Assembly: GCA_017432615.1 (NCBI GenBank) | Contig: JAFRIV010000029.1 | Coordinates: forward strand, 32,918-96,917 | Reading direction: 5' to 3' | DNA length: 64,000 nucleotides | Origin: Oscillospiraceae bacterium | GTDB lineage: Bacteria; Bacillota; Clostridia; Oscillospirales; Oscillospiraceae | Shown here: in pieces, positions 1 through 64,000 of the stretch | Layout of the letters: every line of letters starts with the position of its first letter | How positions within the stretch are numbered: the stretch's first letter is position 1 | Made by a program: the position numbers and the translations under genes | Notes under the pieces: model-generated | Database searches by the model: none | Seen by the model: only the letters and a program-made list of their open reading frames with translations | What the model was told of the DNA's origin: nothing

Positions 1-1
1 G

Positions 2-199
2 CTCCTGAATATTTTTCTGGACGGCAGACTGCTCACAGCCTACCTGAAGAACTTTGAAGTGATCGATGAAAACACGGGCACATTCCTTCTTGTCTTCAGT
101 GAGGAAGTTATGCAGGGGCTGGACGCGGGCGAGCATACGCTTACGCTTGATCTCACCAGCATCGGCGAGGTCGTCAGAACCATCCGCGTCGGGGAATAA
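2..199 (+). CDS. C-terminal fragment of an unrecognised protein
   Basis: An open frame runs from the window edge to a TAA at 197-199 and encodes 65 residues with no start inside the window. The sequence alternates short hydrophobic strands and turns (for example FLDGRLLTAYLKNF and HTLTLDLTSIGEVVRTI). This suits the last beta-sandwich or Ig-like domain of an exported protein, but no family is recognised. There is no terminator between it and the DUF896 gene 32 bp downstream, so read-through is possible. The function is unknown. Confidence 0.55.
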   Translation, partial: LLNIFLDGRLLTAYLKNFEVIDENTGTFLLVFSEEVMQGLDAGEHTLTLDLTSIGEVVRTIRVGE

Positions 200-231
200 A
201 AGCCCTTGACAAAAGATGTACGGAGGAGAAA

Positions 232-438
232 ATGGAACAGACAAAGCTGGACAGGATCAACGAGCTTGCCCGCCTGGCCAGAACGCGTGAACTGACACAG
301 GAAGAACTTGCCGAACGGGATGTGCTGCGCAGGGAATACCTTGCCGAATGGCGTCGCGGGGCCGAACAGGTGCTGGAAAATACCTATCTTGTAACGCCCG
401 ACGGCCGGAAAAGAAAACTGGAGAAAAAACAGTCATGA
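232..438 (+). CDS. DUF896 (YnzC/UPF0291-type) small protein
   Basis: This gene encodes a 68-residue charged helical protein. Residues 5-45 carry the DUF896 pattern: LDRINELARLARTRELTQEE followed by ERDVLRREYLAEWR. This is the helical hairpin of the YnzC family, a small cytoplasmic Bacillota protein of unclear role, linked to the SOS operon in Bacillus subtilis. The length is normal for the family. A strong GGAGGAG Shine-Dalgarno lies about 7 bp before the ATG. The TGA stop overlaps the ATG of the next gene, so the two are probably translationally coupled. Confidence 0.85.
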   Translation: MEQTKLDRINELARLARTRELTQEELAERDVLRREYLAEWRRGAEQVLENTYLVTPDGRKRKLEKKQS

Positions 439-1832
439 ATATCTGCCTTTTGAATGATTCCTTCCCTCCTGTGATCGACGGTGTGGCAAATGTGGTGATA
501 AACTACGCAAAGTATCTGCAGAGTGAGCACAGCTGCGGGGTGCTTGTTGGCACGCCGGATTATCCGGGAACAGACTATTCCGTCTATCCGTATAAGGTTA
601 TTCCGTACCAGAGTTTCAACACCACGGCGCTGGCCTCCGGATATCGGACGGGAAATCCGTTCGTAGGAAAAGCTATCTCGGAAATGGCAGCATTCGCGCC
701 GGACATCATCCACAGCCACTGCCCGGCTTCCGCCATGGTCATTGCCCGCATCCTGCGTGAGCAGACGGATGCTCCGGTGATCCTGACCTATCACACCAAA
801 TATGATATCGATATCCGCCGCAACGTGAAGCTGAAACCGGTGGCGGACGAGGGCATCCGTGCGATGGTCAGCAATATTGAGGCCTGTGATGAAGTCTGGG
901 CTGTCAGCCGGGGCGCGGGAGAGAGCCTGAAGGCACTGGGCTTTCAGGGAGACTATCGCGTGATGAATAACGGCGTTGACTTTGCGAAAGGCAGAGTGGA
1001 CGAGACGCAGGTAAAAGAAGTGACGGGAGAGTTTGACCTGCCCGCTGAAGTGCCGGTGTTTCTTTTCGTAGGGCGGCTGATGACCTACAAGGGGCTTCCG
1101 CTGATCCTGGAGGCATTAAAGATGCTGGCAGAGCGCGGAAAGGATTTCCGTATGGTCTTTGTCGGGAAGGGCCCTGACAGAGCACTGTTGGAGAAAAAGG
1201 CGGAAGAACTCGGCATTTCCGGAAAGTGTATTTTCGTCGGCCCTGTTTACGACAGGGAAAAACTCCGCGCCTGGAATACCCGTGCGGATCTTTTCCTCTT
1301 CCCGTCCACATTTGATACCAACGGCCTGGTAGTGCGGGAAGCGGCAGCCTGCGGCCTGGCAAGCGTCCTGATCCGTGGGTCCTGCGCCGCCGAAGGCATT
1401 ACGGACGGGCGCAACGGTTTTCTGATCGACGAGACAGCGGAGGCAATGGCGGCGCTGCTGGAGAAGGTGGGCGATGACCTTCCGCTTCTGAGAGAAGTCG
1501 GGCAGCATGCCATGGATGAGATCTACTGTTCCTGGGAGGACTGCATTTCCGTCGCATATGACCGGTATGGAGCTGTCCTGGAGGAAAAACGCAGCGGGAC
1601 GCTCCGCAAAGCAAAAAAACAGCCGACCGATCTGCTGGTTTCGATGACGGCTCACACGATGGAGGAGCAGGCCAGACTGCGCCGGATCGGCACGGAACTG
1701 TTCAACGATTTTAAAGAAACGGCCGTCGGAATGATGGAGAATATCCAGGAGGCAGAGGAAAGCGCCGAACATTTCTGGGATACGCTGGCAGAGGATATCC
1801 AACGGGATCTGCAGGAATTTTACAGGAAGTGA
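435..1832 (+). CDS. Glycosyltransferase family 4 protein
   Basis: The 465-residue product begins MNICLLNDSFPPVIDGVAN, the glycine-containing N-terminal loop of GT4 (GT-B fold) enzymes. It continues with HSHCPASAM and YHTKYDID in the acceptor domain. The donor domain starts near residue 205 (FLFVGRLMTYKGLPLILEAL). The nucleotide-sugar motif reads STFDTNGLVVREAAACG, which keeps the second glutamate of the usual E-x7-E pair but not the first. The last 75 residues form a charged helical extension. The likely role is cytoplasmic sugar transfer to a lipid or envelope acceptor; the substrate is unknown. The ATG at 435 is chosen because it overlaps the preceding stop. A longer upstream frame exists but has no ribosome site. 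Confidence 0.85.
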   Translation: MNICLLNDSFPPVIDGVANVVINYAKYLQSEHSCGVLVGTPDYPGTDYSVYPYKVIPYQSFNTTALASGYRTGNPFVGKAISEMAAFAPDIIHSHCPASAMVIARILREQTDAPVILTYHTKYDIDIRRNVKLKPVADEGIRAMVSNIEACDEVWAVSRGAGESLKALGFQGDYRVMNNGVDFAKGRVDETQVKEVTGEFDLPAEVPVFLFVGRLMTYKGLPLILEALKMLAERGKDFRMVFVGKGPDRALLEKKAEELGISGKCIFVGPVYDREKLRAWNTRADLFLFPSTFDTNGLVVREAAACGLASVLIRGSCAAEGITDGRNGFLIDETAEAMAALLEKVGDDLPLLREVGQHAMDEIYCSWEDCISVAYDRYGAVLEEKRSGTLRKAKKQPTDLLVSMTAHTMEEQARLRRIGTELFNDFKETAVGMMENIQEAEESAEHFWDTLAEDIQRDLQEFYRK

Positions 1833-1845
1833 ACAGCATATAAAA

Positions 1846-1880
1846 AGGGGGTGAGCGGGAAGCTCACCCCTTTGAAAATA
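1846..1880. terminator. Bidirectional terminator between the GT4 gene and lysA
   Basis: A 9-bp stem (GGGGTGAGC / GCTCACCCC) with a short loop lies between the two convergent genes. Read on the minus strand it is followed directly by CCTTTTTA, so it fits lysA best. On the plus strand the tail is only weakly T-rich. Confidence 0.7.
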
Positions 1881-1888
1881 TAAAAGCC

Positions 1889-3187
1889 TCAGATATCCAG
1901 CGCGCAAAGGTCGTCCGGTGTTTCACGCCGCACGGCAAGCGCGCTTTTTCCTTCTCTCAACATGACCACCGGCGGGCGGCCGAGGCGGTTGTAGTTGGAG
2001 GCCATGGAATAATGATAGGCTCCCGTTGTGCACATGGCCACAAGGTCACCTCTCCTGAGCCCGGCAGGAAGCAAAACGGCTGGCTGGAGAATATCCCCGC
2101 TTTCACAGCAGCGGCCTGCCAGGTCAAAAACGGCGGTTGCCTCCTCATCGGAGGCGACGACAGGCAAAACGGTGTATTTCGCACCGTATAGGCAATAGCG
2201 GGGGTTATCGGTCATGCCTCCGTCTGTGATGGCATAGCTTTTAAAGCCGGGGATATGTTTTACGGCACTCACAGTGTACACGGTCAGACCGGCATCTGCC
2301 ACGATGCTTCTGCCCGGCTCCATCAGGATATAAGGCATCGGCACCTGAACGCATTCTGCTTTGCGGCGGATATGTTCTGACAGGGCCCGGATGCGCACGG
2401 CAATATCCATGGTCTTGTCGCTTTCCAGATAGCGCACGCCGTATCCGCCCCCGAGATCCAGAACCTGTGTAATAAACCCGAGTTCCTTCTGCAACAGGGC
2501 AATAAAATCCAGCATGACGTCGGAGGTGTCTTCAAAAACCATCTCATCAAACACCATCGAGCCCACATGGCAGTGCAGCCCCGCAACGTCCAGAGCGCTC
2601 TGCGCCAGCGCCAGCCTGACGAATTCAAAAGCCTGGCCGGTTTCAATCGGTACGCCGAATTTTACGTCCACCTTTCCGGTGCTGACGGCTTCGTACGTAT
2701 GCGGATCGATCCCCGGAGTAATACGGAGCAGCACCTTCTGGTGTACCCCGAGTGCGTCCGCTTCTTTTTGCAGCGCAAGCAGTTCGTCAATGCCGTCCAC
2801 AATAAAACAGCCTACGTGCTCCTGCAGCGCAGTGCGGATGTCTTCCGTCGTTTTTCCGTCTCCGTGGAAGCAGACGCGCTCCATCGGAAACCCTGCGCGC
2901 TTTGCCGTACAGATCTCACCGCGGGATACCACGTCCAGCCCCATCCCTTCTTCCGCCATGATGCGCAGCATCTGCGTAAAGCAGGAAGCCTTGCTGGCGT
3001 AGAGCGGCAGCGCCTGCCCTTCAAAGCTCTCCCGGAGTGCCTTCCGATACATTCTGCAGTTTGACCGGATCCGATCTTCATCCATCAGATACAGCGGAGT
3101 TCCGTACTGCGCGGCCAGGTCGTCTGTCCGTTGCCCGGCAAAACACAGCACGCCGGAAGCGTCTCTTGACAGGTTGGAAGAAAGCAT
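1889..3187 (-). CDS. lysA: Diaminopimelate decarboxylase
   Basis: This 432-residue group IV PLP decarboxylase converts meso-diaminopimelate to L-lysine, the last step of lysine synthesis. PLP lysine K66 lies in LPLYASKAS. Further family motifs are HCHVGS, the phosphate-binding DLGGGYGVRY, EPGRSIVADAG and CESGD, which contributes the active-site cysteine across the dimer. The ATG at 3187 is preferred over an in-frame ATG at 3247. It follows an AGAGG site by 10 bp, and the predicted promoter's -35 box (3242-3247) would overlap the upstream ATG. No lysine riboswitch was seen in the roughly 25-nt leader. The gene stands alone on the minus strand. Confidence 0.93.
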   Translation of the reverse strand: MLSSNLSRDASGVLCFAGQRTDDLAAQYGTPLYLMDEDRIRSNCRMYRKALRESFEGQALPLYASKASCFTQMLRIMAEEGMGLDVVSRGEICTAKRAGFPMERVCFHGDGKTTEDIRTALQEHVGCFIVDGIDELLALQKEADALGVHQKVLLRITPGIDPHTYEAVSTGKVDVKFGVPIETGQAFEFVRLALAQSALDVAGLHCHVGSMVFDEMVFEDTSDVMLDFIALLQKELGFITQVLDLGGGYGVRYLESDKTMDIAVRIRALSEHIRRKAECVQVPMPYILMEPGRSIVADAGLTVYTVSAVKHIPGFKSYAITDGGMTDNPRYCLYGAKYTVLPVVASDEEATAVFDLAGRCCESGDILQPAVLLPAGLRRGDLVAMCTTGAYHYSMASNYNRLGRPPVVMLREGKSALAVRRETPDDLCALDI

Positions 3188-3218
3188 GATTCGTGTTCCT
3201 CTCATAAAAAACTGACGC

Positions 3219-3247
3219 ATTTTAACACGCCGGTTTCCTGAAGTCAA
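3219..3247 (-). promoter_or_regulatory. lysA promoter
   Basis: On the minus strand, TTGACT (3242-3247) and TAAAAT (3219-3224) are separated by 17 bp. The expected transcript begins near 3212 and leaves a leader of about 25 nt before the ATG at 3187. Confidence 0.65.
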
Positions 3248-3286
3248 GGCTTCTCAGCCGTAGAAGGGGCCTGCCGGCTCTCTGCC

Positions 3287-5428
3287 TCAGCCCTTCATGG
3301 TCAGGCTGATCCGCTTCTTCTTTTCATCCACCGAGAGGACTTTGACTTTGACCACATCCCCGACGCTCAACACATCGCCGGGATGCTTGATATAGCGGTC
3401 ACAGATCTGGGAAATGTGTACCAGCCCGTCCTGATGCACGCCGATATCCACAAACGCACCGAAGTCGATCACATTGCGCACCGTCCCGGTGAGCTCCATC
3501 CCTTCCTTCAGGTCAGAGATCTCCATAACATCCTGCCGAAGAAGCACAGGGGGCAGGTCCTCACGCACGTCGCGTCCGGGCTTCAGCAGCTCTCCGACGA
3601 TATCCGTCAGGGTCGGGATCCCAACACCGCATTGTTCGGCAATGGTTTCCGCTCCGGCGGAGAAGCGGGAGCGAAGCTCTGCGAGGCGGCCCTGCCGCAC
3701 ATCGGACAGCGTATATCCGCACAGTTCCAGCAGCCTGGTTGCAGCCTTATAGCTCTCCGGATGGACGGCAGTATTGTCCAGGATCTGTTCGGATTCCGGT
3801 ACCCGCAGAAAACCTGCGCACTGCTCAAAGGCTTTGGGGCCGAGTTTGGGCACTTTTTTGATCTGGGAGCGGTCGGTAAAGATGCCGTTTTCCTCCCGGT
3901 ACTTCACCATGTTGCCGGCTGTGGTCTTGTTCAAACCGGCAACACGCTGCAGAAGACTGGCGGAGGCGGTATTTACATCGACGCCCACGGCATTCACACA
4001 GTCTTCCACCACACCGTCCAGTGTTTCGGCCAGCTGTTTTTCCGGCATGTCATGCTGATACTGGCCCACACCGATGGCCATCGGTTCAATCTTTACGAGT
4101 TCGGCCAGCGGATCCTGCAGACGCCGCGCAATCGACACGGCGGAGCGCAGATTGACATCATAGTCCGGGAATTCCGCAGCTCCGAGAGGGGAGGCGGAGT
4201 AGACGGAGGCTCCGGCTTCATTCACAATGGCATACGCCAGATTGCCGTGGATACGGTGCAGCATTTCTGCCGTCATCTGTTCCGTTTCCCGGGAGGCTGT
4301 GCCGTTCCCGATGGCAATATGCTCCACGTTGTGTTTGCGGATCAGCCCCGTCAGCTTCTCGATGGCTTCTTCTTTTTTCCGTTCATTGAAAGTGGGGTAG
4401 ACTACAGCCGTGTCCAGCACCTTGCCAGTACCGTCTACAACGGCAACCTTGCAGCCGTTTTTGTAACCGGGATCCAGGCCCATGGTCACCTTACCCTTCA
4501 CAGGGGGCTGCATCAGCAGCGGACGCAGATTCTGGGCAAACATTTTGATGGCGCCTTCACAGGCCATGTCCGTCAGGCTGCTGCGGCACTCCCGTTCCAG
4601 AGAGGGAAAGATCAGGCGGTCATAGGCGTCATCGGCGGCTGTGCGTACAAACTGCATGGCACTGCTGCCCGGCCGGAGCACCTTCCTTCTCAGCCTCTGC
4701 AGAGCTCTTTCCCGGTCTGCTTCCACAGCCACTTTCAGGTAGCCCTCTTTCTCTCCGCGGTTGATGGCAAGGACGCGGTGCCCGGGGATCCTGCTGACCG
4801 GTTCGGAAAAATCATAATACTGGCTGTAAACGGAATCCTCTTCCGTTGCCTTCTCCGCGTGCAGCACAGCGTTGGCCGTTAGAAAGTCACGGAGGGAGGC
4901 GCGCACCTCCGCATCGTCAGAAATGTTTTCTGCGATGATATCCGAAGCCCCCTGCAGGGCTTCTTCTATGGTCGCAACGCCCTTTTCCTCGTCGAGATAG
5001 TCCTTCGCGGCATCCTCCGGGGCCGGGCAGTCAGGGCCCTGGGCGTACAGCAGGGCAGCCAGAGGCTCCAGCCCTTTTTCTTTTGCAGCAGTAGCTCTGG
5101 TGCGCCGCTTCTGCTTGTAGGGGCGGTAGAGGTCTTCCAGCGCGGCAAGGGTTTCGGCGCCGTCGATCGCTGCAGCGAGTTCCTCCGTCATCTTGCCCTG
5201 CTCAGTAATGGCATTCAGAATGGTTTCCCGGCGTTCATCCAGATTGCGCAGATATTCCAGGCGTTCATGCAGTTTGCGCAGGGTGGTATCGTCCATGGTA
5301 CCGTGCATTTCTTTACGGTAACGCGCAATAAAGGGGATGGTATTGCCTTCGTCGAGAAGGGAAACCACATTGTTTACGTATTCTTCTTTGACGTTGAGCT
5401 CCTGAGCGAGCTGATGGTTGATGTTCAT
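3287..5428 (-). CDS. tex: Tex-family S1 RNA-binding transcription accessory protein
   Basis: The 713-residue product has full Tex/YhgF architecture. It has an N-terminal helical Tex domain (NTIPFIARYRKEMHGTMDD, residues 29-47), a YqgF/RNase H-like core near 320-450 (MGLDPGYKNGCKVAVVD), a helix-hairpin-helix region (NTASASLLQRVAGLN, KKVPKLGPKAFEQCAGFL) and a C-terminal S1 domain (ELTGTVRNVIDFGAFVDIGV to ISLTMKG). Tex proteins bind nucleic acid and act in transcription and ribosome-associated processes in the cytoplasm. The gene is monocistronic. It ends about 100 bp before the lysA start on the same strand, with lysA's own promoter between them. The ATG at 5428 matches the family start MNINHQLAQEL. 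Confidence 0.93.
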   Translation of the reverse strand: MNINHQLAQELNVKEEYVNNVVSLLDEGNTIPFIARYRKEMHGTMDDTTLRKLHERLEYLRNLDERRETILNAITEQGKMTEELAAAIDGAETLAALEDLYRPYKQKRRTRATAAKEKGLEPLAALLYAQGPDCPAPEDAAKDYLDEEKGVATIEEALQGASDIIAENISDDAEVRASLRDFLTANAVLHAEKATEEDSVYSQYYDFSEPVSRIPGHRVLAINRGEKEGYLKVAVEADRERALQRLRRKVLRPGSSAMQFVRTAADDAYDRLIFPSLERECRSSLTDMACEGAIKMFAQNLRPLLMQPPVKGKVTMGLDPGYKNGCKVAVVDGTGKVLDTAVVYPTFNERKKEEAIEKLTGLIRKHNVEHIAIGNGTASRETEQMTAEMLHRIHGNLAYAIVNEAGASVYSASPLGAAEFPDYDVNLRSAVSIARRLQDPLAELVKIEPMAIGVGQYQHDMPEKQLAETLDGVVEDCVNAVGVDVNTASASLLQRVAGLNKTTAGNMVKYREENGIFTDRSQIKKVPKLGPKAFEQCAGFLRVPESEQILDNTAVHPESYKAATRLLELCGYTLSDVRQGRLAELRSRFSAGAETIAEQCGVGIPTLTDIVGELLKPGRDVREDLPPVLLRQDVMEISDLKEGMELTGTVRNVIDFGAFVDIGVHQDGLVHISQICDRYIKHPGDVLSVGDVVKVKVLSVDEKKKRISLTMKG

Positions 5429-5464
5429 ACGGGTAATTCCTTTTCTTGTTGGAGTATGTGTACC

Positions 5465-5493
5465 AGTATAACGCAGAGGACGGAAAAAATCAA
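5465..5493 (-). promoter_or_regulatory. tex promoter
   Basis: On the minus strand, TTGATT (5488-5493) and TATACT (5465-5470) are spaced by 17 bp. The start of transcription would lie about 30 bp upstream of the tex ATG. Confidence 0.65.
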
Positions 5494-5566
5494 ATCTTCT
5501 GTCGAAGTTTCCCCGGTCTTACGGGTTTCCCGGTCTTCTTTTTCTGCCAAATATACGGGTGATGTC

Positions 5567-5595
5567 TTGATTTTATCCGTTAAAACAGGTATAGT
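5567..5595 (+). promoter_or_regulatory. Promoter of the leucine-rich surface protein
   Basis: TTGATT (5567-5572) and TATAGT (5590-5595) are spaced by 17 bp and placed about 50 bp before the ATG at 5647. It is divergent to the tex promoter. Confidence 0.65.
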
Positions 5596-5646
5596 ATTAA
5601 TGGGGTTTTAGACGCAGATGGAATGTCGGAAATGGGGGTTCATGTG

Positions 5647-8600
5647 ATGAAGAAAAAGCTGTTGGGTTCACTCCTGTGCGCGGCGCTGTGCCTGCTGCTG
5701 TGCGGCTTGGCCGCGGCGGACACTATGGTTTCCGATGACGGCTGCTGGCGCTTTTCTGTTGATGGCAATATCACCAAGGTGACGGCGTTTTATCCGACAG
5801 CCGCGGCGGCCGGCCAGTACTACCGGAATGCCGAGCTGACCGTTCCCGCCACACTGAAAAGCGGCGGGGACAGCTACAGCGTTCATGCGATAGATCCGGA
5901 TTTTTCCGGCGCTGAAAACGCCAGAAAAATCACTCTTTCGGCTGGCGTTGCTGTGGTCGGGTCTGAAGCTTTCCGAGGCCTGAACAAGCTGGCCGAGATC
6001 ACCCTTCCTTCCTCCCTGACCGATATCGGCAGCTGTGCATTCGAGGGCTGCACATCGCTGAAAGCCGTCACGATCCCTGCAGATAACCTGATTGGAATAG
6101 GTTCTCAGGCATTCAAAGGTACCGACGGCCTGACCGTAACGTTTGAGGGAAGCCTGCAGCAGTGGATCGACTGCACCGGCAGCATAATTTACCCGCTGGA
6201 GTATGCGACGGGGTCAAAGACAATCACATCGGACGGGGCCTCCTTCGGCTGGTGCGGCGGGGATGCAGCATCTGCCAATGACTTATACTGGACCATGTCG
6301 GACTCGCATCTGACGATCGACGGACCCGGGTACATCTACAGCGCGGGCTGGAACCCGGCGGAGGTGGAAACGCTTACGATCGGCGAATTCTATATTGTCG
6401 GAGTAAATCGGGAACAGGACGATTTCCCCTGGCTGGACCAGATGGGCCAGTTGAAATCCATCGAGGTGCATCCCAACAACTCCAAGTTATCCAGCCTCGC
6501 CGCAGGCGAGGGCCTGGGCGGGGTGCTGTTCTCCAACGATTTGACCACTTTGCATTACTGCCCCCGGGCCTACGCCGGTCCTGTGAGGATCCCGGATGGC
6601 ATCCAAGTAATCAGCCCCTTCGCGTTTACCGGCTGCCGCGGAGTGACCGGGTTGGTTCCGCAGCAGGGCAGCACGGACTTTCATGAAGCGGATGGCTGCC
6701 TTTTGACTTCAGGCAATTGTTTAAGACTGTGCCCGCCGTACAGAGACCCGGTGGTAATTCCCACAGAGGCGGAATCTGTGATCCCGGAAGCTTTCCAGCT
6801 GGTCTACGACACCGTCGGTGCGCTGCATGTCTTGCTTCCTGATAATAAAAATCACCAGATAGCAACCTCGTTCAATGGTTTTAAAGGGTCCTTCTCGGTG
6901 ACGATCCAGGAGAACGTGATGGGGATTCCGGAGAATACTTTTTTGGACTGCTCCGGGCTTACGTCCGTGGCTCTGCCGGGCACGCTGGAATGGATCGACC
7001 CTGGCGCCTTTCAGGGGTGTACCGGTCTGACTTCTCTGACGCTGCCGGATGAACTGGCTTCCATCGAAGAAAGAGCGTTTCAGGGGTGTACCGGTCTGAC
7101 TTCCCTGACGCTGCCGGATGAAATGAATTGGATCGGCGAAAGAGCGTTTCAGGGCTGCACGGGTCTGCGGACCCTCGATATTCCGAAGATCGTGAGCTTT
7201 ATCAGGGAGAATGCTTTTGAGGGTTGTACCGGTCTGACAGCCGTCTATTACCCGGGCACGGACGCACAGTGGGCCCTGGTGACGGACGGTAGATCCGTTC
7301 TTCCGTCCACCGCCTTCCTCTATACCCTGGATAACCAGACTGACTATGTTTCAATCAACATGACAGGGCTGGACACGGCGGCGGGCGACCGCGTGACGCT
7401 GACGGACGAGAAAGGCACGGTCAGGGATGTGACCGCCTCAGGCAACTGGACCTTCTGGAATTTCGGGGCAAAGCTGACCATCACCCCCGGCACGGGGCGG
7501 AGGATCACCTATGCCGCCGGGGTGGAAGGCGAAGCCTCCGTTACACACACCTGGTCGGCGCCGGTCACCCTGCCGTTGGACACGTCGGGGGGCGTCCCGT
7601 CGGTCCATGTGACCTTTGATGTGCAGGACGGGCAGGAAGTGTATCACCTGTTCGTCAGCGAAAAAAAGCTGGATGATATGGCGGGTCAGGATGATCCGCG
7701 CTGGTCGCTCACGTATAACGGAAACAGCTACAGAAACGGCGATATCCTGCTGGTCGTCACCAATGGCGTCTCCGAAATGCGGGAATTCACGCTCACCGTT
7801 TATCCCAATATGTTTGGATGCGCAGGCGCCATCTACAAGGCAGACGGATCGCTGATCAAGGCAGTGTCGGAGGCGGGGACGGTTACCTTTACGGTGGACT
7901 CGGATATCACCCTGTCGCTGACCTGGTATGACAGGAACACACGGGCAACGCTGACCTATGACGGCAACGGAAGCGCGGGCAGCATGGCCGCGCAGCCTGC
8001 GCAGGACGCAAAGGCTGTGCTTGCGAAGAACGGTTTTGACGGGCTGATCAAAGAAGGAGAGCACCAAGAGTACCAGCGCTTTGACGGCTGGATGGTAAAT
8101 GGAGTGACGCTGGCCCCCGGGGATACGCTGAACTATCTCAATGCCGACATGACCGCCTACGCCCAATGGACGCCCGCTTACCGGGTGTGGCTCAGGCCCA
8201 ACGGCGGCGAGGGCAGCAACATCGATCTGAGGATCCCAAAGGGGAGCACCTGCGTGCTGCCCGTTGACGCCTTCACGCGCGCGGGCTATGCCATCGCCGG
8301 CTGGAACACGAAAGCCCGCGGCACCGGCGATGCGTACGACGCGGGTACGGCCATGGAACCGGCGAAGGACCTGACCCTTTACGCCCAGTGGGCACAGGCG
8401 TGGAACGTAACCTTTGATCCGAACGGCGGCACCGGCAGCATGGTTGAACTCCCCATAGCCAGAGGGCAGAGCGCCGGACTGCCGGCGTGTGCCTTCAGCA
8501 GGGCAAACCATGTCTTTACGGGCTGGAACACCGAGGCGGACGGGTCAGGCACGGCGCTCGCCGCGGGCGACTCCTTCATGCCGGCCGGGGACTGCACCCT

Positions 8601-9174
8601 GTATGCCCGGTGGCAGCAGAAAGTTTTTGACATCCATTCCGACGGCAGCGCCGTAGCCCGGGTCGGCACGGACAAGGTCAACCGCGCAGAGGAAGGCACC
8701 GTAATCAGCCTGCAGCTCAGCGACACCGCCGAACCGGCGGAGGGATATTCCTTTTCGGGTGATTTTGCGGTGAACGTGGGGGACAGCCTGGTTGCCTATG
8801 GCGTGGAGGAATTCACCATGCCCGGAGCAGCGGTCATGATCCGCGCCCTGGTTGTTCCCACTGTTTCACAGGCTGTGTTTACGCTGCCTGCCGTGACCGC
8901 CATTGAGGCTAATGCCTTCGAGGGCGACGCTTCCGTCACCGCAGTAGATGCAAGCAGCTGCACGTCTATCGGCGAGAAGGCTTTCATGGGTTGCACAGGG
9001 CTGACGCAGATCCGCCTGCCGAGGGACTGCACGATCGACGCCACGGCCTTCGCCGGCTGCGGCACGGTGACCGTCTTCGCCCCGGCGGGCGGCGATACGG
9101 AAGACTCCTGCAAAAACATCACAAACTGCGTGTTTGTGGGGAGTTATTGGGGCGAAGAAGACCCTATCGAATGA
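5647..9174 (+). CDS. Large secreted BspA-type leucine-rich and InlB-repeat protein
   Basis: The gene encodes 1175 residues. A signal peptide (KKKLLGSLLCAALCLLLCG, cleavage near AAA-DT) precedes many BspA/TpLRR repeats of the form AFxGCTGLTxLxLP at about residues 85-170 and 315-545. A near-perfect tandem of 23-residue units lies in the second block. Beta-rich domains follow. Three InlB/Listeria-Bacteroides repeats span about residues 770-1000; each has an xxxDPNGGxG-type opening and ends in YAxW. A last LRR pair closes the protein. No LPXTG or transmembrane anchor is seen at the C terminus (WGEEDPIE), so it is secreted or held non-covalently. Proteins of this design mediate adhesion or surface binding in gut bacteria; the ligand is unknown. 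The ATG at 5647 is used because it opens the signal peptide. Confidence 0.88.
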   Translation: MKKKLLGSLLCAALCLLLCGLAAADTMVSDDGCWRFSVDGNITKVTAFYPTAAAAGQYYRNAELTVPATLKSGGDSYSVHAIDPDFSGAENARKITLSAGVAVVGSEAFRGLNKLAEITLPSSLTDIGSCAFEGCTSLKAVTIPADNLIGIGSQAFKGTDGLTVTFEGSLQQWIDCTGSIIYPLEYATGSKTITSDGASFGWCGGDAASANDLYWTMSDSHLTIDGPGYIYSAGWNPAEVETLTIGEFYIVGVNREQDDFPWLDQMGQLKSIEVHPNNSKLSSLAAGEGLGGVLFSNDLTTLHYCPRAYAGPVRIPDGIQVISPFAFTGCRGVTGLVPQQGSTDFHEADGCLLTSGNCLRLCPPYRDPVVIPTEAESVIPEAFQLVYDTVGALHVLLPDNKNHQIATSFNGFKGSFSVTIQENVMGIPENTFLDCSGLTSVALPGTLEWIDPGAFQGCTGLTSLTLPDELASIEERAFQGCTGLTSLTLPDEMNWIGERAFQGCTGLRTLDIPKIVSFIRENAFEGCTGLTAVYYPGTDAQWALVTDGRSVLPSTAFLYTLDNQTDYVSINMTGLDTAAGDRVTLTDEKGTVRDVTASGNWTFWNFGAKLTITPGTGRRITYAAGVEGEASVTHTWSAPVTLPLDTSGGVPSVHVTFDVQDGQEVYHLFVSEKKLDDMAGQDDPRWSLTYNGNSYRNGDILLVVTNGVSEMREFTLTVYPNMFGCAGAIYKADGSLIKAVSEAGTVTFTVDSDITLSLTWYDRNTRATLTYDGNGSAGSMAAQPAQDAKAVLAKNGFDGLIKEGEHQEYQRFDGWMVNGVTLAPGDTLNYLNADMTAYAQWTPAYRVWLRPNGGEGSNIDLRIPKGSTCVLPVDAFTRAGYAIAGWNTKARGTGDAYDAGTAMEPAKDLTLYAQWAQAWNVTFDPNGGTGSMVELPIARGQSAGLPACAFSRANHVFTGWNTEADGSGTALAAGDSFMPAGDCTLYARWQQKVFDIHSDGSAVARVGTDKVNRAEEGTVISLQLSDTAEPAEGYSFSGDFAVNVGDSLVAYGVEEFTMPGAAVMIRALVVPTVSQAVFTLPAVTAIEANAFEGDASVTAVDASSCTSIGEKAFMGCTGLTQIRLPRDCTIDATAFAGCGTVTVFAPAGGDTEDSCKNITNCVFVGSYWGEEDPIE
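7012..7287 (+). repeat. 69-bp tandem repeat inside the LRR gene
   Basis: Four consecutive 69-bp units begin at 7012, 7081, 7150 and 7219. The first two are nearly identical at nucleotide level (for example CAGGGGTGTACCGGTCTGAC in both), and the later two are more diverged. Each encodes one 23-residue leucine-rich unit, so unit number can change by slippage or recombination without breaking the frame. Confidence 0.8.
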
Positions 9175-9251
9175 ATTTACAGTAAGATAGGGGACTGGTA
9201 ATATTATGGAATCAGGGACGGTTTACTGAAACCGTAACCGTACCTGATAGT

Positions 9252-9289
9252 CCGGGGGCTGTTCTCATAAGAATGAGAACAGCCCCCGG
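9252..9289. terminator. Perfect 17-bp hairpin between convergent genes
   Basis: The arms at 9252-9268 and 9273-9289 are perfectly complementary around a 4-nt loop (AAGA). The hairpin lies between the LRR gene (+) and the permease-like gene (-). Neither flank has a T-tract, so it is either a T-poor bidirectional terminator or an mRNA 3'-end stabiliser. Confidence 0.55.
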
Positions 9290-9323
9290 TGCAGGTACAG
9301 AGTATCGCTCGGGCATCCGGCGC

Positions 9324-10358
9324 TCAGAACCGGCCTTCCAGGATCCGGTCCGTGATGATCCGCCCGACATCAAAATTGTTCTTCATGGCTGTGAAGAAGA
9401 TATCTGCCGATTCCACGTTGTCATCGCCGCGCAGGGTGTGCGGTTCGTCGCCGCTCCAGAAGCTTTCCGGCGTGACGCCCGGCATATAAACATCCATGTT
9501 CACGCTGTCCCGGATGATGATCAGTCGGTCCAGCAGGCCCATCTGCCGGACCGCCCGCGCCACCGCCACATCTTCCATTTCCGTCGCCGTGTAAGGATCC
9601 GTGCACTGATAGGTTTCGGCCATGAGTAGCGCGTTTTCGTGGCCGTAAATGCCTTTCCAGTAGTTATCGGCGGTAACCGAGGTCCCCCGCAGCACCTGCG
9701 GGTCGCGTCCGGCCCAGTCCTCGCCGTTGAAAACAGCCAGCATATAGGCGCGGGTGACCTCCGTTGTATGGAGGGGAGTCTCTTTTACAAGGGCGTATAC
9801 CCGGTCCGTCAGCTCCGGATCCAAACGCACTACGGCATAGCTGTCATAATTGACGTCGTGGAACCAGGTCGTTCCGTCCGGATCCTCAATCTCCCGGGCA
9901 TCCATGTGGTGCCCCAGGTCATAGTCCACGACCGTGGATATGATGAACACATCTCCCATGACCGTGCTTCCGTAAGCGGACCCGCAGCAGCCGGTTGAAA
10001 TGATATAGGCCTGCGAAAAATCAAAACGGCTGTCAGACAGCACAGCCGCGGTGTTCAGTGCGGCACTGACTTTTCCCATGCCCAACAGGCACAGCGCGAC
10101 GCCGTCTTTGTAATACAGCGCGCAGGAGCTGTTCGGAACGTCATACGCCTCGCCCCCGGCCAGGTAATGCTCAAAATAGTATTGTGCCTCGCCCGGATCG
10201 TCACCACAGAGTTCGCCCACTTCAAACTTGGGAAGCAGCAGCACTTTAACCGGGAGGGGGGAAGACGGTTCCTCCGGCTGTTCCGCTGCAGAGCAGGGGC
10301 AGGAGACAAAAAACGCAAGGACCGCAAGGATCACCAGGGACGCCCGGTTTTTTTTCAT
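9324..10358 (-). CDS. Purine nucleoside permease (NUP) family protein
   Basis: The roughly 345-residue exported protein begins with a signal peptide (KKNRASLVILAVLAFFVSC, cleavage near SAA). The mature part matches the NUP/purine nucleoside permease family: VKVLLLPKFEVGE, GMGKVSAALNTAAVLSDSRF, YIISTGCCGSAYGSTVMGDV, VTRAYMLAVFNGED and DNYWKGIYGHENALLMAE. The motif order resembles the nucleoside-phosphorylase fold. The family is named after a yeast uptake factor, but with a signal peptide and no membrane spans this is more likely an extracytoplasmic nucleoside-binding or phosphorylase-like protein than a channel. ATG 10358 has an AGG site 10 bp away; ATG 10364 is possible but crowds that site. 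It is monocistronic. Confidence 0.8.
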   Translation of the reverse strand: MKKNRASLVILAVLAFFVSCPCSAAEQPEEPSSPLPVKVLLLPKFEVGELCGDDPGEAQYYFEHYLAGGEAYDVPNSSCALYYKDGVALCLLGMGKVSAALNTAAVLSDSRFDFSQAYIISTGCCGSAYGSTVMGDVFIISTVVDYDLGHHMDAREIEDPDGTTWFHDVNYDSYAVVRLDPELTDRVYALVKETPLHTTEVTRAYMLAVFNGEDWAGRDPQVLRGTSVTADNYWKGIYGHENALLMAETYQCTDPYTATEMEDVAVARAVRQMGLLDRLIIIRDSVNMDVYMPGVTPESFWSGDEPHTLRGDDNVESADIFFTAMKNNFDVGRIITDRILEGRF

Positions 10359-10364
10359 TTTCAT

Positions 10365-10717
10365 TTTTCCTTTCCGATTAAGACATAAAAGATCTGCTGT
10401 CTGTTGACGCCGCGCAGGATGACGTGATCAGTATCCGTACGTCCGGGTTGCCTTGCCGTTCCGGACAGCACAGTCACCCCAATGGCATGATATCATAAAG
10501 CTCGAAAAGCTTCAAGACAGAGAACCGTTTCCTGTCTTGCTCAATCACCCTGAGCTGAGTTACACCGGAGACGGTTTTAACTGTCTCCGGTGTATATTTG
10601 GCTGTTGGCTTGTACCTCCGCAGCTGCGGCATTTGCAGGCAGGCCGACGGCCTTAACGGTTCATTTTTTGCTTTTTGGCAGATTTAATCCGTAAGCAGAT
10701 GTCTCACCGGGCAGGTT
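10365..10717. other. 353-bp gene-free region with serial hairpins
   Basis: No coding frame is convincing here. Several dyads follow one another: GTCCGG/CCGGAC (10441-10466), CAAGACAG/CTGTCTTG (10513-10539), an 11-bp stem ACACCGGAGAC/GTCTCCGGTGT (10562-10593), the 12-bp palindrome CCGCAGCTGCGG (10618-10629), and AGGCC/GGCCT followed by a T-rich stretch near 10650-10677. It may be a structured RNA, a set of decayed terminators or a leader of the minus-strand permease-like gene. No known riboswitch motif was recognised. Confidence 0.4.
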
Positions 10718-11816
10718 TCAGCGGATCGGCACCAGTTTTTTGAAGAGCAGGGACAGTACCACTGCAGGGCTGATCTCAATGACCTCAGCTTTCTCTTGGG
10801 CCTTGAGAAATCCTTCCTCCCGCAGCCAGTTCACCGTGTCCCGGATCGATTCTGAATACGGTCTGCTGTGGAAGCCAAGTTCCCTTTCCGCCTTTGAACT
10901 GTCATATTCATTGTTGCGGCTCAGCATGTAGATGTTGAATTCCGAGAGAAGCGGATCCTTTCCCGTGACCCTGCTGGCGGCTGCAAGCCCCTTCACCGCT
11001 ACTTTGGCGAGTTCTTTGGACAGAACATATGATTTTACAGAGAGTCCGGCTGCCTTGGCGATCTCACGGAACATATCCTGCATGGTGACAGTTTCACCGG
11101 TCAGGATATAGCTCTCGCCTCTGCGCCCTTTGCTGCAGGCGGCGATCACCCCGTCGGCCAGATCCCGGACATCGGCAATGCTGAAGATGCCTTCGAGCCC
11201 CATTCTCAATTTGCCCTGCACAAACTGCTGCACCATGCTGGTGACCGAGTTGAAGGCATAATCCTTCGGCCCGCAGATTCCCGAAGGCAGGACGATCGTG
11301 GCGTCCAGTTCCGGGTGGGACTGCACCGCGTCCAGAACCAGCTGTGCAGCCTCCGCCTTGGTCACGGAATAGCAGCCGACCAGCCCTTCTGTCGGCAGGA
11401 AGTGATCCACTTCCCTGATTTTTTGCCCGGCGGGAAGCTCCGGGATGGCCCCGGTTGAACCAACATAAACCAGCTTCCTGACACGGTGCTTCAGGCATTG
11501 GTCAATGATGTTGGCGGTGCCGCCTACATTGACGGCGCGTACCTTCGGGTTCATCTCCATTTTTTCCCACACGATGGCTGCGCAGTGGATGACATAGACC
11601 TCATCCTCTTCCGCAGTCCGGAAGAATTCCTCGAGAGACGGCACATCCAGAAGATCACCGTAAACGACCTCGACCTCCTTCGGCAGATACTTTCCGGTCG
11701 GGTCGTTCGGTAAAACGAGCCCCCGCACGCGCTCTCCCTTCTCCAACAGCTGTCGGCAGATGTTGCCGCCCAGATTCCCCGCTGCTCCGGTAACAAGATA
11801 GATTTTATATTTTCAT
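10718..11816 (-). CDS. NAD-dependent epimerase/dehydratase, frameshifted at its start
   Basis: This is a short-chain (extended SDR) oxidoreductase. The Rossmann motif TGAAGNLGG, YSVTKAEAA (YxxxK) and VLPSGICGPKD are all present, like dihydroflavonol-reductase or epimerase relatives. The only ATG with a good site (AAAGGAG, ATG at 11816) reads M-K-I then TAA. The rest of the protein, from KYKIYLVTGAAGNLGG on, is in the next frame. One extra A in the run at 11810-11813 explains this. The next in-frame ATG (11746) would lose the whole NAD-binding glycine motif. Either a homopolymer sequencing error or a real inactivating or phase-variable frameshift is involved. The C-terminal 60 residues end in a hydrophobic stretch (AVVLSLLFKKL). 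Confidence 0.75.
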
Positions 11817-11853
11817 GATGATATGCTCCTTTCTTTTCTCTTGTTCTGGAGCA

Positions 11854-11896
11854 ATCGTAACACCGTAGAATTATTTTGTCAACAATAAAATGTTGA
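11854..11896 (-). promoter_or_regulatory. Epimerase promoter with an overlapping dyad
   Basis: On the minus strand, TTGACA (11877-11882) and TACGAT (11854-11859) are 17 bp apart. A perfect inverted repeat TCAACA-N6-TGTTGA (11879-11896) covers and extends upstream of the -35 box, a usual place for a repressor or activator site. Confidence 0.6.
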
Positions 11897-11956
11897 ATAA
11901 ACTGTAAACTGACGGAAGGCAATGGATGAGCCACAATGCCTCCGTGCAGCAGAAAG

Positions 11957-11988
11957 GGAGCCCGCTTTTGATCGGGAAAGCAGGCTCC
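11957..11988 (-). terminator. Terminator of the HTH gene
   Basis: The stem GGAGCC/GGCTCC continues in GCTTT/AAAGC with one unpaired base on each side, directly after the stop of the minus-strand HTH gene. The minus-strand tail is CTTTCTG, so the T-tract is weak. Confidence 0.5.
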
Positions 11989-12001
11989 GGGTAAAATTGT
12001 T

Positions 12002-12877
12002 TCAGATCAGATGAATTTCGCTGACCGGGATTTCGGCTCTGTAATGGGAGAGATATTCTTCTTTCAGAAGCGTTGCTCTCTCAAGGTCGAACAGGAGGAC
12101 AGAGAGCTCACCGTGAAAGGATAAGCGGTCTTTGCAGGCACAGAGATCCTCATACGCGCCGGGATGATTCGTCACAACCGATACGATGCGATCTCTGCGC
12201 GGCTTCAGAAAAACCAGTTCCTCGACCATGCTCCGCAAGGTGTTTCTTGCCAGAGCGGGAGAAGGATATTCTTCTTCTGAAAGGAACGCATACCGAATCA
12301 GATATTCTGAAACTTCGTGGTTCATCAGTTTCAGACAGGTATCAAAACGAATCCCGTCGATTTCTGCACCGCCCATATGAACAAGCTGGAATGCCAGACC
12401 TTTTCCCCCAAGCCTTCCTAAGATGATGCCGTTCGCAGTGGCTGTAAACCGCTGTGTTTCACTCTGGAGACGCTGTATTCTTTTCAATTCTTCCGGCTTC
12501 ATGGCGGCAACGGACACTTCTGTTCTGCCACCGTCAGAGTAGATCCCCCTGGCCTGTAATACTTTGATCATGACAGAGGAGGGAATGTCAGCCAATGCTG
12601 TACGGATCCCCACGGACATGCCGGCAGACATGCCGCTCTGATAATCCTCAGACGTACCCGCGGCTGCGATCAGCTGCTGAGCGGTCACTCTGCCTCTCGG
12701 GGCTGCCTGCAGGCTGGTTAAAGCTTCATAGATCCCCGGCTTTTTGGGGATATAAGTCCCGTTTATGATTTTGGAGAGGATCGCCGCATCCACCCCGGAA
12801 TCCCGTGCATATTCTCTTAAGGAGCGGTCCTGCCCTTTCGCCTGTTTTACCAATTCTCCAACGCTGATCTGCTTCAT
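12002..12877 (-). CDS. Helix-turn-helix (XRE-like) regulator with a large C-terminal domain
   Basis: The 291-residue cytoplasmic protein has an N-terminal HTH (SLREYARDSGVDAAILSKII then NGTYIPKKPGIYEAL, about residues 18-52) of the XRE type. A middle region rich in small residues (SGMSAGMSVGIRTAL) leads to a C-terminal domain of about 150 residues (NGIILGRLGGKGLAFQLV to EIPVSEIHLI) with no family I can name. It is probably a DNA-binding regulator with a fused sensor or partner domain. It has its own promoter and terminator. It lies upstream of and in line with the frameshifted epimerase, which has a dyad over its promoter and could be a target. Confidence 0.75.
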   Translation of the reverse strand: MKQISVGELVKQAKGQDRSLREYARDSGVDAAILSKIINGTYIPKKPGIYEALTSLQAAPRGRVTAQQLIAAAGTSEDYQSGMSAGMSVGIRTALADIPSSVMIKVLQARGIYSDGGRTEVSVAAMKPEELKRIQRLQSETQRFTATANGIILGRLGGKGLAFQLVHMGGAEIDGIRFDTCLKLMNHEVSEYLIRYAFLSEEEYPSPALARNTLRSMVEELVFLKPRRDRIVSVVTNHPGAYEDLCACKDRLSFHGELSVLLFDLERATLLKEEYLSHYRAEIPVSEIHLI

Positions 12878-12907
12878 CTCAAACCTCCATGCCGGGCTCT
12901 TTGAATG

Positions 12908-12936
12908 ATTATATCATAGTTGAAAAAGATTAACAA
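12908..12936 (-). promoter_or_regulatory. HTH gene promoter
   Basis: On the minus strand, TTGTTA (12931-12936) and TATAAT (12908-12913) are 17 bp apart, about 30 bp before the ATG at 12877, which has a GGAGG site. Confidence 0.65.
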
Positions 12937-13048
12937 CATGCACTTTCCCAGACTGCCCTCTTGCTGGTTCTTTTTCGTTTCCTCCTCTATTTATAAATAA
13001 AAATTGTTTTGAGCGGATTTTCCAGTAGATTATTTAAGGCAGATACGG

Positions 13049-13054
13049 TATAAT
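13049..13054 (+). promoter_or_regulatory. -10 box upstream of the DMT transporter
   Basis: A consensus TATAAT lies 33 bp before the ATG at 13087. No good -35 box is present at the usual spacing. It is divergent to the HTH promoter. Confidence 0.45.
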
Positions 13055-13086
13055 ACCATGATATTTTTTGGAGAGGATCCTTACAG

Positions 13087-13962
13087 ATGAAGGCTTTCAT
13101 TCAGCATACGCTTTTCCCGATCCTTGCCGCAATGATCTGGGGCACTGCTTTTTCAGCACAGACGGTAGCCAGCACCTATATACAGCCCTTTGCCGTCAAT
13201 GCTTTTCGGGGGCTTGTTGCCTCCGCAGTGCTGATTCTGGTGTGCGTGATCTTTCATATCCGTCCCGGTGAGAAGAAAAAGGTGATCATCGGTTCCCTGG
13301 TCTGCGGCACGGCTCTGTTTATTGCCAGCAATTTTCAGCAGTACGGGATCGGAGAAGAGGGAGCGGGAAAATCCGGCTTTATCACGGCGCTTTATATCGT
13401 GCTGGTGCCGGTTTTCGGGGTTTTCCTGCACAAGCGGACAACGCCGAAGGTGTGGCTGGCCGTACTGATTGCTGTGACGGGCATGTATTTTCTCTGTATA
13501 AAACCCGGTGTGACGTTCGGCACAGGGGATCTGGCTCTGCTGGTTTGCGCCGTCATGTTTACCCTGCAGATCCTTGCCATCGATTTTTATTCCGGGATCG
13601 TGGATCCTGTTGCCCTTTCTGCGGGGCAGCTGCTTGTCTGCGGGCTGTTTTCCCTCATCGTTTCCGTTTTTGCGGAGACGACGACCCTGTCTGATTTTGC
13701 ACCCTGCCTGTGGCAGATGCTTTATGTGGCAATCTTCTCCAGCTGCGTTGCCTACACCCTGCAGATCTTTGCCCAGAAGGGCGGCAATCCTTCCGTCGTG
13801 TCGCTGCTGCTGAGCCTGGAATCTGTTTTTGCACTGCTGGGCGGCATGCTCCTGCTGGGGGAGAAAATGACCGGGCGGGAGTATCTGGGCTGCGTACTGA
13901 TGGCACTGGCCATTGTGATCTCCCAGCTGCCGGAGAACCGTTCGGAAAAGGAGACAGAGTAA
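13087..13962 (+). CDS. DMT-superfamily (EamA) transporter
   Basis: The 291-residue integral membrane protein has ten hydrophobic segments in two halves, the two-EamA layout. The first begins FPILAAMIWGTAFSAQTVAS, and the second includes ISVFAET..CLWQMLYVAIFSS and ESVFALLGGMLLLGEKMTG, the conserved end of the EamA domain. Family members export amino acids or metabolites; the substrate is unknown. A GGAGAGG site lies about 10 bp before the ATG. One base separates its TAA from the next ATG, so it is cotranscribed with the helicase. Confidence 0.88.
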   Translation: MKAFIQHTLFPILAAMIWGTAFSAQTVASTYIQPFAVNAFRGLVASAVLILVCVIFHIRPGEKKKVIIGSLVCGTALFIASNFQQYGIGEEGAGKSGFITALYIVLVPVFGVFLHKRTTPKVWLAVLIAVTGMYFLCIKPGVTFGTGDLALLVCAVMFTLQILAIDFYSGIVDPVALSAGQLLVCGLFSLIVSVFAETTTLSDFAPCLWQMLYVAIFSSCVAYTLQIFAQKGGNPSVVSLLLSLESVFALLGGMLLLGEKMTGREYLGCVLMALAIVISQLPENRSEKETE

Positions 13963-13963
13963 A

Positions 13964-16900
13964 ATGATCCGATGGCAGCATCTGTTTTCGAAAATGATCT
14001 TGAGCCGCGGCAAGGAGTATTTCCATAACAACGCAGTAAAGGATCTGCGCCGCTGGGCGGGGACATATCGCGCTACCGTGGCCGGGAGAGAGAAATACGC
14101 AGTACAGATCGTCACGGCAGCCAATAAAGTGCTGAGCATGTCCTGTACCTGCCCTTACGCGGAGGACGGGAATAACTGCAAGCACATGGCAGCGGTGCTT
14201 TTCGCCATTTCCATGGCGGAATTGAGCGGCGGCGTAAAAGTGGAAGAGGAAAAAGCCCTGACGGTTGATCGGCAGAAAAGAAAACGCTGTTTTCCCTTTC
14301 AGCGCCCCGAAGGGGAGGAAAAGTATCGGTATTTCCGTATGGAGGAGATCACAAGTTCTCTTTCCTTTTATGAAGATACCCTGGAAGAGGCGAAAACACT
14401 GCTGAAAGAGGGCAGAACACACTCCTTCCAGGTAAGCACCGGCTATTCCGGCGTTTATGAAGACGATGCCCTGGCAGGACAGGCGTCGATGGCCTTTGAA
14501 AAGCAGGGGGTAGCTTTCTGCTTTTTCCGGGCGGAGGAGCTTCTGAAAATAGAGTGCAGAGTCAACGGATGCAGGGCGGCGGGATATTTCGGCATATTTG
14601 ATCCCAACGGAGAAAAGGAACCCTGTGCCCATCAGGTCGCTCTGCTGCTGCAGCTGGAAGAAGAACTGAACCGCTCCAACCTTGGGGATGCCACTGACCG
14701 TGCCGCACACTTCATGCTTGATCAATTTACCAGCAGGCTGATGCGGGAAGATACTCCGGGGGTGGAAAATACCGAAGGAAACCGGGAGACGGCAGGGCGC
14801 ACGGTAACCCTGATCCCGCGCCTGAAAGAGGATTACCACATGCTCACTTCCGCTTTTCGGGCAGGAACCGGAGGAAAGTTTCTGCAGGTGAAGGATCTGA
14901 CGGCTCTGGTGGATGCGGTGGAAGAACGCCGGGAACTGAAACTCGGCAAAACGCTCACCCTGGATTTCGCCACGGATACGCTGGATGAAACAGCCAAAGG
15001 CTGGTTTGATTATATCAACCGCTATGTGCAGGATGAACGCAGCCGCCAGTACGGATTTACTTCCCGCTACGGGGAGGGAAATCCGAAACAGCAGATCCCG
15101 CTGCGTGCATCCTATCTGGACGAGTTCTTTGATCTTGGCCTCGGCCGTGAAGTGACGATGGCAGAAGGATACGGATCCGGAAATACGGAAGTGTCCCTGC
15201 GGGAAACGGAACCGAAGCTTTCCCTTCGTATTGAGGCAAAGAAGGATGACCGGGGAAATTTCGAGGGCATTACCCTCACCGGGAATCTGCCGGAGATTTT
15301 CAACGGGGCCAAATATCAGTATATCCTCCGTGACCGGGAGCTTTGCCGTATCAGCGGAAAGGGCTTTAAAGCGATCCGGCCGCTGTTTCATGCTTCCCGC
15401 GGAGAGGAACTGAACGTTACCATTGGACGCAGAAATCTTTCCGGATTTTATCACAATATCCTTCCCGTGCTGCAGGAGACCTGTACAATTATCCAGCCGG
15501 ATGAAGACCTGATCCTGACCTATGTGGAACCGGAAGCGGAGATCGGTTTTTACCTGGATGCCGTTTCCGGGATGCCGATATGCACAGCAAAGGCGGTTTA
15601 CGGCGAGCGGGAAGAACATCTCAGCGACTGGCTCGCCGAGCATCCGCAGATTACAGGCTCCTATCGGGATATGATTCGGGAACAGATGGCGCTTCATGCG
15701 GTGCAGAAGTATTTCCCGGAAGTGGTGGATCCCGTCGAGGGGATCCTCGGTTCGGACGGGGAGGAAGAGAGTATTTACCGAATCCTGACGGAAGGCGTCG
15801 AGGAACTCTGGCGCTACGGGCAGGTCTTCAGTACGCCTGGTTTTGATGCCATCAAAGTCCGCCGCAAGGTCAGCGTGAAGCTGGGTGTCTCGATGGACAG
15901 TGATATTATGGATCTCACGGTGTCTACGGAGGATCTCTCTCTGGGCGAACTGTTGGAGATCCTGGAGAGCTACAAACTGAAAAAAAAGTATCATCGTCTG
16001 AAAAACGGGGAATTTGTCAATCTGGACGAAACTGTCGCAGAGCTTGCGGCCATGGTCAGCGCGCTGCACCTTTCTCCTAAGGAATTCATCAGGGGCAGGA
16101 TGCATCTGCCGGCTTACCGTGCCCTGTATCTCGACAGGATGCTGGAGCAGGTCAGCGATCTGAAAATGGCCCGCGATACGCAGTTTCGCAAACTGGTCAA
16201 AAGCTTTAAGACCGTGGAGGACTCTGACTTTGAAGTTCCGGAAACGCTGCAGGGCGTGCTGCGGCCCTATCAGGCCTATGGCTATAAATGGCTGCGTACC
16301 CTTTCTGCCAGCGGTTTCGGGGGAATCCTTGCGGATGACATGGGCCTTGGAAAGACCCTCCAGATGATCTCCGTTTTGCTGGCAGAGCGGGATGAAGGCG
16401 CCATCGGCACTTCGCTGATCGTCTGCCCGGCCTCGCTGGTATTCAATTGGCTGGATGAGTTCGCCCGGTTTGCGCCGGATCTGAAAGTGTGTGCGGTGGT
16501 GGGGTCACAGGCGGAGCGATCTTCCATCCTGGAGCGATATGCCCGTTGGGATGTGCTCGTCACCTCTTATGACCTCTTAAAGCGCGACGCCCCCTGTTAT
16601 GAAGACCTTACCTTCCTTTACGAGATCCTGGATGAGGCACAGTTTATCAAAAACCACTCCACCTCGGCGGCAAAGTCGGTCAAGATCCTCCGCGCAAGGC
16701 ACCGTTTCGCCCTTACGGGTACGCCCATCGAAAACCGCCTCAGTGAGCTGTGGAGTATTTTTGATTTCCTGATGCCGGGCTTTTTATACGGTTATGACGT
16801 GTTCCGGAAAGAACTGGAAGCACCCATTGTGAAAAAGGGGGACGAAGAAGCGTCCCGGCGGCTGCGGCGGATGGTCTCGCCGTTTGTGCTGCGGCGCGTG

Positions 16901-17644
16901 AAAAACGACGTGCTGAAGGATCTGCCGGAAAAAGTGGAAGAAGTGCGTGTGATCCGCCTGGAAGAGGAGCAGCAGCGGCTTTATGATGCGCAGGTCGTGC
17001 ACATGAAGGAAATGATCGCCGCCACCGGGGAAGAGGAATTCGGACGGAGCAGGATCCGTATCCTTGCCGAGCTCACCCGCATCCGCCAGATCTGCTGTGA
17101 CCCTTCCTTGCTGTTTGAGGGATATGAAGGCGGCTCAGCCAAACGGGAAGCCTGTCTGGATCTGATCCGTTCCGCAATGGAAGGAGAACACCGCATCCTT
17201 GTGTTTTCCCAGTTTACATCGATGCTGGCACTCCTGAGAGAAGACCTTGACCGGGAGGGAATCGCTTTCTATGAACTGACCGGGGCAACGCCTAAACAGG
17301 AAAGGGTTTCTCTGGTGAACGCTTTCAATACCGGAGATGTGCCGGTCTTCCTGATCTCTCTGAAAGCCGGCGGCACCGGGCTGAACCTCACAGGGGCGGA
17401 TATCGTCATCCATTACGATCCGTGGTGGAATGCCGCCGCCCAGAACCAGGCAACTGACCGCACCCACCGCATCGGGCAGACCAGAGTGGTCACTGTGTTC
17501 AAACTCATAGCGAAGGATTCCATCGAAGAAAAGATCCGGATCATGCAGGAGAGAAAAAGCAGCCTCGCCGACGAGATCATTTCTTCCGATGCGGCCTCTC
17601 TCGGCACGCTTGACCGCGAGGAACTGCTGGCCCTGCTGACTTAG
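13964..17644 (+). CDS. SWIM zinc-finger SNF2-family DNA helicase/ATPase
   Basis: The 1226-residue protein has an N-terminal SWIM zinc finger (C61-x-C63 ... C72-x-H74 in CTCPYAEDGNNCKHMAA). A long bacterial SNF2-associated region follows. The Swi2/Snf2 ATPase has a Walker A ILADDMGLGKT near residue 790 and a DEAQ box near 890. The C-terminal helicase half carries VFLISLKAGGTGLNLTGAD and the arginine-finger motif QATDRTHRIGQT. All key motifs are intact. Proteins of this type are double-stranded DNA translocases that remodel protein-DNA complexes; a role in DNA repair or transcription recycling is inferred. It is translated directly after the transporter gene. Confidence 0.93.
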   Translation: MIRWQHLFSKMILSRGKEYFHNNAVKDLRRWAGTYRATVAGREKYAVQIVTAANKVLSMSCTCPYAEDGNNCKHMAAVLFAISMAELSGGVKVEEEKALTVDRQKRKRCFPFQRPEGEEKYRYFRMEEITSSLSFYEDTLEEAKTLLKEGRTHSFQVSTGYSGVYEDDALAGQASMAFEKQGVAFCFFRAEELLKIECRVNGCRAAGYFGIFDPNGEKEPCAHQVALLLQLEEELNRSNLGDATDRAAHFMLDQFTSRLMREDTPGVENTEGNRETAGRTVTLIPRLKEDYHMLTSAFRAGTGGKFLQVKDLTALVDAVEERRELKLGKTLTLDFATDTLDETAKGWFDYINRYVQDERSRQYGFTSRYGEGNPKQQIPLRASYLDEFFDLGLGREVTMAEGYGSGNTEVSLRETEPKLSLRIEAKKDDRGNFEGITLTGNLPEIFNGAKYQYILRDRELCRISGKGFKAIRPLFHASRGEELNVTIGRRNLSGFYHNILPVLQETCTIIQPDEDLILTYVEPEAEIGFYLDAVSGMPICTAKAVYGEREEHLSDWLAEHPQITGSYRDMIREQMALHAVQKYFPEVVDPVEGILGSDGEEESIYRILTEGVEELWRYGQVFSTPGFDAIKVRRKVSVKLGVSMDSDIMDLTVSTEDLSLGELLEILESYKLKKKYHRLKNGEFVNLDETVAELAAMVSALHLSPKEFIRGRMHLPAYRALYLDRMLEQVSDLKMARDTQFRKLVKSFKTVEDSDFEVPETLQGVLRPYQAYGYKWLRTLSASGFGGILADDMGLGKTLQMISVLLAERDEGAIGTSLIVCPASLVFNWLDEFARFAPDLKVCAVVGSQAERSSILERYARWDVLVTSYDLLKRDAPCYEDLTFLYEILDEAQFIKNHSTSAAKSVKILRARHRFALTGTPIENRLSELWSIFDFLMPGFLYGYDVFRKELEAPIVKKGDEEASRRLRRMVSPFVLRRVKNDVLKDLPEKVEEVRVIRLEEEQQRLYDAQVVHMKEMIAATGEEEFGRSRIRILAELTRIRQICCDPSLLFEGYEGGSAKREACLDLIRSAMEGEHRILVFSQFTSMLALLREDLDREGIAFYELTGATPKQERVSLVNAFNTGDVPVFLISLKAGGTGLNLTGADIVIHYDPWWNAAAQNQATDRTHRIGQTRVVTVFKLIAKDSIEEKIRIMQERKSSLADEIISSDAASLGTLDREELLALLT

Positions 17645-17744
17645 GAAGTTTTTTGAAAATATTTTTCCTTTGTTCATTTTCTGTACATATTTTTTCTGTA
17701 TAGTAAAAACTTGTCTGAAAAAAGTTTGAGGGGTCTACAGAAGC

Positions 17745-19163
17745 ATGCAGAACACAAACGAAACAGGGAATGGCATGACAAAGGGCCTGTTTGGGGAAAC
17801 TGACCGGGAGAGCGGCGAATATCATTTTCGCAACGGCTATACCCAGCAGGTTTATTCCAACGCGCATTTTGTGCCGGTGGAAGAGAGTACCACCACGCCC
17901 AAATACTATCGCCCCTCGGAAAAATCACAGGATCGCACAGGCGGCAGGCAGGGTGGAAGCCGGCAGCAGAAAACAAAGAAAGGGTCTTCCTTTGCGGCGG
18001 TCCTGTTGCTGTGCCTGTTAAGCGGCATGATTGGCGGGGTGCTCGGCGCTTATCTGACGGCGCGTTTCTGGCAGACGGGTGAAGCTTCGCCGTCTGCTTC
18101 GGAAGAAGTCTATACGATGGCGGAGAAGGCCGCCTTTGAGGAGGAAGCCTTTGAAGATATGGCGCCTGCATCCGCTGCTGTCCCGGAAGAGATCTTTCCT
18201 ACGCCTGGGGAGATCTATGAGCTGGCCTGCAGCCAGACGGTCAGTATCGCAGTGGAGGTCGTCAATTACGACTTTTACGGCAACCAGATCCCGTCGGTGA
18301 TCAGCGGCTCAGGATTCCTGATCTCGGAAGACGGTTATATCCTCACCAATTACCATGTTGTGGAAAAGGCGGTGGAAGGCGCGCTGAACGTAACCATCAC
18401 CACTTATGATGGCTCCGTTTTCATCGGGCGGATCGTTGGCGCGGCACAGGAAGAAGATCTTGCTGTCATCAAAATCGACAGGAACGGCTTTGCCCCGGCC
18501 GTCTTCGGCAGCAGCGATGATCTGCAGGTCGGAGACAGCGTCTATACGGTCGGGAATCCTTATGGCATGCTGGAATTCACAATGACGATGGGCCACGTCA
18601 GCGCCCTCAACCGGACGATCGCGACGGAGGAATCCGAAACCGCCAGACCCATGTTCCAGATCGATGCTGCCGTTTATTCCGGCAATTCCGGCGGGCCGGT
18701 TTATAATAAATACGGTGAAGTGGTCGGAATCGTTACGGCAAAGTACAATTCCGCCGGCATGGAAGGGATCGGTTTTGCAATGCCCATCAGCCAGGTGCTG
18801 CCGGTCATCAACGAACTGATGGATAAAGGATATGTCAGCGGAAAAGCATCTCTTGGGGTGTCTTTTGACAGCCGCTACAATACCATCTACAGCCGTTACT
18901 ATCGGCTGCCTGCAGGGGCATTCGTCTCATCCGTCGCTTCCGGCAGCTGTGCAGACAAAGCCGGGATCCAGCCGGGAGATATCCTGATGCAGATCGGCGA
19001 ATGGGCGATTTCCGACTATGAAGATGTTCCGACGGCGCTTCGCCGTTTTTCCGCCGGAGAGTCGGCACAGCTCCGGCTTTATCGCGACGGGCAGATCCTG
19101 ACGGTTACGGTCACTTTTGATGAAGCGATCCCCAGCGTTGCCCAGAGTGCCGCTGCTCTTTAG
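17745..19163 (+). CDS. HtrA/DegP-like membrane-anchored serine protease with PDZ domain
   Basis: The 472-residue protein has a cytoplasmic N-terminal stretch of about 80 residues and one membrane span near residues 82-108 (FAAVLLLCLLSGMIGGVLGA). The trypsin-like domain has the triad H204 (TNYHVV), D238 (EEDLAVIK) and S315 (GNSGGP). The C-terminal PDZ domain (KAGIQPGDILMQIG) lies outside. This is the usual layout of Bacillota HtrA quality-control proteases at the membrane surface. A GAGGGG site precedes the ATG by 11 bp. The gene heads the run HtrA-phosphoribosyltransferase-tadA-carboxypeptidase. Confidence 0.93.
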   Translation: MQNTNETGNGMTKGLFGETDRESGEYHFRNGYTQQVYSNAHFVPVEESTTTPKYYRPSEKSQDRTGGRQGGSRQQKTKKGSSFAAVLLLCLLSGMIGGVLGAYLTARFWQTGEASPSASEEVYTMAEKAAFEEEAFEDMAPASAAVPEEIFPTPGEIYELACSQTVSIAVEVVNYDFYGNQIPSVISGSGFLISEDGYILTNYHVVEKAVEGALNVTITTYDGSVFIGRIVGAAQEEDLAVIKIDRNGFAPAVFGSSDDLQVGDSVYTVGNPYGMLEFTMTMGHVSALNRTIATEESETARPMFQIDAAVYSGNSGGPVYNKYGEVVGIVTAKYNSAGMEGIGFAMPISQVLPVINELMDKGYVSGKASLGVSFDSRYNTIYSRYYRLPAGAFVSSVASGSCADKAGIQPGDILMQIGEWAISDYEDVPTALRRFSAGESAQLRLYRDGQILTVTVTFDEAIPSVAQSAAAL

Positions 19164-19192
19164 TGAATTCATTTTTAAAAGGAGAGTTTCTC

Positions 19193-19741
19193 ATGACGTA
19201 TGAAATCGATCTGGCCGGCCTTAAGCGCCAGCTCCCTATCTGCAAGGTGACGGATAACCTTTATATCGGCGCATTTGTCATGTTCGGCGATGTGGAATTG
19301 ACAGAGCATTGCGCAAAGGAACTTCTTGCGCGTGCTCCGGAATTTGACTATATTATTGCCCCCGAAGCAAAGGCGATCCCTCTTGCCTATGAAATGTCGA
19401 GACAGAGCGGGAAAAAGTATTTTATCACCCGCAAGCATGCCAAAGCATATATGACTGACATTTTTAAGGTGGATGTGCGCTCCATTACCACCGATGCCGA
19501 GCAGACGCTGATCATCGACTCGGTCGATGCCGAAGAAATGCACGGAAAGCGGATGCTGCTTGTTGACGATGTGATCTCTACCGGAGAATCGATCCATGCC
19601 GTGGAGAAGCTTGTGGAAGAAGCGGGCGGCATTGTTGCGGCAAAGGCGACACCGCTTGCAGAAGGTGATTCCTACTATCGCAAGGATATCATTGCCCTCG
19701 GCCAGCTGCCTCTGTTCAACGCCGACGGCTCTGTGAAGTGA
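19193..19741 (+). CDS. Adenine phosphoribosyltransferase-like protein
   Basis: This 182-residue type I phosphoribosyltransferase has the PRPP-binding loop MLLVDDVISTGES at about residues 120-133. The N-terminal half resembles Apt-type enzymes (YIIAPEAKAIPLAYEMSRQSG, then YFITRKHAKAYM). It probably salvages a purine base to its nucleotide with PRPP, although the exact base is not certain. The ATG at 19193 is chosen for its AAGGAGAG site; an upstream in-frame start at 19163 has none. It overlaps tadA by four bases (GTGA). Confidence 0.85.
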   Translation: MTYEIDLAGLKRQLPICKVTDNLYIGAFVMFGDVELTEHCAKELLARAPEFDYIIAPEAKAIPLAYEMSRQSGKKYFITRKHAKAYMTDIFKVDVRSITTDAEQTLIIDSVDAEEMHGKRMLLVDDVISTGESIHAVEKLVEEAGGIVAAKATPLAEGDSYYRKDIIALGQLPLFNADGSVK

Positions 19742-20208
19742 CGGCCGCCGAGCGCGAAAACGCTATGCGCCTGGCACTGTCCCTCGCTGCCGATGCCGCA
19801 GACTGCGGAGAAGTTCCCGTGGGCTGTGTGATCACCGACAAAAACGGCACGGTGATCGGTTGCGGCAGAAACCGGACCCGGGAGAGAGCGGATGCTACAG
19901 CTCATGCCGAAATCGAGGCGATCCGGGAAGCCTGCCGCGCCCTGGGCGACTGGCGACTGGAAGGGTGTACCCTGTCCGTTACGCTGGAACCCTGCCCCAT
20001 GTGTGCCGGCGCCATCATGTCTGCTAGGATCCCCACCGTCGTTTACGGCGCGAAAGACAGTGTGAAAGGGGCATGCGGCAGCGTGATCGACCTGTTTTCG
20101 GAAAACTTTCCGGAAAAGTGTGCAGTTTTTGCAAATGTTTTTCCGGAGGAGAGCAGCGCATTGCTCTCAGGCTTTTTTAAAACGGTAAGAGAGGGGGAAA
20201 GCGTTTGA
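19738..20208 (+). CDS. tadA: tRNA adenosine(34) deaminase
   Basis: The 156-residue zinc deaminase converts A34 of tRNA-Arg(ACG) to inosine. The active site is complete: H56-A-E58 (ATAHAEIEAI) and P-C86-P-M-C89 (LEPCPMCAGA), with SARIPTVVYGAKD as the family signature. It starts with GTG, overlapping the previous stop. Its TGA overlaps the TTG start of the next gene, so three genes are tightly coupled. Confidence 0.94.
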   Translation: MTAAERENAMRLALSLAADAADCGEVPVGCVITDKNGTVIGCGRNRTRERADATAHAEIEAIREACRALGDWRLEGCTLSVTLEPCPMCAGAIMSARIPTVVYGAKDSVKGACGSVIDLFSENFPEKCAVFANVFPEESSALLSGFFKTVREGESV

Positions 20209-21083
20209 TCAAACGAATCATGTGGCTGGTCGCCATGGCGTGCCTGGGGCTTTCTCTGTATACCGTTGTGATGGCCCGCAGTGACAGTATTGATGAGAAG
20301 GTGATCTTCGGCGGGTATGCGGATGTATATGCCGGAGTCGAGCGGATCTCCTATAAAGACCCGAATGAAGTGGTGGAAGTGGAAGATGACGGGCTGGACT
20401 GGCCGGATATCGACATTACCCTTACGCAGTATTCCATGGTGAATGCCGACAATCTCCTGGCTTCAGCCTACGAGCCGGACCTTGCTCTCGACGAGGACGG
20501 AAAAAACGCCCCGATCTACGGTACGCGATACCAGTATTTCGCGGCGATCGCAAAACCCTATCTGGACAAGATGCTGCAGGATATGGAGGCGCTGGGCTTT
20601 ACGCCGTATATTGCCAGTTCCTACCGCACGTATTCGTACCAGGCACAGCTGTTCAACACCAAAGCCTTCGGCATCTTCATGGAGATGGGGTATACCAATC
20701 GGGATTACGATGAATACGGCACCGAAGAAGGTACCGAAGTCTATAACGCCTATCAGCTGGCTGCGGAACGGGCAAAAAAGTATACTGCGGCGCCGGGAGC
20801 CAGTGAACACCAGCTTGCTTTGGCTGTCGACATCTGGGACAGGGAACGTCAGCGCATCGGGACCTACTCCAACATGGATGAGAATTTTCGCAACTGGCTG
20901 GAAGAACATTCCTGCGAATACGGCTTCATCCAGCGGTATCCGTCCAAAAAGCTGCTGCGTACCGGCTGGGACGAGCCGTGGCATTACCGCTATGTAGGCG
21001 TTGAGGTCGCGACGTTCATTAAAGAGCATGATATGTGCTATGAGGAATTCTACAAGCACTACGTTCCTGATTTTAAAGACTGA
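20205..21083 (+). CDS. M15-family D-alanyl-D-alanine carboxypeptidase (VanY-like)
   Basis: The 292-residue membrane-anchored or exported protein has an N-terminal hydrophobic segment (MWLVAMACLGLSLYTVVMA). The M15B/VanY zinc peptidase domain carries SSYRTYSYQAQLFN, the metal motif SEHQLALAVDI (H and D ligands) and the catalytic EPWHYRY. It would trim D-Ala-D-Ala stems of peptidoglycan outside the membrane. The TTG at 20205, 8 bp after GAGGGGG and overlapping the tadA stop, is the best start; ATG 20220 is the alternative. It ends the operon before a strong terminator. Confidence 0.9.
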   Translation: MIKRIMWLVAMACLGLSLYTVVMARSDSIDEKVIFGGYADVYAGVERISYKDPNEVVEVEDDGLDWPDIDITLTQYSMVNADNLLASAYEPDLALDEDGKNAPIYGTRYQYFAAIAKPYLDKMLQDMEALGFTPYIASSYRTYSYQAQLFNTKAFGIFMEMGYTNRDYDEYGTEEGTEVYNAYQLAAERAKKYTAAPGASEHQLALAVDIWDRERQRIGTYSNMDENFRNWLEEHSCEYGFIQRYPSKKLLRTGWDEPWHYRYVGVEVATFIKEHDMCYEEFYKHYVPDFKD

Positions 21084-21124
21084 GCGGATTCCTCCCTTTT
21101 CGCTGGATGCGGCCTGAACAAAGA

Positions 21125-21163
21125 AAAAATCTCCGGTCCGGGGTTTCCGGATCGGAGATTTTT
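21125..21163. terminator. Bidirectional terminator, carboxypeptidase / flavin reductase
   Basis: A 17-bp stem (21125-21141 with 21147-21163) with one G-T pair and a 5-nt loop lies between convergent genes. It has A-tract and T-tract flanks, so it works on either strand. Confidence 0.85.
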
Positions 21164-21181
21164 CATGCTGTACAACCGGTA

Positions 21182-21754
21182 TTACTTTTTCAGAAGCGGA
21201 GCGCCGATGTTCCATGCCTGCCCGATCTTTTCGCCCAGGGCATAATAGCCGTTTCGCATCTGATCGAATGCAAAAGCATTCAGCTTTGCCGCGTCGACTT
21301 TGCCTTTTTCATCAAGGACGGTCTCTTCCGCCAGCACATTTACGATCTTGCCGAGCACTCGCAGGCCGTAAGGCTGCTCCTGCATCTCAACGACCTCGCA
21401 TTCCAGCGTCAGGGGATATTCCGTAATGACGGGGGCATCCACCCGGCTGCTTTTCTCGGCATGGAGGCCGGTAAGGTCAAACTTATCCGGGAACTTGTTG
21501 CCGCTCACAAGGCCGAGATAATCGGACTCTCTGATCGTATCCGTGCCCGGAACGGCAAGGGTGAAAGCCTTGCGTGCTTTGAGATTGGCAACCGTCTTGT
21601 GATCTTCTTCCAGATTCAATGCGACCATATCTTCTGCGCAGATGCCGCCCCATGCCATCATCATAACATCAACGGAATCATCTTCATTGTAGGTGCCGAT
21701 CATATAAGTCGGCATGGGATACAGATAAGGCTTGACGCCGAGTTCTTTCTTCAT
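21182..21754 (-). CDS. Flavin reductase-like (flavoredoxin-type) FMN-binding protein
   Basis: The 190-residue cytoplasmic protein matches the flavin reductase-like FMN-binding split-barrel family: PYLYPMPTYMIGTY, VDVMMMAWGGICAED, FTLAVPGTDTIRESDYLGLV and the C-terminal LNAFAFDQMRNGYYALGEKI. Such proteins bind FMN and reduce a substrate or protect against oxidants; the partner is unknown. It has its own promoter and a shared terminator. Confidence 0.88.
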   Translation of the reverse strand: MKKELGVKPYLYPMPTYMIGTYNEDDSVDVMMMAWGGICAEDMVALNLEEDHKTVANLKARKAFTLAVPGTDTIRESDYLGLVSGNKFPDKFDLTGLHAEKSSRVDAPVITEYPLTLECEVVEMQEQPYGLRVLGKIVNVLAEETVLDEKGKVDAAKLNAFAFDQMRNGYYALGEKIGQAWNIGAPLLKK

Positions 21755-21809
21755 AGCAAATCTCCTTTATTCTGAGGCAATTGTTGACAGTTCTTTGCCT
21801 TCTTACTAT

Positions 21810-21838
21810 ATTATAAGCAGTGCAGGCATTGAAATCAA
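21810..21838 (-). promoter_or_regulatory. Flavin reductase promoter
   Basis: On the minus strand, TTGATT (21833-21838) and TATAAT (21810-21815) are 17 bp apart, about 55 bp before the ATG at 21754. Confidence 0.7.
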
Positions 21839-21895
21839 GTACGCACATTCAGGAATTATATTATCTTGCAAAAAACACCGAAAATGCTGTATTTC

Positions 21896-21924
21896 TTGAC
21901 AAATCGACCACTATTGGGTATAGT
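21896..21924 (+). promoter_or_regulatory. Strong promoter of the zinc-ribbon gene
   Basis: Consensus TTGACA (21896-21901) and TATAGT (21919-21924) are 17 bp apart. The transcript would start near 21931, which leaves a leader of about 150 nt. Confidence 0.75.
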
Positions 21925-21930
21925 CTAAAC

Positions 21931-22081
21931 AAGACTGCAGGGATCGATACCCGGCTTTGCATACCCTGTGGCTTCCAATGTGAATATGACAGGATCAGAA
22001 ACAGGCGGACTGATAACTTATCCCACTCCCCGTATGGGGAGCGGGATACAGGTCGTTATCCTGTTTTTGAGGGGAAGGAGA
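21931..22081 (+). ncRNA. Structured 5' leader of the zinc-ribbon gene
   Basis: The roughly 150-nt leader can form CAGGG/CCCTG (21938-21968) and a 13-bp stem with one mismatch (22019-22031 with 22036-22048, loop GTAT). GATAAC/GTTATC (22012-22017, 22055-22060) can enclose that stem. ATCCTGT (22058-22064) can pair either with ACAGGAT upstream or, as ACAGG-N7-CCTGT followed by TTTT, in a short terminator-like hairpin just before the ribosome site. These exclusive pairings suit an attenuator or riboswitch. No known class was recognised. Confidence 0.4.
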
Positions 22082-22516
22082 ATGCATTTGTTCAAGTGGC
22101 TGAAGAAACTGTTTTCGAAACCGGAGCCTGCAGCAGAGTCGCAGGCGGCTCAAAATGCAGACCGGAATGTCGGGAGGATAATGGAAAAGCCCTGCCTTTC
22201 CTGCGGAAAGCCGATCTCCTATGATCCGGCCTGGAAGCACATCCCCAACTACTGCGCCGCATGCAAGGCAAAGTACCGGGAGAAACGGGGGATGATCACA
22301 AGAACATGCAAAAGATGCGGAAAGACCTTCACACTTCCGGAGAATGTACAACACTGGCCCAATTACTGCCAGGAGTGCAGGGCAAGGTATCGCCCGGAAG
22401 AAAAAATCACGAGAAAGTGCCGCAGCTGCGGAAGAAAATTCATCTTCTCGTCTAAAATTCAGCACTGGCCCAATTATTGCCGGGAGTGTCAGGCAAAGCG
22501 CCGGGAGAAGCGGTAG
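22082..22516 (+). CDS. Small protein with three tandem zinc-ribbon repeats
   Basis: The 144-residue basic protein has an amphipathic N terminus (MHLFKWLKKLFSK) followed by three copies of a CxxCGK-x(18-20)-H-x-PNYC-xx-C module (repeat starts CLSCGK, CKRCGK, CRSCGR). Each offers four cysteines for one zinc ion. Repeats 2 and 3 share HWPNYC and near-identical DNA, so they arose by recent duplication. The function is not known; nucleic-acid or protein binding is plausible. ATG 22082 follows AAGGAG closely and is preferred over a GTG at 21968, which lies inside the leader. Its stop abuts the stop of the next, convergent gene. Confidence 0.75.
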   Translation: MHLFKWLKKLFSKPEPAAESQAAQNADRNVGRIMEKPCLSCGKPISYDPAWKHIPNYCAACKAKYREKRGMITRTCKRCGKTFTLPENVQHWPNYCQECRARYRPEEKITRKCRSCGRKFIFSSKIQHWPNYCRECQAKRREKR

Positions 22517-23917
22517 TCAGTAGGTCGTCAGAACGAGATACCCGTAATAGGCGTCCGGAGCTTCCGTCAGGGTGATCCTCAGAGGGGTACCTGCTGCCTG
22601 ATAACTCCAGTATTCGGCCTGCTCAAAAATATCCGAGGTGATCAGCACATCGTAAGTCCCGTCGCCGTTTTCATATGCCCCGTCCAGCACAATGTTGCTT
22701 ACGGTCGTCTGCCAGGTGTTTACCCACATCCTGTCGAGCAGGGCGAGCTCCGCACGCCACTGCAGATCACTGCCGGGAGACGTATGCCGGAGCAGATAAG
22801 GATAATAATAGTCGGCATACCGCGACCCGAAGTAGTTGTAATACGCCTCTGCAAACTTACAGGCATATTCAAAAAGACGAGAAGCGGTATCTTCATCGCA
22901 TTCCGCCGAGTATTCCTTTTTTTCTCCAAGCGCATTGTCCGGCAGAAGGATCGAATCCGGTACGCCTTCCGGCTTCACATAATTGTCCGGGAGCGGTTCC
23001 ACAAGCCAGGCGTCCGGAAGATAGCGGGTGCCGCCCGCCTGATTGGCAGAGCGATTGACAGCTTCCCCGTCAAAGTACATGCAGGTGGAATTTCCGCCGT
23101 CCATGTTGGCAGCGTTGATGCAACGGAATTTGTACGCCATGATATCCGCAAGATCGTCAAAAGTGACGCCGATGCTGTAGCCCTGCCGGCCGTCGATTGC
23201 AACCAGGACAATGGCACCGTCTTCCCGCTGACCAATCGCCGTCCGTGCACCGATACCGCTTTCAAAAACACCCGAATCCGCTCTGATCCCGTCCTGAACC
23301 AGTGCCGGACCGAAGCAGACCGCGTCCCGGAACCCGAACCGGACGCACTCCTCGTAGTTATAATACCCTGCCCAGAGATGGTGTTCGCTGTCAAGAGCGG
23401 CTATTGCGTCATATGGAATTGTGCTGAAGGAGATACCGCGGCTGAAGGTGATGCCGCTGGGCGGCCAGCCGTTTCCGCCGCCGCCGTCGTCGAGGAAGCC
23501 TCCCGCATTGATCCCGGCAACTGCGCCGTACTGCTCGGCCATTGCATCGAGAGTCAACCCATAGCCGCCCCATTCAGTGGGTTCGGGCAGTGCTGTCCCA
23601 ACGAATACCCGTGCCGGATCCAGGACGACAATGGCATAGACGGTAGCCCCTTTGTAATGAAACTGATAGCGGATGAGGCCGTCACCGTCATCATCTGACA
23701 GCCTTTCTTCTCCCGGGATGCCCTGCGGTGCGTCGAGTGCGTAAACAGCCGTGCTCCCGTGCAGGAGAAACAGGCCGAACAGCAGCACGACAGAGAGCAT
23801 CCATACCGAAACGTTGCAAAGGTGAGGAACACTCCTGGAATATAAAAGAGGTCTTTTCTGGGTTTTCTTCACGGCCGGATCTGTCCTTTCACGGATTTTT
23901 GAAAACCAGTTTAACAT
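22517..23917 (-). CDS. Membrane-anchored phosphodiester glycosidase (NAGPA/DUF2233) family protein
   Basis: The roughly 466-residue protein has one N-terminal membrane span (VSVWMLSVVLLFGLFLLHGS). The extracellular NAGPA domain carries GAVAGINAGGFLDDGG, ARTAIGQREDGAIVLVAIDG and NMDGGNSTCMYFDGE, all typical of the family. A C-terminal domain of about 130 residues (SAECDEDTASRLFEYACKF onward) resembles an NTF2-like fold by its spacing only. The family cleaves sugar-1-phosphodiesters, for example in teichoic acid or capsule turnover. No clear ribosome site was found. ATG 23917 is used, and GTG 23926 is an alternative adding three residues. Confidence 0.85.
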   Translation of the reverse strand: MLNWFSKIRERTDPAVKKTQKRPLLYSRSVPHLCNVSVWMLSVVLLFGLFLLHGSTAVYALDAPQGIPGEERLSDDDGDGLIRYQFHYKGATVYAIVVLDPARVFVGTALPEPTEWGGYGLTLDAMAEQYGAVAGINAGGFLDDGGGGNGWPPSGITFSRGISFSTIPYDAIAALDSEHHLWAGYYNYEECVRFGFRDAVCFGPALVQDGIRADSGVFESGIGARTAIGQREDGAIVLVAIDGRQGYSIGVTFDDLADIMAYKFRCINAANMDGGNSTCMYFDGEAVNRSANQAGGTRYLPDAWLVEPLPDNYVKPEGVPDSILLPDNALGEKKEYSAECDEDTASRLFEYACKFAEAYYNYFGSRYADYYYPYLLRHTSPGSDLQWRAELALLDRMWVNTWQTTVSNIVLDGAYENGDGTYDVLITSDIFEQAEYWSYQAAGTPLRITLTEAPDAYYGYLVLTTY

Positions 23918-23986
23918 AGTTTTCACGGTTTCACAACCGGAACTGCCATTTTCGGCCTTTTTTGGTCAGGATCTGCAAAAAACTTC

Positions 23987-24015
23987 TTGCAAATCGCAAT
24001 TTATAGTGCTATACT
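23987..24015 (+). promoter_or_regulatory. rimP-nusA-infB operon promoter
   Basis: TTGCAA (23987-23992) and TATACT (24010-24015) are 17 bp apart. Transcription would start near 24022, about 20 nt before the leader hairpin. Confidence 0.75.
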
Positions 24016-24040
24016 GCTCCAGTAAGATGAAGTTAGAGTA

Positions 24041-24067
24041 AGAGAGGGTTGTGGCCCTCTCTTTTTT
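24041..24067 (+). terminator. Leader attenuator hairpin before rimP
   Basis: An 8-bp stem AGAGAGGG/CCCTCTCT (24041-24048, 24055-24062) is followed by TTTTTT (24062-24067), between the promoter and the rimP ATG. It has the form of an intrinsic terminator inside the 5' leader, so expression of the whole operon probably depends on read-through or antitermination. Confidence 0.75.
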
Positions 24068-24089
24068 AGGGTTTTTAGAAAGGGCGGTC

Positions 24090-24545
24090 ATGAGTAAAAT
24101 TACGGACGCGGTAACGGCTCTTGCCAAAGATGCAGTGGAAGCACAGGGCTGTTCCCTCTGGGATGTGGAATATGTTAAGGAGGCCGGCACCTACTACCTC
24201 CGGGTGTTTATTGACAAGGAAGGCGGAGTTTCCATTGATGACTGTGAAGCCATCAGCCGCGTGCTGGATCCGATCCTTGATGAGGCAGATCCGATTCCTG
24301 ACAGTTATGTGTTTGAAGTCGGTTCAGCCGGGGCGGAAAGGGAATTAAAACGGCCTTCCGATTTTGAACAGTTTATGGGCAGTGAGATTGAAGTGAAGAC
24401 CTATCGTCCCATCAACGGCCGTAAGGCATTTGTGGGCAGACTCGCCTCTTATGATAACGGAACGGTAACCGTGACGGTCGGAAATGAAAACATCAGCCTC
24501 TCCGCGCAGGATGTTGCCCGGGTGAAGCTCCATGTTTCCTTTTAA
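24090..24545 (+). CDS. rimP: Ribosome maturation factor RimP
   Basis: The 151-residue protein matches RimP: SKITDAVTALAKDAVEAQGC, LRVFIDKEGGVSIDDCEAIS, DPIPDSYVFEVGSAGAEREL and the small C-terminal SH3-like domain (DNGTVTVTVGNENISLSAQD). It helps assemble the 30S subunit. It is the first gene of the nusA operon, as in other Bacillota. ATG 24090 is chosen over GTG 24051, because the latter lies inside the terminator hairpin. Confidence 0.93.
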   Translation: MSKITDAVTALAKDAVEAQGCSLWDVEYVKEAGTYYLRVFIDKEGGVSIDDCEAISRVLDPILDEADPIPDSYVFEVGSAGAERELKRPSDFEQFMGSEIEVKTYRPINGRKAFVGRLASYDNGTVTVTVGNENISLSAQDVARVKLHVSF

Positions 24546-24567
24546 ATAGAATGGAGAAGTCAACAAA

Positions 24568-25620
24568 ATGAACGCAGAGTTTTTTGAAGCGATCGAGGAC
24601 ATCGAAAAAGAAAAAGGTATTCCGAGAGAATACATGTATGAGAAGATCCGCCTGGCTATGCTGGCAGCGTTTCGCCGTGACAATCCGGATTGTGAAGACA
24701 ATGTGGAGATCATCATGGACGAGAACAAAAAGCAGGTCGGGATGCATGTCAATAAAACAGTGGTAGAAGAAGTGGAGGATCCGTCCCACGAGATCCAGCT
24801 GGAAGCGGCTAAGAAGATTTCCAAACGGGCTTCCGTCGGCAATGTGGTTGCTGTTCCGGTAGAGACAAAGAAGTTCGGCAGAATCGCGGCACAGGCAGCA
24901 AAACAGGTGATCATCCAGGGAATCCGTGAAGCCGAACGCGGCCTGATCTATGAAGAATTCACTTCGAAAGAGCACGAGATCCTGACAGGGATCGTCACCA
25001 GGATCGAGCCGAAAACAGGGGCTGTTTCCATCCGCATCGCCTCCAACAGCGAGTTTACCGAAGCTATGCTGGCTGCCAATGAGCGCATCAAAACAGAAGT
25101 GCTCAAAGAAGGGGACAGGATCAAGGTCTATGTTGTGGAAGTGCGCAATTCTTCCCGCGGCCCGCAGGTATTGATCAGCAGAACGCATCCGGGGCTCGTA
25201 AAGCGGCTGTTTGAACTGGAAGTTCCGGAAATTGCCGACGGCACGGTAGAGATCATGTCGGTTGCCCGTGAAGCGGGAAGCCGTACAAAAATGGCAGTGC
25301 GTTCCGAAAACCCGGACGTGGATCCCATCGGTTCCTGCGTCGGCCCGAAAGGCGGGCGTGTTGCTGCAATCGTCGAGGAACTCGGCGGTGAAAAGATCGA
25401 TATCATCAAATACAGTGATGTTCCGGAGGATTATATTGCCGCGGCACTGGCCCCTTCAGAGGTCGTCAGTGTGACGATGGCAGAGGAAGGAAAGAGCTGC
25501 CGCGTGGTAGTTCCCGACGATCAGCTTTCTCTTGCAATCGGCAAAGAAGGGCAGAATGCCCGCCTCGCCGCAAAACTGACGGGTTATAAGATCGACATTA
25601 AACCTGTAAGCGAAGCATAA
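24568..25620 (+). CDS. nusA: Transcription termination/antitermination factor NusA
   Basis: The 350-residue protein has the NusA N-terminal RNA polymerase-binding domain (MNAEFFEAIEDIEKEKGIP), an S1 domain at about 130-200 (LTGIVTRIEPKTGAVSIRI) and two KH domains (DPIGSCVGPKGGRVAAIVEE, LSLAIGKEGQNARLAAKLTG). It ends after KH2, as usual in Bacillota, without the extra C-terminal repeats of proteobacteria. It controls pausing, termination and antitermination, so it could act on the hairpin in its own leader. Confidence 0.96.
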   Translation: MNAEFFEAIEDIEKEKGIPREYMYEKIRLAMLAAFRRDNPDCEDNVEIIMDENKKQVGMHVNKTVVEEVEDPSHEIQLEAAKKISKRASVGNVVAVPVETKKFGRIAAQAAKQVIIQGIREAERGLIYEEFTSKEHEILTGIVTRIEPKTGAVSIRIASNSEFTEAMLAANERIKTEVLKEGDRIKVYVVEVRNSSRGPQVLISRTHPGLVKRLFELEVPEIADGTVEIMSVAREAGSRTKMAVRSENPDVDPIGSCVGPKGGRVAAIVEELGGEKIDIIKYSDVPEDYIAAALAPSEVVSVTMAEEGKSCRVVVPDDQLSLAIGKEGQNARLAAKLTGYKIDIKPVSEA

Positions 25621-25652
25621 GCGGGGAATACCCGAAGAGAGGGGAGAGAAAG

Positions 25653-25925
25653 GTGGCACCTGAAAAAAAGATCCCGATGCGGCAGTGCCTTGGATGCCGT
25701 GAGATGAAGCCGAAGGCAGATCTGATCCGCATTGTGCGTTCTCCGGAGGGATCCGTTTCTATGGATCTGAAAGGGAGAGCGCCGGGCAGGGGCGCCTATT
25801 TATGCCGCAATGCTGACTGTCTCAAACGGGCGATTAAAGGGAGAGCGCTGGAACGTGTTTTCTCTGTAAAGATCGACAATGCGATTGCAGAGGCTCTTCA
25901 GCAGGAAATGGAGGAACAGCCGTGA
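25653..25925 (+). CDS. rnpM: RNase P modulator / YlxR (DUF448) RNA-binding protein
   Basis: The 90-residue basic protein has the YlxR signature IPMRQCLGCREMKPKADLIR, then GRAPGRGAYLCRNADCLKRA. YlxR (RnpM) binds RNase P RNA in Bacillus. It starts with GTG 25653 after a GGGGAGAG site. Its TGA overlaps the GTG of ylxQ. Confidence 0.92.
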   Translation: MAPEKKIPMRQCLGCREMKPKADLIRIVRSPEGSVSMDLKGRAPGRGAYLCRNADCLKRAIKGRALERVFSVKIDNAIAEALQQEMEEQP

Positions 25926-26332
25926 CAGATCCCATTACCGGCTTTCTGGGGATCATGCGGAAAGCTTCTGCATTGGCTCCGGGAGAAGATCAGGCAACGG
26001 ACGCAGTACTGCGCGGAAAAGCAAGGCTGCTGATCCTGGCATCCGACATTGGGGAGCGGCAGGAAGAGAGAGCGGAACGAATGCTTGAAGGGCACAGTGC
26101 ACAGAAACTGAAACTCCCTCTCACAAAGGCAGAGCTGGGGAACGCAATCGGGCTTGGGCAATGCGCCATGCTCGCTGTGACGGATCTTGGGTTTGCCAGA
26201 GCGCTGATGGAAAAGCTCAAAGAACGGTTTCCGAATCAGTATGATGCGGAGGCGGAAGAGTTGGAGAAGCGCTTTCAGAAGATCGAACACAGAAAAACAG
26301 CCAAACCCGGCAGCAGATTCAAGAAAAGATAA
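25922..26332 (+). CDS. ylxQ: YlxQ L7Ae-type ribosomal/K-turn RNA-binding protein
   Basis: The 136-residue protein begins with an L7Ae-like domain (FLGIMRKASALAPGEDQATD, LLILASDIGERQEERAERML, GNAIGLGQCAMLAVTDLGFA). It continues in a charged, lysine-rich tail of about 35 residues (KTAKPGSRFKKR). It occupies its normal place between rnpM and infB. The GTG start overlaps the previous stop (GTGA). The exact RNA target is not known. Confidence 0.9.
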   Translation: MTDPITGFLGIMRKASALAPGEDQATDAVLRGKARLLILASDIGERQEERAERMLEGHSAQKLKLPLTKAELGNAIGLGQCAMLAVTDLGFARALMEKLKERFPNQYDAEAEELEKRFQKIEHRKTAKPGSRFKKR

Positions 26333-26350
26333 GCAGGGGAGGAATATAGA

Positions 26351-28783
26351 ATGGCATTAGTGGTAAAATACAGGATCGGTGACGTAGCGAAGGATTTTAA
26401 CGTCGATAGGAAGGATATTTCCGCCATTATGACGGAATACTTCAAGGCGCCCAAATCCTATCAGCAGGTTCTTGCCGATGAGGAACTGGATGTTATTTTT
26501 GATTATATGACGCAACACCATCAGGTGGAAAGTCTGGAAGAGATATTTGCTGTTGCCCCCGCGGCAACGACACCCGCAGAGGCAAAAGCCGAGACGGAGA
26601 GCGTAAAAGAAGGAAATGCCCCAAAGGAGAAACCGCAGAACCAGCTTGCCCAGAAGAACGCTCCGGTAAACCAGAAGAAGCCGGAACCGACGAAAGCGGC
26701 TTCAGAAAACACGCAGAAGGCACCGAATGCTCAGCCGGGTCAGAATACGCAGAACCGAGCCAAGCAGAATAAGCCCTTTACGCCTCGCCAGGTGGCGGAG
26801 AAGCGTGTTGTGGATACCCGCGGCGGCTCCAATGTGAATATCGACAAGTACAACGAAAAGTATGAGACGCTGGGCGGAAACAAAGCGGATAACTCCAATT
26901 TGCGCCGCAGCAACAAGGAAAAGATCCAGAATAAAAACAAGCAGAAGCAGAACCCGCAGATAGCTTCCAGCAAGCGCCGTCAGGAAGAACGGGACAAGAT
27001 GAACAAACTCCATCTGGAGATCGCCAAGAAGCAGCCGCTTAAGGTGGAGATCCCGGATGAGATCAGTGTCGGCGATCTGGCTTCCCGGATGAAAAAGACG
27101 GCGGCGGAAGTGATCAAGTCTCTGATGAAAATGGGTACTTTCGTCTCCATTTCCGACGTGATCGATTATGATACGGCTGCCCTTGTGGCCATGGAAATGG
27201 GCTGCAAAGTGGAAAAGGAAGTCGTTGTAACCGTGGAAGAGCGACTGATCGACGATCACGAGGATGCACCGGAAGATCTCGTCGCCCGTGCACCGGTTGT
27301 GGTGGTGATGGGCCACGTAGACCATGGTAAGACGTCTCTGCTGGACTATATCCGCAATTCCAATGTTGCCTCCGGGGAAGCCGGCGGCATTACGCAGGCC
27401 ATCGGTGCCTATACAGTTGAAATCGGCGGAAAGCCCATCACCTTCCTGGATACGCCGGGTCATGAAGCCTTTACTTCCATGCGTGCCCGCGGCGCAATGG
27501 TCACGGATATCGCCATTCTTGTGGTGGCGGCAGACGACGGCATCATGCCGCAGACCATTGAAAGCATCAACCATGCCAAAGCGGCCAACATCCCCGTGGT
27601 GGTGGCTATCAATAAAATGGACGTGACGGGTGCCAATCCCGACCGGATCAAGCAACAGCTTACCGAGTACGATCTCGTTCCGGAGGAATGGGGCGGAGAT
27701 ACGATCGTCTGCCCGATTTCTGCAAAAACAGGTGCCGGGATCGACAACCTGCTGGAAAACCTCACGGTTCTGGCAGAAGTGCAGGAACTGAAAGCCAATC
27801 CGAACCGTGCCGCAAAGGGCGCCGTGATCGAAGCCCGCCTCGACAAAGGCCGCGGCCCGATCATGACGGTTCTTGTCCAGAACGGGACATTGAAGCAGGG
27901 AGACATCATCATTGCCGGTACGGCTGTAGGGCGCGTCAGGACCATGATCGACGACAAGGGGCGCCATGTCACTTCAGCCGGGCCTTCTGATCCGGTTGAG
28001 ATTTCCGGACTTTCCGAAGTGCCAAGCGCCGGAGACACCTTCAATGCAGTGGCAGACGAACGGATGGCGCGTCAGCTTGCCGAAGAGAGACGCGTTTCCA
28101 AGACGAGCAATACCCTCGGCGGCACCAAGAAGGTCAGTCTGGAAGATCTGTTCAGCCAGATCCAGGCCGGCGAGATGAAGACACTCAACATTATCATCAA
28201 GGCAGATGTACAGGGCTCAGCAGAAGCAGTGAAGAGCTCTCTGGAGAAAATCTCCAATGATGAAGTGCGGGTAAAGGTAATTCACAGTGCGGTAGGCGCT
28301 ATCAATGAAAGTGACGTAATGCTGGCAGCCACATCCGGGGCGATCATTGTCGGGTTCAATGTGCGGCCAGATAATGCCGCCAAGGAGAGTGCCGCCAGAA
28401 GTGATGTAGATATCCGCCTCTACCGCGTCATCTATGACTGCATCAATGAGATAGAAGCTGCCATGAAGGGTATGCTTGCACCGAAGTATAAGGAAGTCCT
28501 GATCGGCCATGCGGAAGTACGTGAAACCTATAAGGTTTCAAAGGTCGGCACTGTCTGCGGCTGCTACTGCACCGATGGTAAGATTCAGCGTGGCTGCCAG
28601 GTGCGTGTGCTGCGCGACAATATCGTGATCCACGAAGGAGACCTTGCTTCCCTGCGCCGCTTCAAAGACGATGTGAAGGAAGTTGCTGCCGGATATGAAT
28701 GCGGTATGCAGGTGGAGAAGTTTAATGACATCAAAGCCGGCGATGTGATCGAATGCTTCGTGATGGAGCAGATCAACGCCTGA
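26351..28783 (+). CDS. infB: Translation initiation factor IF-2
   Basis: The 810-residue GTPase has an N-terminal helical domain ([20 protein letters not shown]), then a low-complexity segment rich in K, Q, N, A and P (about 75-240). A second IF2-N domain follows ([20 protein letters not shown]). The G domain has [16 protein letters not shown] and NKMD. Domains II-IV end in [12 protein letters not shown]. It delivers initiator tRNA to the 30S subunit. Confidence 0.97.
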
Positions 28784-28803
28784 TGTCTGAGGAGTAAGAA
28801 ACC

Positions 28804-29187
28804 ATGGCATCCAACAGACTTGCAAGAACCAATGATGATATCCAGTTTGTGCTTTCACAGCTGCTGCGCAACATTAAAGATCCGCGTATTGCGGGTAAAA
28901 TGATCAGTGTGACGCGGGTGGAGACGACGGGCGACCTTCATTACGCGAAAGTTTGGCTCTCCGTGCTTGACCTGGATGATGAGAAGGAATTCAAAAAAGG
29001 TCTGAAATCCGCTGCCGGATGGCTTCGCAAGGAACTCGGCAGTTCCATGAGCCTCCGATATACGCCTGAACTGGTTTTTGAGATCGACCACAGCATTGAG
29101 TACGGCGCCCACATCAACCAGGTGCTGGAAAGTCTGCATATCAGCCAGACGACGGAGGAAGGATCTGATGCCGATGAACAGCATTAG
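28804..29187 (+). CDS. rbfA: 30S ribosome-binding factor A
   Basis: The 127-residue KH-fold protein matches RbfA: NRLARTNDDIQFVLSQLLRN, VTRVETTGDLHYAKVWLSVL and the C-terminal RYTPELVFEIDHSIEYGAHI. It assists late 30S maturation and 16S 5'-end processing. Its end overlaps the start of nrnA by 20 bp. Confidence 0.95.
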   Translation: MASNRLARTNDDIQFVLSQLLRNIKDPRIAGKMISVTRVETTGDLHYAKVWLSVLDLDDEKEFKKGLKSAAGWLRKELGSSMSLRYTPELVFEIDHSIEYGAHINQVLESLHISQTTEEGSDADEQH

Positions 29188-30121
29188 CCTGCAGGCAGCA
29201 GTTGAGTTGCTGCTTGCAGGGGATCGCTTTCTCCTTGTGACGCATCGCAACCCGGACGGAGATACGCTCTGTTCTGCCGCAGCACTTTGTAGTGCTCTGA
29301 GAAGAGCGGGAAAAACAGCATTTCTTTATCCAAACCGGCAGATTACGGAGAAATATCTGCCGTATGTGAATGCTTATCTGCCGGGAGAAGATTCCTTCAC
29401 GCCGGATATTACTGTTGCAGTGGATCTTGCAACCGAAAACATGTTTCCCGAGGGATTTCAGGCACCGGTAGAGCTTTGTATCGACCATCATCCTACCAAC
29501 TCTTTTTACGCCGTGGCTACCATTGTCTGGCCTGAAAAGGCAAGCTGCGGGGAAGTGATCCTGAAAATCATCGAAAAGATGCATAAGAAGATTACTCGGG
29601 AAGAGGCCGATCTTCTTTACATCGCCCTTTCAACGGATTGCGGCTGCTTTCAGTATGCCAACACCAATGCCGATACATTTCTGGCGGCTGCGAAACTTAT
29701 ACAGTATGGGGCAGACAACGCCCATTTGAATCTTCCCTTTTTCCGGAAGGTAAGCAAAGCGCGTATCATACTGGAAGGCATGATCTATGACGGTATGTGT
29801 TTTCACCGCGGCGGAAAAGTGGTGATTGCCACGGTGACCCGTGAGATGCTTGCCGCCTGTCAGGCAACTGAGGACGACTGCGATGATCTCGCTGCTCTTC
29901 CCGGAAGGGTTCAGGGAGAAGTTGTTGGGATCACCATTCGGGAGATGGAGGACGGATTCTGCAAGATCTCCGTCCGTACAACGGAAGAGGTTTCCGCCAT
30001 TGACATATGCAGAGCTTTCGGCGGAGGAGGGCATGAGATGGCGGCAGGCTGCCGGATTTCTGCCCCTGTGCAGCGTGCAAAAGAACTTCTCCTTGACGTA
30101 GTTGATGAGGTCTGGCCATGA
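29168..30121 (+). CDS. nrnA: Bifunctional oligoribonuclease / pAp phosphatase NrnA
   Basis: This is a DHH/DHHA1 phosphoesterase of about 317 residues. The DHH part has THRNPDGDTLCSAAAL and CIDHHPTN. The C-terminal DHHA1 domain ends in the motif AFGGGGHEMAAGC. It degrades short RNAs and 3'-phosphoadenosine 5'-phosphate. ATG 29168 lies just after GGAGGAAGG; ATG 29174 is nearly as good. Confidence 0.93.
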   Translation: MPMNSISLQAAVELLLAGDRFLLVTHRNPDGDTLCSAAALCSALRRAGKTAFLYPNRQITEKYLPYVNAYLPGEDSFTPDITVAVDLATENMFPEGFQAPVELCIDHHPTNSFYAVATIVWPEKASCGEVILKIIEKMHKKITREEADLLYIALSTDCGCFQYANTNADTFLAAAKLIQYGADNAHLNLPFFRKVSKARIILEGMIYDGMCFHRGGKVVIATVTREMLAACQATEDDCDDLAALPGRVQGEVVGITIREMEDGFCKISVRTTEEVSAIDICRAFGGGGHEMAAGCRISAPVQRAKELLLDVVDEVWP

Positions 30122-30996
30122 CGGGGATCCTTCTGATCGACAAGGGGCCGGGATGGACCAGCAGTGATGTGGTGGCAAAGCTGCGCGGGGTCCTGAAGGA
30201 AAGAAAACTTGGCCACGCAGGCACGTTGGATCCTCTCGCTACCGGCCTGCTGGTGGTCATGGCAGGGCGCGCAGCCCGCGCATCGGATTATCTGATGCAT
30301 CACGAAAAACGCTATCTTGCGCATCTCCGCCTCGGACTGACCACCGATACCCAGGATATCACCGGGACTGTTCTCCGCAAAGTTCCCTGTAGAACGGGGG
30401 AGGAGGAACTGCTCGATGTCCTGGGACATTTTATGGGTAAACAGATGCAGATTCCTCCTATGTATTCCGCCATTAAGATTAAAGGCAAAAAGCTATACGA
30501 GATCGCCAGGCGCGGCGGTGAAGTCGAGCGTGCGCCACGTCCTGTTCAAATCTCCTCTCTTACGCTCTGCGGGCGGGAAGGGGATGATTTTATTTTGGAC
30601 GTCACCTGTTCTGCCGGGACGTATATCCGCACACTTTGCCACGATATCGGGCAGATGCTTGGGTGCGGGGGGTGCATGGCGCAGCTGAGAAGGCTTTCTT
30701 CCGGAGATTTCTCCGTAGAGCAGGCTTATACCGTCTCTGAGGTGGAGGCTGCTGCCTTGCGGGGAGAAGCACAGCAGCTGCTTCTCCCGGTGGATAAGGT
30801 CTTTGAAAACTATCCGGCACTGTCTGTTGATATGCTGCAGGAGAAAGCGCTGCGCTGCGGCAGTTCGGTCCCATACCCTGAAAAGAACGGGATCTTCCGT
30901 GTTTATGCCTCTTCCGGTGAATTCCTTTTACTGGGAAGTGCTGAAAACGGCAGATTAAAAACCGTCAAAAGCTACTTTGAGGTCGTTTCATCATGA
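30118..30996 (+). CDS. truB: tRNA pseudouridine(55) synthase
   Basis: The 292-residue TruB has the N-terminal GILLIDKGPGWTSSDVVAKL, the catalytic aspartate in GHAGTLDPLATGLL and PPMYSAIKIKGKKLYEIAR. A thumb and a C-terminal PUA-like tail follow. It isomerises U55 in the T-loop of tRNAs. Its ATG overlaps the nrnA TGA, and its own TGA overlaps the ribF ATG. Confidence 0.95.
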   Translation: MTGILLIDKGPGWTSSDVVAKLRGVLKERKLGHAGTLDPLATGLLVVMAGRAARASDYLMHHEKRYLAHLRLGLTTDTQDITGTVLRKVPCRTGEEELLDVLGHFMGKQMQIPPMYSAIKIKGKKLYEIARRGGEVERAPRPVQISSLTLCGREGDDFILDVTCSAGTYIRTLCHDIGQMLGCGGCMAQLRRLSSGDFSVEQAYTVSEVEAAALRGEAQQLLLPVDKVFENYPALSVDMLQEKALRCGSSVPYPEKNGIFRVYASSGEFLLLGSAENGRLKTVKSYFEVVSS

Positions 30997-31919
30997 CACA
31001 GATCAAGCGTGTGATCGCCATGGGCTTTTTTGACGGCGTGCATCTTGGGCATGCCGCACTGCTCAATACAACCAAACAGCGTGCCGTGGAGGAGGGGGCA
31101 GTTCCCTCGGTGCTGAGTTTTGACGTGCATCCGGATGCCCTGGTCCTTCAGAAAGATGTCCGTCTGATCGGAGATGCCAGAAGTCGGGAAGAGATCATCC
31201 GGCGCTGCTTCGGCATCGATAACATCGTCTTTCTCCATTTTAACAAAAGGCTGATGAACATGCCGTGGGATGAGTTTCTCACACAGCTGACCGATGAGCT
31301 TGCCGTCTGCCACTTTGTCGTTGGGCATGATTTTACTTTCGGAAGAAAGGGAGAAGGGAATGCACAGAAGCTGCAGGAGTATTGTGCAGACCATCAACTG
31401 GGCTGCGATGTGATTCCCCCCGTCATGCTCGACGGGAAAGTTGTTTCGTCCACTTATATCCGTCAACTGATAGCGGACGGGAATATTGAGCAGGCCAACC
31501 GTTTTCTTGGCCATCCCCACAGCCTTTCCGATACAGTGCACAGCGGTTATCATATTGGTCGGCATCTCCAGGCGCCTACGATCAACATGTATTTTCCGGA
31601 GGGGGTCATTATTCCGCGCCATGGAGTTTATGCAACAAAAGTTGCCCTGCCGTATGGGGAATGCGTCAATGCGGTGACAAACGTCGGGATACGACCTACA
31701 GTGGACGATGACGCGCACATCAGTGTGGAAAGCCATCTCCTCGGCTATCAGGGAAATCTTTACGGAGTCCCGGCTCGGGTGGATTTTTATCATTTTCTCC
31801 GACCGGAAGTGAAGTTTGATAGTCTGGAAGCGCTGGCAGAACAGATCCGGGCAGATGCGGCTGCCGCTGCAGCGTATTTCAGCATTCAGAATCCAGCAGA
31901 ATGCGGTAATATTACATAA
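30993..31919 (+). CDS. ribF: Bifunctional riboflavin kinase / FAD synthetase
   Basis: The 308-residue protein has an N-terminal FMN adenylyltransferase domain (VIAMGFFDGVHLGHAALLNT, VVGHDFTFGRKGEGN, VVSSTYIRQLIADG). The C-terminal riboflavin kinase domain carries GRHLQAPTINMYFPEG, PRHGVYAT and TNVGIRPTV. It makes FMN and FAD from riboflavin. It is the last gene of the operon. Its stop codon lies inside an AT-rich dyad and at the start of a tandem repeat array. Confidence 0.94.
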   Translation: MTQIKRVIAMGFFDGVHLGHAALLNTTKQRAVEEGAVPSVLSFDVHPDALVLQKDVRLIGDARSREEIIRRCFGIDNIVFLHFNKRLMNMPWDEFLTQLTDELAVCHFVVGHDFTFGRKGEGNAQKLQEYCADHQLGCDVIPPVMLDGKVVSSTYIRQLIADGNIEQANRFLGHPHSLSDTVHSGYHIGRHLQAPTINMYFPEGVIIPRHGVYATKVALPYGECVNAVTNVGIRPTVDDDAHISVESHLLGYQGNLYGVPARVDFYHFLRPEVKFDSLEALAEQIRADAAAAAAYFSIQNPAECGNIT

Positions 31920-31930
31920 TAATATTACCG
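31904..31930. repeat. 11-bp inverted repeat across the ribF stop
   Basis: CGGTAATATTA (31904-31914) and TAATATTACCG (31920-31930) are exact inverted copies around CATAA. The stem spans the ribF TAA. It may be a weak terminator or a processing stop. Confidence 0.6.
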
Positions 31931-32027
31931 GAATATAGTAAACATATAATTATTAACGTATAATAATAAACCTAATATAGTTACCTAAATATAATCGACA
32001 TATAATAATGAACAGAAAATAGTTAAC
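31916..32027. repeat. Eight-unit 14-bp AT-rich tandem repeat
   Basis: Eight consecutive 14-bp units start at 31916, 31930, 31944, 31958, 31972, 31986, 32000 and 32014. Column 3 (A), column 6 (A), column 10 (T) and column 14 (C) are the same in all eight. Columns 7 (T), 8 (A) and 12-13 (AA) are nearly fixed. The consensus is NNAWWATARTNAAC. Length is strictly kept while sequence has drifted. It sits between ribF and the terminator and encodes nothing visible. Confidence 0.75.
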
Positions 32028-32042
32028 ATAATTATCAAAATC

Positions 32043-32090
32043 AAGCAGACAAAACCGGATGCCGAATCAGGCATCCGGTTTTGTCTGCTT
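32043..32090. terminator. Perfect 21-bp bidirectional terminator stem
   Basis: The arms 32043-32063 and 32070-32090 are perfectly complementary with a 6-nt loop, and each contains an A4/T4 tract. It lies between ribF (+) and the ABC transporter (-) and should end transcription from both sides. Confidence 0.85.
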
Positions 32091-32095
32091 TCGAA

Positions 32096-33847
32096 TTATT
32101 CAATACTTTGCGCCTGTTCCAGCGCAGCATAGGCTCCATTCTTCTCCAGAAGTTCTTTTCGGCTGCCTTGTTCCAGAATCCGATGCCCTTCTACAACGGC
32201 AATGCGGTCTGCATTACGGATCGTGGAAAGCCGGTGAGCTATGACCAGGCAGGTTTTTCCCCTGCTTAACTCATCCAGACTGCTCTGGATCTTCTGTTCC
32301 GTCACGCTGTCCAGAGCAGAAGTGGCTTCATCAAGGATCAGAATGGGAGGATCTTTCAGAAAGACCCGCGCGATGGAAATACGCTGCTTCTGCCCGCCGG
32401 ACAGCATAACGCCGCGCTCTCCCACTTTTGTATGATATCCATCCGGCATCTGCAGGATATCTTCATGGATCTCTGCCCTGACTGCCGCGGCAATCACTTC
32501 CTCGTCACTGGCATTCGGGCGACCGTATCGTATGTTTTCCAGCACGGTATCGGCGAAAAGGAATACATCCTGCTGAATGATGCCGATATTGCGCCGCAGG
32601 CTCTCCTGCGTCAGATGGCGGACGTCCTTCCCGTCGATACACACCCTGCCGCCAGTCACATCATAAAACCGCGGAATCAGATGGCAGATGGAGGTCTTCC
32701 CTCCGCCTGACATCCCTGCCAGAGCAAAAGTTTCTCCGGGAGAGACGTGAAGATTGATATCTTCCAGTACAGGAATACCTTTCTGGTAGGAAAAATCCAC
32801 ATGCTCAAAGCATATCTCACCCTTAACATCTTTCAATTCTTCGGCATCCGGCGCATCAGCGATTTCCGGTTGGATCCGCATGATCTCTACAAAACGGTCA
32901 AATCCAGCGCTGCCCTGTGCATAAACCTCCATAAACTGGGAAAGCTTCCTCACCGGGGTGGTAAAAGCGGAGACATAGAGGGTAAAAGTCATCAGGTCGA
33001 CAAAACTGAGTTCTCCCTTCATAATCAGATAACCGCCGAAGGAAACTATGGCTACCTGCATGAGACCGACAGTTGTTTCAATTCCTGCAAAGAATAACCC
33101 CATTGCCCGGTAATAGAGTACCTTGGACTGTTTGAAAGCTTCATTGGCAAGATCAAATTTATCGTCTTCCGTTTTTTCCGCAGCGAAGGCTTTTGAGGTG
33201 CGGATCCCGGAGATTCCGCTTTCAATGGCGGCATTGATTTCTCCGGTTTTCACTTTTACTTCCTTGTTGGTGCGCTGCATATTGCCCCGCTGACGGATGC
33301 AGAAAGCGATACAGGCAGGCAGCAACACAAGGAGGACCATTGTCAGCTTGAAATTGATGGTCAGCAGGATGATCATGGCACCGATTAGCGTGGCTCCGCA
33401 TGTCAGCAGATTTTCGGGACCATGGTGTGCAAGCTCCACAATTTCAAAAAGATCGTTCGTTACCCTCGCCATCAGAACGCCGGTACGATGCCTGTCAAAA
33501 AATGAGAAGGAGAGAGACTGCATGTGGGTGAAAACATCCCGCCGCATATCCGCTTCTACGAGCGTCCCCATGCGGTGGCCGATGATTGTCACCAGATACT
33601 GAAACACTGCCCGCATCAGATAGCTGATGAACAGTACAGCCATGACAATGAAAAATGTCCGGAAGAGTTTCTGGGGGAGCAGTGTATTCATCACGCGCCT
33701 TGTGATATAGGGAAAAGCCAGATCGATCAGGGCAATGGCGAGGGAGAGGCCCATGTCTGTCGCAAATGCGCGGCGGTGAGGCAGGATATAGGAAACAAAG
33801 ATGGAAACCTTGCTTCTGCTGTAGTCGACGGGCTTGCGTTCCTGCAT
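32096..33847 (-). CDS. ABC-type exporter, fused permease and ATPase (MsbA/LmrA type)
   Basis: The roughly 583-residue half transporter has six membrane spans in the N-terminal half (SYILPHRRAFATDMGLSLAI onward). The nucleotide-binding domain has Walker A GMSGGGKT, the Q-loop IQQDVFLF, the signature LSGGQKQR, Walker B LILDEATSALD and the switch H in VIAHRLST. It probably works as a homodimer exporting lipids or drugs. ATG 33847 (MQERKP) is preferred over ATG 33880. The latter touches the predicted -10 box (33881-33886) and would lie upstream of the transcript start. Confidence 0.92.
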   Translation of the reverse strand: MQERKPVDYSRSKVSIFVSYILPHRRAFATDMGLSLAIALIDLAFPYITRRVMNTLLPQKLFRTFFIVMAVLFISYLMRAVFQYLVTIIGHRMGTLVEADMRRDVFTHMQSLSFSFFDRHRTGVLMARVTNDLFEIVELAHHGPENLLTCGATLIGAMIILLTINFKLTMVLLVLLPACIAFCIRQRGNMQRTNKEVKVKTGEINAAIESGISGIRTSKAFAAEKTEDDKFDLANEAFKQSKVLYYRAMGLFFAGIETTVGLMQVAIVSFGGYLIMKGELSFVDLMTFTLYVSAFTTPVRKLSQFMEVYAQGSAGFDRFVEIMRIQPEIADAPDAEELKDVKGEICFEHVDFSYQKGIPVLEDINLHVSPGETFALAGMSGGGKTSICHLIPRFYDVTGGRVCIDGKDVRHLTQESLRRNIGIIQQDVFLFADTVLENIRYGRPNASDEEVIAAAVRAEIHEDILQMPDGYHTKVGERGVMLSGGQKQRISIARVFLKDPPILILDEATSALDSVTEQKIQSSLDELSRGKTCLVIAHRLSTIRNADRIAVVEGHRILEQGSRKELLEKNGAYAALEQAQSIE

Positions 33848-33880
33848 GGCTGTACACTTCTTTCCCTCAAGATTGCGCAT

Positions 33881-33909
33881 ATTCTATCCTGTTTTCCGGC
33901 ATCCGTCAA
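33881..33909 (-). promoter_or_regulatory. ABC exporter promoter
   Basis: On the minus strand, TTGACG (33904-33909) and TAGAAT (33881-33886) are 17 bp apart, directly downstream of the upstream gene's terminator. Confidence 0.65.
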
Positions 33910-33910
33910 G

Positions 33911-33937
33911 AAAAACAAAACCGCCCGAAGGCGGCTT
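33911..33937 (-). terminator. UUCG-loop terminator of the beta-helix gene
   Basis: On the minus strand an 8-bp stem (AAGCCGCC / GGCGGTTT, one G-T pair) closes a TTCG tetraloop and runs into TTTTGTTTTT. It is 12 bp after the stop of the minus-strand gene and is a very strong intrinsic terminator. Confidence 0.9.
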
Positions 33938-33948
33938 GTTCAAAATGG

Positions 33949-35691
33949 TTATTCAGTTTCGGTTTCAGATGCAGGAGACTGCAATTGACTGTCTGAGGCA
34001 GGCAATTCTCCGGCAAAGTCCGGCGGCTGGGGCATATTGCTGAAATCCGGCATCTCTCCGTCAAAATCGGGAGGAATGGGCATACCTTCCGAATTCGGCA
34101 TTTCCCCGTCAAAGTTCCGGCGATGCCCGTCTCTGCCATGCTGCATACCGCCCCAATTCATCGGTCCGCCGAACATGGTGCTCTGTGCATCCCCAAAGGA
34201 AGCAGATACTTCGCTGAGGGTGATCTCTTCAGAGTCTTCTCCGAAGTGCAGCACGTAGGTGTCTCCAAGCTGCATTTCCGGACAGCTGAGTACGACGGAA
34301 GAAAAACTGCAGGGAGCGGTATAGCTTAGCAGGTTATTCCCGGACATATCTTCCAGCGTAATCTCCGTGCCGGCATCGACCCCGGCACTGATGTTATACA
34401 AAACAGAGCACTGCAGGGAAGAAGAATCAAATCCTTCCGCCATGGAATAACTGCCGCATGCCACAACGCTTCCGCCGGAGATCTCCATGACCCCACCGTT
34501 TTCACTGCCGCAGTCAAGAGCGCTGTTGGAACCGTTATCGGTCAGGCTGATGCGAATCGTTCCGCCGGTTATGGTAATGTCTCCGTTGGAGTCCAGCCCG
34601 TCTGCATCCCGGGCAGAATCATTGATGATCGTAATGGTTCCGCCGGCGATATGCAGCCAGGTCTCTTCTTCCTCTGCAACTTCCGTCTGCAATTCACTGC
34701 TGCCTGGAGGTGTTCCACCTGTTGCATCCGGTATTGCAGACTGACTCTCTGCACCATTTTCATTAAACCCGCCGGGCCGGAACATTCCGCCGCCGAACAT
34801 CCCGCCAAAGTCAAAACTGCGGCTGCTGCCGTTTGCGTTAAAGCCGTCGTCTTCCGGATAAATGGTTATTTCACCATCCCAGATTTCAATGGTCTTTGCT
34901 TCGATTCCTTCATAACAGGAAGGCATAAAGATCGTTCCGCCTGCGATTACAATACCGGTATCGCAGTGGATGCCGTCATCTCCGGCCGTAACGGTCAGTT
35001 CCATTCCCTGAAGACGTACTCCCTCATTAGCATGTATGGCGTCCTCCGCAGCTTCGATGCTGATCACCCCGCCGGTAATCACCAGTTCATCGTTGGCATC
35101 TATTCCGTGCTTGCCGGGAGACAGGACCGTCAGCTTTCCGCTGCCGTTGATGGTCAGATCATCATGGGCGTAAATCGTGCCGCCGGCGTTGTCGGCAAGT
35201 GCTTCCGCGGAGTATTCTGTTCCGCTTACAAGGCTGTTGTCACTGCCTTCTGCCAGGGTAATAAACACTTTGTCAGCCTGGTTGATCCGCAATGCGGCAT
35301 CATCTGTACAGTTTATCGAAACACCGTCCAGCATGAGCCAGACCTTGGAAGAAGCGTAGGCATCTATAATGATACTGCCGTCGATCAGTTCTCCTTGCAG
35401 AAGATATTTCCCGCCGTTGGAGATGAAAAGATCTCCCTTGTAAAAATAGGCGCCGCTGCCGGATACTTTCGCGCTGTCTCCGTTCAGGATGATCACGGTC
35501 GCACTGTTTGTACTCCAGGAACCGTTCATATCGTTGCTGGTAAAGTACACATCCCCGGCATGGGCTTCCGCATCCTCATCAATGACCATCTCGATGCCAA
35601 GCCTGGAGCCGTTCATAAACAGCACCGTGATCAGCAGGCATATAGCCAGCACAAGGATGCATATTGCATCAAAATTCTTATGGGTAGACAT
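33949..35691 (-). CDS. Carbohydrate-binding beta-helix protein (Cthe_2159/DUF4353 type)
   Basis: The 580-residue membrane-anchored protein has one span (AICILVLAICLLITVLFMNG). A long right-handed beta-helix follows, made of repeated short strands such as DDLTINGSGKLTV, NDELVITGGVISIEA, DDGIHCDTGIVIAGG and NGDITITGGTIRIS. This is the pattern of the Cthe_2159 calcium- and polysaccharide-binding family. The last 80 residues are rich in M, P, D, F and G, with three or four MPxPPDFDGE-like repeats, and are probably disordered. It is the third gene of a minus-strand cassette with a DUF4956 protein and a VTC-type polymerase. A role at the cell surface with a polymer is inferred. Confidence 0.87.
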   Translation of the reverse strand: MSTHKNFDAICILVLAICLLITVLFMNGSRLGIEMVIDEDAEAHAGDVYFTSNDMNGSWSTNSATVIILNGDSAKVSGSGAYFYKGDLFISNGGKYLLQGELIDGSIIIDAYASSKVWLMLDGVSINCTDDAALRINQADKVFITLAEGSDNSLVSGTEYSAEALADNAGGTIYAHDDLTINGSGKLTVLSPGKHGIDANDELVITGGVISIEAAEDAIHANEGVRLQGMELTVTAGDDGIHCDTGIVIAGGTIFMPSCYEGIEAKTIEIWDGEITIYPEDDGFNANGSSRSFDFGGMFGGGMFRPGGFNENGAESQSAIPDATGGTPPGSSELQTEVAEEEETWLHIAGGTITIINDSARDADGLDSNGDITITGGTIRISLTDNGSNSALDCGSENGGVMEISGGSVVACGSYSMAEGFDSSSLQCSVLYNISAGVDAGTEITLEDMSGNNLLSYTAPCSFSSVVLSCPEMQLGDTYVLHFGEDSEEITLSEVSASFGDAQSTMFGGPMNWGGMQHGRDGHRRNFDGEMPNSEGMPIPPDFDGEMPDFSNMPQPPDFAGELPASDSQLQSPASETETE

Positions 35692-35703
35692 GGCAAACGG
35701 CCT

Positions 35704-36375
35704 TTAACCCATGTAATCCCCGTTGTAGCTTACCAGCACGGCGCTATCTACCCCGCTGATGTCACACAGTTCGTTGATAAAGTCGGTATTGTCGTCCTTC
35801 AGGCGGATCTCCAGATTCAGCTCCACGCTGCCCTTTCTGGCTGTTTTGCTTTTTACCACGCAGCGATGGGTTTTGCTTCTGAGCATCTTTACCGCTTCCT
35901 CTTCACTTGTGTGGCTGTCGCAGGTCAGCACAACGATATAGGGGTTCGTGTGGCTTTTCCGGTTGGAAAAAACAAGCAGGATCACGCCGATCAGCACACT
36001 GCCGAAAACAGCCAGGGGGATCATTCCCGCCGCCAGAACAATGCCTGCCGCAATTGCCCAGAAAAGAAACGCAATATCCAAAGGTTCCTTGATTGCCGTG
36101 CGGAAACGAACAATGGAGAGTGCGCCTACCATACCAAGGCTCAGCACCACATTGGAAGTTACGGCAAGGATCACAAAGGTGGTGATCATTGTCAGGGCAA
36201 CCAGAGTAACGCCGAAACTGGAGGAATACATAACCCCTGCATAGGTCTTCTTGTAAACGAAGAATATAAAAAGCCCGAGGCCGAAGGAAAGCACCAGCGC
36301 CAGTATAATATCCAGCATGCTGATGGCACTCACATTTTCGAGAAAACTGGACTTGAAAATATCCTGAAAGCTCAT
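35704..36375 (-). CDS. DUF4956 integral membrane protein
   Basis: The 223-residue protein has four membrane segments in its first 135 residues (ISMLDIILALVLSFGLGLFI, VTLVALTMITTFVILAV, LGMVGALSIVRFRTAIKEPL, GMIPLAVFGSVLIGVILLVF). A cytoplasmic ferredoxin-like C-terminal domain follows. GALSIVRFRTAIKEP is the conserved loop of DUF4956. The function of the family is not established; it often sits beside VTC-domain polymerases, as here. It starts 36 bp after the VTC gene and ends 12 bp before the beta-helix gene. Confidence 0.88.
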   Translation of the reverse strand: MSFQDIFKSSFLENVSAISMLDIILALVLSFGLGLFIFFVYKKTYAGVMYSSSFGVTLVALTMITTFVILAVTSNVVLSLGMVGALSIVRFRTAIKEPLDIAFLFWAIAAGIVLAAGMIPLAVFGSVLIGVILLVFSNRKSHTNPYIVVLTCDSHTSEEEAVKMLRSKTHRCVVKSKTARKGSVELNLEIRLKDDNTDFINELCDISGVDSAVLVSYNGDYMG

Positions 36376-36410
36376 GAATAATACTCCTTTGCTAAATTAA
36401 CCGGTAAGAC

Positions 36411-37088
36411 CTATCCGTAGATCCTGCACTGCGCGTACTTGGAAAAAGCACATGCGCGTCTGCCGGGCGTCTGTACAGCGTCACGAATGATGGAAGGGAG
36501 AAATGCATCCCACTTCACTTCCAGAATGATAGGGGCATCTCCCGCTGAAACAGTAATGGTATCCGGATTCAGAAAATCTTTGCTGCCGAGTCCTGTCCGG
36601 ATATCGTAATCAAACGTTACGCGTACATTGCCGGGGGGATATATAAAAGGTTCCCGCGTATAATCAACGATCGTCATCGGACGCATTCCCTGATAACGCA
36701 TCTTGCAGTAAAGCTCCTGAATAAGACTGTAAGAACTGCGAAGCATCCAGTCTGTGTCACCGTCGACAATTTTTTGTGTCTCTTCTTTTGTCAGCGGTGC
36801 GCTGTACTTGGTGCCCAGACCGTTCCTCTTGCTTTTCTTTTCCAGATGGATCAGAGACGGGTCGCCATTATAATACCGGATGCGAAATTTTTCACGCATA
36901 TCTACCCCGTCAATTTTTTCCCGCAGAGCTTTATCATACAAATTGTCAAAATACAGACTGCGGATCAGATATTTCCCCTCAGCAGCATGAGGATCCGGCT
37001 CGGCAACGGCTCTCAGCCTGGAGCGAATGGAAAGCAGATCCGCATAACTGATTTCATGCTTCCATTCATGGCGGTAGTGGATCTCCAA
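36411..37088 (-). CDS. VTC-domain polyphosphate polymerase-like protein
   Basis: The roughly 225-residue protein has the VTC (CYTH/TTM-like tunnel) features YRHEWKHEISYADL, RSLYFDN, KFRIRYYN, LEKKSKRNGLGTK and EVKWDAFLP. Basic and acidic residues line the tunnel, as in polyphosphate polymerases. It probably makes or handles inorganic polyphosphate at the cytoplasmic face. The start is taken as TTG 37088, because a GAGGTGAG site sits just upstream and the family normally starts a few residues before YRHE. ATG 37115 has no such site. It is the first gene of the three-gene cassette. Confidence 0.83.
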   Translation of the reverse strand: MEIHYRHEWKHEISYADLLSIRSRLRAVAEPDPHAAEGKYLIRSLYFDNLYDKALREKIDGVDMREKFRIRYYNGDPSLIHLEKKSKRNGLGTKYSAPLTKEETQKIVDGDTDWMLRSSYSLIQELYCKMRYQGMRPMTIVDYTREPFIYPPGNVRVTFDYDIRTGLGSKDFLNPDTITVSAGDAPIILEVKWDAFLPSIIRDAVQTPGRRACAFSKYAQCRIYG

Positions 37089-37140
37089 ATTCGTCTCACC
37101 TCTTTTTCCCTTCATCGGGCGGCGAAAATAGAATAAAAAT

Positions 37141-37169
37141 ATTTTACTTCTTTCCGGAAAGGGTTGCAA
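37141..37169 (-). promoter_or_regulatory. Promoter of the VTC-DUF4956-beta-helix operon
   Basis: On the minus strand, TTGCAA (37164-37169) and TAAAAT (37141-37146) are 17 bp apart. The leader to TTG 37088 would be about 46 nt. Confidence 0.65.
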
Positions 37170-37321
37170 GCAGAAAATAAGCACCAAAAGCTTACAGCTG
37201 TGTTTTTCATCGGCTTTTTCCGGTAATTGTTAATTTATCACCCCGGACTGAAAAAAATCTGAAATAAAGTACCGAGAAATGGTTACAAAAAAAAGATAGT
37301 GCGAAGAGGGAAAGACTGTGC

Positions 37322-37327
37322 TATAAT
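37322..37327 (+). promoter_or_regulatory. -10 box of the murA transcript
   Basis: A consensus TATAAT lies about 45 bp before the murA start. The -35 region has no close match, so the promoter may need an activator. Confidence 0.45.
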
Positions 37328-37372
37328 ACGTTCACATTATGTTAACACTGTTATGTTTGGCAGGTGGATATT

Positions 37373-38677
37373 GTGGAGAGATACATAATCAATGGCGGCC
37401 TTCCCCTAAAAGGAGAGGTTGAAATCAGCGGAGCAAAAAATGCCGCCGTTGCGATGATTCCTGCGGCACTCCTGGTGGATGGAGTATGCCGCATTGAGAA
37501 TATGCCGCACATCAGTGATACGGATATGCTTCTTACAATTATTTCCGAACTGGGTGCAAAGGTTCGTCTGGTCAATCATTCCACTGTAGAAATAGATTGT
37601 ACGCAGGTTTCTTTTCATGACGCTCCGTTTGATCTGATGCGGAAGATCCGTGCATCTTATTATCTGATTGGGGCTATGCTTGGGCGTTTTGGCGTTTCAA
37701 AGACGACAATGCCTGGCGGCTGTAATTTTGGGGAACGCCCGATTGACCAGCATATAAAAGGGATGGAAGCTCTGGGAGCGGAAGTCACGGTCGAGCATGG
37801 ATTTGTATATGCTGTTGCGACGGATGGCCATCTGCACGGTTCCAAGGTATATCTGGATAAAGTTTCTGTCGGAGCAACGATGAACATCATCCTCGCTTCG
37901 GTCCTTGCCTCCGGGAGAACGATTATAGAAAATGCTGCAAAGGAGCCCCATATCGTTGACCTCGCCAACTTCCTGAATGCGATGGGAGCGGATGTGCGAG
38001 GAGCCGGTACGGATACCATTAAAGTCTACGGAGTGGAAAAACTGCACGGCGGGACGTATGCCGTGATTCCGGATCAGATCGAGGCAGGCACGTATATGGT
38101 CGCGGCAGCCGCAACCGGCGGAGAAGTTCTGATCAAAAACATCATCCCCAAACATCTGGAGTGTATCAGCGACAAGCTGCGGGAAACCGGCACCATTGTC
38201 CAGATGTATGAGGATTCTGTCCTGGTACGCGGGAATGACAATCTGAGGCGGATCAGTGTAAAAACGATGCCTTATCCCGGATTCCCGACGGATATGCAGC
38301 CGCAGATGGCGACGCTGCTCTGTCTTGCAAACGGTACTTCGGTCATTACGGAAGGGATCTACGACAATCGATTCAAATATGCCCATGAATTGAGAAAAAT
38401 GGGCGCCAATATTCGCGTTGACGGAAGAGTATGCATTATTGAAGGCTGTCAGCGCCTGACGGGAGCACAGGTAATGGCCTGCGATCTTCGTGCCGGCGCA
38501 GCTATGGTGATCGCGGGGCTGTGTGCCGAAGGACAGACGCAGGTGGAGGATATCCATTATATCGAACGCGGTTATGAGGAATTTGTTTCTAAACTGCGAA
38601 ACCTTGGAGCGGATATTCGTATTGCAGACTATCCGGAAGATATGTGCTTTCCGGAGAGAAATGTTGCGGCAGTCTAA
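37373..38677 (+). CDS. murA: UDP-N-acetylglucosamine 1-carboxyvinyltransferase
   Basis: The 434-residue MurA/EPSP-synthase-fold enzyme performs the first committed step of peptidoglycan synthesis, using phosphoenolpyruvate. Signatures are INGGLPLKGEVEISGAKNAA, the PEP-binding catalytic C117 in MPGGCNFGERPIDQHI, and DLRAGAAMVIAGL. The fosfomycin-sensitive cysteine is present. GTG 37373 is preferred over GTG 37364, because AGGTGG lies 5 bp upstream and the resulting start (MERYIINGG) matches the family. Confidence 0.95.
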   Translation: MERYIINGGLPLKGEVEISGAKNAAVAMIPAALLVDGVCRIENMPHISDTDMLLTIISELGAKVRLVNHSTVEIDCTQVSFHDAPFDLMRKIRASYYLIGAMLGRFGVSKTTMPGGCNFGERPIDQHIKGMEALGAEVTVEHGFVYAVATDGHLHGSKVYLDKVSVGATMNIILASVLASGRTIIENAAKEPHIVDLANFLNAMGADVRGAGTDTIKVYGVEKLHGGTYAVIPDQIEAGTYMVAAAATGGEVLIKNIIPKHLECISDKLRETGTIVQMYEDSVLVRGNDNLRRISVKTMPYPGFPTDMQPQMATLLCLANGTSVITEGIYDNRFKYAHELRKMGANIRVDGRVCIIEGCQRLTGAQVMACDLRAGAAMVIAGLCAEGQTQVEDIHYIERGYEEFVSKLRNLGADIRIADYPEDMCFPERNVAAV

Positions 38678-38695
38678 AATACAGCAGAATTACAG

Positions 38696-38731
38696 AGGAG
38701 TGCTCTTTATGGGGGCACTCCTGTCTTTTTT
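38696..38731 (+). terminator. Terminator between murA and rlmH
   Basis: The stem AGGAGTGC/GCACTCCT (38696-38703, 38715-38722) is followed by TGTCTTTTTT. It lies 19 bp before the rlmH ATG, so rlmH may be transcribed partly by read-through. Confidence 0.75.
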
Positions 38732-38749
38732 CTGAAAAGGAGAAGTCTG

Positions 38750-39232
38750 ATGATCGCGATTAAAATGATCTGTGTCGGCAAGATGCGGGAAAAGTATCTG
38801 ATCGAAGCCTTCAAAGAGTACGAGAAGCGCCTCGGGGCATATTGTCGGCTGGAGTGGATAGAAGTACCGGAAACAAAACTATCTCCATCCCCCACGGAAG
38901 GGGAAATCACTGCAGCATTGGAAAAAGAGGCTGCTGCAGTCGTAAAAAGTCTTTACCCGGATGCCTATGTTGTGGTATTATGTATAGAAGGGAAAAAAAT
39001 GCCCAGTGAGGGTATTGCACAATTGATACGGGAGAGGGAAAACTCCGGGAAACCAAGGCTTTGTTTTGTGATTGGCGGTTCCTACGGATTGGCGGAATCG
39101 GTAAAACGATGTGCTGATCTCCGGCTTTCCATGTCCGAAATGACGTTTCCCCATCATTTGGCCCGTATCATGCTGACGGAGCAGATCTATCGTGCATTTA
39201 AAATTAATGAAGGATCTGCCTATCATAAATAG
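38750..39232 (+). CDS. rlmH: 23S rRNA pseudouridine-1915 N3-methyltransferase
   Basis: The 160-residue SPOUT enzyme has the N-terminal MICVGKMREKYLIEAFKEYE. The knotted SAM site reads CFVIGGSYGL, and the C terminus is SMSEMTFPHHLARIMLTEQI then YRAFKINEGSAYHK. It methylates pseudouridine 1915 in helix 69 of 23S rRNA. An AAAGGAGAAG site is 6 bp before the ATG. Confidence 0.96.
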   Translation: MIAIKMICVGKMREKYLIEAFKEYEKRLGAYCRLEWIEVPETKLSPSPTEGEITAALEKEAAAVVKSLYPDAYVVVLCIEGKKMPSEGIAQLIRERENSGKPRLCFVIGGSYGLAESVKRCADLRLSMSEMTFPHHLARIMLTEQIYRAFKINEGSAYHK

Positions 39233-39276
39233 AGAGTACAAAATTTAACATAAAACACTTTCAGGAGGACGCAATT

Positions 39277-41010
39277 ATGGGAGTTTCCTATATGGAAGAA
39301 TACCATGCATGGCTTGACAGCCCTGCTCTTGGTGAGAATGAATGGGAAGAGCTCAATGCTATTGCGGGGGATGAAAAAGAAATCAAGAATCGTTTTTTTG
39401 CCCCCCTGGAATTCGGCACAGCCGGGTTACGCGGTACGATGAAAACCGGCCTTCATCACATGAATATTCATGTGATCCGCCATGTTACACAGGCTTTTGC
39501 TGACGTTATCCGTGCAGAAGGGCAGGAGGCTATGGATAAGGGGATTGCCATTGACTTTGACTGTCGCCATAACAGTGCCACCTTTGCAAGGGAAGCCGCC
39601 TGTGTGATGGCGGCAAACGGCATCAACGTCAGCATCTTTGATGCGCTTCGCCCTACCCCGGAACTCAGTTTTGCTATTCGGCACTATGGGCTGACGGCTG
39701 GGATTAATATCACGGCAAGTCACAATCCGAAAGAGTATAACGGTTATAAGGTCTACTGGTCAGATGGTGCTCAGCTGCCGCCGCAAAAGGCCGCCGCGAT
39801 TGCCAAACGGATGGAGGAGACGGATCTCTTTACCTCATATCATACCTGTGATTTTGATGAGGCGGTGGCGGAAGGTCGTATTTCTCTGCTTGGCAGTGAA
39901 ACGGATGAAGTCTTCATGAAGGAAGTCTTGAATGAAGCTGTCGACAGGAAGATCGTACCGGAAGTTGCAGATGATTTCAAAATCGTCTATACGCCATTCC
40001 ATGGCTGCGGATACAAGCTGGTTCCTGAGGTCCTGCGCCGGCTTGGCGTAAAGCATTTGCTGCCGGTCAAGGAACAGATGGTGATCGATGGGGATTTCCC
40101 AACAGTTCTCAGCCCGAATCCGGAAAATCCGGAGGGTTTTGCTCTTGCCATCGAGCTCGCCAAGAAAGAGGGAAGTGACCTGATTATCGGGACAGACCCT
40201 GATTCAGACCGCATTGGAACAATGGCACGTAATGCATCGGGAGAATTCATGCCCATTACGGGCAATCAGCTTGGCGTGCTTCTGTTGGACTATATTATCC
40301 GCGCAAGAATAGCCACCGGTACGATGCCGGAAAACCCCGGAATGGTTTCCAGTATTGTCACAACAGGTATGGCTCGTGCTGTGGCGGAAGCTAATAATGT
40401 CCATTTTGAAGAGACGTTTACCGGTTTCAAGTTCATGGCGGAACGGATCGGAGAATGGGAGAAAGCCGGCAGCTATCATTATATCATGGCGTATGAAGAG
40501 AGTTACGGCTATATGTTCGGAGAGTATGTAAGAGATAAAGACGCGGTTACGGCATCTATGCTGGTTACAGAAATGGCGGCATTTTATCACAAACAGCATA
40601 TGACGCTGTTTGATGCAATGGATGCTCTTTATGAAAAATACGGCTGGTTTTCCGAGCACACGATCAATCTGGTCATGCCGGGGCTGGACGGACTGGAAAA
40701 AATGCAGGCTTTGATGACAGAGCTCCGTACCAATCTTCCGGAAACGATTGCCGGAGAACAGGTGATCCGTACGCGGGATTATCTGGACGGCAGCATCTAT
40801 GTTGCCGGTCTCGGAAAAGTGGACCATACACAGATGAGCGGGTCTAACGTACTGTACTTTGAAATGGCGGACGGGAGTACATTTATTATCCGTCCTTCCG
40901 GCACAGAGCCGAAAATCAAAGTGTATATTCTGGTCCGGGGCAGCAGCCGCGAGGCCTGCAAAGAGAAAATCAAAGTCTTTACCGATTTTGCGGAGACGCT
41001 TAGAAGATGA
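39277..41010 (+). CDS. Phospho-sugar mutase (phosphoglucomutase/phosphomannomutase)
   Basis: The 577-residue alpha-D-phosphohexomutase has all four domains. FGTAGLRGTM opens the sequence and TASHNPKEYNGYK holds the phosphoserine. The metal loop is DPDSDRIG, the sugar loop EESYGYM, and the phosphate-binding loop RPSGTEPKIK. The length and motif set suit the Bacillota PgcA-type enzyme linking glucose-6-phosphate and glucose-1-phosphate. The GH13 enzyme further along the run could feed glucose into it. A canonical AGGAGGA site precedes the ATG by 7 bp. Confidence 0.93.
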   Translation: MGVSYMEEYHAWLDSPALGENEWEELNAIAGDEKEIKNRFFAPLEFGTAGLRGTMKTGLHHMNIHVIRHVTQAFADVIRAEGQEAMDKGIAIDFDCRHNSATFAREAACVMAANGINVSIFDALRPTPELSFAIRHYGLTAGINITASHNPKEYNGYKVYWSDGAQLPPQKAAAIAKRMEETDLFTSYHTCDFDEAVAEGRISLLGSETDEVFMKEVLNEAVDRKIVPEVADDFKIVYTPFHGCGYKLVPEVLRRLGVKHLLPVKEQMVIDGDFPTVLSPNPENPEGFALAIELAKKEGSDLIIGTDPDSDRIGTMARNASGEFMPITGNQLGVLLLDYIIRARIATGTMPENPGMVSSIVTTGMARAVAEANNVHFEETFTGFKFMAERIGEWEKAGSYHYIMAYEESYGYMFGEYVRDKDAVTASMLVTEMAAFYHKQHMTLFDAMDALYEKYGWFSEHTINLVMPGLDGLEKMQALMTELRTNLPETIAGEQVIRTRDYLDGSIYVAGLGKVDHTQMSGSNVLYFEMADGSTFIIRPSGTEPKIKVYILVRGSSREACKEKIKVFTDFAETLRR

Positions 41011-41070
41011 CTTGCTGCACGTTTCCCTTTTACAGGAACAGTTTAACTCTGAACCGTTTGGAGGAAGATT

Positions 41071-42084
41071 ATGATCGATAAAATCATCGAGGCGGAACGC
41101 ATGGATGACCTCATCAATGTTTTTGGTTCTTTTGATCAGAATCTTCGTATTCTGGAATCTGAACTGAACGTGAAGGTTTTGGATCGGGAGGAAATGCTGC
41201 ACGTCTGCGGTGAAGAGGAAAATGTGGCTCTGGCAGAGAAGACGATCAGAGGGTTGCTGACGCTTGCTGCAAAAGGAGAAGCAATCAACGATCAGAATGT
41301 TCGGTATGTTCTGAAGCTGGTACGTCATGGACAGGAGGACAAAATTCAGGAACTCGTCGGTGACGTGATCTGTATTACGGCAGGAGGAAAGCCTATCAAA
41401 CCGAAAACTCTCGGACAGCGGTTATACTGTGATGCGATTGCTAACAGCACGGTTACCGTTGGCGTGGGTCCGGCCGGTACAGGAAAATCTTATCTTGCGG
41501 TTGCTGCTGCGGTAGCGGCGTTTCGTGCAGAACAGGTAAACCGTATCATCCTGACACGCCCTGCCGTGGAAGCCGGCGAACGCCTCGGCTTTCTGCCCGG
41601 TGATCTGCAAAGTAAAGTGGATCCGTATCTCAGACCACTGTATGATGCACTGTTTGATATGCTGGGCGTCGAGACTTATCAGAAATATCTGGAGCGCGGC
41701 AGCATCGAAGTAGCACCGCTTGCCTATATGCGAGGCCGGACTCTCGATGACAGTTTTATCATACTCGACGAGGCGCAGAATACTTCCGGGGAGCAGATGA
41801 AAATGTTCCTGACACGGTTGGGATTCGGCTCAAAAATGGTGATTACCGGCGATATTACACAGATCGATCTGCCGGAGGAGAAGACCAGCGGTTTGAAAGT
41901 GGCAATGAAAGTGCTGGACGGAATCGACGATGTCTCCATCTGTACGTTGACAGGCGCGGATGTAGTACGTCATCGCCTGGTGCAGAAGATCATAGAGGCT
42001 TATGAGGATTATGAAAAGAAAAATCCTGTCGCGCCGGTGAAAAAAATGCCGGGAAAGCGTTATTTGAAGAGGGCAGAGCGATGA
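41071..42084 (+). CDS. phoH: PhoH-family ATPase
   Basis: The 337-residue protein has an N-terminal KH-like region (DQNLRILESELNVKVLDREE). The PhoH NTPase has Walker A VGPAGTGKSYLA, RPAVEAGERLGFLPGDLQSK and Walker B FIILDEAQNTS. PhoH-family proteins are RNA-associated ATPases or helicases encoded next to the endonuclease YbeY, as here; the two overlap by four bases (ATGA). Confidence 0.94.
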   Translation: MIDKIIEAERMDDLINVFGSFDQNLRILESELNVKVLDREEMLHVCGEEENVALAEKTIRGLLTLAAKGEAINDQNVRYVLKLVRHGQEDKIQELVGDVICITAGGKPIKPKTLGQRLYCDAIANSTVTVGVGPAGTGKSYLAVAAAVAAFRAEQVNRIILTRPAVEAGERLGFLPGDLQSKVDPYLRPLYDALFDMLGVETYQKYLERGSIEVAPLAYMRGRTLDDSFIILDEAQNTSGEQMKMFLTRLGFGSKMVITGDITQIDLPEEKTSGLKVAMKVLDGIDDVSICTLTGADVVRHRLVQKIIEAYEDYEKKNPVAPVKKMPGKRYLKRAER

Positions 42085-42554
42085 ATGAGATCCTGATCAG
42101 AAGAGAAAAAAAGAATCTCGGATACCCACAGGCAGCAGCTTTGATAAAAAAAGCCGCCTTGCGTACGCTGCAGGCGGAGGGCATCACGGCAGAATGTGTG
42201 TTTTCTGTTCTTCTGACGGATGACGTGGGAATACAGGAGGCAAACCGTTCGTTCCGGGATACCGATGCGGTCACGGATGTGCTTTCGTTTCCGATGAACG
42301 AGCTGATCCCCGGAGAGTTTCGCGCGGAGGAGTGTGAAACCGAACCGGAGACAGGGAAGATTCTTCTGGGAGATATGATGCTGAATCTTGGCAGATGTGC
42401 CCTGCAGGGAGAAGAATACGGGCACGGGTTTGCACATGAGGTACAATATCTGACGACGCATTCTGTCCTGCATCTCCTGGGGTATGACCACATGAAGGAA
42501 GAAGAAAAACGACTGATGAGACAGAGAGAAAAGGAGATCATGGGAGAAGTATGA
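42081..42554 (+). CDS. ybeY: Endoribonuclease YbeY (rRNA maturation)
   Basis: The 157-residue zinc metalloprotein has the motif H-S-V-L-H-L-L-G-Y-D-H (three histidine ligands) and the upstream DTDAVTDVLSFPM. It is needed for 16S 3'-end processing and 70S quality control. It overlaps phoH and era by four bases each. Confidence 0.95.
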   Translation: MNEILIRREKKNLGYPQAAALIKKAALRTLQAEGITAECVFSVLLTDDVGIQEANRSFRDTDAVTDVLSFPMNELIPGEFRAEECETEPETGKILLGDMMLNLGRCALQGEEYGHGFAHEVQYLTTHSVLHLLGYDHMKEEEKRLMRQREKEIMGEV

Positions 42555-43438
42555 CAAAATCTGCAGTGCTGACGGTTTGCGGCAGACCGAATGTCGGAAA
42601 ATCTACTTTGACCAATGCCCTTGTGGGTGAGAAAATTGCTATAGTATCCAGTAAACCGCAAACAACGCGCAACCGCATTACAGGGATTGTTCAGCATGGG
42701 GATACGCAGTTTGTACTGCTGGATACTCCCGGATTTATCCGGCCTCGTAATCGACTGGGAGACTATATGGTCAATGTAGTGAAGGAAAGCGTCACCGATG
42801 TAGACGGCGTTCTTTTCCTGGTTGAGCCTTTGATAGAGCCCGGTCCCGGAGAGACGGCACTGGCAGAGAAGCTGCGTTCCTGCGGTGCACCTGTCCTGCT
42901 TGTGATCAACAAGATCGATACGGTGGAAAAGGATAAACTGCTGGGTGTTATTGCCGCTTACTCAGCTCTGCTGCCGTTTGAGGCGGTGATCCCCATTTCG
43001 GCCAGGACCGGCGATGGGCTGGATATCCTGCTGGAAGAGATGGAAAAGCTTGCAGTGGAAGGCCCGCATCTTTTTCCGGAAGACAGTATTACAGACCAGC
43101 CGGAGCGTCAGATTTGTGCGGAACTGATTCGTGAAAAACTGCTTGCCTGTCTGGATAAAGAAATTCCTCACGGTACAGCGGTGGAAATTGAGCGCTTTGC
43201 CGAGCGGGAGAATGGGATTATTGATCTGGAGGCTGTGGTCTACTGTGAGAAGAACAGCCACAAAGGCATCATAATCGGGAAAAACGGAGCCATGCTCCGG
43301 GAGATCGGTTCCCGCGCCCGTACGGATATAGAGGCACTTCTCGGAACGAAGGTCTATCTCCAGACATGGGTCAGAGTGAAAGAAAACTGGCGTGACAGCG
43401 AGGTGCTGCTTCGCAATTTCGGATATCGTGACACCTGA
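42551..43438 (+). CDS. era: GTPase Era
   Basis: The 295-residue protein has a TrmE-Era-type G domain (GRPNVGKSTLTNAL, DTPGF, NKID, SAR) and a C-terminal KH domain (GIIIGKNGAMLREIGSRART). It binds the 3' end of 16S rRNA in 30S assembly. The last base of its TGA is the first base of the recO ATG. Confidence 0.96.
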   Translation: MTKSAVLTVCGRPNVGKSTLTNALVGEKIAIVSSKPQTTRNRITGIVQHGDTQFVLLDTPGFIRPRNRLGDYMVNVVKESVTDVDGVLFLVEPLIEPGPGETALAEKLRSCGAPVLLVINKIDTVEKDKLLGVIAAYSALLPFEAVIPISARTGDGLDILLEEMEKLAVEGPHLFPEDSITDQPERQICAELIREKLLACLDKEIPHGTAVEIERFAERENGIIDLEAVVYCEKNSHKGIIIGKNGAMLREIGSRARTDIEALLGTKVYLQTWVRVKENWRDSEVLLRNFGYRDT

Positions 43439-44193
43439 TGGGCTACTTTTCAACCGATGCACTTGTGCTGCGGGAAGTGCGCTATAAAGAGGCGGACAAG
43501 ATATTGACTGTCTTTACGGCAGATCGCGGGATCGTAACTGCGAAAGCACGCGGTGCACTGCGAAAAAACAGCCTGACAGCAGCTGCTGCACAGCAGCTTA
43601 CGCTTTCCGAGATGACGTTTTTTGAAAACAGGGGCCGTCTTACAGTGCACGAAGCTGTTGTAAAAGAGGCGTTCACAGGATTGCGAAAAAATATCGAAGC
43701 ATATTCACTCGGGTGTTATTTTGCGGAATGTATTGAAGCTTTGGTGCCGGAGGGGGAGGTGGATTCCCTCTCTTTTCAGTTGATTTTGAATTCTCTGTTT
43801 GCACTTTGTCAGGCATTCCGTGACAGTCTTCAGATCAAAGCTGCCTTTGAACTGAGACTGATGAGTATTCTGGGATATACCCCGGATCTCACGGTATGTG
43901 CCGTTTGCGGCAGAAAACAGCCTGTACGGCCGCTTCTCGGAATACAGACGGGGCACATTGTGTGCAGTTCCTGCCGAAGTGCCGATATCGGTACGACAGT
44001 ACCGCTTTGTGAAGATTCCCTCAGGGCAATGCAATATATCGTCTCGGCGCCTGCAAAGCAATTATTCTCTTTTCATGTTGCGAATGACGCGTTGAATCGT
44101 CTGAGTGAATGTTGTGAACGTTACCTGACGGAGCAGTCCGGCAGGCATTTTGCTACACTGGATTATTGGAAAAGGTTACGAAACCAATGGTAA
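43438..44193 (+). CDS. recO: DNA repair protein RecO
   Basis: The 251-residue protein has an N-terminal OB fold (YFSTDALVLREVRYKEADKI, RGIVTAKARGALRKNS) and a C-terminal helical domain with a zinc site (CAVCGRKQ ... CSSC). It loads RecA on SSB-coated DNA with RecR. It follows era directly and overlaps mutS2 by seven bases. Confidence 0.94.
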   Translation: MGYFSTDALVLREVRYKEADKILTVFTADRGIVTAKARGALRKNSLTAAAAQQLTLSEMTFFENRGRLTVHEAVVKEAFTGLRKNIEAYSLGCYFAECIEALVPEGEVDSLSFQLILNSLFALCQAFRDSLQIKAAFELRLMSILGYTPDLTVCAVCGRKQPVRPLLGIQTGHIVCSSCRSADIGTTVPLCEDSLRAMQYIVSAPAKQLFSFHVANDALNRLSECCERYLTEQSGRHFATLDYWKRLRNQW

Positions 44194-46559
44194 GTTTTTT
44201 TGAAAAATCTCTGCAGACACTGGAATTACCGGCAGTGCTGACGCTTCTTGCACAGCAGGCGGTATGTGAATCTGCAAAGGACGAATGTCTTTCTTTAACG
44301 CCCTCTGTCGATCCGGCGCGTGTGGCTGCCCTGCAGGAGGAGACGACTGCTGCCTGTAAAATGATGGTTGTGCGCGGCAGCCCTTCTTTTTCCGGGCTGA
44401 AGGATATCCGGCCGTCTCTGGCACGGGCTGATCTGGGCGGAGCGCTGAACACAAGAGAACTGCTGGAAATTGCCCGTGTCCTGCGCACGACCCGCCTGGT
44501 AAAAGCCTATCTGGCGGAAGACAGTGTGGGCAGAACAAGTATTGATTCCCTTTTTTCCGCGCTTCGGGCCAATAAGTTCCTGGAAGAAAAAATCACCACG
44601 GCAATCGCCGGAGAGGATGAAATCGCCGATAGTGCTTCCGCGGAACTGGCGGATATCCGGCGCAAGATGCGTGCTGCTGCAGCGCGTGCGAGGGAAGCCC
44701 TGCAAAAGATCATTTCTTCTCCGTCTTATGCAAAAGCCCTTCAGGAATCCATAATTACCATGCGATCTGACCGGTATGTTGTACCGGTAAAGGCAGAGTA
44801 TAAAAATGCCGTTCCCGGTCTGGTTCATGACGTTTCTGCAACCGGGGCAACACTTTTTGTGGAGCCGATGGGCGCTGTGAAAGCAAATAACGAACTGCGT
44901 GAGCTGGCAGCAAGAGAAAAACTGGAGATCGAGCGTATTCTGGCGGAACTGTCTGCCGACTGTGCTCTACACCGCCTGGACATGGAATCCGACTACCTGC
45001 TCCTTGTTCGGCTGGATGTGATCTTTGCAAAGGCCAAGCTGTCCTTTGCACTGAACTGCTGTGCAGCGGAAATAGCGAATGAGGTGATCCTTCGTAAGGC
45101 CCGGCATCCGCTTTTGAACCGGGATTCCGCTGTTCCCATTGATATCGAATTGGGCAGGGGGTTTGACACACTGATTATTACCGGCCCGAATACGGGCGGC
45201 AAAACATGTTCCCTGAAAACGCTTGGCCTGCTTTCCGCAATGAATCAGTGCGGGCTGCATATTCCGGCTTCGGAAGGCAGCGTGCTGCCGGTGTTTCAGC
45301 ATATTCTGGCAGATATCGGCGATGAGCAGAGCATTGAGCAGAATCTGTCTACCTTCTCGGCACATATGACGAATATTGTCAGCATTCTGGAAGAATGTGA
45401 TGAGCATTCCCTCGTCCTTTTTGATGAACTCGGTGCGGGTACAGATCCTTCAGAAGGCGCGGCGCTTGCGGTTTCAATCATCGAGAATGTGAGAAAAAAG
45501 AAAGCGCTTCTGGCAGTTACCACACATTATACCGAGTTGAAGTTTTATGCGATCAATGAACCGGGAGTGCTCAATGCCTCCTGCGAGTTTGATGTGGAAA
45601 CATTGCGGCCGACGTATCGGCTTTTGATGGGCATACCGGGCAAATCCAACGCATTTGCCATTTCGCATCGCCTTGGCCTGAGAGATGACATTATTGAAGA
45701 TGCGAAAAGGAGAGTCAGCCGAGACAATGCTTCTTTTGAGGAAACGGTGGAAAAGCTGGAACAGACTCGCCTACTTCTGGAAAAGGATCGGGATGCCGAA
45801 CGGCTGAAGCTGCGTGAGGCGGAGGAGAACGCAAAAAAATCTGCACAATTGCGTGCAGAACTGGAAGTACGCCTGGAAAAAGCAGATCTGAAATCACGCC
45901 GTGAAGCGGAACGCATTCTGCAGGATGCCAGGGAAACAGCGGAGCAGGTGTTTGCCGAATTGGATGAGATGAAAAAGCGCCTCAACGAGGAGGACGACGT
46001 TAGCCGCATCAATGAAGCCCGCAATGCCCTCCGCAGAAAGCTCAATCTTGCCCAGGAGGGACTTTCTCCTTCGGCTCCGGTTGAGGATGTCCGTCTTTCT
46101 GCCAGACCGGTCAAACCGGGAGATACAGTGGAGATCCGTTCCATGGGGGTTCAGGCGGAGGTGCTTTCTGTTTCTCCGGACAGGGTGCTTACACTGAAAG
46201 CCGGTATTATGACGATTACAGCCAGGGAAAGTGAAGTCCTTCTTGTAGAAGGTCGCCAGATCAAAGAGAAAAAAAGACAGACCGGCTCTTCCGGGACGGC
46301 TCTCAGAACTTCCTCCATGCGTCCGGAAATCGATCTTCGCGGGATGGAGTCAATTGAAGCGGTTGCTGCAGCCGAACAGTTTCTGGATAATGCTGTGATG
46401 GCAAAGCTTTCACCGGTTACCATCATCCACGGAAAAGGTACCGGTGCGTTGCGTACTGCCATTCATCAGATGCTGCGGCGCAATAAAATTGTCAAATCCT
46501 TCCGTCTCGGCGTTTTTGGAGAAGGGGAATCAGGTGTAACGATCGTGGAGCTGAAATAG
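44187..46559 (+). CDS. mutS2: Endonuclease MutS2
   Basis: The roughly 790-residue protein lacks the mismatch-recognition domains of MutS. It has the clamp/core and the ATPase: Walker A ITGPNTGGKTCSLKTLGL and Walker B FDELGAGTDPSEGAALA. A coiled coil near 510-620 is rich in E, K and R. A C-terminal Smr nuclease domain carries EIDLRGMESIEAV and IIHGKGTGALRTAI. It acts in recombination control and rescue of collided ribosomes. ATG 44187 is used; a TTG at 44166 has no ribosome site. Confidence 0.94.
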   Translation: MVSFFEKSLQTLELPAVLTLLAQQAVCESAKDECLSLTPSVDPARVAALQEETTAACKMMVVRGSPSFSGLKDIRPSLARADLGGALNTRELLEIARVLRTTRLVKAYLAEDSVGRTSIDSLFSALRANKFLEEKITTAIAGEDEIADSASAELADIRRKMRAAAARAREALQKIISSPSYAKALQESIITMRSDRYVVPVKAEYKNAVPGLVHDVSATGATLFVEPMGAVKANNELRELAAREKLEIERILAELSADCALHRLDMESDYLLLVRLDVIFAKAKLSFALNCCAAEIANEVILRKARHPLLNRDSAVPIDIELGRGFDTLIITGPNTGGKTCSLKTLGLLSAMNQCGLHIPASEGSVLPVFQHILADIGDEQSIEQNLSTFSAHMTNIVSILEECDEHSLVLFDELGAGTDPSEGAALAVSIIENVRKKKALLAVTTHYTELKFYAINEPGVLNASCEFDVETLRPTYRLLMGIPGKSNAFAISHRLGLRDDIIEDAKRRVSRDNASFEETVEKLEQTRLLLEKDRDAERLKLREAEENAKKSAQLRAELEVRLEKADLKSRREAERILQDARETAEQVFAELDEMKKRLNEEDDVSRINEARNALRRKLNLAQEGLSPSAPVEDVRLSARPVKPGDTVEIRSMGVQAEVLSVSPDRVLTLKAGIMTITARESEVLLVEGRQIKEKKRQTGSSGTALRTSSMRPEIDLRGMESIEAVAAAEQFLDNAVMAKLSPVTIIHGKGTGALRTAIHQMLRRNKIVKSFRLGVFGEGESGVTIVELK

Positions 46560-46572
46560 GAGTTTTTTATAT

Positions 46573-48756
46573 ATGAAAAAAATCGCAAAAAACTTTGTTA
46601 TCGGCGGTATCCAGCAGAAGGTGTTCAATCTGGTCCTGGTGGCGATCTTACTGGTGGTAGGGGCATATACTGCAGTGCTGTTTTATCAGTCTTTCAGGAT
46701 TACAACCCTGGTCTCTGAAACCAATGAACGCCAGAAGCAGACCCTGACAGAAACCACGGAATCGGTTATGAATGACCGCCTGACGGCAAATCTCGGGCAA
46801 AGTACGCAGATGGAAGCCTACATTGCAGACGACCTGTTTGAAAGTCTCGCCGGTTCGGTACGGATGATGCAGGATTATGCGCAAAAACTCTTTAATGATC
46901 CCGAAGGATATTCTCTCAGAGGCGTCAGCTTCCCGGATCCGTCAAAGGATGGAGAGGTATCCGTGCAGATGCTGGCAGCTGCGGAGGCTGATTTGGGTGA
47001 TCCTCAGGTTGCGGAAGAACTTGCCCTTGCAGCGAATATGACGGACCTGCTTGCGGCTCTGTTTGACAACACACACATCAATTCCAGTTATGTGGCTCTG
47101 CCGAGCGGCGTGATGCTGCTGGCTGATGATCATCCTTCCACCAAATTCGATTCAAACGGAGATCTGATCCCTATCCCCATACGGGAAAGACCCTGGTACA
47201 CGGGCGCTGTTACTGCCCGCGACCTGGTTTTTACCGATGTTGTACGGGATGTGTTTACCGGAGAGATCGGCATCATGTGCGCAGCTCCGGTTTACCGGGG
47301 TGAGGAACTTGCTGCCGTGGTAGGTGCTGATCTGTTTCTGGACAGCATGGCACAGGCAGTGGATGCCTCCGATGACGGAGGAGACGGTTTTGTATGCATT
47401 ATCAACGAACAGGGACATGTAATCTTTTCTCCAAGGACGGAAGGAGTCTTTCAGGTAAAACCGGCAAATGAGGCAGCAGATCTTCGCAGGTCGGATGACA
47501 CCGCACTGGCTGCCTTGCTCGGCGATGCCTTTCATACGCTTACCGAACCTGTTCTCGTTACCGTAGACGGGAGCGGGTACTACATGTGCGGAGCTCCCAT
47601 TGGAACAGTTGGCTGGGTGTTGGTCAATGCCGTCAGTCAGAAAACTGCAGATCGTGTTGCCGCGCAGATGAACGATCAGTATGACAGCATACTGAATACG
47701 GCATATGATACGTTTTACCGGAATCTTTCCCATTCCCGTACGACGATTCTGGTGCTTTTGCTTGTTGCTTCTGTTCTGGCACTTTCTAGTGCACTGATTC
47801 TCGCAAAACGCATTGTGAACCCCCTGGGAACCATCACGACCCGTATTCAGAATCTCGGCGGCAAAAACCTGCAGTTTATGATGGAAGATGCCTATCGCAC
47901 CGGCGATGAGATCGAAGTGCTGGCCGATTCCTTCGCGAAGCTCTCCGCAAAAACGCTGCGCTATGTGGATGAGGTGACCAGAATAACGGCAGAAAAGGAA
48001 CGCATCGGAGCCGAATTGAACATGGCAACAGCTATACAGGCCAGCCAGCTGCCGCAGTTGTTTCCGCCTTTTCCCAACCGGAAGGAGTTTGACCTGTATG
48101 CCACTATGGATCCGGCGAAGGAAGTCGGCGGTGATTTCTATGACTTCTTTCTTGTGGATAATGATCATATTGCTCTTGTTATGGCGGATGTTTCCGGCAA
48201 AGGTGTCCCGGCAGCTTTGTTTATGATGGTGTCACGTGTCCTGATCAAAACGCACCTGCAAAACGGCGAGAGTCCGGCTGAAGCGCTTTGCAACGTCAAT
48301 GAACTTCTGTGCGAATCCAATGATGCCGGCTTTTTTGTAACTGTCTGGGCAGCTGTTCTGGAGATTTCTACCGGAAAAGGAATCGCAGTCAATGCCGGAC
48401 ACGAGCATCCTGCCATCCACCGTGCAAACGAAGAATTCGCACTGGTGACATACCGCCATTCTCCTGCCGTCGCTACTATGGAGGGATTAAAATTCCGGGA
48501 ACATTCGTTTATGCTGCATCCGGGCGACAGTTTCTTTGTCTATACTGATGGAGTTGCCGAAGCCGCCAACGCCGAAAATGAACTTTTCGGAACGGAACGT
48601 ATGCTGGATGCTTTGAATGAAGATCCGGATGCAGATCCGCAGACGATCCTGAAAAATGTCAGGGAAGGGATTGACGGCTTCGTCTCCGGAGCGGAGCAAT
48701 TTGATGATATCACCATGCTGTGTTTAAAATACTACGGCCCAAAAAAGCCGGAATGA
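46573..48756 (+). CDS. Membrane sensor phosphatase: dCache, HAMP and SpoIIE-type PP2C
   Basis: The 727-residue protein has a membrane span near residues 17-40 (VFNLVLVAILLVVGAYTAVL). An extracytoplasmic Cache-type sensor of about 350 residues follows (RERPWYTGAVTARDLVFTDV is the Cache signature). A second span (TTILVLLLVASVLALSSALI) leads into HAMP (NPLGTITTRIQNLG). The SpoIIE/RsbU PP2C domain has DPAKEVGGDFYDFF, MADVSGKGVPAALFM and EQFDDITMLCL; its metal-binding aspartates are present. Such proteins dephosphorylate anti-anti-sigma factors. No partner gene lies next to it. Confidence 0.92.
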   Translation: MKKIAKNFVIGGIQQKVFNLVLVAILLVVGAYTAVLFYQSFRITTLVSETNERQKQTLTETTESVMNDRLTANLGQSTQMEAYIADDLFESLAGSVRMMQDYAQKLFNDPEGYSLRGVSFPDPSKDGEVSVQMLAAAEADLGDPQVAEELALAANMTDLLAALFDNTHINSSYVALPSGVMLLADDHPSTKFDSNGDLIPIPIRERPWYTGAVTARDLVFTDVVRDVFTGEIGIMCAAPVYRGEELAAVVGADLFLDSMAQAVDASDDGGDGFVCIINEQGHVIFSPRTEGVFQVKPANEAADLRRSDDTALAALLGDAFHTLTEPVLVTVDGSGYYMCGAPIGTVGWVLVNAVSQKTADRVAAQMNDQYDSILNTAYDTFYRNLSHSRTTILVLLLVASVLALSSALILAKRIVNPLGTITTRIQNLGGKNLQFMMEDAYRTGDEIEVLADSFAKLSAKTLRYVDEVTRITAEKERIGAELNMATAIQASQLPQLFPPFPNRKEFDLYATMDPAKEVGGDFYDFFLVDNDHIALVMADVSGKGVPAALFMMVSRVLIKTHLQNGESPAEALCNVNELLCESNDAGFFVTVWAAVLEISTGKGIAVNAGHEHPAIHRANEEFALVTYRHSPAVATMEGLKFREHSFMLHPGDSFFVYTDGVAEAANAENELFGTERMLDALNEDPDADPQTILKNVREGIDGFVSGAEQFDDITMLCLKYYGPKKPE

Positions 48757-48759
48757 AAT

Positions 48760-50772
48760 ATGGAATTCTATTCAAATAAATTTAAACTGATCCTCGCCTC
48801 TGTTTTCAGTGATGAAACAGATCTTTTCCGCACACCTGCCGAACCGGATCCCGGGGATACGGTGACTGTTCGTCTTCGTATCCTGAAAGGGACAGAAGCA
48901 AGTGTCAGTTTGTTGCTGGGCCAGAACAGGCAGGAAAAGCCAATGAACCTTATAAAGACCGATGTGTGTTTTGACTGGTTTGAGACGGACCTGAGATGTT
49001 TTGGGGCGGCCACACAGTTTTATTCTTTTCTGATCCGGCTGGGCGGAGGGATGATCTGTTATAACCGAAGCGGAGCGGTAATGGTTAATTCTATCCCAAA
49101 TCCGGATAAAGAGCATTCTTTTCGCATAATTCCCGGCTTTCATGTGCCGGCGTGGGCAAAAGGAGCTACGCAATATCAGATCTTTCCCGATCGGTTCTGT
49201 AATGGAAATCCGGATAATGATGTCCGGAACGGGGAATATCAGTACCTTGGATACCCTGTAACACACGCAAACCACTGGGATGATCCTCTCACGAAAAATG
49301 ATTTCTGCTGTTTTTACGGCGGTGATTTGATCGGGGTGGAAGCAAAGCTTGATTATCTGCAGTCCCTTGGCGTGAAAGCACTTTACTTTAATCCGATTTT
49401 TACAGCGCCTTCCAGCCATAAATACGATACGCAGGATTATGAGCATGTCGATCCGCATCTTGCTATGATCGTCAATGACGGTGATTATGGCATGCGTACA
49501 ACGAATGAGGAAAATCTGAAGGCTGCCGATAAATATTTTGAACATTTCTGCAGTGAAGTCCATCGCCGGGGAATGAAACTGATCCTTGACGGTGTATTTA
49601 ATCACTGCGGGTCTTTTCACCGATGGCTTGATAAGGAAGGGCTGTATGCGGCTGCGGACAGACCGGGGGCACTACAGAGCGTTGCAAGCCCGTATAGAGA
49701 TTATTTTTCTTTCACCGGAGAGAAATATGACGCCTGGTGGGGAATGGAAACACTGCCAAAACTGAATTATGAGAAGTCGGGAAAACTTTGTGATGAGATT
49801 TTTCGAATTGCGGAAAAATGGATATCTCCCCCTTACTGTATAGATGGCTGGCGTTTGGATGTTGCTTCCGATCTCGGGCACAGCCGAGAGTTTAATCATC
49901 TTTTCTGGAAGGAATTCCGCCGTAGGGTAAAGGCAATTAATCCGGAAGTGCTGATCGTTGCAGAACATTACGGAGATCCATCGGAATGGCTTTGCGGGGA
50001 CGAATGGGACACCGTTATGAATTATGATGCCTTTATGGATCCGGTGAGTTACTTTCTCACAGGGATGGAGAAGCATTCCGATTCGATGCGGGAAGATTTA
50101 TTCCAGAACGGGTCGGCGTTCTTCCGCCTGATGAGGGAGAAAATGGCGCATCTTCCTACGCCGTCTCTGCAATGTGCCATGAATGAGCTGAGCAATCATG
50201 ACCACAGCCGGTTTTTAACGCGTACCAACGGCAGAGTCGGCAGGCTGGAATCGGCAGGAAGCGAATCTGCTTCTCTGAACATCCTGAAAGGAGTATTCCG
50301 GGAGGCGGTGCTGATTCAAATGACGTGGCCTGGTGCCCCGACAATTTATTATGGGGATGAGGCGGGTTTGACCGGATGGACAGATCCAGACAATCGCCGT
50401 ACTTTCCCTTGGGGATACGAAGACCTTGGGCTGATCGAACTGCACAAGGCACTATCAGACCTGAGGACCAAATACCCTGCTTTGAAAAACGGAAGTATGC
50501 AGCCGCTTTGTTCCGGAACCGGTTATATTGCCTATGCACGTTTTGATGCATCCGGTACGATTATTATTGTATGCAACAATCTTGATCGTATGCAGGAACT
50601 GTTGATCCCTCTGGCTGCGGCCGGCATTGAAGATGGGGCGCGAATGAAAAAGATCTTTTTTACAGATGATATCGGGTTCATGGAATTATGCGAAAACTGC
50701 GGTACGGTTAAAAACGGAATGCTCTCTATATGGCTGGACGGTCATCATTCCGCCATTCTGATTCCGGAATAA
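48760..50772 (+). CDS. GH13 alpha-glucanase (neopullulanase/cyclomaltodextrinase-like)
   Basis: The 670-residue protein has an N-terminal CBM34-like domain of about 125 residues and a TIM barrel with the GH13 regions. Nucleophile D367 lies in DGWRLDVASD, acid/base E402 in VAEHYGD and transition-state D481 in NHDHSRFL. The region-I motif LDGVFNHCG is present. No signal peptide is seen, so it is cytoplasmic. It should split imported maltodextrins or cyclodextrins, with the upstream phosphohexomutase nearby. It starts 3 bp after the SpoIIE-type gene. Confidence 0.9.
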   Translation: MEFYSNKFKLILASVFSDETDLFRTPAEPDPGDTVTVRLRILKGTEASVSLLLGQNRQEKPMNLIKTDVCFDWFETDLRCFGAATQFYSFLIRLGGGMICYNRSGAVMVNSIPNPDKEHSFRIIPGFHVPAWAKGATQYQIFPDRFCNGNPDNDVRNGEYQYLGYPVTHANHWDDPLTKNDFCCFYGGDLIGVEAKLDYLQSLGVKALYFNPIFTAPSSHKYDTQDYEHVDPHLAMIVNDGDYGMRTTNEENLKAADKYFEHFCSEVHRRGMKLILDGVFNHCGSFHRWLDKEGLYAAADRPGALQSVASPYRDYFSFTGEKYDAWWGMETLPKLNYEKSGKLCDEIFRIAEKWISPPYCIDGWRLDVASDLGHSREFNHLFWKEFRRRVKAINPEVLIVAEHYGDPSEWLCGDEWDTVMNYDAFMDPVSYFLTGMEKHSDSMREDLFQNGSAFFRLMREKMAHLPTPSLQCAMNELSNHDHSRFLTRTNGRVGRLESAGSESASLNILKGVFREAVLIQMTWPGAPTIYYGDEAGLTGWTDPDNRRTFPWGYEDLGLIELHKALSDLRTKYPALKNGSMQPLCSGTGYIAYARFDASGTIIIVCNNLDRMQELLIPLAAAGIEDGARMKKIFFTDDIGFMELCENCGTVKNGMLSIWLDGHHSAILIPE

Positions 50773-50838
50773 AAGGAAACGCAGCAGTGTTTCGGCAGCA
50801 GTTATTTGTACTTTCTTCTTACGAAAGGAAAATTTGCA

Positions 50839-51711
50839 GTGGGAAAAAAGTTAACACGTAAAAAATGCAGGCTTTTAGTCATCCTAATGCATGCTATTAT
50901 AATAATTTGCATGCTGTTGCCCGTTGAATCCCAGGCCCTGGATAAAGATCGGGATTTTTCAGAAGTGACCAAACTTGAGGAGATATGAGAACGAAATGTA
51001 CTGAAAGTGGGAACAACAGGGGATTATATGCCCATGTCTTACCTCAATCCGGAAACAGGCGACTATGTTGGTTTTGATACAGAACTTGCAAAGGATCTTG
51101 CTGACGAGTTGGGTGTCACGATAGAGTATGTAAAAACATCCTGGCCATCACTGATGGAAGATATGCTTGCAGGTAAATTCGACCTTGCAATCTGTGGTGT
51201 CACCATCAATGATACCCGGAAAGAACAGGCGTTGATGTCTGACGGTTATCTTGAAAATGGAAAAACCATCCTTTGCCGTGCGGAAGATGCTTATACATTT
51301 ACAAGTCTTGAAGCAATCAACCGGCCGGAGGTGCGTGTTATGGTGAATCCGGGCGGTCTCAATGAACAGTTTGCCCGTGAAAATCTGCCGGATGTAACCT
51401 TGATAATCCATGATGTCAATCAGGAAATCCCGGGTCTTGTTGCCTCTGGAGAAGCAGATATTATGATCACAGAGATTGTGGAAGCAGGATATTATGTCGG
51501 ACAGGATGACCGCCTTGCCGCACCGCTCATATATGAACCATATACGGATGGAGAGATCGGAATCCTTATGCAAAAAGGGTCTGAAGACTTGATGAACTAT
51601 GTGAATGAATTTCTGCAGAAAGAAAAAAACTCCGGAAGAATCGATGAACTGGCGGAAGATTATTTCTTTAAGTATATAGAATATGAGGATACAAACAAAC
51701 CTGCTGCGTAA
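50839..51711 (+). pseudogene. Cyclohexadienyl dehydratase/solute-binding-like gene with one in-frame TGA
   Basis: GTG 50839, after AAAGGA, opens a signal peptide (KCRLLVILMHAIIIICMLLP). The frame stops at TGA 50986-50988 (LEEI-stop-ERNVLKVG) and then runs on in the same frame to 51711. Relatives have Arg at this place (LEEIRERxVLKVGTTGDY), so a single CGA-to-TGA change explains the stop. The mature part is a type-2 periplasmic-binding fold. It is especially close in motif to PheC-type cyclohexadienyl dehydratases: TTGDYMPMSYLNPETGDYVG, INRPEVRVMVNPGGLNEQFA, GEADIMITE. It is either a recent nonsense allele or a read-through gene. An amino-acid ABC-transporter binding protein is the alternative; no permease or ATPase gene is adjacent. 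Confidence 0.75.
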
Positions 51712-51850
51712 ATAGATTAAATGCGGTCCGCAGGATCTTATGTTTTCCTTGAGAAAGAGTAAAATGCAGGGATCCTGCAGCATAAAAACGGAATGTCGAC
51801 AGCTGACAGCGTTTTACATCTTGAAAGCGGGACTTTTTGACGACAGATTT

Positions 51851-51882
51851 AGCACTCTGCGAACTGCAGAGTGCTGTTTTTT
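51851..51882 (+). repeat. Hairpin/T-tract repeat, copy A
   Basis: The stem AGCACTCTGC/GCAGAGTGCT with loop GAACT is followed by GTTTTTTAGCGG. Compared with copies D and E the outermost pair is changed on both sides (G-C to A-T), which is a compensatory change. It lies between the broken dehydratase-like gene and the first sigma factor. The 139 bp before it hold no recognised gene. Confidence 0.85.
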
Positions 51883-51933
51883 AGCGGTAGTTACGAGTGT
51901 CAGCCTTGCATCCCGATGGGATGCGCCGACCTC

Positions 51934-51986
51934 TGAAAAAATTTTTCAAATAATGAAACCGTTCAGCTCAGAACTGGACTATTATA
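51934..51986 (+). promoter_or_regulatory. Putative ECF-type promoter and palindrome, sigma copy 1
   Basis: TGAAAC (51954-51959), 16 bp, then GGACTA (51976-51981) matches the layout of ECF promoters (TGAAAC-N16-CGTA type). A perfect palindrome TGAAAAAATTTTTCA (51934-51948) lies just upstream. The same block with the same spacing stands before the second sigma copy, while the sequence around it is less conserved. Self-activation is likely. Confidence 0.55.
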
Positions 51987-52025
51987 GGCGAATGACCGTG
52001 ATAAAAGAGAATCGAGGTGAGATGC

Positions 52026-52562
52026 TTGACGGATGCAAAAGCATTAACGCAATTACAGTCAGGTGATCAACAGGCGCTGGAATGGTTCATTGATAGATAT
52101 GGCAACTACGTAGGAACTGTCGTAAACAGTGTTCTGCAGAATTGCATGAGTCGTGAAGACGTGGAAGAAGTTGCCGCCGATGTGTTTGTCACCTTCTGGA
52201 AAAGTGCGAAGAATCTTCTACCCATAAATCTAAAAGGGTATTTAAGCCGCGTAGCCAGAAGTCTCGCTTTGCGGAAACTTCGGGAGAAGACTCAGGAACT
52301 GCCTTTAGAGGAAGATGTTCTGTTTATTGAAGAAAACTCTCTGATTGAAAGAATTGATCAGGAGCAACGGGATCAGCGGGTGCGGGAGACAGTACTCTCT
52401 ATGACGCAGCCGGACCGGGAAATCTTTCTTCGTCATTATTACTATTGCCAAAGCATCGCTGTGATAGCAGAAAAGATGAAGATGAATCCGTCCACGATCA
52501 AGACTCGACTTAAACGTGGACGGGAAAAGCTTCGGCAGTATCTTACCGGATATGAATCGTAA
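52026..52562 (+). CDS. ECF-like RNA polymerase sigma factor, copy 1
   Basis: The 178-residue sigma-70 family protein has region 2 (LQSGDQQALEWFIDRYGNYV to DVFVTFWKSAKNLLP) and region 4 (LSMTQPDREIFLRHYYYCQS, AEKMKMNPSTIKTRLKRGRE). It lacks regions 1 and 3, as do ECF factors. TTG 52026 is the best start, 6 bp after AGGTG; the GTG at 52017 lies inside that ribosome site. It is followed 15 bp later by a membrane protein that is probably its anti-sigma. A near-identical pair lies 10,116 bp downstream. Confidence 0.87.
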   Translation: MTDAKALTQLQSGDQQALEWFIDRYGNYVGTVVNSVLQNCMSREDVEEVAADVFVTFWKSAKNLLPINLKGYLSRVARSLALRKLREKTQELPLEEDVLFIEENSLIERIDQEQRDQRVRETVLSMTQPDREIFLRHYYYCQSIAVIAEKMKMNPSTIKTRLKRGREKLRQYLTGYES

Positions 52563-52577
52563 CAGGAGGTAGATGAA

Positions 52578-53198
52578 ATGGAAATCAGGATTCATGAGTT
52601 GTTGAACGGATACGAGGACAGCTCCGTTTCGATGGAAGAAACAAATATTGTCTCCGCAATGAGAATCAAAGAACTGGCAGAAATGAAGATTGAACAGACC
52701 GAAACACTGTACAAACCACTGCATACAGCAAGAAAACGCATTCTTACGCTGGCACTGGCAGCCGCGCTGATGCTGTCCCTTGGTATCGCAGCATATTCTG
52801 CCGGACAGGTTATCTTCGGCTGGGGAGAGAATATGGAAATCCATGCTGAAAAGACAGAGGGGGGCATTCAGACAAACGTCTACGTCCACACGGACAATCT
52901 CACAGAACCTGTGAGCTTTGAGAACGGACGTATGATTTTTATCGTCCATGATGAGCATATTGACATCACAGATCAGGTATCGGAGACACAACCCTATATT
53001 TATCAGTTTTCCGATGAGGAGGGCGTTCTTCACTATTGGATCATCGGGAAAAACGGACCTGAATTGGAGCACTATGGGTATGCGGAATGTCTTCATCCAT
53101 CTGAGAGCGAATGGACAGCCGGATATGTTGCCCGCACAAATGGTAATACTGCTCCCTGGCTTGATAGGGCAAAAGAAGAACTTGGCTTTGATTTTTAG
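52578..53198 (+). CDS. Single-span membrane protein, putative anti-sigma factor, copy 1
   Basis: The 206-residue protein has a charged cytoplasmic N terminus of about 55 residues (MEIRIHELLNGYEDSSVSME), one span (LTLALAAALMLSLGIAAYSA), then an extracellular domain of about 125 residues (EPVSFENGRMIFIVHDEHID to WLDRAKEELGFDF). The layout and the place after an ECF gene point to an anti-sigma that senses an outside signal. No zinc-binding anti-sigma motif is present. AGGAGG precedes the ATG by 9 bp. The family is similar in layout to DUF4179 proteins, but I cannot confirm it. Confidence 0.75.
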   Translation: MEIRIHELLNGYEDSSVSMEETNIVSAMRIKELAEMKIEQTETLYKPLHTARKRILTLALAAALMLSLGIAAYSAGQVIFGWGENMEIHAEKTEGGIQTNVYVHTDNLTEPVSFENGRMIFIVHDEHIDITDQVSETQPYIYQFSDEEGVLHYWIIGKNGPELEHYGYAECLHPSESEWTAGYVARTNGNTAPWLDRAKEELGFDF

Positions 53199-53259
53199 AC
53201 CGTTTCTGTATCGCCGCTGAAGCATCAATACAGAATCTGCCGGTTTCATTTTGCCGCAA

Positions 53260-53293
53260 TGCAACTTATCGCCTCAAAATGCATCTTACCGCC
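53260..53293 (+). promoter_or_regulatory. Direct repeat, candidate LytTR operator
   Basis: TGCAACTTATCGCC (53260-53273) and TGCATCTTACCGCC (53280-53293) agree in 12 of 14 positions at a 20-bp period. They end 7 bp before the -35 box. LytTR-type regulators generally bind pairs of direct repeats about 21 bp apart, and a LytTR gene lies in the operon. Confidence 0.55.
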
Positions 53294-53300
53294 CAAAGCC

Positions 53301-53328
53301 TTGAAAAAAACAGGAAACACGCTAAAAT
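53301..53328 (+). promoter_or_regulatory. Promoter of the hydrolase-LytTR-DUF3021 operon
   Basis: TTGAAA (53301-53306) and TAAAAT (53323-53328) are 16 bp apart, with the ATG 33 bp downstream. Confidence 0.6.
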
Positions 53329-53361
53329 GGCCCTGCAATCTGAAAAGGACAGGTGATCATA

Positions 53362-54726
53362 ATGGGTTTGGTGTTGTTCGTGCTTCTCTCTGCACTGGAA
53401 ATTATTTTGGCAGTTAAAGGACGCGGCAAGGAAAAAGAAAAGAAAGTCTGGCTGAAAAACCGGCTTCTCGTCCGCACAGCGGAAGCTGCAATCGTACTGA
53501 TTGCACTGCTGCTTCCCTATGGGCAGAAATGGCGTCTCGTTCCGCTGCTGGGCTTTCTGGCGTTGCTGGAGATCATAGCACTGCTGAAATGGCTGGGCGG
53601 CCGCAGGTCAGATAACGCTGAAAAGAAGACAGGATTTGCTGCTTCCAACTGTGTGTTCAGCATCCTTTTCATCGGCCTTCTGTTGATCCCGGCTGTTATA
53701 TTCACCGGCTACAAAGGTCTGCCTGTCTCAGGACCTCACCCTGTCGCAGAGACCTCCGTAATCGTGATTGACAGTTCCCGTACCGATCCCTTTGAGCAGG
53801 ACGGCAGCTTCCGCGAGGTGCCGGTGCATTTCTATTATCCTGCCGACGCAGAAGAGCGCGAGCGGTTCCCGCTGGTTGTGTTTTCCCACGGCGCCTTTGG
53901 TTATTACGAGAGCAATACCTCCACTTATAGGGAACTTGTCAGCAGCGGCTATGTGGTGGCTGCGCTGGATCACCCGCACCACGCCTTCTTTACACAGGAT
54001 ACTGCGGGGAAGACGATATTTGTTGATCAGGGCTTTTTTCAAACGGCGGTTTCACTCAACAACAACGCCTACGATGATCCGGAGAAATGCTACCCGATCT
54101 ACCGAGAGTGGATGGATCTGCGCACGTCAGATATGAACTGTATGCTGGACACGGTGAAAGCTGCCGGAGTATCCGGTAAGCTGAACGACGCATTATTTCT
54201 GCCGGAGAACAACCCCGACACGATTCTCTCCGTCCTGAAGATGATCGACATGACGAAGATCGGCCTGATGGGGCACTCCATGGGTGGCGCTACCTCGGTA
54301 CAGGTGGGAAGGGAGCGCAATGACATCTCCGCCGTCATCGACCTGGACGGAACAATGCTGGGAGAACTTCTTGGTGTGGAAAACGGAAACTACGTTGTCA
54401 ACAAAGAGCCTTATACGATTCCTTTGCTTGAATTTGCAAATTGGGAACAGTATAATGACCGCAAGGAATACCTTTTATTGGGTTATGCCTATCCCAATGA
54501 GGTACTGCTTTCGTGTGGCAAGGAGTGCTTTTACGTCACAGTCCGCGACACACTGCATATGGATTTTACCGATCTGCCCCTTCTGTCTCCAACCCTGGGG
54601 AACATACTCGGCAGCGGAGAGCGGGCCAATGCGGAAACGATGACTATCGTGAATGGCCTCGTGCGGGATTTCTTCAATTACACTTTGAAAGACGAAGACA
54701 CGTTTTCAGCGCAAGGAATCTACTGA
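53362..54726 (+). CDS. Membrane-anchored alpha/beta hydrolase (PAF-acetylhydrolase-like)
   Basis: The 454-residue protein has three N-terminal membrane segments (VLFVLLSALEIILAV, AAIVLIALLLP, CVFSILFIGLLLIPAVIFTG). An exposed alpha/beta-hydrolase domain follows. VVFSHGAFGYYE supplies the oxyanion region, S306 lies in GHSMGG, the acid is D327 or D329 in VIDLDG, and H399 lies in DTLHMDF. The order resembles PAF-acetylhydrolase II or dienelactone-hydrolase relatives. A lipid or ester substrate at the outer face is inferred. ATG 53362 is chosen for AGGTGA 6 bp upstream. It is the first gene of an operon with a LytTR regulator. Confidence 0.85.
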   Translation: MGLVLFVLLSALEIILAVKGRGKEKEKKVWLKNRLLVRTAEAAIVLIALLLPYGQKWRLVPLLGFLALLEIIALLKWLGGRRSDNAEKKTGFAASNCVFSILFIGLLLIPAVIFTGYKGLPVSGPHPVAETSVIVIDSSRTDPFEQDGSFREVPVHFYYPADAEERERFPLVVFSHGAFGYYESNTSTYRELVSSGYVVAALDHPHHAFFTQDTAGKTIFVDQGFFQTAVSLNNNAYDDPEKCYPIYREWMDLRTSDMNCMLDTVKAAGVSGKLNDALFLPENNPDTILSVLKMIDMTKIGLMGHSMGGATSVQVGRERNDISAVIDLDGTMLGELLGVENGNYVVNKEPYTIPLLEFANWEQYNDRKEYLLLGYAYPNEVLLSCGKECFYVTVRDTLHMDFTDLPLLSPTLGNILGSGERANAETMTIVNGLVRDFFNYTLKDEDTFSAQGIY

Positions 54727-54750
54727 GCTGTCGACGTGCCGGGAGACACT

Positions 54751-55194
54751 ATGGATGTTAAGATCAGGCAAATCGGTGAGGGAGAACAGGAACAGGTTCT
54801 GATCTGCTGCCGAGAGGTCACCGAAGAGGTACAGGAAATTGCCGCATTCATCCGATCCAGGCAGGGAAGCCTGTCTGGTGTACAGGACGAGAAACAGTAT
54901 GAGATCCCCATCTCCGAACTGTACTATATAGAGTCTGTGGACGGCAAGACCTTTCTCTATACAAAAGCGCAGGTTTATGAGACTTCATACCGGATCTACG
55001 AGTTGGAAAGCCTGCTCCGGCCAAAGCACTTTTTGCGCGTTTCCAAGTCCATGCTGCTGAACCTGATGAAGATCCGCTCTATCCGACCTGCTTTGAACGG
55101 ACGGCTTGTCGCCGTCCTGCAGTCAGGCGAGGAAGCAATCATTTCCCGTAGCTATGTCAAGGACCTGAAGTCCGCTTTGAAAGGAGAGGCATGA
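54751..55194 (+). CDS. LytTR-family DNA-binding regulator
   Basis: The roughly 147-residue cytoplasmic protein has a C-terminal LytTR domain at about 50-145: IPISELYYIESVDGKTFLYT, FLRVSKSMLLNLMKIRSIRP, ISRSYVKDLK. No receiver domain is present, so it belongs to the small LytTR regulators controlled by a partner membrane protein. ATG 54751 is preferred over GTG 54736, because GGGAG lies 5 bp before it. The DUF3021 gene follows after one base. Confidence 0.9.
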   Translation: MDVKIRQIGEGEQEQVLICCREVTEEVQEIAAFIRSRQGSLSGVQDEKQYEIPISELYYIESVDGKTFLYTKAQVYETSYRIYELESLLRPKHFLRVSKSMLLNLMKIRSIRPALNGRLVAVLQSGEEAIISRSYVKDLKSALKGEA

Positions 55195-55195
55195 G

Positions 55196-55672
55196 ATGAC
55201 CCTCAGGCAGTTTCTAATCCGTAAGCTGATGCTGTTTTTTACGCTTTCAACACTCATCACCATCGCTATTTACATTTTGGGCACAAGTTTCGATCCCGCT
55301 GCCCGCTTTGGGTACGATGGGTTTCTTTCTCCGCTTATTTATGCCGGCGTATGCGTGGTTCCCAGTCTGGTTACCTGGTCGAAACGGGAACTGAAACTCA
55401 GGGAATTGCTTCTGCGCGAGTTGCTGCAGTTTCTGCTGACTGAGACCATCGTACTGGGCCTGGCGTTCCGGAGCAGCGTGATCGATACATCTCGCCCCGC
55501 TGTGGTGATAGGAATCGCCGGGAGCGTGCTGGTGATCTATCTGCTTGCCTTTCTGATCTCATGGGCAACAAATTCCGCCGAAGCACGGGAAACCGACCGG
55601 GAACTGCAGAAATTCCAGCGCCTCCACGGCGTTGATCTGTGCGTATCGAACGAAACCGCTCAAGAGAATTGA
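55196..55672 (+). CDS. DUF3021 four-span membrane protein
   Basis: The 158-residue protein has four hydrophobic segments (LMLFFTLSTLITIAIYILG, FLSPLIYAGVCVVPSLVTW, FLLTETIVLGLAF, VVIGIAGSVLVIYLLAFLIS). A charged C-terminal tail ends in DLCVSNETAQEN. LytTR-DUF3021 pairs are common in Bacillota. The membrane protein probably holds the regulator inactive, as described for LytTR regulatory systems in streptococci. Repeat copy B follows its stop. Confidence 0.87.
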   Translation: MTLRQFLIRKLMLFFTLSTLITIAIYILGTSFDPAARFGYDGFLSPLIYAGVCVVPSLVTWSKRELKLRELLLRELLQFLLTETIVLGLAFRSSVIDTSRPAVVIGIAGSVLVIYLLAFLISWATNSAEARETDRELQKFQRLHGVDLCVSNETAQEN

Positions 55673-55718
55673 TGGAGCGTAAAAATGGTATAGAGAAGTT
55701 TACCCTCAAAAAAACGCA

Positions 55719-55750
55719 AGGCACTCTGTGAACTTCAGAGTACCTTTTTT
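55719..55750 (+). repeat. Hairpin/T-tract repeat, copy B
   Basis: The stem GGCACTCTG/CAGAGTACC has one C-A mismatch and is followed by TTTTTTGTGG. It lies 47 bp after the DUF3021 stop and serves as its terminator. It lies 44 bp beyond the end of the minus-strand ATP-grasp gene. Confidence 0.8.
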
Positions 55751-55793
55751 GTGGTGAAAATACTGCTAAAGAAATTCTGTCTGGCGATTGCCG

Positions 55794-56975
55794 TCAGCCC
55801 TGAACAAACCGGATGAATGCCAGGGTCTCATCAAAGGTCTTCAGGCGTACGGTATACATATACCGTCCCATTGTCGCCCAGCTGATCTCCGGCATCTCTT
55901 CCTGCATCATCATGACTGTACCGTAGCGATCCATAATCTCCTCGTGCGTATGGGTATAATGGTTCCCGTCCTTTCGGCTGGCATAGGCACAGTAGTACTG
56001 ATCCTCCGATACCGGCAGCCGCCGCTCATCAAAGCACACCATATCGGCGTAGATTTTGTAAACGTCTGTGGAATGGGCGAAGTTCATCATATCCGGTGTG
56101 TAGCCTCCGGGTGGGCGCATATTGACTTCCAGAGCCACAAAGTCTCCTCTGTCACCCAGCCCTTTGTGTTCTTTTGTCAGACGGAAGAACTCCAGATGGA
56201 CGAAGCGCCGGTCCACACCGAAAGCCTTGACCGTTCTGCGTCCAAGAGTTCTCAGCCCTTCTGCCACATCCGGGCAGGTATAGTAGTTCAGATCCAGATT
56301 TTCGTTGACAACGTCCATTACCGGAGGGAATACGTTCATGTTCTCAAACAGCGGTTCGCAGTTGGAATCAAAAATCCCGTCATAGGAGACGACGTCTCCC
56401 TGAATGAACTCCTCCATTACATAAGAAACAGGGGGCAAATCGGCATAGAAAGCGTCGAAATCGGCGTCATTTTCCAGCTTCCAGGTATCGTGCGCGCCAA
56501 CACCGATATTCGGCTTGACAATTACAGGATAGCCCACAAGGCTGATAAATTCGAGTCCGGCTTCCCGGGTCGAAACGAAGTGCTGTCGTGCGGTCGGAAT
56601 ACCGGCTTCGATATACAACTGCTTCATCAGGGCCTTTTCTTTGATGAAGCTGATTCGGTCGGCCCGGATACCGGTGGTCACGTTAAAGTCCGTACGCAGG
56701 CGGGCGTCCTGCTCCAGCCAGTATTCGTTCAGCGACTCGATCCAGTCGATCTTTCCGTATTTGAATGCAAAAAAACCGACGGCACGGTAGACCTGGTCGT
56801 AGTCCTCAAGGCTGCCTACCTTGTAATACTCGGTCAGACAGCCCTTCAGCTCCGGCTCCAGACCGTCATATGCTGCGTCACCAATGCCCAGCACATTGAC
56901 ACCGTTTTGGCGCAGCCGGTCACAGAACTGCCAGTAGGTGCGGGGGAAGTTCGGAGAGATAAAAACGAAATTCAC
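55794..56975 (-). CDS. ATP-grasp ligase-like protein
   Basis: The 393-residue cytoplasmic protein begins NFVFISPNFPRTYWQFCDRL, a pre-ATP-grasp domain. The ATP-grasp core has ISFIKEKALMKQLYIEAGIP, GYPVIVKPNIGVGAHDT, YVMEEFIQGDVVSYDGIF and the metal-binding end FVALEVNMRPPGGYT. Such enzymes join a carboxylate to an amine or thiol through an acyl phosphate. The substrates are unknown. GTG 56975 is used; the frame upstream lies in the preceding gene. It is separated by 16 bp from the esterase gene and shares its promoter. Confidence 0.83.
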   Translation of the reverse strand: MNFVFISPNFPRTYWQFCDRLRQNGVNVLGIGDAAYDGLEPELKGCLTEYYKVGSLEDYDQVYRAVGFFAFKYGKIDWIESLNEYWLEQDARLRTDFNVTTGIRADRISFIKEKALMKQLYIEAGIPTARQHFVSTREAGLEFISLVGYPVIVKPNIGVGAHDTWKLENDADFDAFYADLPPVSYVMEEFIQGDVVSYDGIFDSNCEPLFENMNVFPPVMDVVNENLDLNYYTCPDVAEGLRTLGRRTVKAFGVDRRFVHLEFFRLTKEHKGLGDRGDFVALEVNMRPPGGYTPDMMNFAHSTDVYKIYADMVCFDERRLPVSEDQYYCAYASRKDGNHYTHTHEEIMDRYGTVMMMQEEMPEISWATMGRYMYTVRLKTFDETLAFIRFVQG

Positions 56976-56991
56976 GAATTCACATCCCTTC

Positions 56992-57732
56992 TTATTGATC
57001 GCCCAGCATATAGGGCAGGAAATAACGCATCTGCTTATACCACCAGGGCCAGTCATGGTTCACATCATAGCCCCAGAAATCGCACCAGGCGTGGATCCCC
57101 TTCTCGCGGAAGACGCTTTCAAGATATTTGAGAGTCCTCAGGCTGTCCTCCTCCCATGCACCCTGACCGCAGCACAGGATGATCCTGCGTTCATTGTACA
57201 GACGGATGTACGGATGGTCTGCAGGCATCTGCGGGAGAAAACGTTCCGGAGAGCTTTCATAAAGCGTTCCGTTCATCCAGCCGTCAAAAAAATAATCCGA
57301 ATCGTACACGCCGGAGAGCCCGATCACACCGCAAAACAGATCCGGGCGGCGGAGGAAGGTGATCAGTGCATGGTTTGCACCCATGCTGAAGCCGGTGACG
57401 GCGGGAACCTGATCGTTGCGGCTGCGCATGAAGGGAATGACTTCATCGGTAATATAGTGAAAATACTGCTCCTGACGGGCGGCGCGCCATTCCTTGTCGC
57501 CCTCTTTCAGCGACCAGCTCTCTGCATCCACGCTGTCCACCGCAAACAACTGAATCCTTCCTTCCTCAATAAAATCGGCCAGCTGGTCGATCATACCGAA
57601 ATCTTCATAGTTGTTTGCCATGGAATTCTGCGTGGGAAAGCACAGCAGCGGCATTCCGCTGTGCCCGTAGATCATGAGGCGCATGTCCTTGTCCAGAATC
57701 CAACTGTAATGACCATACTCTTCTCTGTACAT
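56992..57732 (-). CDS. Putative esterase (esterase D/Fes-like alpha/beta hydrolase)
   Basis: The 246-residue cytoplasmic protein has nucleophile S116 in VTGFSMGANHAL and a likely catalytic H226 in YDVNHDWPWWYKQ. GMPLLCFPTQNSMANNYEDF in the N-terminal part lies near the oxyanion site. It belongs to the putative-esterase family, whose members cut esters or transfer acyl groups. It is the first gene of a two-gene unit with an ATP-grasp enzyme, so the pair may add and remove the same group. Confidence 0.83.
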   Translation of the reverse strand: MYREEYGHYSWILDKDMRLMIYGHSGMPLLCFPTQNSMANNYEDFGMIDQLADFIEEGRIQLFAVDSVDAESWSLKEGDKEWRAARQEQYFHYITDEVIPFMRSRNDQVPAVTGFSMGANHALITFLRRPDLFCGVIGLSGVYDSDYFFDGWMNGTLYESSPERFLPQMPADHPYIRLYNERRIILCCGQGAWEEDSLRTLKYLESVFREKGIHAWCDFWGYDVNHDWPWWYKQMRYFLPYMLGDQ

Positions 57733-57768
57733 ACTTTATCCTCTTTCTTCTGTCCAAAATACTATTAA

Positions 57769-57797
57769 ATCATATAACGTATCGTTATTTTTGTCAA
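57769..57797 (-). promoter_or_regulatory. Esterase/ATP-grasp promoter with a palindrome in the spacer
   Basis: On the minus strand, TTGACA (57792-57797) and TATGAT (57769-57774) are 17 bp apart. A perfect palindrome ATAACG-TAT-CGTTAT (57774-57788) fills the spacer, which is typical of a repressor operator. The half-site TATCGTTATTT recurs at 57899-57909, before the YccF promoter. Confidence 0.65.
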
Positions 57798-57879
57798 CTG
57801 TGAGTGTTTTACAAGTCTTCCAAAATCGGAGGGTGGAAGATGCCCCCTTCGTCTCCATAATCCGCAAAGCATTCAGTAC

Positions 57880-57942
57880 CCTGCAGAGCATCGATATTTA
57901 TCGTTATTTAAGGTGGAAAAATCCGCTGTGCTGATGTATAAT
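57880..57942 (+). promoter_or_regulatory. YccF promoter within a decayed hairpin repeat
   Basis: TGGAAA (57914-57919) and TATAAT (57937-57942) are 17 bp apart. Together with the bases between (TGGAAAAATCCG ... TGTATAAT) this is nearly the same as the block after repeat copy E at 63368-63396. CCTGCAGAGC at about 57880-57889 may be the remains of the hairpin repeat's right arm. Confidence 0.55.
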
Positions 57943-58030
57943 AAATATGTTTTTCCTGATATTCTTTCCCTGATCTGACAGCCTGATGCAGCAGTATTAT
58001 GGGTTTTACACAAAAAGGAGAATTGAAACG

Positions 58031-58405
58031 ATGAGAATTATCGGTAATATTATCTGGATCGTTTTCGGCGGCTTACTGAGTTACCTGGCATGGGTGTTGG
58101 CAGGCATTCTGTGGTGCGTTACAATCATAGGAATTCCTGTAGGCCTGCAGTGCTTCAAGCTCGCAAGCATCTCACTGAATCCCTTTGGGAAAGAGATTGT
58201 TTATGAGGGAGAAGCAGTATCCTTTCTGCTGAATGTGGTATGGTTCCTGGCAAGCGGATGGGTCCTCGCACTGGCCAATTATCTGCTTGGCATCCTGTTT
58301 TGCATCACAATTATTGGGATTCCCTTCGGAAAGCAGTATTTTAAGATTGCAGGTCTTTCTCTTCGCCCGTTTGGTGCTTCTGTCGTAAGAGAACATTATC
58401 TGTAA
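58031..58405 (+). CDS. YccF-family (DUF307) inner-membrane protein
   Basis: The 124-residue protein consists of two similar halves, each with a span and the motif CxTIIGIPxGxQxFKxAxxSLxPFG (CVTIIGIPVGLQCFKLASIS and CITIIGIPFGKQYFKIAGLS). This is the YccF double repeat. The function of the family is unknown. ATG 58031 follows AAGGAG by about 10 bp. It has its own promoter near 57914. Confidence 0.9.
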   Translation: MRIIGNIIWIVFGGLLSYLAWVLAGILWCVTIIGIPVGLQCFKLASISLNPFGKEIVYEGEAVSFLLNVVWFLASGWVLALANYLLGILFCITIIGIPFGKQYFKIAGLSLRPFGASVVREHYL

Positions 58406-58438
58406 AGAAGCAGATTTCATCAACTCTAGCAACCTTGG

Positions 58439-58454
58439 GATAAGGATCCTTATC
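58439..58454. repeat. 16-bp palindrome after yccF
   Basis: GATAAGGATCCTTATC is a perfect palindrome 33 bp after the YccF stop and is followed by GGTTTTG. It is a weak terminator or a protein-binding site. Confidence 0.45.
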
Positions 58455-58533
58455 GGTTTTGTCATCCTTTCTTATGATGAGTGCGTCTTTGTTTTTGACT
58501 GATTGATTACTGAAGATTTGTGGAGGAGTCAGT

Positions 58534-58989
58534 ATGGAGTTGTTTGAAGATAGAATTGAGGCATTTTTTACGGACTTCGGAAAAAGTAAAAAAATGGTGC
58601 TCTCAACTTCTGAAAATGACAGAGTTTCATCACGAATGATGAGCATTGTACAGATCGATGGCGAATTTTATTTTCAAACAGATAAAAAGATGAAAAAATA
58701 TCGACAGCTCCTGGCTAACCGTCATGTTGCTCTGTGTATAGATAACATACAAATTGAAGGATTTTGCGAAGAAATTGGACATCCGTTGGAAAACCTCGCT
58801 TTTTGCAGTGCGTTTCAGGAATGCTTCAAGGGTTCCTATGATGCGTACTCTTCATTGAAAAATGAAAGACTTTTTGTTGTAAGGCCATTTTATATAGAAC
58901 GCTGGATATATAAAAATGGGTTGCCCTTTATTGAAACTTTTTGCTTCAGGAACAGGCAATATGGCTTTGAACAGTATACAGGCGTATGA
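58534..58989 (+). CDS. Pyridoxamine 5'-phosphate oxidase-family protein
   Basis: The 151-residue split-barrel flavoprotein has KMVLSTSENDRVSSRMMSIV, GEFYFQTDKKMKKYRQLLAN and RHVALCIDNIQIEG, the pattern of the small PNPOx-like family. It probably binds FMN or F420-like cofactors; the substrate is unknown. It is more AT-rich than its neighbours. A GGAGGAG site precedes the ATG. Confidence 0.85.
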   Translation: MELFEDRIEAFFTDFGKSKKMVLSTSENDRVSSRMMSIVQIDGEFYFQTDKKMKKYRQLLANRHVALCIDNIQIEGFCEEIGHPLENLAFCSAFQECFKGSYDAYSSLKNERLFVVRPFYIERWIYKNGLPFIETFCFRNRQYGFEQYTGV

Positions 58990-59027
58990 TTTTTTACGTT
59001 TATCAGACCGTTAGAAACAGAAGATGA

Positions 59028-59153
59028 GGCGTCACGCTCAAAACTTACGCGCGTCTGAGACCGGTAGATACCAACAAAGTGCCTTACCGCATAGAGCAGG
59101 AAACGCTCGCGAGCAAGATGAAGGACTTGGAGGATCTGCTCTTAACTGTATAA
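59028..59153 (+). pseudogene. C-terminal remnant of a tyrosine integrase
   Basis: After an in-frame TGA the frame reads GVTLKTYARLRPVDTN and ends at TAA 59151-59153, about 41 codons. GVTLKTY matches GVTLNTY at the catalytic tyrosine of the second integrase remnant. The DNA (GGCGTCACGCTCAAnACTTAC) is almost identical in both. Everything upstream of the tyrosine motif is gone. Repeat copy C follows after 15 bp. Confidence 0.55.
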
Positions 59154-59168
59154 CTCCAAAAATCGAAA

Positions 59169-59199
59169 GACACTCCGCGAACAGCAGAGTGCCTTTTTT
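59169..59199 (+). repeat. Hairpin/T-tract repeat, copy C
   Basis: GACACTCCGC/GCAGAGTGCC around GAACA is followed by TTTTTTATAAGG. Two stem positions are mismatched against the other copies. It lies 15 bp after the integrase remnant stop. Confidence 0.75.
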
Positions 59200-59267
59200 A
59201 TAAGGAGACGCCCTATCCCGGAAAGATGCGGACATCCTCGCAGATACCATATTATTTTCTTACGGAC

Positions 59268-61322
59268 TTACCAGATTGCAACTCTGTCTTCGGGAGCAAG
59301 ATACATATTGTCGCCTTCGGTGATGCCATAGAAATTCAGGAACTCGTCGTACTGCTGCAGATTTGTATTAATGTGCAGATAGTTCATGGGGTGCTCGTCT
59401 TCCAGACGCGCCATAGCCATCATGAGAGTCTCTTTTGTGGCATAGCGATCGGCGTAAGCACGGAAAAATTTATCATAATCGAAATCCGGCTTCTCAGCAG
59501 CAATACGAAGCATGCATTTTAAGGCTGCCATATCCGCACAGGCTTCTCCAATCATAGCCTCGCCGTTAAAGTCCTGTCCTTCCCATGGACGCATCGCGTT
59601 AAAATAGGCGGCGAGCTTTTCATTTTTCTCGTTGAAAGCGGCATAGTCGTCCTCTGTCCACCAGTTAATGGAATTCCCGTCTTTGTCATACGTCGCGCCA
59701 AATGCATCGAATGCATGGGAGATCTCATGCGCTATGGCAGTACCGGTATATGCATAGAGTTCTTCATCCGTCATGTCCGGCCTGTAGTTGGGATTTTGTG
59801 CAAACGCGGCATTGATATATATCCCGTTGACAGACGGCGTATAGGTGCAGTTGCCTATGAATGGAAGCGAATCCCAAATCGTCCTGTCAAAGGGCTTGGA
59901 TACCTCCGCAACTGCTTTGTCATGCTCGTGCTTTTTTATTGCTCGCCAGGCTTCCCACAGATTGCCGCCTTCTTCTTTTGCGGTAAAGTTCACGTCTTCA
60001 AGACTGTAAGCCTCCCAGTTGTCCGGGTACAAAACGTTTCTGGTCATGCTGTCCAGCTTGGCAATGGCACCGGCACGGGTCTCATCAGAGATAAAGTTGG
60101 CATCCTCAATAATACCGTAATAGGCATTGACGATTTCTTCAACCAATTCTGATAGGCGTGCTTTGTCGGCAGGATTCGCATATCTGTCCACATAAAGCTT
60201 TGAGACTGGCCAAGCAACAACACTGTTCACTTCATCATAGACAAGAGACGAGAGATATTCTTCCTTGTCCACTTCGTAGTGCATACCGCTCGCAATCATT
60301 TCCTGATAGTCGCTGACAAGGACATAGCTTTCCCAATCCAGGGCTTCCGCCTTCTCAAAAATGCTGTGCAAAATAAGATAATCCCGCAGAAGGGGCAGAT
60401 TTTCTTCTGTATAAAGCTCATTCAGCTTTCCAAGAACTGCCGGCGCCGGAATTAGATATCGGTCCATTGCGGGATATCCGTCGGCCTTCTCCAATGTTTC
60501 CAGGATCGGGATATTCGGGGTAATCGCCAGCAGTTCACTGCGGGTGTAATATGTATCGCTACCGGCATTATCCCCCTTACCCGCAAGGACAGTATTCAGC
60601 AGCGTCTCCCATGCGAAACAGTTATCGAATTTCTGCTTCGCATCCTCTTCACTGTATCCGAGCTTTTCCAGCATTTTCCTGAAAAAGGCTTCATAGGTTT
60701 CCTTTTGGGTTTTCCCGTAGTCCGTCATCTCACAGTATTCCGTGTGATCCAGGATTAAACTGTATCCGTTTTTTATTGAGAGGACATTAGTGCCCGGATT
60801 TTCCGTATCCTGCACGCTGCTCTCTTTCCAAAGACAGTAGAGCCGGTCTTCTCCCGGTGTTTTGACAAAGTACTCTGTCAGAGCATCAAGACTTGTGATC
60901 TCTTCCACCACGTCGATCATTTCCTTTAATGGAGCGACACCAAGGGCATCCCGGGAGTCCCAGTCACAAAGAAGATAGAAGTAGTCATAGGCAAGCCTGG
61001 CGTCGTGATCTTCCGGTACTTCTCCGTGGAACAGGGCCATCATATCCTTGGTACTTTTGATATTCACATCGATAGTGTTTCCGGCCGCAAGATATCCCTC
61101 CGGGATCTCCAGGCTAAGGATTCTGTCTTTATTAGCCCAGAGCGCAAAGTTATCCTTCAAATCGGTGGGCGTATCCGCGGTGACATTTCCTTCCAGATCG
61201 ATGTCCAGCCATGGTGTTCCGGTGGTATAGTCGATCGCCTCAATGGGGCTCTCCGCAATAGCCGAAGCTGCCAGAGACAAGCACAACGCTGCCGTCAGAA
61301 TGATGCTGATTGTTTTTTTCAT
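59268..61322 (-). CDS. Secreted M13-family (PepO/neprilysin-like) metallopeptidase
   Basis: The 684-residue protein has a signal peptide (KKTISIILTAALCLSLAASA). The M13 peptidase has the zinc motif H532-E-I-S-H536 in AIAHEISHAFDAFG, the third ligand in GEACADMAALKC and the NSINWWTEDDYAAF segment. The N-terminal M13 domain is complete and the C terminus ends in VAIW, as usual. It cleaves peptides outside the membrane. It lies on the minus strand between two plus-strand integrase remnants, each followed by a hairpin repeat. GAGAGG lies 8 bp before the ATG. Confidence 0.92.
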   Translation of the reverse strand: MKKTISIILTAALCLSLAASAIAESPIEAIDYTTGTPWLDIDLEGNVTADTPTDLKDNFALWANKDRILSLEIPEGYLAAGNTIDVNIKSTKDMMALFHGEVPEDHDARLAYDYFYLLCDWDSRDALGVAPLKEMIDVVEEITSLDALTEYFVKTPGEDRLYCLWKESSVQDTENPGTNVLSIKNGYSLILDHTEYCEMTDYGKTQKETYEAFFRKMLEKLGYSEEDAKQKFDNCFAWETLLNTVLAGKGDNAGSDTYYTRSELLAITPNIPILETLEKADGYPAMDRYLIPAPAVLGKLNELYTEENLPLLRDYLILHSIFEKAEALDWESYVLVSDYQEMIASGMHYEVDKEEYLSSLVYDEVNSVVAWPVSKLYVDRYANPADKARLSELVEEIVNAYYGIIEDANFISDETRAGAIAKLDSMTRNVLYPDNWEAYSLEDVNFTAKEEGGNLWEAWRAIKKHEHDKAVAEVSKPFDRTIWDSLPFIGNCTYTPSVNGIYINAAFAQNPNYRPDMTDEELYAYTGTAIAHEISHAFDAFGATYDKDGNSINWWTEDDYAAFNEKNEKLAAYFNAMRPWEGQDFNGEAMIGEACADMAALKCMLRIAAEKPDFDYDKFFRAYADRYATKETLMMAMARLEDEHPMNYLHINTNLQQYDEFLNFYGITEGDNMYLAPEDRVAIW

Positions 61323-61372
61323 TTGCCCATCCTCTCATTTATTGTATGAATATATACAGAAGTCTATATATA

Positions 61373-61942
61373 GGGGGTCATATCGACTTTGAGCATCACC
61401 TGATCAATATTGATCACCAGCTCCAACGGAGCGCGGATATGACGCTTGTGATTCAGGAGACCAAGACCCACGCCGGAACCCGCAAGCTCCCGATGACGGC
61501 CGACGTCGAGCAATGCTTCCGCGCCATCATCGAGGACCGGCCGACCCCCAGGATCGAGCGCATGGTCGACGGGCGCAGCGGTTTTCTGTTTCTGGACAAG
61601 GACTGCCTGCCGGAAGTGGCCATGCACTGGGAGCACCGGTTCAACCATATGGTCAAGCGCTACAACGATATCTACCGGGTCCAAATGCCCAACATCACTC
61701 CGCACGTTTGCCGCCATACTTACTGCAGCAATCAGGCCAAGGCGGGCATGAATCCGAAAACGCTGCAGTACCTAATGGGTCACAGCGACATCGGCGTCAC
61801 GCTCAATACTTACACCCACTTGGGGCTGGAAGACGCCGCTGAGGAACTCCGCCGCATGGAGGAAGCCGAGGCCGCCCGCAGGGAGCAGGAAAAGCTCGCG
61901 GGCAAGGCGAAGGATGCTCAGAAACTTTTCAACGCGGTCTGA
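61373..61942 (+). pseudogene. Truncated tyrosine integrase (Tn916-type catalytic domain)
   Basis: The frame encodes only the C-terminal 190 residues of a Tn916-like integrase, starting at GGHIDFEHHLINI. The catalytic HxxR (ITPHVCRHTYCSNQA), the second histidine (LMGHSDIG) and the tyrosine (TLNTYTHL) remain. The first catalytic arginine, the core-binding domain and the arm-binding domain are missing. Its codon use is more GC-rich than the neighbours, suggesting a foreign origin. It cannot be active alone. Repeat copy D follows 21 bp after its stop. Confidence 0.85.
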
Positions 61943-61963
61943 AAACAGCGACAAAACCAGCAA

Positions 61964-61997
61964 GGCACTCTGCGAGCTGCAGAGTGCCGTTTTTTTT
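61964..61997 (+). repeat. Hairpin/T-tract repeat, copy D
   Basis: A perfect 10-bp stem GGCACTCTGC/GCAGAGTGCC with loop GAGCT is followed by GTTTTTTTTAGTGG. It lies between the integrase remnant and the second sigma copy. Confidence 0.9.
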
Positions 61998-62049
61998 AGT
62001 GGCTACTATGTGTGTCATACTTGTATGCCACGCGTGTGACGGTGTCCTC

Positions 62050-62102
62050 TGAAAAAAGTTTTCAAATAATGAAACCATTCAGCCTAAAATTGGACTATTA
62101 TA
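62050..62102 (+). promoter_or_regulatory. Putative ECF-type promoter and palindrome, sigma copy 2
   Basis: TGAAAC (62070-62075), 16 bp, GGACTA (62092-62097) and the palindrome TGAAAAAAGTTTTCA (62050-62064) repeat the arrangement upstream of sigma copy 1 with the same spacing. Confidence 0.55.
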
Positions 62103-62141
62103 AGTGAACGGCCGTGATAGAAGAGAATCGAGGTGAGATGC

Positions 62142-62678
62142 TTGACGGATGCCAAAGCATTAACGCAGCTACAGTCAGGAGATCAACAGGCGCTGGGATG
62201 GTTCATTGATAGATATGGCAACTACGTAGGAACTATCGTAAAGAGCATTCTGCAGGACTGCATGGGTCGTGAGGACGTGGAAGAAGTTACCGCCGATGTG
62301 TTTGTCACCTTCTGGAAAAGCGCGGAGGGTCTTCTTCCCTTAAATCTCAAAGGGTATTTAAGCCGCGTGGCACGAAGCCTCGCGCTGCGGAAGCTTCGTG
62401 AGAAGACGCAGGAACTGCCTCTGGAGGAAGATGTTCTGTTTGTTGAAGAAAACTCTCTGATTGAAAGAATTGATCAGGAGCAACGGGATCGGCGGGTACG
62501 GGAAGCAGTGCTTTCGATGACGCAACCGGACCAGGAAATCTTTCTCCGTCATTATTACTATTGTCAAAGCGTCGCTGTGATTGCTGAAAAGATGAAAATG
62601 AATCCATCCACAATCAAAACCCGACTCAAGCGTGGACGGGAAAAGCTTCGTCAGTATCTTACCGGATTGGAACCGTGA
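62142..62678 (+). CDS. ECF-like RNA polymerase sigma factor, copy 2
   Basis: The 178-residue protein is a near copy of the sigma factor at 52026. Differences are scattered, mostly conservative and without indels (for example ALGWF for ALEWF, GTIVKSILQDCMG for GTVVNSVLQNCMS). Regions 2 and 4 are intact, so both copies look functional. The start is TTG 62142 after AGGTG. It overlaps no other gene and is followed 15 bp later by its membrane partner. Confidence 0.87.
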   Translation: MTDAKALTQLQSGDQQALGWFIDRYGNYVGTIVKSILQDCMGREDVEEVTADVFVTFWKSAEGLLPLNLKGYLSRVARSLALRKLREKTQELPLEEDVLFVEENSLIERIDQEQRDRRVREAVLSMTQPDQEIFLRHYYYCQSVAVIAEKMKMNPSTIKTRLKRGREKLRQYLTGLEP

Positions 62679-62693
62679 GAGGAGGCGGCTGAA

Positions 62694-63314
62694 ATGGAAA
62701 TCAGGATTCATGAATTGCTGAACGGATACGAGGACAGTTCCGTTCCGATGGAAGAAACGGATGTCGTCTCCGCGATGAGAATCAAGGAGCTGACAGAAAT
62801 GAAGATTGAACAGACCGAAACACAGTATAAACCGCGGCATACAGTAAGAAAACGCATCCTTACGCTGGCTCTGGCGGCTGCGCTGATGCTATCCCTCGGA
62901 ATCGTAGCATATTCTGCAGGACAGGCAATCTTTGGCTGGGGCGGAAATATGGAGATCCGTTCCGAGAAGACAGCGGGCGGCATCGAAAATACCGTCTACG
63001 TGCACACGGACGATCTCACAGAGCCTGTAAGCGTTGAGAATGGACGCATGTACTTTATTGTCAACGACGAGCATATTGACATCACGGATCAGGTATCGGA
63101 GACGGAACCCTATATTTATCAGTTTACTGATGAAGAGAATGTTCTGCACTATTGGATCATCGGGAAAAACGGACCTGAATTGGAGCACTATGGTTTTGCG
63201 GAATACCTTCATCCATCTGAGAGCGAATGGACTGCCGGATATGTTGCCCGCACAAATGGCAATACTGCTCCCTGGCTGGATAAAGCCAAAGAAGAACTTG
63301 GCTTTGATTTTTAA
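62694..63314 (+). CDS. Single-span membrane protein, putative anti-sigma factor, copy 2
   Basis: The 206-residue protein is a near copy of the membrane protein at 52578, with the same layout: cytoplasmic N terminus, one span (LTLALAAALMLSLGIVAYSA), extracellular domain. The most variable part is just outside the membrane (GNMEIRSEKTAGGIENTVYV against ENMEIHAEKTEGGIQTNVYV), while the last 50 residues are almost unchanged. This could mean changed sensing or pairing. Confidence 0.75.
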   Translation: MEIRIHELLNGYEDSSVPMEETDVVSAMRIKELTEMKIEQTETQYKPRHTVRKRILTLALAAALMLSLGIVAYSAGQAIFGWGGNMEIRSEKTAGGIENTVYVHTDDLTEPVSVENGRMYFIVNDEHIDITDQVSETEPYIYQFTDEENVLHYWIIGKNGPELEHYGFAEYLHPSESEWTAGYVARTNGNTAPWLDKAKEELGFDF

Positions 63315-63331
63315 CAGCAATCAATCACCAA

Positions 63332-63363
63332 GGCACTCTGCACGCTGCAGAGTGCCGTCTTTT
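63332..63363 (+). repeat. Hairpin/T-tract repeat, copy E
   Basis: A perfect 10-bp stem GGCACTCTGC/GCAGAGTGCC with loop ACGCT is followed by GTCTTTTATAGTGG, 18 bp after the stop of the second membrane protein. With copy D it brackets the second sigma module as a direct repeat. Confidence 0.9.
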
Positions 63364-63367
63364 ATAG

Positions 63368-63396
63368 TGGAAAAATCCGTGGTGGAGGTGTATAAT
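63368..63396 (+). promoter_or_regulatory. Promoter after repeat copy E
   Basis: TGGAAA (63368-63373) and TATAAT (63391-63396) are 17 bp apart, and the block is shared with the YccF promoter. It would transcribe the lipoprotein gene with a leader of about 100 nt that contains a small GTCTGG/CCAGAC hairpin (63425-63440). Confidence 0.6.
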
Positions 63397-63504
63397 CTAT
63401 TGGCATGACGGGACCTCCCGGTAAGTCTGGATCTCCAGACAGTACAACATGATTCGGCACACCCTGTGGCCGGAAGAGATCTGATAAAGGGTTATATATT
63501 ATTT

Positions 63505-64000
63505 ATGAAAAGAGTTTTACTAAAACCATGGAAGAGAACAGCTGTGCTTCTTATTATCCTTCTTGCGGTCCTCTTGATGGCCGCCTGTGGAAAGGCTGAG
63601 ACGGCTGTGCCGGTTTCTACGGAAGTCCTTGTTGACGGAACGGAAGCCGGGCCTAAGTCCGCAGCAGCGTCTGCGGAGGAGATTCATCCGTTTGAGAACA
63701 CCTCCCCGCAAGGCGAACAGGAAGTAACGCATGCAGCAAATCCCGCCGAAGCAGGTGATCCGTTTACCCTTTCGGAAACGCAGCAGTATGCGGCCAATCT
63801 CTCTCTGAGCAATTTCTCCGAGCAATGGTTCTGTGAGATTGGGACTTTCGATCACTACGATTCCGCTGATACGAGCATCGCGCAGTTGTTCTCCTTCGCT
63901 CATCTTTGGAGCAAGATCAACCGGCCGACGGAGATGGAGTACAGAGACGGGTATGAGACCATGACCCGCGAGACGTTCTTTGAGATCATCGGCCCTCGGA
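63505..64000 (+). CDS. Lipoprotein, 3' end outside the window
   Basis: The frame stays open to the window edge (165 codons seen). It begins with a lipoprotein signal (MKRVLLKPWKRTAVLLIILL ... LLMAACG), whose lipobox cysteine is at about residue 28. A low-complexity stretch rich in E, A, P and T follows, then the start of a folded domain (NLSLSNFSEQWFCEI). It is anchored outside the membrane. No family is recognised. The ribosome site is weak (AAAGG 14 bp upstream). Confidence 0.7.
   Translation, partial: MKRVLLKPWKRTAVLLIILLAVLLMAACGKAETAVPVSTEVLVDGTEAGPKSAAASAEEIHPFENTSPQGEQEVTHAANPAEAGDPFTLSETQQYAANLSLSNFSEQWFCEIGTFDHYDSADTSIAQLFSFAHLWSKINRPTEMEYRDGYETMTRETFFEIIGPR

What the first reader, a model, noticed from the sequence alone, without database searches (positions are those of the whole stretch)
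51851..63363. Five same-direction hairpin repeats cut a 12-kb accessory region into gene cassettes
Seen: the element GGCACTCTGC-N5-GCAGAGTGCC plus T-tract plus (A/T)GTGG occurs at 51851, 55719, 59169, 61964 and 63332, always on the plus strand. Copy A has a compensatory outer-pair change, so the hairpin itself is conserved. I noticed no copy in the first 50 kb. Between copies lie unrelated units: sigma module 1 plus hydrolase-LytTR-DUF3021; esterase/ATP-grasp plus yccF plus PNPOx; M13 peptidase plus integrase remnant; sigma module 2. Inference: this may be a cassette array in which the hairpin is a recombination site, analogous to but unlike integron attC sites, or a terminator carried by related mobile units. 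A plain shared terminator family is the conservative reading.
Basis: partly seen in the sequence, partly recalled or inferred. Interest (0 to 1): 0.75.

Follow-up and report, generated by a model that had tools for sequence, protein, structure and literature searches.

The report
Interchangeable cargo genes at prophage ends
The five hairpins are the stop signals of a repeated spacer that separates swappable cargo genes next to the integrase end of a family of rumen-bacterial prophages, and in this genome the row of cargo genes seems to have outlived the prophage that brought it.

Summary
The five same-strand hairpins are real (0 expected in shuffles); a decayed sixth lies at 57868. The hairpin is only the left half of a ~160-nt boundary: terminator, T-tract, ATAGTGGAAAAATCC, promoter, leader up to the RBS. 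A covariance model finds it in 47 of 102 genomes of the genus, often as same-strand arrays. The same cargo recurs beside it in different species and contexts; 108 of 359 homology ends fall at boundaries versus 9.0 expected. So a plain terminator family is too little and the cassette reading is right. But nothing shows an attC-like site: no integron integrase passes its cut-off (0 of 102). Where intact, the adjacent tyrosine integrase belongs to a siphophage-type prophage, in G059 with the boundary directly behind it. In 26 of 30 loci one shared right-end sequence with arm-like repeats follows the last boundary, in 11 with a tyrosine-phosphatase gene (probable attB) behind. Best reading: arrays of moron-type phage cargo in one expression frame, exchanged mainly by homologous recombination; the window holds a decayed end. 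Inferred: exchange mechanism, present mobility.

The parts
51851..51883 (+). boundary copy 1: terminator hairpin and T-tract; outer pair A-T (compensatory); followed by the sigma-cassette 5' region instead of the common promoter
   Evidence: (model positions 18-51)
52017..53198 (+). cassette: sigma-70-like gene (52017-52562) and partner gene (52578-53198), copy 1; 87% identical over 1349 bp to copy 2
   Evidence: Pfam sigma-70 for copy 2; partner of copy 2 without Pfam match, partner of copy 1 without PHROG match
53353..55672 (+). cassette: PAF-AH-type hydrolase, LytTR regulator, DUF3021-like protein; the same trio ends at a boundary in G034, G053 and G108
55703..55797 (+). boundary copy 2 (hairpin 55720-55744); left half intact, promoter half replaced
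55794..57732 (-). ATP-grasp-like (55794-57056) and esterase (56992-57732) genes, opposite direction; probably inserted, not a cassette (inference)
58031..58405 (+). YccF-domain membrane protein gene
58534..58989 (+). PNPOx-type gene; a relative sits between two boundaries in G105
59028..59150 (+). short remnant of the 3' end of a phage integrase gene (matches to 59125, end at about 59150 by eye), directly before the hairpin at 59169
   Evidence: families D3, D8
59169..59202 (+). boundary copy 4: hairpin and T-tract only
   Evidence: (E 0.027)
59268..61322 (-). M13-family peptidase gene, opposite direction, between two integrase remnants
61370..61942 (+). 3' part of a tyrosine integrase gene (residues 238-425 of a 425-residue relative, 96% identical); gene ends 21 bp before the hairpin
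61947..62043 (+). boundary copy 5 (hairpin 61964-61988, T-tract, TAGTGG), then sigma-cassette 5' region
62133..63314 (+). cassette: sigma-70-like gene (62133-62678) and partner gene (62694-63314), copy 2; the boundary-to-boundary unit is 95% identical over 1445 bp in G036
63315..63425 (+). boundary copy 6, the only full one in the window: hairpin 63332-63356, T-tract, promoter TGGAAA-17-TATAAT at 63368-63396
63496..64000 (+). start of the next cargo gene (lipoprotein-like by eye, family fam13), cut by the contig end; relatives in G034, G132, G013

Best explanation
The region is the decayed right end of an integrated phage carrying a row of moron-type cargo cassettes. Each complete cassette is a transcription unit: promoter, ~60-nt leader with RBS, one to three host-type genes, terminator. 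The terminator of one unit and the promoter and leader of the next form a standard ~160-nt boundary, so the genes are interchangeable inserts in a fixed expression frame, all read the same way. In a prophage with an intact integrase the first boundary follows the integrase stop codon, and arrays run into a shared right-end sequence with arm-like repeats and, often, the LMW protein-tyrosine-phosphatase gene (probable attB). The hairpin most likely began as the integrase gene's own terminator. Cassettes accumulate through repeated integration at the same site and are gained, lost and swapped mainly by homologous recombination (RecA or the phage's exonuclease plus annealing protein) between boundaries of incoming and resident prophages; they stay after the phage genes decay. 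Shown by sequence: boundary structure, cassette reuse, break-points at boundaries, right-end sequence, prophage context in relatives, integrase remnants in the window. Inferred: promoter and terminator activity, exchange mechanism, order of events.
For: Boundary structure: alignments of 29 copies and of 19 chosen copies with different downstream genes, conserved from hairpin to RBS (end judged by eye); promoter and terminator-like motifs in the window. Distribution: 47 of 102 genomes of the genus at E<=0.01 (12 of 34 of the better genomes), many clustered; in the order only 9 weak hits, 44 bits or less, among the 393 sampled genomes other than the window's own (stricter filters in both). Cassette reuse: hydrolase-LytTR-DUF3021 before a boundary in 4 loci, hexapeptide transferase behind one in 4, GNAT in 4; window and G036 sigma unit 95% identical over 1445 bp, boundary to boundary. 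Break-points: 108 of 359 ends of 94 inter-genome alignments at boundaries, permutations 9.0 +/- 5.0, maximum 32 of 2000. Orientation: 42 of 42 sites in 15 multi-site loci agree within each locus. Right end: the shared right-end sequence follows the last boundary in 26 of 30 loci (one of them, G105, by a 27-bp match only), and an LMW-PTP gene lies 0.3-1.5 kb behind the last boundary in 11 of 30. Prophage: in G059 an intact 426-aa integrase is followed by a boundary, with terminase, portal, head protease, tape measure, Dit, holin and endolysin upstream and an exonuclease plus Gp2.5-like annealing protein in the same contig. Origin of hairpin: 12 of 24 printed IMG/VR relatives have a GC hairpin and T-run just behind the integrase stop (by eye; 4 of the 24 end within 10 nt).
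Against: Of eight window proteins (46.5-62.7 kb) scanned against PHROGs only the integrase remnant is clearly phage-type (the sigma gene also matches phage sigma families); the first 46 kb were not searched for phage genes. The right-end sequence was not found in the last 18 kb of the window, whose contig ends 0.6 kb after the last boundary. Only one intact integrase with a boundary directly behind it was found (G059); in G020 a second element lies between. Arrays in G105 and G132 start behind a chromosomal-looking gene (BioY-like by eye) with no integrase directly before the first boundary. Minus-strand units in the window do not fit the cassette format. Exchange points estimated for 19 sites scatter, and 5 of the 19 gained nothing from a switch. 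No boundary was found in the 30 of 33 IMG/VR integrase relatives that were searched, in IMG/VR by an exact pattern, or in phage and plasmid records with one copy as query.
Confidence: 0.64

Rival explanations
1. Site-specific cassette system: a tyrosine recombinase (the neighbouring phage integrase or another) acts at the junction core TTTTTT-ATAGTGG-AAAAAT, so that circular cassettes carrying one junction are inserted and removed, like integron cassettes.
For: The junction is a T-tract, a 7-bp asymmetric centre and an A-tract; the published Tn916 insertion consensus is TTTTTA[AT][AT][AT][AT]AAAAA (PMC12084037, passages). Left-atypical sites fuse at TTATA|GTGG in G101 (twice), G059 and G000 C14, at ATATC|GTGG in G034, and right-atypical ones just after TTTTTTATA or TTTTTTATAGTGG in several. 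Pairwise identity switches between model positions 41 and 57, and the mean exchange cost is lowest at TTTTTTAT|AGTGG. Constant orientation fits.
Against: That best point lies within one mismatch of the site's own optimum for only 5 of 19 sites; three sites fuse inside the hairpin's 3' arm; the core doubles as terminator tail and -35 box, which could explain its conservation; no boundary was found in the searched phage relatives of the integrase; the integrase's probable natural core lies in the phosphatase gene beyond the arms. Excised circles could not be sought.
Confidence: 0.17
2. Tandem accretion only: successive prophages entered the same attB, each left an integrase tail, terminator and some genes, and the repeats are shared right-end sequence with no cassette exchange.
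For: Two integrase remnants in the window. The right-end sequence also lies between boundaries in 7 loci (L020, L028, L120, L121, L124, L125, and weakly L139), including one place inside the G105 array. Phosphatase-gene starts without a phosphatase gene follow four arrays.
Against: Three of the four units between the five G105 boundaries (GNAT, EamA transporter, sigma pair) have no right-end copy; one cassette appears beside different neighbours in different species.
Confidence: 0.14
3. Ordinary shared terminator, or terminator plus promoter, family without gene mobility.
Against: Clustering in arrays, near-restriction to one genus, conservation of promoter and leader across unrelated genes, and homology break-points at boundaries.
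Confidence: 0.04
4. A true integron array of an unrecognised class.
For: Same-orientation cassettes with a structured site at the 3' end of each gene, next to a tyrosine recombinase gene in some loci.
Against: Integron integrase model TIGR02249: 0 of 102 genomes over cut-off, while 100 of 102 have sub-cut-off matches, as have all 14 control genomes; the neighbouring integrase matches phage integrase families; complete cassettes carry their own promoter.
Confidence: 0.01

Closest known systems
Phage morons and lysogenic-conversion genes
   Same: ORF flanked by its own promoter and terminator, present in one genome and absent from a relative (definition read in passages of PMC3029335); host-type cargo; position behind the integrase near the attachment end.
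   Different: The passages seen describe single inserted segments; here several stand in a row and share one boundary sequence across species.
Streptococcal paratox-toxin exchange at prophage right ends
   Same: A conserved sequence at the attR end proposed as the place where cargo is exchanged by homologous recombination (PMC6224593, passages).
   Different: There the conserved piece is a gene next to one toxin; here it is a noncoding terminator-promoter-leader repeated between many genes.
Cluster K mycobacteriophage start-associated sequences (SAS/ESAS)
   Same: Repeats, mostly in one orientation, just upstream of start codons of different gene families (PMC3203893, passages).
   Different: SAS is 13 bp at the RBS position; ours is ~160 nt with terminator and promoter and lies between cargo genes at the integrase end.
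Conserved boundary sequences of mosaic phages
   Same: Short conserved sequences at module borders proposed as sites of homologous recombination (PMC3029335, passages).
   Different: Here one boundary is repeated in tandem arrays that appear to persist without the phage.
Integrons
   Same: Works alike in outline: same-direction gene cassettes, a structured repeat after each gene, sometimes a tyrosine recombinase gene beside the array.
   Different: No integron integrase over cut-off; promoter in each complete cassette; array lies between phage integrase and its arm-like sites; no evidence for attC-type recombination.

Membership tests
Phage moron | ORF with its own promoter and terminator | tested here: met
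   Sequence motifs in aligned copies and window scan; activity not measured; some window units lack the common promoter
Phage moron | Lies within a phage or prophage genome | tested here: inconclusive
   Met in G059; in the window only integrase remnants
Phage moron | Present or absent between related genomes at that place | tested here: inconclusive
   G105/G132 and G006/G040 share a flank and differ in cargo; no clean single-unit difference found
Phage moron | Expressed from the lysogen independently of phage genes | not testable with these tools
   No RNA data
Integron | Integron integrase (IntI) gene | tested here: not met
   TIGR02249: 0 of 102 genomes over the curated cut-off
Integron | Array of cassettes in one orientation | tested here: met
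   42 sites in 15 multi-site loci
Integron | attC sites with R and L boxes recombined as single-strand hairpins | not tested
   No attC model was run; one junction carries an unrelated hairpin
Tn916-type integrase target | T-tract, about 6 bp, A-tract core | tested here: inconclusive
   Core TTTTTT-ATAGTGG-AAAAAT resembles the consensus in PMC12084037, spacer differs; use by the integrase not shown
Known RNA family | Rfam match | tested here: not met
   No match at gathering threshold in window, L120, L020, L124

The most novel reading that the evidence does not exclude
A phage-borne cassette system outside integrons: the prophage integrase, or a recombinase supplied in trans, recombines the core TTTTTT-ATAGTGG-AAAAAT, so that ready-to-express gene cassettes (promoter, gene, terminator) are collected one by one between the integrase gene and its arm sites and shared among species of a rumen genus.
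Probability: 0.17. Interest if true: 0.88.

Novelty: new variant of a known kind. Interest (0 to 1): 0.6.

Why it matters
How morons get in and out of phages is an open question (my reading of the field, recalled). Here one noncoding boundary of about 160 nt repeats between many unrelated cargo genes, at prophage ends, in 47 of 102 genomes of one genus. That gives a fixed-frame cassette array whose junctions can be traced across species, and makes the route of moron exchange (homologous or site-specific recombination at the boundary) directly testable. It also suggests how cargo can outlive the phage. In nine searches of an open-licence library no title or abstract shown describes such arrays; the listings were capped and most listed papers were not read.

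Tried and rejected
Evenly spread terminator family: rejected by clustering and near-restriction to the genus. Integron: rejected. Known RNA element: none (4 sources). Element on phages or plasmids of public records: no match with one copy as query; IMG/VR exact-pattern scan empty. Chance hit G000 C16:49318 was set aside: it has no T-tract and is not in the hit list.

Covariation: one search gives 7 cells with a two-sided change, all at one pair (A-U to G-C, with a U-A to U-G change nearby); the number of pairs changed on both sides is no better than shuffles (451 of 500 reach it), so this support is thin.

Exchange-point analysis was meant to separate site-specific from homologous recombination and did not: 19 informative sites, optima scattered, mean minimum at TTTTTTAT|AGTGG, 5 of 19 without gain from a switch. 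Hairpin-type by promoter-type table: partly linked, with recombinant combinations; my type rules left many sites as 'other'.

Rows dropped: one search removed 4 of 68 matches (three duplicates of the same place, one opposite-strand palindrome echo) before the pair counts. For the site lists I left out opposite-strand echoes of the palindrome and, outside the window, matches weaker than E 0.0005. The 30 loci were chosen because they hold boundaries and do not cover all 47 genomes; L029 was fetched but held no model hit and was left out.

Full report
1. Pattern search finds the five hairpins, all on the plus strand, none in the first 50 kb, with 0 expected in shuffles. Corrections: the second starts at 55720; GTGG follows only three of five; a sixth, decayed boundary lies at 57851-57971 with its promoter half intact. 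In the window's own genome (2.4 Mb MAG, 50 contigs) the pattern with up to 3 mismatches hits only two other places, one of which has no T-tract. The extended model finds nine: five in the window, two on contig C4 and one each on C14 and C23.

2. The hairpin is half of a longer boundary. Sites in other genomes showed the constant sequence AAAACCAGCAA, hairpin, GTTTTTTATAGTGGAAAAATCCGTGGTGATGGTGTATAATAAACTACTTAATTTTGCGGG. Twenty-nine copies were aligned and made into a covariance model. Nineteen copies chosen for different downstream genes stay alike through the leader to the RBS, and similarity fades at the start codon (by eye). The promoter reads TGGAAA-17-TATAAT; window copies at 57914 and 63368 are among the 21 promoter-like sites of a consensus scan, in which shuffles give 14.9. 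Pair counts support the hairpin only at one covarying pair.

3. Distribution. The model hits 47 of 102 genomes of the genus at E<=0.01, 12 of 34 among the better genomes, with stricter filters that lose weak matches. In the order, 10 of 394 sampled genomes hit including the window's own; the other nine score 44 bits or less. Of 20 stretches with the core in named records, 15 are titled Oscillospiraceae or Ruminococcaceae, with sheep, goat, roe deer or yak gut named where a source is shown for these; five bear other titles (two Lachnospiraceae, one each Bacteroidetes, Clostridiales, Eubacteriales). Phage and plasmid records searched with one copy, and an IMG/VR exact-pattern scan, were empty.

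4. Cassettes. Thirty loci with boundaries were cut into reading frames and compared. In 15 loci with two or more sites, all 42 sites share the orientation of their locus. G105 has five boundaries in 4.5 kb (one of them the hairpin half only) separating a GNAT acetyltransferase, a PNPOx protein, an EamA transporter and a sigma plus partner pair; the PNPOx unit also holds a copy of the right-end sequence. The hydrolase-LytTR-DUF3021 trio of the window precedes a boundary in G034, G053 and G108; the sigma pair of the window is 95% identical from boundary to boundary in G036 (1445 bp); a hexapeptide transferase follows boundaries in four different upstream contexts. Of 359 ends of 94 inter-genome alignments (at least 400 bp and 70% identity), 108 fall at boundaries, against 9.0 +/- 5.0 in 2000 permutations, maximum 32. 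Many of these alignments share events, so the number is not a count of independent exchanges.

5. Where the arrays sit. Several boundaries directly follow the 3' end of one tyrosine integrase gene, and pieces of that end remain before other boundaries (by eye). The integrase is intact in G020 and G059, and open to the contig end in G050. In G059 the boundary follows its stop codon, and upstream lie terminase, portal, head protease, tape measure, Dit, holin and endolysin genes; the contig also encodes an exonuclease and a Gp2.5-like annealing protein. Downstream, a shared right-end sequence with repeats of the type GGTAGTAA...TTTACTACC, which resemble arm sites of the Tn916 integrase (recalled), follows the last boundary in 26 of 30 loci (G105 by a 27-bp match only); the four without are L021, L125, L137 and the window, of which L125 and the window end within 0.7 kb. 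A low-molecular-weight protein tyrosine phosphatase gene lies 0.3-1.5 kb behind the last boundary in 11 of 30 loci. Related integrases elsewhere in the genus sit directly before the same gene without a boundary between (by eye). In IMG/VR relatives, 12 of 24 printed integrase ends are followed by a GC hairpin and T-run, twice with a similar GGCGCTCTGC or GACGCTCTGC stem start (by eye), so the hairpin is most simply the integrase terminator, copied to other cargo.

6. How it works. The boundary gives each cargo gene a promoter, leader, RBS and terminator, which is what defines a phage moron (PMC3029335, passages). A shared boundary of ~160 nt should be ample for RecA or a phage annealing system (general knowledge), and exchange at a conserved place near attR is proposed for streptococcal toxin cargo (PMC6224593, passages). 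Right-end copies inside seven arrays (one weak) show that successive integrations at one site contributed. I therefore favour repeated integration plus homologous recombination between incoming and resident prophages, followed by decay of the phage genes. In the window the integrase survives as two remnants (59028-59150 and 61370-61942), and the ATP-grasp/esterase and M13 genes, on the other strand, look like later insertions.

7. What speaks for a site-specific mechanism. The junction TTTTTT-ATAGTGG-AAAAAT is T-tract, short centre, A-tract, like the Tn916 consensus TTTTTA[AT]4AAAAA (PMC12084037, passages). Sites with an atypical left or right half often fuse around this core, and identity profiles switch there (80 pairs sharing only the upstream side, 70 sharing only the downstream side, 1860 sharing neither). 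Against it, single-site exchange points scatter, three sites fuse inside the hairpin, and the searched phage relatives of the integrase have no boundary. I give it 0.17.

8. Not found. No clean gain or loss of exactly one segment between close strains: the genome set holds one genome per species; G105/G132 share 8.6 kb at 95% and then differ, with a boundary in one and right-end sequence in the other behind the GNAT gene; G006/G040 share the DNA before the boundary and differ behind it.

9. Literature. Nine searches of the open-licence library showed no title or abstract describing such arrays. Passages of five papers were read: PMC12084037, PMC3029335, PMC7067206, PMC6224593, PMC3203893; the rest were seen as listings only.

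Noticed in passing
window 51930-53200 and 62046-63314: Two copies, 87-90% identical, of a sigma-70-like gene with a partner gene lacking a Pfam match (copy 2) or PHROG match (copy 1); the partner looks like an anti-sigma factor by eye.
   Followed up: partly
L033, L034, L035, L036, L037, L042, behind the integrase stop codon: Relatives of the integrase (59-66% identical over the part compared) sit before the phosphatase gene (L036 before its start only), and their arm-like repeats differ between species (GGTAGTAAA, GGTAAA, GCAGTAAA, GGTGTAAA), possibly co-varying with the integrase (by eye).
   Followed up: no
L022 and L124 (phosphatase gene behind the array): The phosphatase proteins of G052 and G131 carry a C-terminal extension that looks like barstar by eye; not tested.
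   Followed up: no
L129 about 7640-16370 (oriented): In G020 a large-serine-recombinase element appears to have inserted right behind the integrase stop codon, separating it from the array (recombinase by eye).
   Followed up: no
L025 about 5071-9039: In G040 about 4 kb is inserted into a gene that is whole in G006 (L023), just upstream of the shared boundary.
   Followed up: no
L021, L024, L123: Three boundaries have an alternative right half (TTTTTT then CTGGATCA...) followed by the same two genes, the first resembling a truncated serine recombinase by eye.
   Followed up: partly
L196 end and L125: In G059 and G013 the first cargo behind the integrase looks like a PerR/Fur-type regulator, followed in G013 by rubredoxin/rubrerythrin-like genes (by eye), i.e. 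possible oxygen-stress cargo.
   Followed up: no
L028, L121, L128, L134 behind the array: A phosphatase-gene start motif without a phosphatase gene detected behind it, as expected for an attachment core left by a further integration.
   Followed up: no
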